From: a virus | IMG/VR virus record: IMGVR_UViG_3300017752_000231 | Location: 1-20,448 of that record | Reading direction: 5' to 3' (one strand) | DNA length: 20,448 nt | Shown: piece after piece, positions 1 through 20,448 of the stretch | Layout of the letters: every line of letters begins with the position of its first letter | Numbering within the stretch: position 1 is the first letter of the stretch | Translations under genes and position numbers: made by a program | The notes under the pieces: model-generated | What the model was told of the DNA's origin: nothing | Databases searched by the model: none | What the model saw: the letters and a program-made list of their open reading frames with translations, nothing else

Positions 1-1
1 G

Positions 2-217
2 AAGGATTTTGGTACTTCTCTGGCACGCTTTAAAGATGGTATAGCAGATGCAGATTTGACACCAGCGCAACAATTAGAATTATATAACAAGTTCAATGAA
101 ACTGAAGCAGGTTCTAATATTAATAATAACGTGAAGTCGCGAAACGTAAACGATGCAATAACAGAAACACATTTACGTTTCTCCAACAGAGGGTTCGATT
201 CAGGGTATTATGGCTAA
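2..217 (+). CDS. gp13: Probable neck protein gp13, C-terminal end (5' partial)
   Basis: An open frame enters from the left edge and ends at TAA 215-217, giving the last 71 residues of a protein that ends in SGYYG. No domain motif can be recognised in the fragment; it is polar and begins with a predicted-helical stretch containing LTPAQQLELYNKFNE. The assignment rests mainly on position: it lies directly before gp14 and overlaps the gp14 ATG by one base (TAATG), and in T4-like phages gp13 is the gene before gp14. gp13 and gp14 together form the neck that closes the filled head and receives the tail. Another structural protein, such as a fibritin-type protein, cannot be excluded. Confidence 0.55.
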   Translation, partial: KDFGTSLARFKDGIADADLTPAQQLELYNKFNETEAGSNINNNVKSRNVNDAITETHLRFSNRGFDSGYYG

Positions 218-1269
218 TGGCAATCAAGAACAACTACTCCGGTTTTACGATAGCGTCTACCACAGACTACAACAACGCTGATAATGATTCAGACTTCGGA
301 GTTAATCTCAATAGATCAATCCAAAAAGTCAATAGTGATTATGCCCTCTCTGCTGGAGTTACAAATACTTATGTTGATGGCTACATCAACCAGTTTGGAG
401 CCTCTGCTCGCTTCTCCACAAACGAACAAAGATTAATTCAAAATATGATTAGAGAGTCTATAAACGTTAACGGTATAACTGTGCGTTATATGCCTCGTTC
501 TTCTCCTTATACTGATGAAGTGTTTAATGAAAGACCTGAAAGTAGATTTCATAGAGGTCTACAAATGGATATGTTATTAGTAGCAGCTGCAGGGTTTGAA
601 GGTGAAGGTGATGTTATGACTACTTACGGAATTGAGTTCCGTGAAGAAGTTATTATGTCTGTTGCTATCAATAATTTTGAAAATTTATACAATTCATTTG
701 ATTCTGATCTTAAAACTAGTGGCGACAGCGAAGATGCTAAAATATTTGCAAGATCGAGACCTTTAGAAGGTGACTTAATTGTAATACCTTTTGGTAGATC
801 TGCACAAAACAAAAATCAATACGTACCTAAAGTATTTGAAATTCTTAGAGTTACAACCTATCATGATGGAGCATTCTTTCAGATAGGAGATAACTATCAG
901 TATAAACTTAGATGTAGATTGTTCGAACTCAGTGGAGAAGACCTTGAATTTAATCCAACAGTTGTGGAATACAATGAAGACGGAACTCAACAAAACCTTA
1001 TCGATTCAGATACAGGACCTATCGCACGAGCCAAGACTGGATTAGAATTAACAGATTCAGAAACTAAAAACTTAAACATTACAGATGACAGTGATGATCA
1101 TTTTGATACTTGGGCTGAAAATAGAGCTATAGAAGAACGCTCTCAGAAAGAAGTTCGATATGATAATAAAGGAGAACCTTTAAAAGAAAAAGCAGATGTA
1201 GTTACAAAAGATTACACAGCAGAAGCGTTTGGATACGCTGGTATAATTAATAGTATAGATGATATCTAA
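217..1269 (+). CDS. gp14: Neck protein gp14 (head completion)
   Basis: This is a homologue of T4 gp14, a head-neck protein needed to stabilise packaged heads and join the tail. It is recognised by the family's core: INVNGITVRYMPR near residues 83-95, GFEGEGDVMTTYGIEFREEV near 126-145, RPLEGDLIVIPFGR near 180-193, and FFQIGDNYQYKLRCRLFELS near 220-239. The gp14 motifs end near residue 250, which is about the full length of T4 gp14 (256 residues). The remaining ~100 residues, acidic and polar, form a C-terminal extension not expected from T4. The gene starts in a TAATG overlap with the preceding gene and ends in a TAATG overlap with gp15, suggesting translational coupling. It carries four DSD tripeptides (see findings). 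Confidence 0.9.
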   Translation: MAIKNNYSGFTIASTTDYNNADNDSDFGVNLNRSIQKVNSDYALSAGVTNTYVDGYINQFGASARFSTNEQRLIQNMIRESINVNGITVRYMPRSSPYTDEVFNERPESRFHRGLQMDMLLVAAAGFEGEGDVMTTYGIEFREEVIMSVAINNFENLYNSFDSDLKTSGDSEDAKIFARSRPLEGDLIVIPFGRSAQNKNQYVPKVFEILRVTTYHDGAFFQIGDNYQYKLRCRLFELSGEDLEFNPTVVEYNEDGTQQNLIDSDTGPIARAKTGLELTDSETKNLNITDDSDDHFDTWAENRAIEERSQKEVRYDNKGEPLKEKADVVTKDYTAEAFGYAGIINSIDDI

Positions 1270-2135
1270 TGATAGGGCAACACTTTTATAATGAAACTAT
1301 AAAAACAGCTGTATCCGTATTTGGTAGTTTGTTTAATAATATAGTTTTAAAGAGAAGAGACGGTAAGTTTCTTCCTGTTCCTATTTCTTATGGACCTAGA
1401 ACTAAATGGATAGAAGCACAAAAACAATTTAAACGTGAAGAAGAAATGTTTGAAAAGCTTTTACCTAGAATGTCTTATGAAATTGTTGCTATGGTTTATG
1501 ATCAAGATCGTAAGATAACAAACAAACAAACTATCATTAGAACACCTGATAGTCTAAGCTTACCAAGACAAAGAGTTCATGCACCTACACCATACAATTT
1601 AGATTTTACTTTGTATCTTACTACTAAAAATTTAAACGATGGTTGGCAAATTATGGAACAAATACTTCCATTTTTTACACCTGCTTATACTGTAAGAGTA
1701 AGAAACTTTCCTTTTGATAATGACTCAGATACACCTATGCCAACTAATGCATATGATATGCCGTTTATATTAACAGCAGCTACTTGGGCTGATGACTGGA
1801 CAGGTGATATAGGTGATAGAAGAATAGTTGAATGGACATTAGAGTTTACTGCTAAAGTGTTTTTCTTTGGTCCTGCTGTTACTACTAATATAATATATGA
1901 CTCTAGAGCTCTTATATCTATGCCTGGAAGAGATTCAGATGGAAATATACCCGAGTTATATACATTAAATAGAGCGTCTAATATAGAAGGATTAGAGACA
2001 GGTTGGGCTAATTTAACTAAGCCTGATTCAGACTCAGTTTTAGATAGCGATTCTAAAGTTAGTCCTACTGTGATTAATCTTTCTGATTCAGACGGTAACA
2101 TTACTAAGATTGTTCGCGATTTAAGCTTAATTTAG
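1269..2135 (+). CDS. gp15: Tail completion / sheath stabiliser protein gp15
   Basis: This is a homologue of T4 gp15, the ring at the head-proximal end of the tail that stabilises the contracted sheath and docks to the neck. Matching features in order are: an N-terminal HFYNETIKTAVSVFGSLFNN (T4: YFYNSSFRRYATLMGDLFSN), VPISYGPRTKW near residues 37-47, a helix ending in LLPRMSYEIV near 64-73, the central IMEQILPFFTP near 128-138, and RRIVEWTLEFTAKVFFFGP near 184-202. Its 288 residues are close to the 272 of T4 gp15. The C-terminal 70 residues are loop-like and hold most of its five DSD tripeptides, including a doubled PDSDSVLDSDS. The ATG overlaps the gp14 stop by one base. Confidence 0.9.
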   Translation: MIGQHFYNETIKTAVSVFGSLFNNIVLKRRDGKFLPVPISYGPRTKWIEAQKQFKREEEMFEKLLPRMSYEIVAMVYDQDRKITNKQTIIRTPDSLSLPRQRVHAPTPYNLDFTLYLTTKNLNDGWQIMEQILPFFTPAYTVRVRNFPFDNDSDTPMPTNAYDMPFILTAATWADDWTGDIGDRRIVEWTLEFTAKVFFFGPAVTTNIIYDSRALISMPGRDSDGNIPELYTLNRASNIEGLETGWANLTKPDSDSVLDSDSKVSPTVINLSDSDGNITKIVRDLSLI

Positions 2136-2149
2136 GATATAAATAGAAT

Positions 2150-3550
2150 ATGGCTTCTAAAGATTTAATTAATTTAGGTACTACACCAGATTCAGGAACA
2201 GGTGATTCAGCTCGTCAAGGCGGGTTAAAAATCAACAACATGTTTGCTGATCTTTATTCTAATTTTGGTGATAACCCAATCGGTAATGATCCAAATAATA
2301 CTTTTTATGGTTATAGAAGACCATTTAAAGATTATGAATACAAAGTAGGTGAATTACATCCAGCTGGTAAATATACTATTGTAAATTTTAAATCTGGTGG
2401 TCCTACAACCCCTAGAGATACTATTAAGAATATGGGATATGGTGTTGATAGTGAGGGTGAGTTTGTTGATAGTAATGCTGACAACATTCCAGATATTTTT
2501 AGAGATAGTGAATGGTATTTTCTTTCTAGAGGAGAAAGAATTACTGCAGACTTAAGAGAAGTATCTCAAGGAAGAACTGTACATTTAGTTTTACCTTTAG
2601 CAAGAGCTGGTGATGTTATTGAAGTTAGAGATTCTTTCTCTTCTTGGCAACATAAAAACATTTCAATTTGGACTACCCCATACGAGTTTAGAAACGTATC
2701 ACAGATTACAGAATGGAAAGCTCATACACCAGAAGCATTTTCTAATTATCCAGATTCAGATGCTGTAGCTTTAACCGATCATTTAAGTGTAAAATATTAC
2801 CCAGTTTATAAAAGAGTAAACTTTAATCATGAAAAATATGATTCAGATATAGCATTAAATTATCCTAAATTAGATCAAAAATTTAATATCAATGATGGTA
2901 AGTCATTTGTTAACTTTAGTACAGCTCAAGATAATACGCTTATTTTTACTTATCAAGGACCAGATTCAGGTTGGGTATTAAGAAGAACTACTCTAATTAG
3001 TACACAACAAATTATGAATGCTAGACAAGACAATTTTGAAGCTGGTGATTGGTTACAATGGAACAAACCTGACTTGACTGTTGCTGGTGAATTAGAACTT
3101 CAAAACGGTCAATACGTTTTACCTGTAGCTCCTTCTGCATTACAAAGTGATATAGACGATGCAGTATCACAACCGGTATTTCAAGTATATAGAAGAATGA
3201 CTGCTAACATGTATGATTCAGAAGCTTTAATTCAAATTAATAGTTTCTTATATGATTACATTAATACAGAACAAGAAACTTCTTCAAATAGAAATACATT
3301 TAAAAGATTAAAAGCTGTATTTGGTAGAGATTCAGATGGTGCCTTTAGTAATTCTCCAGACCTAGATTCTGATGGTCAAGGACGTCCTAAAATTTATAAC
3401 GGTTTTGCAGATGCAACACCTAGTCAAGTGTTTAAACAAGTTACGGTTGGCTCAATAGTTGATCAAACAGGTAATATATTATTAATTACAGATCAGCCAT
3501 TCCCAGGTATGGTTCAATTATTAGTACCAGGAGCAAGAGTAGATGATTGA
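2150..3550 (+). CDS. Virion protein with gp10-like N-terminal domain
   Basis: The first ~175 residues match the N-terminal part of the T4 baseplate wedge protein gp10. INLGTTPDSGTGDSARQGGL corresponds to T4 INIGNVVDDGTGDYLRKGG and is followed by KIN..FADLY; later VHLVLPLARAGDVIEVRDSF (residues 144-163) matches the gp10 segment with INLPKG...VIRARDVF. This module recurs at the base of baseplate and fibre proteins. The remaining ~290 residues are not recognised; the protein is 466 residues against 602 for T4 gp10. AGGA at 2134-2137 lies 12 bases before the ATG, a long spacing. The gene overlaps the next by 8 bases. Residues 107-115 (DSNADNIPD) resemble a calcium-binding loop. It probably acts in the baseplate or as a fibre base; whether it replaces gp10 or is a second copy cannot be told here. 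Confidence 0.7.
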   Translation: MASKDLINLGTTPDSGTGDSARQGGLKINNMFADLYSNFGDNPIGNDPNNTFYGYRRPFKDYEYKVGELHPAGKYTIVNFKSGGPTTPRDTIKNMGYGVDSEGEFVDSNADNIPDIFRDSEWYFLSRGERITADLREVSQGRTVHLVLPLARAGDVIEVRDSFSSWQHKNISIWTTPYEFRNVSQITEWKAHTPEAFSNYPDSDAVALTDHLSVKYYPVYKRVNFNHEKYDSDIALNYPKLDQKFNINDGKSFVNFSTAQDNTLIFTYQGPDSGWVLRRTTLISTQQIMNARQDNFEAGDWLQWNKPDLTVAGELELQNGQYVLPVAPSALQSDIDDAVSQPVFQVYRRMTANMYDSEALIQINSFLYDYINTEQETSSNRNTFKRLKAVFGRDSDGAFSNSPDLDSDGQGRPKIYNGFADATPSQVFKQVTVGSIVDQTGNILLITDQPFPGMVQLLVPGARVDD

Positions 3551-4730
3551 TAGTGATAGCCAAATTCAAAGAGGTTTTGTACAACACCGTAGATCACTTA
3601 CTAATGGTGTAAACGGTGAAGGTCAACCTTTAACAAGTCAAGTGCTTGAGGGTGAGATTGCAATAAATCTTGCAACTAGAAAACTTTATACTAAGCGGCA
3701 AAAATTTAGTACTTTTACTATGAGCAACACAGTAAATGACTTTGAGCAGAATGCTGGTTTTATTCTTGACTTTAATAATTTTAGTTATGACTCTGACTCT
3801 ATAAACATTTCATATGCTATTAATGGAAACGCAAAAACATTAGTGCTAGATTCTGATAGTAATTTAGCTTCTATTATTTTACAAGTAAAAAATGCTGCTA
3901 TAGCAGAAGTTGGAGCTGCACAAGTTGCGACTACAGATACTTCTGTAACATTTTTTATGACTACTGGAACTTCATCTATTACGTTTAGCTCTGACTTTGT
4001 ACGCTTTATTGACTTTGATTTTAAGCCTGTTTTAAGAGTTGGTTTAAATGCTAGCGCTTCGTTACAAGGTTCCAATGCTAGCACTATTATTGATTTTGAT
4101 TTAGCTACATCTGGTTTTAGAAGAACCCAAGGTAATGGTAGATTAATATCCCATACAGGAGCTACTTTATACCTTAAAGACTTTGCAGGTATTATAGCAG
4201 CAGGTTATAAGATAACTCAAAGAGAGCCTAGAGACGAATACGAAATTATTGAAATTAATAACGTACCAATTGTGTTACCTAAAGCACCAGAAAAAGCTCT
4301 TAACTCAGGCAATTTTTGGATTAGAAATAGAGATTCAGAGTCGGGTAAACTATATTGGTTAGACACTTCAATTACAGATGATTCTGATTTCCAAGTATCG
4401 ATTCGTCAATTAGATTCAGATACCAAAGTAGAAAAAAATGCTGTTGTAGTTGATTCTGATGGTAATGGTAACTTAATGTATGGTGAGTGGAGAGCTATTG
4501 TATCTACTTCGTTGTTAGGTTCAGGCGGAGGTAATACATTTGAAGGTGATGTAACTTTTGCTAATGACGTGACTGTTGATTCAGATCTAACTGTTAAAGG
4601 TGACTTTATTTTTGATGAAAAAAGATTTAACGATACATCGATGTTTACGGTTAAGGACGTCAATAGTAATATTGTTATTTCTGGACACTTATTTCAAATA
4701 GATAGTGATCTTCCCGATCCTGGAATTTAG
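3543..4730 (+). CDS. Tail-fibre-like structural protein
   Basis: I do not recognise the full protein, but it has fibre-type features. LEGEIAINLATRKLYTK (residues 35-51) resembles the GE-x-AIN-x-x-x-x-K-LY-x-K motif common near the N-terminus of phage tail fibres. Near the C-terminus (about 335-358) a short periodic strand pattern, GDVTFANDVTVDSDLTVKGD, looks like a beta-structured trimeric fibre repeat. VDSDGNGNL at about 303-311 resembles an EF-hand-type loop. It holds eight DSD tripeptides in 395 residues, the highest density in the window. The ATG lies inside the end of the previous gene (8-base overlap), so the two are probably co-translated. A baseplate or adhesin role is inferred from sequence style and position. 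Confidence 0.6.
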   Translation: MIDSDSQIQRGFVQHRRSLTNGVNGEGQPLTSQVLEGEIAINLATRKLYTKRQKFSTFTMSNTVNDFEQNAGFILDFNNFSYDSDSINISYAINGNAKTLVLDSDSNLASIILQVKNAAIAEVGAAQVATTDTSVTFFMTTGTSSITFSSDFVRFIDFDFKPVLRVGLNASASLQGSNASTIIDFDLATSGFRRTQGNGRLISHTGATLYLKDFAGIIAAGYKITQREPRDEYEIIEINNVPIVLPKAPEKALNSGNFWIRNRDSESGKLYWLDTSITDDSDFQVSIRQLDSDTKVEKNAVVVDSDGNGNLMYGEWRAIVSTSLLGSGGGNTFEGDVTFANDVTVDSDLTVKGDFIFDEKRFNDTSMFTVKDVNSNIVISGHLFQIDSDLPDPGI

Positions 4731-4741
4731 GGAGTTATATA

Positions 4742-5629
4742 ATGGCAAGACCATTTAAGTTAGACGGTTTTCGCGGAATAATTGAAATGTCAGATGCACA
4801 CCTTGATAGGATGTGTTATTATTTAAGAAAAGCGTATTCAGACCAATTAAATGCTGGCGGTAACGGTAGTGTAAATGTTGGTGGTTCAGGTACAACTATT
4901 GGTTCTATGAGTGATACTAGTAGAACAAAACGAACTAATACTGGATCAAATACACAACCTTATCCAGGTACTGGTACTGAAACAGACTCTACATATTCAT
5001 ATAAACAAGACTTTACGATTCCATCTTCACCTTCAGACACTATATTAAACGATCAAGGTTTTGTTATTCTAGATGGTACATCAGGTGTTATGACTGCAGA
5101 TGAAAATGAAATTATTAATACAGTTATTACACAAACTATTTCAGATATGAGAACCGGTGATGAAGTAGGAACATATAGAGTCGCAACTTCTAATCCTGGC
5201 AATGGTACATGGACTAACAAAGGAACATGGTTTGTAGATACCACTTATTCAGGTACAACAAATTACAAACTGTGGTTAAAAAGATCAATGGCTGTTGAAC
5301 CAGGTACTTATGTTTATCCAATTTGTAAAGATGGAACATCAGGTTTAAAAGAAGTAGATATAGCTGTATCGAGTAACTTAGTGCAAAATATTTTGTTACC
5401 TATACTTACAAGACAGATGCAGCCTAACCTACAATACAACCAACAGCTTATTCAACACACAGGGGTTACTAGAGGTATTATATACGATACAAGATTATCA
5501 GGTACTTCTGAAACACAAAGTAATCCACCAAGTGGTACTGATCCTGGTCCAAGCGATGTGTACAAATCTTTTAGTACACCATCAGGGTCTGCTACATCTC
5601 ATGAAGTACAGTATTTTTATTTAGTTTAG
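4742..5629 (+). CDS. Gly/Ser/Thr-rich putative virion structural protein
   Basis: The family is not identified. The N-terminus (MARPFKLDGFRGIIEMSDAH, then a helical segment to about residue 38) is followed by a Gly/Ser/Thr-rich linker at about 39-85, a beta-rich middle (about 90-205) with many aromatic and Thr residues, a helical stretch QNILLPILTRQMQPNLQYNQ, and a Pro/Gly/Ser-rich tail. Similar N-termini occur in uncharacterised structural proteins of marine T4-like phages, as far as I recall. Unlike its four upstream neighbours it contains no DSD tripeptide. The ribosome binding site GGAG at 4730-4733 overlaps the end of the previous gene and sits 8 bases before the ATG. A fibre or appendage component is plausible. 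Confidence 0.5.
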   Translation: MARPFKLDGFRGIIEMSDAHLDRMCYYLRKAYSDQLNAGGNGSVNVGGSGTTIGSMSDTSRTKRTNTGSNTQPYPGTGTETDSTYSYKQDFTIPSSPSDTILNDQGFVILDGTSGVMTADENEIINTVITQTISDMRTGDEVGTYRVATSNPGNGTWTNKGTWFVDTTYSGTTNYKLWLKRSMAVEPGTYVYPICKDGTSGLKEVDIAVSSNLVQNILLPILTRQMQPNLQYNQQLIQHTGVTRGIIYDTRLSGTSETQSNPPSGTDPGPSDVYKSFSTPSGSATSHEVQYFYLV

Positions 5630-5638
5630 AAGGATATT

Positions 5639-6064
5639 ATGAATATTGCGAATTGTATTTTTATAAGTGAAGATGATGACGAAGTAAAAACTTTAAAATT
5701 ATTTCACGAAGACAACACCTCCGAAATTATTACTTTTAATTTAAACGATGCAAGAGTTTCTAGTATTGTTAGTATGTGTGGTGGTGTAGAAAAAATAGAA
5801 CACAACACTAAAGAGTATAATAAAAAATGGGAAAAAGAAACTCTACTCTATGAAAAGTTTAGAAAACATTTACAACATAATGATGAACTTAGTTTACTTC
5901 TAACTAGAGATTATTCAGCTGAAGAGTTGTTTAATTTAAAGATGTGGGTATTTGATCAACCAGAAGTAGAAAGTTGTAAAGATAGAGAAATGAAGAAAAA
6001 AATTAGAACATCAAAAAGTCTTGTAGAGATTATTGGTGTATATTATCAGATAAAATCCATTTAA
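5639..6064 (+). CDS. Small conserved-type hypothetical protein
   Basis: Function unknown. The 141-residue product is charged and has no signal peptide or membrane segment. It starts with an acidic, probably beta-stranded portion (residues 1-35) and continues with a mostly helical region from about 45 (HNTKEYNKKWEKETLLYEKF) to the end. AAGGA (5630-5634) lies 4 bases before the ATG, and the gene follows the previous one by 9 bases, so it probably belongs to the structural transcript. Its last 35 bases overlap the 3' end of the convergent glycosyltransferase gene. It marks the boundary between the structural module and the accessory island. Confidence 0.5.
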   Translation: MNIANCIFISEDDDEVKTLKLFHEDNTSEIITFNLNDARVSSIVSMCGGVEKIEHNTKEYNKKWEKETLLYEKFRKHLQHNDELSLLLTRDYSAEELFNLKMWVFDQPEVESCKDREMKKKIRTSKSLVEIIGVYYQIKSI

Positions 6065-6878
6065 ACTGTTTGTTAATAAAATGATAAAAATTTGACTCGT
6101 GTTTAGTAAAAACATTCTTACTGTCTAACCCAGTAAGTATAGTATGCCATTTACCGTTTAAATTTTCTATTTGAATATCTTCTTCAGCTATTATGTTAGA
6201 AAGCATAGCTTCATTATTAAGTTTGAATTTTTTACTTAAACTTTCCGGTACATCCTTATTTTTATAAATTTGTTTATAGTTGTTAATAAAGTAATCCAAA
6301 TAATAATTTAATCTTAATTTTTTTATTTGCTTAGCGTTTGAAAATATGACACCAGTGTTGTATTTTTTATAATTAAAATCCCAATTAAATGTATATGATG
6401 CTAAGTATGTAGATAGACATTTATTAATATATGATCTTGAATACAAATCTTTGTCTTTATAAAAATTTAAATATTCTAACAAATCTTCTTTAACATCTTC
6501 AAACCAAATATACATTTTATCGTTGTCTAACTCTTTAAAAATATTATCTGTTGTGTCTAAATAAACATCATGATCTAAATATAAAATATTATCATACTCT
6601 TCTGATAGTTTGTCTAGTAAATGTAACTTATAAAAATTAATTATAACATACTTAGGAATATCAGAATCAAATTGCTTAGAAAAATTATTAAGATCTTCTT
6701 CATCATCAAACATAATAAATTCACAGTTGTTAGTTTTACTGTAACTTAATTTATTAAGTATAAGATGTGATTGATAATAATGTTGCTGGTCTCTAGAAAA
6801 TAAATTTTTGTTATAATCTTCTTTTTCTAATTCACTATCTTCAAGTCTATAATATAAAGAAAAAATTAAGTTGTTCAT
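6030..6878 (-). CDS. GT-A type glycosyltransferase (family-8-like)
   Basis: This probably transfers a sugar from a nucleotide-sugar donor. The evidence is a GT-A signature: EYDNILYLDHDVYLD (residues 94-108), with D102-H-D104 as the metal-binding DxD motif at the end of a hydrophobic strand, and KYNTGVIFSNAK (172-183), equivalent to the FNSGVMLIN-type acceptor-loop motif of GT8-like enzymes. The C-terminal KWHTIL and HESNFYHF segments fit the conserved His region of such enzymes. Lys and Asn are abundant, and there is no signal peptide or membrane helix, so it should be cytoplasmic. It is the last gene of the four-gene minus-strand operon; its start overlaps the methyltransferase by 4 bases (ATGA). 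The acceptor is unknown. Confidence 0.7.
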   Translation of the reverse strand: MNNLIFSLYYRLEDSELEKEDYNKNLFSRDQQHYYQSHLILNKLSYSKTNNCEFIMFDDEEDLNNFSKQFDSDIPKYVIINFYKLHLLDKLSEEYDNILYLDHDVYLDTTDNIFKELDNDKMYIWFEDVKEDLLEYLNFYKDKDLYSRSYINKCLSTYLASYTFNWDFNYKKYNTGVIFSNAKQIKKLRLNYYLDYFINNYKQIYKNKDVPESLSKKFKLNNEAMLSNIIAEEDIQIENLNGKWHTILTGLDSKNVFTKHESNFYHFINKQFKWILSDNIHQ

Positions 6879-7501
6879 TTTCCTATTACCATAAATCTGT
6901 TCATACCATTTGGCAACACTTTTGTACCTTTATACCAGACTCTAGTAATTTTAGCTTGATCAATTAACTCTTCTACATCTCTAACAGTATTAATATGATC
7001 TCTGTATTTTACTTCATCAGTTGATTGTAGTACGTATAAAGGAGTAGTGTTAGTTTGATTTTCAATTCTATCTCTTAACATATGAAAAGGAAACATATGT
7101 TCACATGATGTATTAACAACTAAATCTATCTTACCTTTCCTTACGTGATCTTTGTGTAGATCTTCCATATACAAATCAGAAAATTTAGAAGTGAATTTAT
7201 CTTCTATGTGTCTATTAAATCTTTTACTAATTTTTACAGCATCAGGATCAGTTTCGTAATTACACATAAAATCCGTATAAGAGCTTAACACATCTGCTAA
7301 CACATGACAATACCAACCACCAATAATAACTGTATTTGTAAAATGTAAATTAGTAGTTGATAGCTCATCACCAACCCATTTTTTACTTTGCAGCTGAGAT
7401 ATTTCAAATGAATGCTTTAATCTATCAACTAAAAATGGATGAGATTTAAGAGTTGTGTAGTAAGAACTCATCCAGTTTGAAACAGTATCTATATTTTCCA
7501 A
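6875..7501 (-). CDS. SAM-dependent methyltransferase-like protein
   Basis: This looks like a compact class I methyltransferase. TVIIGGWYCHVLADVLS (residues 57-73) occupies the place of the glycine-rich motif I loop, though it has only two adjacent glycines. The acidic NYETDPDAV (81-89) follows at the usual end of strand 2, where SAM ribose is bound, and KIDLVVNTSCEHM (124-136) is a strand-4 motif seen in small phage methyltransferases. The protein is 208 residues long. The gene overlaps both neighbours (4 and 13 bases) in the glycosyltransferase operon, so a role in methylating the same glycan or its precursor is inferred. The substrate class cannot be read from the sequence. Confidence 0.6.
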   Translation of the reverse strand: MENIDTVSNWMSSYYTTLKSHPFLVDRLKHSFEISQLQSKKWVGDELSTTNLHFTNTVIIGGWYCHVLADVLSSYTDFMCNYETDPDAVKISKRFNRHIEDKFTSKFSDLYMEDLHKDHVRKGKIDLVVNTSCEHMFPFHMLRDRIENQTNTTPLYVLQSTDEVKYRDHINTVRDVEELIDQAKITRVWYKGTKVLPNGMNRFMVIGK

Positions 7502-8202
7502 CGATCTCTTAACTCTCTTATATCAGTCATGTTCTCTAACTCGGTATTATCTATACCGTCATCATATTCAGAGTTATTAAACATACATATTATATGATCT
7601 TCTCTAAATGTTTTTGATTCCATATCATCAGGAAATACATTACCTTTATACCAGCTGTAGGCAACACCTTTTGGAAAGGTATTAAAAAACTCTTTACTGT
7701 ACCATTTATGAATGAGATAATTATCTAAACTAAAATATACAAATGATAAGTATTCCATGTTATTTGTAAATTGATCATAAACTGGTTTACACTGACCTCT
7801 ATTCCATCTTATAAGTGATGAATTATATTTTGTACCTTGGCCATTCTTACCAAAGTTCTTTCTAAAGTTATCTGGATTTTGCCAATAACCTTCAATAAGA
7901 TAAGGTTTATCCATAGGTAAATCCCATAACTTATCTATAGGGTTATGAATAAGAACATCTAAGTCAAAGAATAAAAATTCGTCTCCTTCAAGACCAATCT
8001 TATCTTCGTTAAACAATAATAATTTTTCTACTGTAAAGCAATCATGACCTGCATAGTCGTTAGGAAGAAGAATGTCATAATCGTTAATAGGTTGATCTGT
8101 AACACATACAAACTTGTCGCATTGATCTTTTACTGTGTCATATAACTTAGATTCATACCCATCATACTTATCGCCCCATTTTACACATACTATAGTTTTC
8201 AT
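7489..8202 (-). CDS. GT-A type glycosyltransferase (second copy, divergent)
   Basis: This is a putative glycosyltransferase of 237 residues. The N-terminal strand MKTIVCVKWGDKY begins a GT-A type nucleotide-binding fold. EFLFFDLDVLIHNPID (residues 75-90) carries the DxD motif D80-L-D82 in the same setting as the 6030-6878 gene, and KYNSSLIRWNRG (125-136) is the matching acceptor-side motif. Apart from these motifs the two enzymes differ, so they are not recent duplicates and may add different sugars. No membrane segment is present. The gene overlaps the downstream methyltransferase by 13 bases and the upstream PP-loop gene by 4 bases. Confidence 0.7.
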   Translation of the reverse strand: MKTIVCVKWGDKYDGYESKLYDTVKDQCDKFVCVTDQPINDYDILLPNDYAGHDCFTVEKLLLFNEDKIGLEGDEFLFFDLDVLIHNPIDKLWDLPMDKPYLIEGYWQNPDNFRKNFGKNGQGTKYNSSLIRWNRGQCKPVYDQFTNNMEYLSFVYFSLDNYLIHKWYSKEFFNTFPKGVAYSWYKGNVFPDDMESKTFREDHIICMFNNSEYDDGIDNTELENMTDIRELRDRWKI

Positions 8203-8906
8203 TTTTCACCATAATCATAACAACCAAAAGACCATTTCTTTTCTCTACACCACCAACACACTCTACATGCCTTAGAAAAATAATTTGAAAGATAATTCTT
8301 AGATATGCACGAAGCAGTTATTTCGAATAAATCCATTATACTGTTTTCTAGATAAATTTCTCTTAAAAATCTTTTATCTTTATCATGAAAAGGACACCAA
8401 TAATTATCAAGTACAGCTTTAACATGTGTATTGCCACTTTCTACATCTCTTACGGTTTCTCTATCTTTTAACAAGTTATGTTTTAGAGCTTCTTCATATG
8501 GAGGGTTGGCAGTTTTACCATGTAACAAAAATGTAAATTTGTTTTCATCTTTATTTTTCTGAGTAAATTTATTGTGCCAGTAAGATTTTTCTAGACCTGG
8601 ACCTTCAGAGTCTTTTGTAAAATGACCGGTAATAATATCTTTAATCTCAACATCAGGAAACATATCTCTCATATAAAGAACTATTTCTTTAGCGTTCCAT
8701 ATATTAGTAGGTCTTTCTGTGTCAATTAATGTCTGAGGCTGTACAATACAATCATGCTTTCTAATAGATATCTCTCTACATAACATCCAAAATAATAACG
8801 CTGAGTCTGTACCGCCAGACAAGTTTAGACCAATAGATTTGTGTTCGTGTATTGTAGGATGATCATCCCAGAAGTCAATTGCACCAAATTCATTACTATA
8901 AATCAT
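8199..8906 (-). CDS. PP-loop ATPase, QueC-like (possible 7-deazaguanine/amidotransfer enzyme)
   Basis: GLNLSGGTDSALLFW (residues 26-40) is a clear PP-loop (SGGxDS), which binds ATP for adenylation of a carboxylate or similar group. The C-terminus has C200 and then C214-x2-C217-x2-C220 (KACRVCWWC) followed by REKKWSFG. This matches the four-Cys zinc site of QueC, the 7-cyano-7-deazaguanine synthase, except that the first spacing is 13 residues rather than about 8. No QueD, QueE or FolE partner lies in the window, and its operon partners are glycosyltransferases and a methyltransferase. It may therefore act on a DNA or tRNA base precursor, or be a repurposed PP-loop enzyme. It is first in its operon, 32 bases from a late-promoter octamer. 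Confidence 0.65.
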   Translation of the reverse strand: MIYSNEFGAIDFWDDHPTIHEHKSIGLNLSGGTDSALLFWMLCREISIRKHDCIVQPQTLIDTERPTNIWNAKEIVLYMRDMFPDVEIKDIITGHFTKDSEGPGLEKSYWHNKFTQKNKDENKFTFLLHGKTANPPYEEALKHNLLKDRETVRDVESGNTHVKAVLDNYWCPFHDKDKRFLREIYLENSIMDLFEITASCISKNYLSNYFSKACRVCWWCREKKWSFGCYDYGEK

Positions 8907-8969
8907 TTCGCCAGCTCATCATAAATATCATATAAAATATTTATAATCATTAACGACGGGAGGTTAGCA
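8907..8969. promoter_or_regulatory. Divergent intergenic region with two opposing late promoters
   Basis: This 63-base gap separates the minus-strand PP-loop operon from the plus-strand nitroreductase pair. A perfect T4 late octamer TATAAATA lies on the minus strand at 8938-8945, and CATAAATA, fitting the relaxed NATAAATA form, lies on the plus strand at 8920-8927. ATAAATAT (8921-8928) and ATATTTAT (8937-8944) are a perfect 8-base inverted repeat with an 8-base spacer, so each promoter reads through the other. GGGAGG at 8958-8963 is a strong ribosome binding site 6 bases before the ATG at 8970. The minus-strand gene has only a weak one. Confidence 0.6.
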
Positions 8970-9584
8970 ATGAGTTTTAATAGATTTTTAGAAAAAAGTA
9001 TAACAGCATCACAAAGATGTCAAAGAAACTGGGATTTAGATAAACAAGTACCAGAAGAAGATATCAAGACAATGAAGATATCTGTAACCGAATGTTCATC
9101 AAAACAAAATAGAGTTTTCTATAAAGCAATCTTTATTCAAGATAGAGAAAAGATAGAAGCTATTCATAATGCAACAGATGGTTTTGTTTATAATTTAGAA
9201 ACAGGTGCTTCTACAACTAATCCACAAACACTAGCTAATGTAGTTGTAGCGTTTGTTGAAGACAGAGATCCATCTGAGCCAACTAGGACTACTGAGGAAT
9301 ATAATAACGGAAGAATAAAAGGAGAACTTAAACAGGATGCAGATATTGCATTAGGTGTTGGCTCTGGTTACTTAACATTAACTGCTAATCTTTTAGGTTA
9401 TAAAACTGGATGCTGTCAATGTTTTGATAGAAAAATTGTAGGTGATATTCTTGGTAATGAAAAACCTTTATTGCTTATGGGTGTAGGTTTTCCGGGTAAA
9501 AATAGATCTAGATTAGAACATCACAAAAACCCAGACTTTAGATTTCCGTCTTTTAATAAAAATGTAATTGTTGAAGATATTTAA
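8970..9584 (+). CDS. Nitroreductase-like FMN-dependent oxidoreductase
   Basis: The 204-residue product has the nitroreductase fold pattern. TASQRCQRNWD (residues 12-22) corresponds to the N-terminal SxRxxR-type FMN-phosphate motif, and ECSSKQNRVFYKAIF (41-55) to the Pro/Ser-rich FMN loop. DADIALGVGSGYLTLTANLL (123-142), followed by GYKTGCCQCFD, is the central helix with the GxxTC-type segment, and LLLMGVGFPGKNRSR (167-181) is the closing FMN-binding strand and loop. Such enzymes usually act as dimers using NAD(P)H; the substrate is unknown. Related proteins occur in marine phages. It has a strong GGGAGG ribosome binding site, is probably driven by the CATAAATA late element, and overlaps the following gene by one base (TAATG). 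Confidence 0.75.
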   Translation: MSFNRFLEKSITASQRCQRNWDLDKQVPEEDIKTMKISVTECSSKQNRVFYKAIFIQDREKIEAIHNATDGFVYNLETGASTTNPQTLANVVVAFVEDRDPSEPTRTTEEYNNGRIKGELKQDADIALGVGSGYLTLTANLLGYKTGCCQCFDRKIVGDILGNEKPLLLMGVGFPGKNRSRLEHHKNPDFRFPSFNKNVIVEDI

Positions 9585-10201
9585 TGAAACCTTATGCGAT
9601 AGATATAAACGAAACTTCTATTCGTTTGTTAAAAAATTATTGGAATGAAAAACAAGATAATTTTATTCAAGATGCTAAAGATAATGGTTTAATGCATCTT
9701 GTATGTTTTGATAATCAATTGTTTAATAAAACTTTAGGTAAAGAATTTGACTATCAAAGATTTAATGCAGGTAATTTTTTCTCTCATGAACACCCATATT
9801 ATCCACATGTAGATATTTTTGATTATGAAAATACTGTTAATGTTGTTGTACCATTAATATGTGATGATCCAGATCAAAAATTAATAGTGTTTGATCAAAC
9901 TTATGAACATAAAGCAGCTACGTGGTGCGGATATATTTCCAAAAGAGAGTTTCATGGTAACCCTGCTATAAGAAAAAGAATGTGTGATACAATAGGTGTA
10001 GAGGGGTTGACAGATCAATCATGTCCTGATGAATTACTCGAACATTTACCTTACGGTTCTGATTTTTATTATGGGTTAACTGGTAGTGTGTTTGATTGGA
10101 AAGTAGGAACAGCTATAGTTTTTAATTCTTATAACATACACTGCACGGGACAAATGAAACCTGGTTACACAAAAGTTGGTTGTACTAGCTTTCTAAAATA
10201 A
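9584..10201 (+). CDS. Fe(II)/2-oxoglutarate oxygenase-like protein
   Basis: This is a probable non-haem iron dioxygenase of the cupin/jelly-roll type. PYYPHVDIFDYENTVNVVVP (residues 71-90) gives H75-V-D77 as the iron-binding HxD, followed by the characteristic strand. GTAIVFNSYNIHCTGQMKPG (175-194) carries the distal H186, and K197, 11 residues later, can take the place of the 2OG-binding Arg. It is the only member of the oxygenase set on the plus strand and is coupled to the nitroreductase by a TAATG overlap, suggesting the two act together. Its last 17 bases overlap the convergent SDR gene. Lys instead of Arg is found in part of the family; the substrate is unknown. Confidence 0.6.
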   Translation: MKPYAIDINETSIRLLKNYWNEKQDNFIQDAKDNGLMHLVCFDNQLFNKTLGKEFDYQRFNAGNFFSHEHPYYPHVDIFDYENTVNVVVPLICDDPDQKLIVFDQTYEHKAATWCGYISKREFHGNPAIRKRMCDTIGVEGLTDQSCPDELLEHLPYGSDFYYGLTGSVFDWKVGTAIVFNSYNIHCTGQMKPGYTKVGCTSFLK

Positions 10202-10637
10202 TAGAGACAGCTTCTTGAATAGATATTTTTTCTACTTCAGGAAGCTCTCTTAATACTCTTTCTGTAGCTACATAACCAAACCATTTGTATTCATAACCAT
10301 ATTTTTGACACGCTATTTTTAGAGCTAGTTTATGTTTTTGATAGTTAATTAAATGCTTATGAGTGTCAGGTAGTATAACTTCTGAAACTCTAGAACCTAT
10401 ATTAATAACTTTCATAGATGGGTTATGCTCAACAAAGTCTTTAAGCAAATGAGTTTGACTATAACCACTACATGCACTATTAATAAAAACATCTACATTT
10501 CTTGAATTGTTAATAATTCTTAATCTGTCTTCTTCTTTATCTATATCGTAACCATTAGATCGGCTAAAACCAATACAGTTGAATCTGTCAAAAATATATT
10601 TAGCTATACCAGCTGTATGACCTGTTATACCTATCAT
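10185..10637 (-). CDS. Short SDR-type NAD(P)-dependent oxidoreductase
   Basis: This is a compact short-chain dehydrogenase/reductase of 150 residues, against about 250 for classical members. It keeps the key motifs: IGITGHTAGIAKYIF (residues 2-16) with the TGxxxGI dinucleotide loop, VDVFINSACSG (48-58) in place of the NNAG strand, S82 in INIGSRVS, and the catalytic Y99-x3-K103 in INYQKHKLALK. It lacks the long C-terminal substrate-binding lobe, so its active site is either open or completed by a partner. It is the last gene of the 14-gene operon and overlaps the radical SAM gene by 4 bases. It could supply a keto/alcohol redox step on a product of the upstream oxygenases. Confidence 0.7.
   Translation of the reverse strand: MIGITGHTAGIAKYIFDRFNCIGFSRSNGYDIDKEEDRLRIINNSRNVDVFINSACSGYSQTHLLKDFVEHNPSMKVINIGSRVSEVILPDTHKHLINYQKHKLALKIACQKYGYEYKWFGYVATERVLRELPEVEKISIQEAVSIILES
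10205..10250 (+). terminator. Imperfect stem-loop after the plus-strand cassette
   Basis: AGCTTCTTGAA (10209-10219) pairs with TTCAGGAAGCT (10236-10246) over 11 positions including one G-U, and three further pairs lie beyond a C-C mismatch; the loop is 16 bases. It begins just after the stop codon at 10199-10201, where a terminator for the plus-strand pair would sit. No U-run follows, and the sequence is also the coding 3' end of the minus-strand SDR gene, so it may be fortuitous. Confidence 0.2.
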
Positions 10638-12028
10638 ACTACTCTATCATATTTCTTTAGCATTTTATACTTCTCTGGATTGGGGTGAGCTTGGACTAAA
10701 TTTTTACTAAACTCTATAAGTTCATACAATTCAAAGAATCTATCTTTTCTATCAATCCAATCTATTCCTAAAGAACTAACAAAATCAGTTTGTTTCTTAT
10801 TCCATTTGTATAATTCAGTCTGATGTATAATATGAGTATTACTCAATAGCTTCATAACATTTAAGTTAACTATAAATTTAGATTTGTGACCAAACCAGTC
10901 ATTTACGTTTTCTAAAAAGTTAACTGTATCTTCATGATCTTCATCTGTTTCAGTAGGGTAACCTACTATCATTAATAAAACAACATCTATATCTCTTTTA
11001 GATAGTTCTCCTAAAGTATAATACATGTCTTGGTTATTAAACTTTTTACCCATGTGATCTCTAACTGATTCTGAACCTGATTCAATTCCTATTTGTAAAT
11101 TAAAACAACCTGATCTTTTAATGTAGTCAAAATCTTCTTTTGACATAGCGTTACTACTTCTACATATAAACTGAGCTGCCCATGGCACGATTCTTATATC
11201 TGGATTGTTCTCATAATACTCAGTCATAAGTCTAGTCCATTTTCTAAACTCTTTCATATTACCGTTGATTAAACTATCAGAGAATAGTATATTATCAGGA
11301 TTATACTTATGTATAATGTCTATCATTTCCTCTGCAATCTTCTCTCCTTTCTTCCATCTAAATTTAGAAAAAAGATTTGGGACATTACAAAACGTACATT
11401 TTCTTACACACCCTCTTGATGCAGTAATAGTAAAATCTCTTTTTTTATTATCACCTCCAACAAACAAAGTGTAGTCAGGTATAGGTAGTTCATCTAAATT
11501 TTCTACTTCGTGTCTTTCAATACCATCAATGCTTTTATGTTCTTCTCCTAGTATTAAACTGTTAAGTGATCCCTCTCCCTCGCCTAATATAAAATGATCT
11601 ATAAGACTATCTTGTTTCCACTTTGGACCTATTTTTGGATTACAACCATATCCACCAGCTACTATTTTAGCATTTGATATACTACGAATGTGTTTACATA
11701 CTATAGGCACAATGTATTCTGAGTTAACACTAAACACACTTATACCAACCCAGTCTGTTTTTATTTCCGTGATGTAACTTTGTAAGTATTCAACAAACTC
11801 AGCTTCTATATCACTTTCAACATCACCAAAGGTTTCACCCCACGTAAGTGCTCTTTCATACCACTCAGCTCCTTTATCTTCGTATATGTCAATGTTCATA
11901 TCATAACATACGACTTCAATATTATCTTTTGTAAGAGTCGGAACTATATGACCTAATGCAGCACTAGGTGCTTTAACACCAGAACCTAAACCTCTAGGTG
12001 GTAAAGCAATTAATGTTATACTACTCAT
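10634..12028 (-). CDS. Cobalamin-binding-domain radical SAM enzyme
   Basis: This is a two-domain enzyme of 464 residues. The N-terminal ~170 residues look like the B12-binding Rossmann domain of class B radical SAM enzymes: a first strand ITLIALPPRGLGSG, then DWVGISVFSVNSEYIVPIV (92-110), AKIVAGGYGCNP (120-131) and DHFILGEGEGSL (144-155). The radical SAM core starts with ASRGCVRKCTFCNVPNLF (203-220), where C207-x3-C211-x2-C214 bind the [4Fe-4S] cluster, and continues with QIGIESGSESVRDHMGK and VGYPTETDEDHEDTV. This family carries out methylation of unactivated carbons and other radical rearrangements. The gene sits between the SDR and an Asp/Asn-hydroxylase-like gene with 4- and 8-base overlaps. 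The substrate is unknown. Confidence 0.85.
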   Translation of the reverse strand: MSSITLIALPPRGLGSGVKAPSAALGHIVPTLTKDNIEVVCYDMNIDIYEDKGAEWYERALTWGETFGDVESDIEAEFVEYLQSYITEIKTDWVGISVFSVNSEYIVPIVCKHIRSISNAKIVAGGYGCNPKIGPKWKQDSLIDHFILGEGEGSLNSLILGEEHKSIDGIERHEVENLDELPIPDYTLFVGGDNKKRDFTITASRGCVRKCTFCNVPNLFSKFRWKKGEKIAEEMIDIIHKYNPDNILFSDSLINGNMKEFRKWTRLMTEYYENNPDIRIVPWAAQFICRSSNAMSKEDFDYIKRSGCFNLQIGIESGSESVRDHMGKKFNNQDMYYTLGELSKRDIDVVLLMIVGYPTETDEDHEDTVNFLENVNDWFGHKSKFIVNLNVMKLLSNTHIIHQTELYKWNKKQTDFVSSLGIDWIDRKDRFFELYELIEFSKNLVQAHPNPEKYKMLKKYDRVV

Positions 12029-12509
12029 TAAAACAACCTACGATGTGTATTCTTTCTTCCCAGGATGCATTTACAGCTGTGTGTTTTTTTGTAGTATCAA
12101 CTATGTAATAACTACCATCAGCTGGATATCTGTTCAATATGTCATCAACTATAATAAAACAATTTTCGTTTGTAACTAATGGTATATGAATTCTTTTAGT
12201 AGGATCATTATGATAAGAATAACAAGATTTGCTTCTAAGATTCATAGCTCTTGTTCTATACATTTCAAGATCTTCTAATATACTTTTTGTGTACGGCATT
12301 TGATCTGGATATGCAAACTTGGTAAAGTCTTGTTCTTTTAACCCTTCTATTGGGTGCCATTGTTTCTTGTTTTCATTCCATGACATAAAGTCAGACCATT
12401 TATTATATTGTTCAGGAAACTGCAATAGTATTTGACCTCTATCTTTGTAAATATAAGTTAAAGGTTCAAGTTCAAAAAGTATTCTTTCAATGTCAATATA
12501 TTCCTTCAT
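12021..12509 (-). CDS. Aspartyl/asparaginyl beta-hydroxylase-like 2OG oxygenase
   Basis: This small 2OG oxygenase of 162 residues has the Asp/Asn-hydroxylase pattern. SYHNDPTKRIHIPLVTNENC (residues 98-117) provides H100-N-D102 and the following R-x-H strand. DGSYYIVDTTKKHTAVNASW (131-150) carries the distal H143, and EERIHIVGCF (151-160) supplies R153 for 2OG binding, ten residues after the His. The active site looks intact. The N-terminal ~85 residues are not recognised. It overlaps the radical SAM gene by 8 bases and the sulfotransferase gene by 17, so all three are probably expressed together. Despite the family name, it may act on a small molecule rather than a protein. Confidence 0.75.
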   Translation of the reverse strand: MKEYIDIERILFELEPLTYIYKDRGQILLQFPEQYNKWSDFMSWNENKKQWHPIEGLKEQDFTKFAYPDQMPYTKSILEDLEMYRTRAMNLRSKSCYSYHNDPTKRIHIPLVTNENCFIIVDDILNRYPADGSYYIVDTTKKHTAVNASWEERIHIVGCFNE

Positions 12510-13092
12510 CTCTCAACTCCTTCGCATACTGCTTAGCTATTTCTTTTACTGTATAAGGATCCTGAAAATCTTGTTCTAGTCTATTAATCCATTTATTAAC
12601 ATGGATATCAAAACCTGTAAATACATTGACATCTGTTTTTTTCTTCCACGGTAAGCATCTATAAGTTTCAAGTTTAGGTTTTAATCCAATCATAGCAGTA
12701 GTTAGTCTACCCATTTGTTCATAAGCTACACTATTAGATATAGGAAATTTTACTTCAAAATCCATTTGCCATACCGGTGAAGCATGAGAATCAACATTGC
12801 AGAGATAAACACAAAGATAGCTTATTAGATGTTCTTCTAAATTTTCTCTTAAAGTTGTAAAGTAAACTTCATCAGTTCTATCAATAATATGTTGAAGATG
12901 AGGTCCGTATAATTTAAACTCTCTATGAGTATGCATCTTCGCTACGCTTTTTTCAGATGCAAACCATTTATCTACACCATTATATTTTAGGTCTTGAACA
13001 AAGTTATTTTTATGTCCGTTTTTTTCCATAAGCAAATCGACAACAGATGTTGTTCCTGTTCTTGGATACCCTATTACTAAAAAGTGTGACAT
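12493..13092 (-). CDS. Sulfotransferase-like protein
   Basis: This is a putative PAPS-dependent sulfotransferase. FLVIGYPRTGTTSVVDLL (residues 4-21) is the 5'-phosphosulfate-binding loop (PRTGTT). SVAKMHTHREF (49-59) resembles the V-x-K-x-H strand carrying a catalytic Lys. EVYFTTLRENLEEHLISYLC (75-94) has R82 and S91 at the spacing of the 3'-phosphate-binding motif. At 199 residues it is shorter than most cytosolic or Stf-type enzymes (250-300). Phage sulfotransferases are uncommon but known; they would use host PAPS to sulfate a sugar, lipid or hydroxylated product. The many hydroxylases around it could create its acceptor hydroxyl group. It overlaps its neighbours by 17 and 16 bases. Confidence 0.75.
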   Translation of the reverse strand: MSHFLVIGYPRTGTTSVVDLLMEKNGHKNNFVQDLKYNGVDKWFASEKSVAKMHTHREFKLYGPHLQHIIDRTDEVYFTTLRENLEEHLISYLCVYLCNVDSHASPVWQMDFEVKFPISNSVAYEQMGRLTTAMIGLKPKLETYRCLPWKKKTDVNVFTGFDIHVNKWINRLEQDFQDPYTVKEIAKQYAKELRDEGIY

Positions 13093-13571
13093 AAACTACC
13101 CTCATAATAATTTTTAAGCACAGTTGTAAAATTTTCATCTATCATAAATTGTAACATTACTCTTTCATCTTCTTGAGTGTTATGTAAGTCATGTAACTTT
13201 CTTACATTAATTATATATGACCCTTTATTATAATCAGTAACACCTATTAAATTTTCACTATCATCATAGAAGTTTGTACCTACTGTAGCATTAATAGGAA
13301 TAGTAATAACAGTATTTCTATTATTTACATCTAAGTCTCTATGTCGATTGATCTTTATACCAGGTTTTTGATATACAAAACAGTATCTACTTTTTACTTT
13401 AAGTTTAGAAAGTAAATGATTTATATCTTCATTATCATCTATTTGCTTAAAGTTATTATTGCAATCGAAAACTTTATCTACTGTAGGAAGAGATTTGAAG
13501 TAATCAAATATTCTTATTTTTTGATCTTTAGTAATATCCATTTCTGGTATGCGCATAAAATAATCATACAT
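13077..13571 (-). CDS. 2OG-Fe(II) oxygenase-like protein
   Basis: This is a 164-residue cupin-fold oxygenase. The iron motif is H77-R-D79 in KINRHRDLDVNN, followed by the strand NTVITIPINATVGTNFYDD. SYIINVRKLHDLHNTQEDER (residues 118-137) gives distal candidates H127 and H130; R137, ten residues after H127, is the likely 2OG ligand, so H127 fits the usual spacing. The active site therefore appears complete. The protein consists of little more than the core fold with a short helical N-terminus. Two nearby Met codons (residues 1 and 6) could start it; the first gives an 8-base overlap with the preceding gene and fits the operon style. Confidence 0.7.
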   Translation of the reverse strand: MYDYFMRIPEMDITKDQKIRIFDYFKSLPTVDKVFDCNNNFKQIDDNEDINHLLSKLKVKSRYCFVYQKPGIKINRHRDLDVNNRNTVITIPINATVGTNFYDDSENLIGVTDYNKGSYIINVRKLHDLHNTQEDERVMLQFMIDENFTTVLKNYYEGSLCHTF

Positions 13572-14184
13572 TTAAATTTGTTTTACCTATGTAATCCTCA
13601 TAACGAAAACTGAATAAAGCTGCTCTTCTCATAATATTATAAGTTTGTACTTGATGTAACCATCCAGTATTAATAAAGTACATATGACCTGGTTTAGTTA
13701 AAAGAGTGTGTACTCTCTGTTTATCTTTAAACTGAAATATACTATCATTATCATTTAAGTTAATTATTGCTCTACACATTACAGATGTATCAGCATCTAT
13801 ATGCCATTTAAAAGTATGATTGGGTTTCATTTCACTTATTCTAAATCTGTAAATATTATTAAACATAGGTAACTGTATAGGGTCTATAATCCAATTATCA
13901 TAAGTAAATTCATCTACTGAATTAGAATCGCTTGTTGTTTGGAGTAATATTTGTCTATACTTATCTTGAACGTTGAACACTTCTTCATAATTACAATGTC
14001 CAGATATAGCGTACTTGTAACTACCAATATCATTTTCTTTATATTTGTCAGCTATAAAATTAAGATGTTTAATTATATCTTGATCGACCATTCCAAGATC
14101 AACAAACGTTTGAAGTTTAGATCTTGATGGACCTGTTCCTTTTACTCTTCTTCTTTTTGTTTTTTCAATTAAACATTCAGTCAT
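13564..14184 (-). CDS. 2OG-Fe(II) oxygenase-like protein
   Basis: This is a 206-residue member of the oxygenase array. The metal motif is H128-I-D130 in NHTFKWHIDADTSVMCRAII, the distal His is H177 in MYFINTGWLHQVQ, and R186/R187 (9-10 residues later) are the 2OG-binding candidates in MRRAALFSF. This resembles the aspartyl/proline-hydroxylase-like proteins common in marine T4-like phages. A basic N-terminus (KTKRRRVKGTGPSRSK, residues 8-23) is unusual in the set and might bind nucleic acid or an anionic polymer. The start codon overlaps the stop of the upstream gene (ATGA, 4 bases), and the end overlaps the next gene by 8 bases. Confidence 0.7.
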   Translation of the reverse strand: MTECLIEKTKRRRVKGTGPSRSKLQTFVDLGMVDQDIIKHLNFIADKYKENDIGSYKYAISGHCNYEEVFNVQDKYRQILLQTTSDSNSVDEFTYDNWIIDPIQLPMFNNIYRFRISEMKPNHTFKWHIDADTSVMCRAIINLNDNDSIFQFKDKQRVHTLLTKPGHMYFINTGWLHQVQTYNIMRRAALFSFRYEDYIGKTNLNV

Positions 14185-14807
14185 AACTCACCTGTCTTTC
14201 TTAATTGTCTCCAAGGCATTTCGAAATTAAAAGGAGTTACCACTTTATCAGACATGTAACTATCTTTTAACATTTGCATTGGTACTATTTGTAAATGAGT
14301 TTTCAATATAAGTCTTTCTTGATCACAATCGTTGTTTACACCATGGGGTTGGTAAGTGTTCAAAAAGCAAGGATTAGTATACTCTCTTCTTTCTAGTAAA
14401 TTAAGATCTTCGTCATACATATCTAACTTAGTTGTACCTCTAAGCGGTATATTAAATGCAGAAAAAGTTCTAAGAGCATGAGCTGTATGAGGTTTTAATG
14501 TACCATAAGGTGGCATCCAGATAAAGGTAAACTTAGTAACGTGTCTTATAGCATCCCAGTCTAAGTTTACATTACATCTTTCACCTAATCTTTTTACTAC
14601 TTCAAAAATTTTACTCCATAGCTCTATATTACAATCATAACAAACATGGTAAATTTTCTGCTCATCATGACCTATACCTATAGTAGAATGGTCCTCAAAA
14701 TGTGGCTGAATTTTATACTTAAAGATTCTATCTAAGATCTTTCTCATTTGCTTATCGTCATGCTTTAACTCAGCAAATCTGTCTTGATACTCATATTCAA
14801 ATTTCAT
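14181..14807 (-). CDS. 2OG-oxygenase fold protein with HTA in place of HxD (halogenase-like site)
   Basis: The fold pattern is that of the neighbouring oxygenases: PPYGTLKPHTAHALRTFSAF (residues 99-118) leading into NIPLRGTTKLDMYDED, then PCFLNTYQPHGVNNDCDQER (146-165) with distal H155 and 2OG-type R165 exactly ten residues later. The proximal motif is H107-T-A109, so the iron-binding carboxylate is missing. In the adjacent gene (14804-15394) the matching segment is KPHID, with the Asp present. Fe/2OG halogenases such as SyrB2 have precisely this Asp-to-Ala change, which opens a site for chloride. An inactive or altered oxygenase is the alternative. The gene overlaps both neighbours by 4 bases. 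Confidence 0.6.
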   Translation of the reverse strand: MKFEYEYQDRFAELKHDDKQMRKILDRIFKYKIQPHFEDHSTIGIGHDEQKIYHVCYDCNIELWSKIFEVVKRLGERCNVNLDWDAIRHVTKFTFIWMPPYGTLKPHTAHALRTFSAFNIPLRGTTKLDMYDEDLNLLERREYTNPCFLNTYQPHGVNNDCDQERLILKTHLQIVPMQMLKDSYMSDKVVTPFNFEMPWRQLRKTGEL

Positions 14808-15394
14808 AACAAATCCTTTATTTTATTCAAAACATTCTCGTAAGTCTCTTCGAATGTTATTTGTAGAAAAATTCTCCAATGTTTACTTGTATTATTAGCT
14901 CCATGGATATATTTTGTATTAAGTAAAACTGTATCACCTTCATCATAGTATGTTTGATCTATAATTTTTGTTTTATCTTCTTCAAACCATCTTTCAGAAA
15001 CTTTTTCTACATTTTCGTACCAATCAGTAGGTACCGGGCAAGGTAACATTATAGGAAAGTTTAGTAAACAAACTCTCATATGTTTTTCTTCATTCTCTTT
15101 ATCAATATGAGGTTTAAGATTGTCACCTGGTTTATGAATAACAAAAATAGTTTTAGTATTTATATTACCCACCACATCTTTAATTTTACGTTCATACTTA
15201 CTTACAACTGAGTTTTTATCTTTAAGCCAGTAAAAAATAGGATTAGCTTGATTAGGAATAGTATAAACATTATCAAATGTCATTTTATTTTCTTTTAGAA
15301 AAAGTCTTTTAAGAAGTAATCTTTCTTCTCCTAATAAATTTAACCCGCGAACAGAAGTCCATCTAGGGTTGAAATTTTCTGTTCCATTCTTCAT
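14804..15394 (-). CDS. 2OG-Fe(II) oxygenase-like protein
   Basis: This is a 196-residue cupin-fold oxygenase with a complete site: H96-I-D98 in PGDNLKPHIDKENEEKHMR (residues 89-107), distal H164 in LLNTKYIHGANNTS, and R174 ten residues on in KHWRIFLQITFEE. The layout (H-x-D, strand ending NFPI, GDTVLLNT before the distal His) resembles that of the HTA protein encoded next to it, so the two may be ancient paralogues. The start gives a 32-base overlap with the upstream gene, long for this operon, but the next in-frame Met is residue 38. A perfect late octamer on the coding strand lies inside this gene at 15157-15164. Confidence 0.7.
   Translation of the reverse strand: MKNGTENFNPRWTSVRGLNLLGEERLLLKRLFLKENKMTFDNVYTIPNQANPIFYWLKDKNSVVSKYERKIKDVVGNINTKTIFVIHKPGDNLKPHIDKENEEKHMRVCLLNFPIMLPCPVPTDWYENVEKVSERWFEEDKTKIIDQTYYDEGDTVLLNTKYIHGANNTSKHWRIFLQITFEETYENVLNKIKDLL
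15157..15164 (-). promoter_or_regulatory. Internal TATAAATA octamer (candidate late promoter)
   Basis: A perfect T4-type late promoter octamer is oriented with the operon. It is about 350 bases upstream of the start of the HTA oxygenase-like gene and could give extra late transcription of the distal half of the operon. In AT-rich coding DNA (it encodes part of Asn-Ile-Asn-Thr) chance occurrence is likely. A relaxed match, AATAAATA, lies similarly at 18052-18059. Confidence 0.2.
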
Positions 15395-15908
15395 AACTTA
15401 TACTTTCTAATTCTGGTTTATTACCAGTGTAAGTAATATGCTGCCAGCATTGTGCACAATCATGTTCACAAGTCTTAAACATACCACTAGGTACTAACCA
15501 TTCTCTATTTGTTAACAAATTATATTTTTCTGCTGTCTTTTGTATTAACTTTTTTCTTTTCATATATTCGAGACTAACAAACCCTTGATTATAATCTTCT
15601 AACTGCGAGTTAAGTAATTGTACTGCAGGGGTGACTCTATCTAGTTTTCTCCCTGGGTAAATATTATACCATCCAAAATCAAAATATCTTGTAAGTAGTC
15701 TCTGTGTAGAACCAAAATTTTGTACAGTAGCAAAAGCTACATCAGGAATAATATACCACTTACTATATTTTTCATTATTAAAAGGGTCAGTAATGAGAGT
15801 ATCAAACCAGGTAATATTTCTATGACCTTTATCAGCTGTTTGTTTATAAGCCTTATACAATTGTTCTTTAATGATATGTATTTGAGATCTATCTAGCTTT
15901 AACATCAA
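15363..15908 (-). CDS. Unknown protein with C-terminal CX3CX2C motif
   Basis: I do not recognise this 181-residue protein. It is probably mostly alpha/beta, rich in aromatic residues (Tyr, Trp, Phe), with no membrane segment. Near the C-terminus, FKTCEHDCAQCWQHI (residues 144-158) has C147-x3-C151-x2-C154 with His149 and His157, a likely Fe-S or zinc site. The spacing equals the radical SAM cluster motif, but the protein is too short and the motif too late for a radical SAM barrel. No HxD...H oxygenase pattern is visible. It lies between oxygenase genes, with 32- and 20-base overlaps, and so is expressed with them. Start Met1 or Met2 cannot be distinguished. Confidence 0.5.
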   Translation of the reverse strand: MMLKLDRSQIHIIKEQLYKAYKQTADKGHRNITWFDTLITDPFNNEKYSKWYIIPDVAFATVQNFGSTQRLLTRYFDFGWYNIYPGRKLDRVTPAVQLLNSQLEDYNQGFVSLEYMKRKKLIQKTAEKYNLLTNREWLVPSGMFKTCEHDCAQCWQHITYTGNKPELESISYEEWNRKFQP

Positions 15909-16416
15909 ACGCTACAGTCATTCTTTCTTCGTTAGTTAACATAACAACATCATGAACAAGATAAGGAGGAAACAAAATTAACTCTTTTGGTTTACCTTTA
16001 TGTTCAATTACACCTTTTCTTATATTCCAATACCCAAACTGATCATGCCATTCTGCCATAGGATCAAAAAATCTTGTAACTCCGTTTTCTGGCTTAATGT
16101 ATAATATACCTGACATAACAACATTTCTTCTAAGATGATTATGTTTACCACACGTACAAATACCAGGGTAAAAATTACCCCACATATCTATACTTAATTC
16201 ACCATCGACACCTAATTCATCTAAAAAAGGTTTTGTATATTCTAGCAGCTCATTTGATATCTCAGCAAAGTCAAAATTTACTTTATAATAATAGTCTCCA
16301 CGAGATTCTATTCCTATTCTTTTAGAGCTGTAAAGATTGTTTCTTAATTGTCTTTCTAAACTTTTAATATCAAAGTTAGTGTTAATGGTTTTTACTGGAG
16401 TTGTAAACATGCTCAT
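15889..16416 (-). CDS. 2OG-Fe(II) oxygenase-like protein (HxH-type motif)
   Basis: This is a 175-residue protein of the 2OG oxygenase type frequent in marine T4-like phages, which carries H-x-H followed by a SG-x-x-Y strand. Here KHNHLRRNVVMSGILYIKPE (residues 91-110) gives H92-N-H94 and MSGILYI; GVTRFFDPMAEW follows, then LILFPPYLVHDVVMLTNEER (146-165) with distal H155 and R165 ten residues later. I chose the ATG at 16414-16416, with a GGA upstream. An in-frame ATG at 16459-16461 would add 15 residues (MLLKVIGLCIELHWI) that look unlike the family and lie deep inside the preceding gene. With the chosen start the overlap is 35 bases. Confidence 0.7.
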   Translation of the reverse strand: MSMFTTPVKTINTNFDIKSLERQLRNNLYSSKRIGIESRGDYYYKVNFDFAEISNELLEYTKPFLDELGVDGELSIDMWGNFYPGICTCGKHNHLRRNVVMSGILYIKPENGVTRFFDPMAEWHDQFGYWNIRKGVIEHKGKPKELILFPPYLVHDVVMLTNEERMTVAFDVKAR

Positions 16417-17212
16417 AATCCAATGTAGTTCTATACATAAACCTATCACCTTCAACAGCATTACGTTTATGTATACTATGAAACTGATCCATAAAGATCA
16501 AATCTCCTGGTTGCCAATCGTTATGATGATATATGTACTTGTCTTGAAATACGTGATCGAATAAAAATTCTTTTAAAAATTTTTGCCTTTCTTCTTGCAC
16601 TTTGTACATTTTTTGTATATAATGAAAGGTAAAGTATAATCCTTTCATACCATCAAACGGATGAGTATATACTAAAGGTTTAACTGTACCTCTAGCATAT
16701 TCACCTCTATTCTCAAACATAACTAATTCTTTATCATCTTCATCTAAGTCATAGAATGTATTGTTTTCAAATTTCATAAGACATTTAATCTTACTTAATT
16801 CTAATTTTAAATCATCACTAAGATCATTGTATGCAGCTCTTGTATCACAAAAACTAGTAATACTATTCTTTCCAGGTTTAACACAATACAGACCTACACA
16901 ACACTCTACACCACTTGGTCTTCCGTTACCGTTACTATGCCAGTCTAGTTCTTTGTCTGCGAAAATGCCAATCTTTTCATCATCTTTTCTTTCGTTAGTG
17001 ACTCTCATAAGTTCTGGATATTCGTCATCAGCAAAAAATTCATCGGTCTTTAATGTATTACCAATAGAGTTATAAACTCTTGATAAATCTTCTTTACTTA
17101 AATGTTGATTTCTTAATACAACTATATTATCATTAGGTAATACTTTAGCCCATTTCCTAATGTCTTCATTACTCATATCCTTGAGTTTTATATCATGAAA
17201 TTTAGCTACCAT
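16382..17212 (-). CDS. TauD/TfdA-like dioxygenase with HSN in place of HxD
   Basis: This is the largest oxygenase of the island (276 residues), with TauD/TfdA architecture. It has an N-terminal LPNDNIVVLRNQHLSKEDLS (residues 25-44), then KELDWHSNGNGRPSG (87-101) at the HxD position, VKPGKNSITSFCDTRAAYND (111-130) matching the family's GGxTxFxdxxxAYdxL segment, THPFDGMKGLYF (183-194), and the distal region DQFHSIHKRNAVEGDRFMYR (242-261) with H248 (or H245) and R257/R261. The proximal motif reads H92-S-N94, so Asn replaces the usual Asp or Glu. The rest of the site is intact. Known relatives hydroxylate sulfonates, carnitine precursors or aryloxy acids; the substrate here is unknown. Two bases separate it from the preceding gene, the only non-overlapping junction of the operon. 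Confidence 0.75.
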   Translation of the reverse strand: MVAKFHDIKLKDMSNEDIRKWAKVLPNDNIVVLRNQHLSKEDLSRVYNSIGNTLKTDEFFADDEYPELMRVTNERKDDEKIGIFADKELDWHSNGNGRPSGVECCVGLYCVKPGKNSITSFCDTRAAYNDLSDDLKLELSKIKCLMKFENNTFYDLDEDDKELVMFENRGEYARGTVKPLVYTHPFDGMKGLYFTFHYIQKMYKVQEERQKFLKEFLFDHVFQDKYIYHHNDWQPGDLIFMDQFHSIHKRNAVEGDRFMYRTTLDYEHVYNSSKNH

Positions 17213-17214
17213 GA

Positions 17215-17868
17215 TTACTCCATAAAATCTATAATAAGATGAACACCACCATCAGTGGTGCTTTTGTTGTGTGCGTAATGAAGTGTTGAAGCGTCTAATG
17301 TCCATATAGTGCCAGCATCCATTCTATGTTCAACTAAACCATTACCTTCATAATCATCAACATCACAAAGATAATTGTCTTCATTTGACTTTACAATAAC
17401 ATGATATCTGATACCGTTTGTAAATTTAGGACTTGCTCTATCAGTATGTATTACTAACTTAAAATCTTTACTCTTACATGCTAGTGTACATGTTACTTTA
17501 TTATACCCTACATAACCTTCTTTGTCAACTATTAATTGAATTATTTCTTCTATAGATTTAGAAAGATCTTCTTTAATTTTAGATACTAATATAGCATGTG
17601 GGTTTCCGTTAGGAATATCATTATACGAATCCCACATATCGTTAGAATATTTTTTATTGAGGTGATACCCTTTTGCGGGTAAATCTTTGACCTTTACTCT
17701 ATGCTCTTGACCAAGTGGTAAAGGAATGTTAATTTTAAAATGTGAATCTATACCATCTGGTTTATAACAATTGTCTGCATAATAGTTTGCAAAAAAGAGT
17801 GGCTTTTCTAAATCTTTTACTAGACGTTGATATAAGTCCTTTTCTAAATCAATATACTTTGCAATCAT
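17215..17868 (-). CDS. Asp/Asn beta-hydroxylase-like protein lacking the 2OG-binding Arg
   Basis: The 217-residue product shares the pattern of the 12021-12509 gene. FKLVIHTDRASPKFTNGIRY (residues 136-155) has H141-T-D143 and the following RYH strand (R154, H156), and AGTIWTLDASTLHYAHNKST (185-204) has distal H197 (or H200). In the final strand GGVHLIIDFME the position taken by Arg in relatives (R-x-H-L/I) is Gly208, so the usual 2OG C5-carboxylate anchor is missing. It could bind another co-substrate, use a different basic residue, or be inactive. The N-terminal ~130 residues are family-unspecific. It overlaps the upstream gene by 20 bases. Confidence 0.65.
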   Translation of the reverse strand: MIAKYIDLEKDLYQRLVKDLEKPLFFANYYADNCYKPDGIDSHFKINIPLPLGQEHRVKVKDLPAKGYHLNKKYSNDMWDSYNDIPNGNPHAILVSKIKEDLSKSIEEIIQLIVDKEGYVGYNKVTCTLACKSKDFKLVIHTDRASPKFTNGIRYHVIVKSNEDNYLCDVDDYEGNGLVEHRMDAGTIWTLDASTLHYAHNKSTTDGGVHLIIDFME

Positions 17869-18511
17869 AATCTATTAACCTATCATAAATTTCTTCATAT
17901 GTCTCACTTAAACTGATTAGTTTTAACGTAACTCTTTCACTAGATATTTTATCTACTTTATGAAAATGCTGATTGTTAAGTAATGCAGTTTTATATACAT
18001 ATTTTTTATCCGGCCAAAATGTAACCGGGTCTTCGCTTTCACCTATATGAATATTTATTGATGCTCTAACTAGTTCTCCGTCTTTATGCCATGTAAGAAA
18101 ATCATTTTGTTTCAAAATAAGACACCTAACTAGATATCTTTTAATACCAAGCTTTTTAGCTAATGTATCCATCTGAGACATAATATATTCAACTGTGTTA
18201 TTATTTCTGTATTTTTCAAACCATATGTTATGAAAATCTGGAGAAACTAAATTACCTTCTGCTGACTTAAACACTGTTCTTATTCTTACACCTTTATCAT
18301 CTACATAAAAAAAAGTAATATCTTCACCATCATCGTATTTGTAATACCCATGATAGTCTTGTTTAGTTGGTACTCTATCTATTGATATATGTTCTAATTT
18401 ATCTGGTGCAATATAATCTTCTGGTTTTAAACTTTTTCTAAAATTTAAAACAGCGGTTTTTAAACCTTGTTTATTAATTACCCAATCAAAATTTAATAAA
18501 GGTTCTACCAT
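17849..18511 (-). CDS. 2OG-Fe(II) oxygenase-like protein
   Basis: This is a 220-residue oxygenase with H142-K-D144 in DFLTWHKDGELVRASINIHI (residues 137-156), a strand-turn ending VTFWPDKKYVYKT, distal candidates H182/H184 in LLNNQHFHKVDKIS, and R193 in SERVTLKLISL, 9-11 residues later. The order and spacing fit the aspartyl-hydroxylase-like or generic cupin group, and the site appears complete. The N-terminal ~120 residues are less typical; they include a beta-rich region with several DD/DG turns. It overlaps the desaturase gene by 7 bases and the next oxygenase by 20. It is the second gene of the operon. Confidence 0.7.
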   Translation of the reverse strand: MVEPLLNFDWVINKQGLKTAVLNFRKSLKPEDYIAPDKLEHISIDRVPTKQDYHGYYKYDDGEDITFFYVDDKGVRIRTVFKSAEGNLVSPDFHNIWFEKYRNNNTVEYIMSQMDTLAKKLGIKRYLVRCLILKQNDFLTWHKDGELVRASINIHIGESEDPVTFWPDKKYVYKTALLNNQHFHKVDKISSERVTLKLISLSETYEEIYDRLIDYDCKVY

Positions 18512-19020
18512 GAGTGGTGATCTTTATGGTTGCCTTCAAACGGAGCAAGTATGTTAATCCACCATCTGTTAACTGCTTTATTGTTATGATGACCAAAATA
18601 ATTTAAAATACCCATACCAGCGTAAGCCATTAATATAAAGTATGGAGTAAAGATAATAAAAAACCAAACAAGATATCTTCCATACTTCTGAAAAAATTTT
18701 ATTCTAGGATTAGATACAACGTCTCTAATAACAGATAAAGGAATGATAGTATCAGAAAAATCAGAAATTAATACTTTTAGACCTTTATGTTTAGGGCTAT
18801 GAGGGTCAAGTTTAGTATCAGCATGTTTATGATGTAGTCTATGTACACCAATCCAGCCTAGAGGTTTATAAACACCTAATGATAATGCGCATGATAGTGT
18901 TAGCCATTCAAACCATACTCTTCTTTTACCTTGTCTATGAGCCCAGTACCTATGTAAACCGTATGTAGCTCCTATAGAAGAGAGTGCTATATAAAGAAAG
19001 TAAAGATAAAGTATAGACAT
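18505..19020 (-). CDS. Compact fatty-acid desaturase (delta-9 acyl desaturase-like)
   Basis: This is an integral membrane di-iron desaturase with all three histidine boxes: H23RYWAH28, H60RLHHKH66 followed by DTKLDPHSP, and N164HKDHH169. It also has H144/H145 in NYFGHHNN, where desaturases carry a further His ligand. Hydrophobic segments lie at about residues 3-18, 38-56 and 115-139. Family members usually have about 250-320 residues; this one has 171 and stops two residues after the third box, so the C-terminal cytosolic tail is missing, yet no ligand is lost. It should introduce a double bond into an acyl chain using an electron donor from the host. It is the first gene of the 14-gene operon, with GGAG placed rather far (12 bases) from the ATG. 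Confidence 0.85.
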   Translation of the reverse strand: MSILYLYFLYIALSSIGATYGLHRYWAHRQGKRRVWFEWLTLSCALSLGVYKPLGWIGVHRLHHKHADTKLDPHSPKHKGLKVLISDFSDTIIPLSVIRDVVSNPRIKFFQKYGRYLVWFFIIFTPYFILMAYAGMGILNYFGHHNNKAVNRWWINILAPFEGNHKDHHSW

Positions 19021-19108
19021 TTATAATAAATACTCCAGAGAGTAGCTTCTCGTTTGTAAAACAAGCTCTACATATTTAAACTATTATAGATATACAGGAG
19101 ATTATTTT
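19021..19108. promoter_or_regulatory. Divergent intergenic region between the desaturase operon and gp16
   Basis: The 88 bases hold, for the plus strand, AATAAATA at 19025-19032 (relaxed late octamer NATAAATA, 77 bases before the gp16 ATG) and a good ribosome binding site AGGAG at 19096-19100. For the minus strand, TATAAT reads at 19083-19088 as a possible sigma70-type -10 without a clear -35; no late octamer points towards the 14-gene operon. An imperfect hairpin with a 3-base loop (19042-19071; arms GTAG-CTT-GTTT against AAAC-AAG-CTAC with small bulges) lies in the middle. If this is right, the accessory operon and the terminase genes are not both late. Confidence 0.4.
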
Positions 19109-19471
19109 ATGAGTGAGAAAGACGTTTCTCAAGAAATTTCTGCGATTGAAGACGATGTTAAAAAGATTCTTCGTAACAGAAAAGACGATTATACTTATTC
19201 GCGAGAGTTATTATACTCATCTGCGGAGAGATTACAGGATGTTCTAGATGCAGCAGTGCAGCTGGCTCAAGAATCAGAACACCCTAGAGCTATAGAAGTA
19301 GCTACAGGAACAGCAACTGCTTTAAGTGACATAGCAGAAAAAATGATGGAGCATCAGTTGCGTACTGAAAAACTTAATAATCCTAAAAATGATACAAAAC
19401 AAACTACAAACAATAATTTAAATGTCAAATTAAATACTAAGGATTTATTAGAGTTACTAGGTAAAGAATGA
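19109..19471 (+). CDS. gp16: Terminase small subunit gp16
   Basis: This is the homologue of T4 gp16, which forms a ring on DNA and stimulates the gp17 packaging motor. The 120-residue protein is almost entirely helical with a coiled-coil-like middle: an N-terminal acidic helix (MSEKDVSQEISAIEDDVKKI), RELLYSSAERLQDVLDAAVQ (residues 28-47), then the family hallmark EHPRAIEVATGTATAL (52-67) and a Lys/Asn-rich linker before a short C-terminal helix (NTKDLLELLGKE) that probably contacts gp17. T4 gp16 is longer (164 residues). It has the AGGAG ribosome binding site 8 bases before the ATG and overlaps gp17 by 4 bases (ATGA). Confidence 0.85.
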   Translation: MSEKDVSQEISAIEDDVKKILRNRKDDYTYSRELLYSSAERLQDVLDAAVQLAQESEHPRAIEVATGTATALSDIAEKMMEHQLRTEKLNNPKNDTKQTTNNNLNVKLNTKDLLELLGKE

Positions 19472-20448
19472 GCAATTATAATGTAATTTTTAAAAAAGAT
19501 TATGATTCAACTAAACATAAAAACTGGAAAGGTTTTGGAGAAGTTTTAGTTAAGTCAAAAAAAGATCTTTTAGGTTGGTTAGCTGAACAAAGAACTTTTA
19601 AAGAAGCACCAACAACTGAAACTCACCCTGATTTGTTTGAGAGAAACCCTAGTAATGTTTCTCATTATCTTGGTAACCCTAATGTTAAAGCACCACACTC
19701 TAACTTAGATTATACTCCTGAACAGCTTCGTGAGTATAAAAAATGTATGGAAGATCCAATTTATTTTGCAGAAACATATGTAAAGATTATGTCTGTTGAC
19801 TTTGGTACTATACCTTTTACACTTTACGGTTTTCAAAAAGGAATGGTAAATAGTTTTAAAGAAAATCGTTTTAGCATTTGTAAATTACCTAGACAGTGTG
19901 GTAAGTCGACTACGAGTGTTGCTTTTATATTATGGTACATACTGTTTAATCAAGGTAAAAATGTTGGTATTCTAGCTAACAAAGGTGAACTAGCTCAAGA
20001 GTTATTAGGACGTTTACAATTAGCATATGAGAGTTTACCTTTCTGGTTACAACAAGGAGTAGAAACATACAACAAAAGATCTATTAATTTAGAAAATGGT
20101 AGTAGAGTTATTGCAACATCTAGTTCAGGTTCAGCAGCTCGAGGTATGTCTTTTTCTTTAATTTTCTTAGACGAGTTTGCTTTCGTTCCTCCTCATGACG
20201 CTGAAGACTTTTTTAGATCAGTTTACCCTACTATTTCATCTGGTGCCGATACTAAAATGATAGTAGTGTCTACACCAAAGGGAATGAATCATTTTTATAA
20301 AATGTGGATGGAAGCTCAAGAGAATAGATCAGCTTTTAAACCTATTGAGATTAATTGGTGGGATGTACCTGGAAGAGATGAGAATTGGAAGCAAGAACAA
20401 ATTGCTAACACTTCAGAAGATCAGTTTAGACAAGAATTCGAAACTCAA
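19468..20448 (+). CDS. gp17: Terminase large subunit gp17 (3' partial)
   Basis: This is the packaging motor ATPase/nuclease; the window holds the first 327 residues, mainly the N-terminal ATPase domain. Visible motifs are an adenine-binding LYGFQKGM (about 119-126), Walker A LPRQCGKST (140-148, with K146), the conserved NVGILANKGELAQELLGRLQ (165-184), a SSGSAARGMSFS segment (219-230), Walker B LIFLDEFAF (231-239) with catalytic E236, and the coupling motif STPKGMNHFY (268-277). These align closely with T4 gp17 (RQLGKTT, GILAHKG, IYIDECAF, TTPNGLNHFY). The C-terminal nuclease domain lies beyond the right edge. The start codon overlaps the gp16 stop by 4 bases, giving coupled expression of the two terminase subunits. 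Confidence 0.95.
   Translation, partial: MSNYNVIFKKDYDSTKHKNWKGFGEVLVKSKKDLLGWLAEQRTFKEAPTTETHPDLFERNPSNVSHYLGNPNVKAPHSNLDYTPEQLREYKKCMEDPIYFAETYVKIMSVDFGTIPFTLYGFQKGMVNSFKENRFSICKLPRQCGKSTTSVAFILWYILFNQGKNVGILANKGELAQELLGRLQLAYESLPFWLQQGVETYNKRSINLENGSRVIATSSSGSAARGMSFSLIFLDEFAFVPPHDAEDFFRSVYPTISSGADTKMIVVSTPKGMNHFYKMWMEAQENRSAFKPIEINWWDVPGRDENWKQEQIANTSEDQFRQEFETQ

Follow-up and report, generated by a model that had tools for sequence, protein, structure and literature searches.

A putative late-expressed glycan-decoration cassette with a QueC-like enzyme in the tail-fibre region of a T4-like marine phage

The genomes of marine T4-like phages contain extensive islands of genes for glycans and tailoring, which would act on the virion or on the host surface. 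Islands with GT8 and radical-SAM cassettes are already known from the pelagimyophages, whose host recognition cluster (HRC), as described in the relevant passages of Zaragoza-Solas 2020 (PMC7029224), is a hypervariable island lying among the structural genes and containing tail fibres, GT8-type glycosyltransferases and radical-SAM cassettes. The DNA analysed here, a 20,448-nucleotide fragment of a T4-like marine phage (the window), shares these features, but the HRC is placed in those passages between VrlC and gp14, whereas the island in the window follows a gp15-like gene and precedes gp16/gp17-like genes. That location, between gp15-like and gp16/terL-like genes, and the late motif TATAAATA are shared with the cyanomyophage g15-g18 hyperplastic region (Millard 2009, as cited in PMC2984593). 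The content described there is metabolic (plastocyanin, 6-phosphogluconate dehydrogenase), as is that of the same region in S-RIM2, whereas the island in the window holds glycan and tailoring enzymes.

The island is bordered on its 5′ side by gp14-like (217–1269) and gp15-like (1269–2135) genes and on its 3′ side by gp16/gp17-like genes (19109–20448). Within this tail-fibre/g15-g16 hypervariable island four genes run on the minus strand from 8906 to 6030, in the order PP-loop ATPase of the QueC superfamily (PP; 8199–8906, 235 aa), GT-A/GT8-like glycosyltransferase (GT1; 7489–8202, 237 aa), class I SAM-dependent methyltransferase-like protein (MT; 6875–7501, 208 aa, TTG start) and second GT-A-like glycosyltransferase (GT2; 6030–6878, 282 aa). 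Consecutive genes overlap by 4 (PP/GT1), 13 (GT1/MT) and 4 (MT/GT2) bases in the open reading frame list, and the 3′ end of GT2 overlaps the convergent gene at 5639–6064 by 35 bases. In the closest relative (L015) the GT1/MT overlap is again 13 bases and MT starts with ATG.

The late motif published for T4-like cyanophages is NATAAATA/TATAAATA (PMC2984593), and a copy of TATAAATA lies on the minus strand at 8938–8945, 31 bases 5′ of the PP-loop start codon. The whole window holds three copies against 5.6 expected, a count not above chance. Across 1058 upstream regions of relatives, however, 50 copies fall on the strand of the gene and 10 on the opposite strand, mostly 15–29 bases before the start, and the octamer is retained in the closest relative despite the different first gene there. 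The copy ahead of the cassette is thus supported by its position as a predicted T4-type late promoter. A sequence-only reading of this DNA had described four genes joined by these same overlaps behind a perfect late octamer and had proposed late expression; the gene list bears out the former, and the octamer position and strand bias agree with the latter as a prediction.

The PP-loop protein belongs to the QueC superfamily, as supported by profile matches and predicted fold. It carries the motif SGGTDS, and among its 21 homologues SGGxDS is present in 19 and the relaxed form [ST][AG]GxDS in all. PF06508 matches 19 of the 21 family members (best 3.4e-9), although the window protein by itself is not matched by this profile, and alignment of its C-terminal part to Escherichia coli QueC with hhalign gave E 0.0004 at a probability of just 35%. 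The structure predicted for it (pLDDT 89) has a QueC-like PP-loop fold that matches the Cap9 and QueC folds at Z 13–15; the best are Cap9 (9nto, Z 14.8, rmsd 2.8 over 166 residues) and QueC (3bl5, Z 14.1), and the top match, Cap9-CdnD with NDG, is tied with QueC and MesJ/TilS. With canonical QueC (PF06508 cluster 1) it has in common SGGxDS, a C-terminal tetracysteine, a conserved Lys region and this fold. Of the sequence motifs of QueC, the PP-loop protein retains those for ATP and the tetracysteine but has none of the deazaguanine ones: YxQxHxxE, VPxRN and YPDC are missing from it and absent from all 21 homologues. The four invariant cysteines are spaced C(x)13CxxCxxC in the window protein, the spacing of 8 seen in canonical QueC occurring in just one homologue, and the canonical queuosine-pathway neighbours are lacking.

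The two glycosyltransferases keep their DxD motifs intact. We found 76 loci related to GT1, with DxD present in 29 of 29 homologues, and in GT2 a YLDxD motif is invariant across the eight aligned homologues. PF01501 (GT8) matches four of the 29 GT1 homologues (best 9.4e-4) and neither of the two window proteins. Profile matches to known structures are weak (for GT1, 3tzt at E 0.009 and LgtC at E 0.02; for GT2, LgtC at E 0.31), so that the assignment of both as glycosyltransferases is putative, drawn from matches of E 0.009 to 0.3 together with the DxD motif. For MT the predicted structure (pLDDT 93) has a Rossmann-like methyltransferase fold that matches many methyltransferases at Z 13.7–15.8 over most of the chain, NodS (3ofk) reaching Z 15.8; spermidine and nicotianamine synthases are also among the matches, the latter being non-discriminating. 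A class I SAM methyltransferase fold is supported by this model, and methyl transfer itself is only predicted. The QueC-like ATPase at the head of the operon and the two GT-A enzymes flanking a small SAM methyltransferase, both proposed in the sequence-only reading, are therefore upheld, the former by the PP family profile and predicted structure and the latter by the DxD motifs and the MT model. Direct searches of Pfam, PHROGs and PADLOC with the four proteins returned nothing informative (with PADLOC, no defence-system match), NCBIfam gave weak matches for MT and PP only, and a tblastn search of GenBank phage proteins matched GT2 alone, to Mosig_00091 of the pelagiphage Mosig. MT has relatives in Kiloniellaceae/Rhodospirillaceae chromosomes that adjoin a peptide-type ABC transporter, a hint that the family is not borne by phages alone, although they do not identify its substrate.

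Co-occurrence in other phages had been put forward as a check on the operon, and all four families do recur together, although in mosaic form around MT as the hub; in the closest relative the PP-loop gene has been exchanged for another. Many phages, at 25–50% identity, have these families side by side and overlapping, in varying order. All 35 distinct GT1-MT pairs overlap, mostly by 7–19 bases; most of the 39 distinct MT-GT2 pairs do so as well, most commonly by 4 bases, and MT adjoins GT2 at 52 of 89 distinct GT2 loci. PP adjoins MT in 14–16 cases. The order PP-MT-GT2-GT1 is contiguous in one distant lineage (L261/L262), F1-GT1-MT-PP occurs in L232, F1 being the family of the small convergent gene next to GT2, and PP is fused to a glycosyltransferase in L005. 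In the closest relative a radical-SAM gene stands in place of the PP-loop gene, and elsewhere such SPASM-type genes come after MT; the gene after GT1-MT is Asp/Asn-hydroxylase-like at 14 of 35 loci. Among the families found nearby in relatives are carbamoyltransferase, GNAT acetyltransferase and radical SAM. This recurrence side by side in dozens of marine phages indicates that the cassette probably coats the phage tail or the host surface with methylated sugar.

Tail PHROGs surround the cassette. On the plus strand, and hence inverted relative to it, are two tail-fibre/baseplate connector genes with PHROG tail matches (466 and 395 aa; 2150–4730), a fibre-like protein of 295 aa (4742–5629) and the F1-family small protein (5639–6064, 141 aa; similar to members in L017, L019 and L056), which is convergent with GT2. 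The fibre-like protein is rich in serine and threonine (24%; S+T 0.237, the median over all open reading frames being 0.115) and homologous to the F36 proteins found ahead of F1 and the cassette in relatives (E 3e-11), which makes it a candidate acceptor. F1 adjoins fibre genes and cassette in many relatives: it lies immediately beside 18 of 36 GT1-MT pairs, with fibre genes before it, and lies within three genes of 25 of 36, a modest excess over the 18.3 expected from the loci themselves. The DSD tripeptide, considered as an acceptor motif, is strongly enriched in the gp14-, gp15- and fibre-like proteins of the window (21 against 1.1 expected), but most GT1-MT loci are without it and we do not link it to the cassette.

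We tentatively favour, at close to even confidence, a glycan-decoration cassette that is expressed late and belongs to the tail-fibre (host-recognition) module. Its support lies in co-oriented, overlapping genes for predicted soluble proteins, the late octamer, intact catalytic motifs, the MT hub and the fibre neighbourhood. GT1 and GT2 would build a short glycan from host nucleotide sugars and MT would cap or edit it with a methyl group, while the QueC-like enzyme would use ATP to activate a carboxylate for amidation; this step would be exchangeable, a radical-SAM one taking its place in the close relative. The acceptor, the least certain step, would most likely be the adjacent Ser/Thr-rich fibre protein, and a glycan there would alter receptor binding or mask the fibre. 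Carboxylate activation by PP followed by glycosylation and methylation, on the virion or the cell surface, is consistent with the data but unproven. A narrower form, in which an enzyme with the QueC fold, but no specificity for deazaguanine, performs the ligation or amidation of a carboxylated sugar or metabolite and GT1, GT2 and MT assemble the product on a tail-fibre protein as a new virion glycosylation pathway, is doubtful; if true, very abundant marine T4-like phages would share a pathway module with swapped parts, including a QueC-fold-glycosyltransferase fusion in one relative.

The same enzymes might instead alter the LPS O-chain or another host surface glycan during infection, blocking co-infection by competing phages. 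This is possible, and is what the HRC passages of PMC7029224 infer for the GT8 genes of such islands; the weak likeness of GT1 to LgtC, an LPS galactosyltransferase, points the same way. NTP_transferase (PF00483) and Wzx-type flippase (PF01943) were found in none of 37 records and Epimerase (PF01370) in none but Mosig, so that the host should supply the sugar donors, a dependence that suits this reading. The hallmarks of an LPS/O-antigen locus, sugar-nucleotide synthesis and flippase genes, are nevertheless lacking in the same records, although modification of an O-chain already present could do without them, and no membrane segments are predicted in the four proteins. The late promoter position suits virion production more than early exclusion, and fibre genes and F1 are the constant neighbours, so that a tail fibre is the more likely target of a glycan-building and capping cassette than host lipopolysaccharide. 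Position beside fibres may, however, reflect a recombination hotspot, because hypervariable islands gather unrelated genes, and the inverted orientation of the cassette relative to the fibre genes also speaks against the favoured reading. A chance pile-up of auxiliary genes with no shared pathway would accord with the known hyperplastic site (PMC2984593) and with the swap of PP in the nearest relative, but we judge it very unlikely given the PP-GT fusion and the recurrence described above, which largely contradicts it.

Two further readings turn on the PP-loop enzyme. In one, quite unlikely in our view, the cassette and the radical-SAM, 2OG-Fe and Asp-hydroxylase-like genes of the island modify virion proteins or peptides without a true glycan, and a Cap9-like enzyme, the PP-loop protein, would couple a small molecule bearing a carboxylate to an amine. 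The tied Cap9-CdnD match, the hydroxylase-like gene after GT1-MT and the radical-SAM genes that replace PP or trail MT speak for it. Yet Cap9, from type IV CBASS, recognises deazaguanine through a Tyr and an Asp (YxD in the YPDC region; PMC13279940/PMC13329287), and this CDG-binding motif is not preserved in the PP family; the constant part of the module, moreover, is its DxD glycosyltransferases. The other reading is DNA hypermodification, in which a deazaguanine or similar base, made by the QueC-like protein, is then glycosylated and methylated. Phages with glycosylated or deazaguanine DNA exist, and they and the superfamily fold count in its favour. QueD (PF01242), GTP cyclohydrolase I (PF01227) and TGT (PF01702) were absent from all 16 PP-bearing records, which are fragments and in which control profiles matched, and a Cap10-type TGT was likewise not found in PP-bearing records. 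With the three QueC substrate motifs also missing, deazaguanine modification of progeny DNA, one of the targets first suggested, is disfavoured, and with the cassette sitting in a fibre module we regard this reading as extremely unlikely.

The literature searched holds no description of the PP/GT1/MT/GT2 combination, and the passages of PMC7029224 on the HRC do not name the GT1-MT-GT2/PP module. Phage glycosyltransferases reportedly glycosylate virion proteins in the mycobacteriophages Che8 and Rita (Freeman 2023, as cited in PMC11256854), different phages likened here by description only; were our cassette to decorate fibres, it would offer ocean phages a mechanism for changing receptor binding. 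The WbpG-type N-sugar amidotransferases (a PF06508 subcluster; PMC13329287) share with PP a PP-loop enzyme, a surface-glycan context and an analogous proposed chemistry, but their QueC motifs are reportedly in reverse order, whereas the Cys motif of PP is C-terminal as in QueC. The PP family adds to the QueC superfamily a phage branch that has lost the deazaguanine motifs. Pelagibacter phage Mosig EXVC030M carries, in a large island between tail genes, an overlapping MT-GT2 pair (Mosig_00090-00091) followed by a GT1-like gene, but its GT2 is just 27% identical to that of the window, its genes are headed by a carbamoyltransferase and its genome holds no PP homologue. The recurring core of GT1, MT and GT2, together with a step that may be either QueC-fold or radical-SAM, forms a concrete unit, part of which is present in a cultured SAR11 phage.

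On the 20,448-base virus fragment from IMG/VR, PHROG matches assign 217-2135 to a gp14-like head closure gene and a gp15-like tail sheath stabilizer gene. Tail-fibre/connector genes occupy 2150-4730, and the terminase genes, gp16/gp17-like, fill 19109-20448. The island between the fibre/connector and terminase genes, encoded mostly on the minus strand, lies where T4-like cyanophages have their g15-g18 hyperplastic region (PMC2984593). The four-gene overlapping set claimed by the sequence-only reading is present at 8906-6030 on the minus strand, where overlaps of 4, 13 and 4 bases join PP (QueC-superfamily PP-loop protein, 8906-8199), GT1 (GT8-like glycosyltransferase, 8202-7489), MT (class I SAM methyltransferase-like, 7501-6875) and GT2 (GT-A-like, 6878-6030). 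The tripeptide DSD was considered as a cassette-associated feature and rejected as having no link with the cassette. The gp14-, gp15- and fibre-like proteins (217-4730) contain 21 copies of it where 1.1 would be expected, and the remaining window contains one; it is retained in the window's closest relative (L015) and in L067, and in S-RIM2 and P-TIM68 it is lacking or no commoner than chance predicts.

IMG/VR yielded 35 distinct overlapping GT1-MT pairs and 39 distinct same-strand MT-GT2 pairs, the latter most commonly with a 4-base overlap; of the 89 distinct GT2 loci, 52 place the gene beside MT. Of the 82 distinct PP loci, 16 have MT directly beside PP and 39 have a GT1-family gene within three genes of it; the single lineage L261/L262 has PP-MT-GT2-GT1 contiguous, and L232 has the order F1-GT1-MT-PP, F1 being a small-protein family. 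The proposed co-occurrence of the four gene families is thus borne out, though as a mosaic around MT, and PP is swapped out in the nearest relative: L015 has no PP gene anywhere in its 34.7-kb record, and a radical-SAM gene takes its place. Given the pair counts and this replacement, the core is an MT preceded by GT1 and followed by GT2, and PP is one among several exchangeable partners, like the Asp/Asn-hydroxylase-like and radical-SAM genes.

The octamer TATAAATA lies at 8938-8945 on the minus strand, 31 bases upstream of the first cassette start codon. Its copies in the window fall below shuffle expectation, the count alone being uninformative; across 1058 upstream regions of related viral loci it occurs 50 times on the gene's strand versus 10 on the opposite one, mostly 15-29 bases from the start, and it is retained in L015 despite the different first gene there. 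This bias, spacing and retention make late expression of the cassette reasonable to infer. In L015, the upstream region that the cassette shares with its divergent neighbour contains the palindrome TATAAATATTTATA, a possible driver of transcription both ways; in the window this divergent neighbour (8970-9584) resembles Mosig_00093 of Pelagibacter phage Mosig, annotated as a nitroreductase, at 27%.

GT1 resembles GT8 enzymes weakly and keeps its DxD motif in all 29 homologues. The MT model (pLDDT 93) has a class I methyltransferase fold, with NodS at Z 15.8 and many other methyltransferases close behind in structure comparison. An invariant YLDxD motif and very weak similarity to LgtC make GT-A membership likely for GT2, short of proof. 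Two loci (L106:8513-10237 and L110:912-2642) encode a double-length protein of 574-576 aa after GT1-MT, resembling two tandem GT2 domains, and chromosomal MT homologues in Kiloniellaceae/Rhodospirillaceae (L096, L097, L101) adjoin a peptide-type ABC transporter (SBP_bac_5 plus permeases).

Many relatives share the order large fibre genes, Ser/Thr-rich fibre-like protein (family F2 or F36), F1 and GT1-MT. F1 directly adjoins GT1-MT in 18 of 36 pairs and lies within three genes of it in 25, a modest excess over the 18.3 expected. The window's cassette has the same neighbours, a 295-aa F36 homologue (4742-5629) and a 141-aa F1 member (5639-6064), but is inverted relative to the fibre genes. Of 37 records searched, 36 showed no sugar-nucleotide synthesis or flippase family, the exception being Mosig with an Epimerase match. 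The relatives' islands also carry carbamoyltransferase, GNAT acetyltransferase and radical SAM genes, in line with decoration chemistry. In the window, a dense run of tailoring genes (10634-19020) comprises a B12-type radical SAM gene (10634-12028), three Asp/Asn-hydroxylase-like genes (12021-12509, 14804-15394 and 17215-17868; two matches under the Pfam cut-off), a 2OG-Fe oxygenase (15889-16461), a TauD-like gene (16382-17212) and a weakly matched fatty-acid desaturase (18505-19020); the protein at 12493-13092, beginning FLVIGYPRTGTTS, resembles by eye a sulfotransferase-type P-loop and gave no Pfam match.

We propose that soluble cassette enzymes, synthesized late in infection, would assemble and cap a short glycan, using SAM, ATP and nucleotide sugars of the host. 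The gene architecture, its recurrence and the protein folds are what the analysis shows; donor, acceptor, product and timing belong to the proposal. The adjacent fibre protein would be the most likely acceptor, followed by a host surface glycan, the target proposed for pelagimyophage GT8 genes in PMC7029224.

PF06508 (QueC) matched 19 of 21 PP homologues, and the PP model (pLDDT 89) tied between Cap9 (Z 14.8), MesJ/TilS (14.3) and QueC (14.1). SGGTDS and four Cys are preserved. The motifs YxQxHxxE, VPxRN and YPDC, essential or characteristic for canonical QueC (2026 study, PMC13329287), occur in none of the 21 homologues, nor does a Tyr/Asp pair of the type used by Cap9 (PMC13279940); QueD, GTP cyclohydrolase I and TGT were absent from the 16 PP-bearing records, in searches whose controls were detected. 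With the three QueC motifs and these pathway genes missing, PP is thus a divergent QueC-superfamily branch with a substrate different from QueC's, like QatC or WbpG. Tandem diverged PP-loop copies, possibly forming a heterodimer, occur in L001, L004, L006 and L014, and one 471-aa ORF (L005:9893-11308) combines a PP-loop domain with a GT1-family domain.

We found neither the GT1-MT-GT2 core nor a QueC-fold partner without deazaguanine motifs described in the searchable literature. Islands with GT8 and radical-SAM cassettes are already known in such phages (PMC7029224).

Follow-up and report, generated by a model that had tools for sequence, protein, structure and literature searches.

The window analyzed here, a stretch of 20,448 nucleotides (positions 1 to 20,448 of the IMG/VR virus record IMGVR_UViG_3300017752_000231), carries 14 minus-strand ORFs that run from 19020 to 10185 as a tightly packed operon. 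Twelve junctions overlap and one, the third, is a 2-base gap (17213-17214), in agreement with the layout described in an earlier sequence-only reading. From 19020 downward, the overlaps are 7 and 20 bases, then, beyond the gap, 35, 17 to 20, 32, 4, 4, 8, 16, 17, 8, and 4 bases. The 35-base value assumes that the 15889 ORF (ORFs are designated by their lower coordinate) starts at its second Met, at 16416; the longest ORF, starting at 16461, gives an 80-base overlap. Gene calls are our own ORFs of at least 80 amino acids, a limit that misses short genes.

The operon occupies a cargo slot between the tail fiber genes and gp16 of a T4-like marine phage. The gp15 gene lies at 1269, and the right flank (19109..20448, plus strand) is formed by gp16 (19109-19471) and gp17 (19468 to the end), which match the PHROGs terminase small and large subunits. 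These flanking genes bear out the T4-like context of the earlier reading and place the operon between gp15 and gp16, and the block between them is variable, as in the T4-like hyperplastic region. The hyperplastic region of cyanomyoviruses, which reportedly lies between g15 and g18 and contains host-like genes, resembles the window in both position and variable content. A look for psbA as a sign of a cyanophage host gave no PF00124 match in 26 records, most of which are fragments. The same 14 genes occur in the same order in IMGVR_UViG_3300020403_000040 (L001), with 70 to 97% identity, and dN/dS values of the operon genes range from 0.03 to 0.26 (own Nei-Gojobori script). The slot itself is hypervariable: in the sister phage L034, whose gp16 and gp17 are 86 to 91% identical to those of the window, it is nearly empty and lacks cargo, and in L009 the corresponding slot holds two AMP-ligase-like ORFs. 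Hydroxylation of Asp in DSD motifs of structural proteins was rejected as a role of the operon, since these motifs are frequent in L034 as well, which is operon free in the slot.

Nine of the 14 products are 2OG-oxygenase-like, the number given by the sequence-only reading, on the evidence of Pfam matches, iterated profiles, a ligand alignment, and one AlphaFold2 model. Downstream of a short (171-amino-acid) membrane fatty-acid-desaturase-like gene (DES, 18505..19020) lie two PF05118-like oxygenase genes, one with an HKD..H..R pattern (17849..18511; iterated profile and ligand census) and one with HTD..H and a replaced Arg (17215..17868; PF05118 at 1.2e-3, below the Pfam cutoff, and ligand census). 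They are followed by a TauD-like gene of the core defined below (16382..17212; PF02668, 1.8e-29), a 2OG-FeII_Oxy_5-type gene (15889..16416, or from 16461 in the longest ORF; PF13759, 3.5e-7; phrog_81, 2.5e-16), and the gene for a GNAT-fold acyltransferase, also core (15363..15905). The next four genes encode a PF05118-like HID..H..R oxygenase (14804..15394; PF05118 at 5.6e-4, below the Pfam cutoff, and ligand census), a 2OG-fold enzyme with HxA (PHTA) in place of HxD (14181..14807), a JmjC/PF05118-like HID..H..R oxygenase with a basic N terminus, RRRVKGTGP (13564..14184; JmjC, 0.013; core), and an HRD..H..R protein (13077..13571; iterated profile and ligand census). The operon ends with a putative sulfotransferase (12493..13092; GYPRTGTT P-loop-like start seen by eye, PF13469 at only 0.12), an HND..H..R oxygenase of the Asp/Asn-hydroxylase family that is weakly LpxO-like (12021..12509; PF05118, 4.4e-11; LpxO, 2.4e-4, far below the cutoff), a B12-binding radical SAM enzyme (10634..12028), and a short SDR-like protein (10185..10637; TGHTAGI and YQKHK motifs by eye, no Pfam match). 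On the plus strand lie a tenth oxygenase-like protein, convergent with the operon (9584..10201; HVD..H by eye, 86% identical in L001, no Pfam oxygenase match), and a possible nitroreductase-like protein (8970..9584; by eye, like Mosig_00082, no Pfam match). Further minus-strand cargo (6030..8906) was read by eye as glycosyltransferase-like (6030 and 7489), methyltransferase-like (6875), and ATP-pyrophosphatase-like (8199); relatives of some of these ORFs are present in L008, L028, L117, and others.

Seven of the oxygenases (12021, 13077, 13564, 14181, 14804, 17215, and 17849) were joined into one superfamily by iterated profiles and could also be aligned; 17849, 14181, and 13077 gave no Pfam oxygenase match. 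The full HxD..H..R pattern is present in 17849, 14804, 13564, 13077, and 12021, and 17215 lacks the Arg; for 15889, an H-x-H pattern was seen by eye only, besides the PF13759 match. Active sites are preserved rather than mostly degraded: both iron-binding His residues are kept in 120 of 122 aligned oxygenases, with D as the third ligand in 106 of these. Recent tandem duplication was rejected as the origin of the oxygenases, since in a tree of the 122 sequences five of the seven window members were closer to relatives on several other contigs than to any window paralogue; they are thus divergent, as proposed earlier, and not recent copies. The other two, 13077 and 14804, are mutually nearest beyond L001 and have no close orthologue beyond that record. 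Relatives of 13564 with similar N termini occur in phages and bacteria.

Two of the enzyme families lack the carboxylate third ligand of iron. The TauD-like family has HxN (WHSN) instead of HxD: the first WHxx motif was WHxN in 120 and WHHD in 7 of 127 TauD-type ORFs (contig repeats included), a tally that arises partly by construction, one of the two search patterns, and likewise one pattern of a further search, containing WHSN. We examined 80 of 198 relatives of the TauD-like gene. Searches free of this bias (six loci, a tblastn match in Pelagibacter phage Mosig, and profile matches in the genomes G117, G244, and G277) also gave HxN, plus one WHSA protein, in G277, with WHRD in the neighboring gene. 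Other TauD-like proteins in the clusters keep HxD (L006, L007, and L003). In the 14181 family, both His residues are kept and the third ligand is Ala in 10 of 14 distinct proteins and Asn in the remaining 4 (L117 and L126 have HxN relatives); the gene has the lowest dN/dS of the operon (0.028). The HxN/HxA ligand changes of both families are under strong purifying selection. The AlphaFold2 model of 14181 (pLDDT, 86.4) is a 2OG double-stranded beta-helix that matches AspH, P4H, AlkB, and BesD, as well as other cupins. With VIA-align Z scores of 13.0 for AlkB, 11.1 for BesD, and 10.8 for HalA, all within about 2 units, the fold of 14181 does not choose a chemistry. A PDB sequence search with 14181 gave no matches at an E value of 1 or better, and neither 14181 nor the GNAT protein had a match at 1e-3 in INPHARED (50,697 records).

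The similarity of the 14181 model to AlkB and ALKBH5 (Z of about 12 to 13) would fit a nucleotide or DNA hypermodification system, in which TET/AlkB-like oxidation is followed by decoration of the base, and to the eye 8199 looks like an N-type ATP pyrophosphatase. This is very unlikely, however, as prolyl hydroxylases and BesD score within about 2 Z units of AlkB, the fold thus being unspecific; no base-modifying partner was recognized, and the sister phage L034 has no cargo in this slot.

The gene at 15363, described earlier as a "Cys-motif protein," proved to be something else: the Cys motif is not conserved in its family, and the AlphaFold2 model (pLDDT, 91.5) has a GNAT fold. The 50 Foldseek matches listed were all GNAT-type acyltransferases (best E value, 1.7e-3, none reaching 0.001; TM of about 0.3 to 0.5), and alignment to 1ghe gave a Z of 9.8 (rmsd, 3.9 over 136 residues). 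At the sequence level, 7 of 27 family members match PF00583, weakly (best, 0.039), and a PDB search with the family gave three matches (E values of 0.54 to 0.77). On this model, 15363 is a GNAT-fold acyltransferase, with acyl transfer as its predicted activity; a precursor peptide and an Fe-S protein were rejected given the nonconserved cysteines and the GNAT fold. The remainder of the partner list held for the desaturase and the B12 radical SAM enzyme, with the sulfotransferase and SDR assigned on motifs only. DES has three His boxes by reading (HRYWAH, HRLHH, and HKDHH) and matches, below cutoff, the DesA family (6.8e-8) and PF00487 (4.4e-5); PF00487 was above the cutoff in 12 of 22 records searched. 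The radical SAM enzyme combines a CVRKCTFC motif (PF04055, 2.5e-21) with a B12 domain (PF02310, 2e-7, just under the cutoff), and its other profile matches, all below cutoff, were PhpK (1.3e-29), a ladderane-type lipid radical SAM enzyme (1.6e-23), and a RiPP C-methyltransferase (1.7e-22).

A core of about five genes, namely, the desaturase, the GNAT gene, the 13564 oxygenase, the TauD-like HxN enzyme, and, in a subset, 14181, is found as a set, usually with all members on the same strand, across diverse marine viral contigs. Close relatives of the TauD-like gene were found in 48 contigs (the window included; one locus per contig), which form 27 groups at 90% TauD identity. GNAT was present in 21 of these groups, the desaturase in 17, both in 16, and another superfamily oxygenase in 23; four groups had none of these partners in the DNA covered, a point against a joint pathway. 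The nearest desaturase or GNAT gene shared its strand with TauD in 59 of 61 cases (median distance, 1.9 kb), and all 10 contigs found by the 14181 search also carry TauD. The homologues are therefore not scattered without conserved partners, the outcome that the sequence-only reading had named as counting against it. Genes outside the core are exchangeable accessories (among the 48 contigs, radical SAM in 15, SDR in 14, the 15889 family in 5, and the sulfotransferase in 2, the window and L001). The earlier proposal that the genes form a dedicated set, and are not unrelated cargo, is thus supported for a core of about five genes, and the remainder varies. At 33 more distant TauD loci (34 to 37% identity), all had another oxygenase and 21 had a desaturase, with the window-type GNAT family in 4 and radical SAM and 14181 in none.

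Loci anchored on the terminase served as controls. Profiles for desaturase, GNAT, TauD, and radical SAM matched none of 54 such loci, and one superfamily oxygenase was found in three; this control extends no further than 10 kb from the terminase, and its threshold (1e-5) was stricter than that of the 48-contig count (1e-3). Among 26 nearer terminase-anchored loci (L009 to L034), a desaturase was present in 13, GNAT in 2, and TauD in 2, and 10 of the 13 desaturase loci lacked GNAT and TauD in the stretch covered (the duplicate loci L002 and L004 were left out of the terminase-anchored profile count). These desaturases without partners, like the variable accessories, count against a joint pathway, and the desaturase count slightly lowers our confidence in that reading. 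They would also be expected if the hypervariable slot, nearly empty in L034 and filled by AMP-ligase-like ORFs in L009, gathered unrelated metabolic genes; PMC3037559 reports 2OG oxygenases in 14 of 16 cyanophage genomes. We nevertheless regard such loose cargo as rather improbable, given the conservation of partners, strand, and spacing around TauD, their absence from the 54 far control loci, the conserved and specific ligand changes, and the occurrence of the same trio in bacteria. In the same source (PMC3037559), a role in 2OG draw-down or nitrogen stress signaling is proposed for cyanophage oxygenases, which would act on the 2OG pool instead of on a product. For the operon this is barely credible, as it would not select many distinct orthologous lineages, specific ligand changes, and nonoxygenase partners.

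Related clusters also exist in bacterial genomes, which contradicts the idea of a purely viral pathway. In G117 (L187/L188, Bacteriovoracaceae) and G244 (L192, same phylum), the 13564-type oxygenase, GNAT, and desaturase genes are adjacent and accompanied by TauD; G041 (L178/L186, a Bacteriovoracaceae MAG) has a looser cluster. The sole GNAT-family match in each of G041 and G117 falls inside the cluster. All three resemble the phages in combining the TauD-like HxN enzyme, desaturase, GNAT, and 13564-type oxygenase, but the trio in G117 and G244 has the order 13564-GNAT-desaturase, the reverse of that in phages, and the other partners differ. We did not find 14181 in the bacterial stretches examined.

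Taken together, the operon is probably a phage-borne biosynthetic cluster whose co-inherited enzymes oxidize and decorate one scaffold in succession. On this reading, the cluster is mobile and yields one modified product, which possibly is acyl linked. The membrane desaturase would oxidize an acyl chain, the GNAT enzyme would join an acyl group to an amine, and the oxygenases would introduce hydroxyl groups at several sites of the product; a carbon may be added by the B12 radical SAM enzyme, and the sulfotransferase and neighboring glycosyltransferases may decorate the product. For the TauD-like HxN enzyme and 14181, either an AspH-like two-His hydroxylation or a reaction that transfers a halide or another anion is conceivable. 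An acyl-linked (aminolipid-like) product class, which we propose tentatively, is hinted at by the DesA, LpxO, and ladderane-type radical SAM profiles, all below cutoff and at the superfamily level, and such a product could change the cell envelope of the host during infection. For a single lipid, nine oxygenases is a large number, which we counted against the one-lipid reading. Alternatively, the target of the enzymes could be a protein of the phage, with the adjoining tail fiber as the likeliest candidate, modified through hydroxylation, acylation, and glycosyl or sulfo groups, with the fiber set changing along with the island. The island lies near tail fiber genes in both the window and Mosig, one fiber-like gene family (by eye) is within 8 kb in 10 loci, proteins are substrates of PF05118 and JmjC relatives, and the 14181 model matches AspH. 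A membrane desaturase and the aminotransferase and FMN reductase of the Mosig type are ill suited to protein modification, however, and no phage fiber was recognized by eye in the bacterial stretches read; we therefore consider fiber modification unlikely. The usual view of phage oxygenases is that each is a lone auxiliary metabolic gene. The conserved multienzyme team described here, also present in a few bacterial genomes, speaks for entire tailoring pathways being carried by ocean phages.

Titles and abstract openings in the open-licence literature on HxN enzymes, phage Fe/2OG halogenases, Mosig, and such phage clusters did not describe this cluster. Among the closest known systems is that of Pelagibacter phage Mosig (EXVC030M), the isolate of the distant TauD type, whose island spans 47490-66272 of MT647606.1. 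Like the window, this island has a TauD-like WHSN enzyme (36% identity), Asp_Arg_Hydrox genes, FA_desaturase, and N-acetyltransferase beside tail fibers. It differs in lacking a 14181 match and in its GNAT, a different annotated N-acetyltransferase two genes downstream of TauD that fails the window-family profile; aminotransferase, FMN reductase, peroxiredoxin, and methylase annotations are specific to Mosig, whose record annotates the genes singly.

Replacement of the carboxylate ligand by Ala or Gly (HxA/G), with both His residues kept, is the mark of Fe/2OG halogenases. The 14181 family shares with SyrB2, BesD, and HalA the fold (by the Z scores for BesD and HalA) and the loss of the carboxylate (HxA), but part of it has HxN and AlkB scores higher, and halogenation by 14181 is hypothetical. 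Human AspH, of the PF05118 family, likewise combines the 2OG fold with a carboxylate-free two-His site; it has HxG, in contrast to HxA/HxN, and PMC10947486 describes that site in what is a hydroxylase. Identity between AspH and 14181 is 10 to 13% in the structural alignments listed. A more speculative and fairly doubtful extension is that marine phages encode a natural-product-like pathway in which two unrecognized classes of carboxylate-less Fe/2OG enzymes (TauD-like HxN, rarely HxA, and 14181 HxA/HxN) place a halogen or other anion on an acyl-linked scaffold, with Bdellovibrio-like bacteria making a related compound. Natural HxN/HxA sites, conserved under purifying selection, make it possible to ask directly whether carboxylate-less 2OG chemistry leads to hydroxylation or to halogenation. 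Among known pathways, that of ornithine lipids uses OlsB (GNAT), OlsC (PF05118-like), and OlsE (desaturase superfamily). The window has far more oxygenases and the likeness is at the superfamily level, but by analogy the same three enzyme superfamilies, GNAT, PF05118-like, and desaturase, stand side by side in both.

The window (20,448 bases) is part of the genome of a T4-like marine phage. Its left flank carries head-closure, tail sheath stabilizer (gp15), and fiber genes, its right flank carries gp16 and gp17, and approximately 13 kb of cargo lies between the fiber genes and gp16. The best 20 isolate relatives listed for its terminase, of 3,126 records, were from cyanophages and Methylophilales phages (54 to 60% identity), and no psbA gene was seen among 26 related records (mostly fragments). 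The cargo holds the 14-gene operon (positions 10185 to 19020, minus strand) described in the sequence-only reading, with some corrections to gene assignments. In the contig IMGVR_UViG_3300021964_000306 (L034), whose neck, gp15, fiber, gp16, and gp17 genes are 62 to 91% identical to those of the window, the fiber gene is followed by two ORFs (308 and 90 amino acids [aa]) and then by gp16. In a second relative (L009; gp17 92% identical), inspection by eye placed two overlapping AMP-ligase-like (adenylation-like) ORFs next to gp16 (positions 132 to 2200). Because the contents differ despite these close flanks, the fiber-gp16 position is a slot for cargo, which fits the hyperplastic region described for cyanomyoviruses. 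Judged by eye, a Rieske-type oxygenase-like ORF (2109 to 3182) and a thyX-like ORF (1 to 594) lie upstream of the cluster in a further contig, L003, so the cluster is located outside this slot there. An ATP-pyrophosphatase-like protein of the window (8199 to 8906) that contains SGGTDS and has clustered Cys residues at its C terminus looked QueC-like by eye; its profile matched 4 of 48 contigs, including the window. The DSD tripeptide is abundant in structural proteins of this phage group, with 21 copies in the 1,935 residues of six left-flank ORFs (217 to 6064) versus 1 in 4,375 cargo residues and, in L034 (region 11888 to 20883), 36 copies in a single 1,081-residue protein.

The operon had been proposed to be a dedicated set rather than loose cargo, a view supported by gene order, recurrent partners, and selection. 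All 14 genes occur in unchanged order in IMGVR_UViG_3300020403_000040, with dN/dS values of 0.03 to 0.26 relative to the window; the lowest were those of oxygenases 14181 (14181 to 14807; 0.028) and 13564 (0.050), the radical SAM gene (rSAM, 10634 to 12028; 0.056), and TauD (16382 to 17212; 0.063). Using the TauD-like protein and 14181 as queries, we collected 48 contigs, counting the window, that carry a TauD relative of at least 52% identity; at 90% identity of the TauD-like protein, these contigs formed 27 groups. GNAT (15363 to 15905) was present in 21 groups, the desaturase (18505 to 19020) in 17, and the two together in 16; one or more additional superfamily oxygenases (Fe/2OG-oxygenase-like proteins) occurred in 23, and four groups had none of these partners. 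Of 61 cases, 59 had the nearest desaturase or GNAT on the same strand as TauD, and the median distance was 1.9 kb. The order desaturase, GNAT, 13564, TauD, 14181, oxygenase, TauD, rSAM recurred in loci L117 to L120 and L126 to L128. A carbamoyltransferase gene (L118, 1968 to 3482; Carbam_trans_C, 1.7e-67) is found near some clusters, as are genes for SPASM radical SAM proteins. A second TauD subfamily (33 loci, 34 to 37% identity) was accompanied by a further oxygenase in all 33, a desaturase in 21, and the window GNAT family in 4, with no rSAM or 14181 in any.

In a control set from other T4-like phages (54 terminase-anchored loci, covering at most 10 kb on either side of terminase), the desaturase, GNAT, TauD, and rSAM profiles had no match, and 3 loci carried one superfamily oxygenase. 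The picture was less clear-cut in a nearer set (L009 to L034; terminase at least 74% identical; n = 26), where the desaturase occurred in 13 loci and GNAT and TauD in 2 each, so the desaturase also travels without them.

Scanning 84,980 species genomes with a TauD alignment yielded four matches. The first, on a Bacteriovoracaceae metagenome-assembled contig with ordinary chromosomal neighbors (by eye), is surrounded by a radical SAM enzyme, a GNAT, several small oxygenases, and two genes each for TauD-like HxN proteins and desaturases. The second, an 8.6-kb contig binned as Paceibacter, looked phage-like by eye and encodes a desaturase (61% identical to that of the window), TauD HxN, and superfamily oxygenases. 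In the third, a desaturase-like ORF adjoins TauD (by eye), and the fourth has, of the partners, rSAM-like genes only. Strong matches were found in 2 of 129 genomes of the Bacteriovoracaceae match's family (E value, 1e-20) and 4 of 368 of its phylum (1e-30). In genomes G117 (349-kb contig, EF-Tu-like neighbor) and G244 (505-kb contig; trpS and ribonucleotide reductase neighbors, by eye), a 13564-type oxygenase, GNAT, and a desaturase are contiguous, with TauD-like genes close by; a further small protein (150 to 161 aa in phages) is common to both and the phages. Another small protein (96 to 110 aa; L187, 19406 to 19738; L192, 2321 to 2611) adjoins the 13564-type oxygenase in both bacterial clusters, as seen by eye. 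The fourth phylum match, G277, is a 7.5-kb contig that carries two TauD-like genes; the remaining partner profiles had no match there. The sole genome-wide GNAT-family match in G041 (the Bacteriovoracaceae genome) and in G117 lies within the cluster, and genomes G043 and G044 had none. The gene team is real and conserved among phages, with a few bacteria sharing it, and it occupies a genomic slot of a known type.

Among 122 distinct superfamily oxygenases from the clusters (15889 and TauD left out), 120 retain both iron-binding His residues. Of these 120, 106 have Asp as the third ligand; the other 14 coincide exactly with the 14181 family, in which Ala (10 proteins) or Asn (4 proteins) stands at that position. 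TauD-like proteins carry WHSN, WHAN, WHCN, or WHVN (WHTN in G244; WHSA in one G277 protein) and retain the distal His and Arg; their solved relatives have WHSD (5bke, TfdA type) and WHAD (ScoE). The retained His and Arg, together with low dN/dS, indicate that carboxylate loss in the two families is not decay. Carboxylate loss is a mark of Fe/2OG halogenases (HxA/G), in which chloride occupies the vacated position. However, human AspH, a hydroxylase, is described as also having no carboxylate ligand (PMC10947486), and a prolyl hydroxylase with Asp replaced by Ala or Gly is reported to have had neither activity (PMC2767507); on these grounds, we refrain from assigning 14181 as a halogenase. The cyanophage halogenases reported in PMC10452541 are flavin enzymes. 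Both families offer natural carboxylate-less iron sites that deserve direct test.

The evidence covers co-inheritance, selection, intact active sites, and the folds of two members; all reactions, as well as what is made and what it does, are inferred. The proposed tailoring line would consist of the membrane desaturase, the GNAT acyltransferase, the B12 radical SAM enzyme, and an array of distinct 2OG oxygenases, with the sulfotransferase, SDR, and neighboring glycosyltransferases as accessories. Profile matches, all far below cutoff, give a hint of lipid chemistry: the desaturase matched DesA, 12021 matched LpxO, and one of the top three profiles for 10634 was a ladderane-type rSAM. By likeness to ornithine-lipid synthesis, an acyl-linked amino compound is a plausible product class. 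No description of such a gene team was found in the literature searched. The isolate Pelagibacter phage Mosig has the second TauD subfamily type, in an island adjoining tail fibers that includes, among other genes, Asp_Arg_Hydrox, FA_desaturase, aminotransferase, FMN reductase, peroxiredoxin, TauD (preceded by one hypothetical gene), methylase, N-acetyltransferase, and Asp_Arg_Hydrox, in that order.
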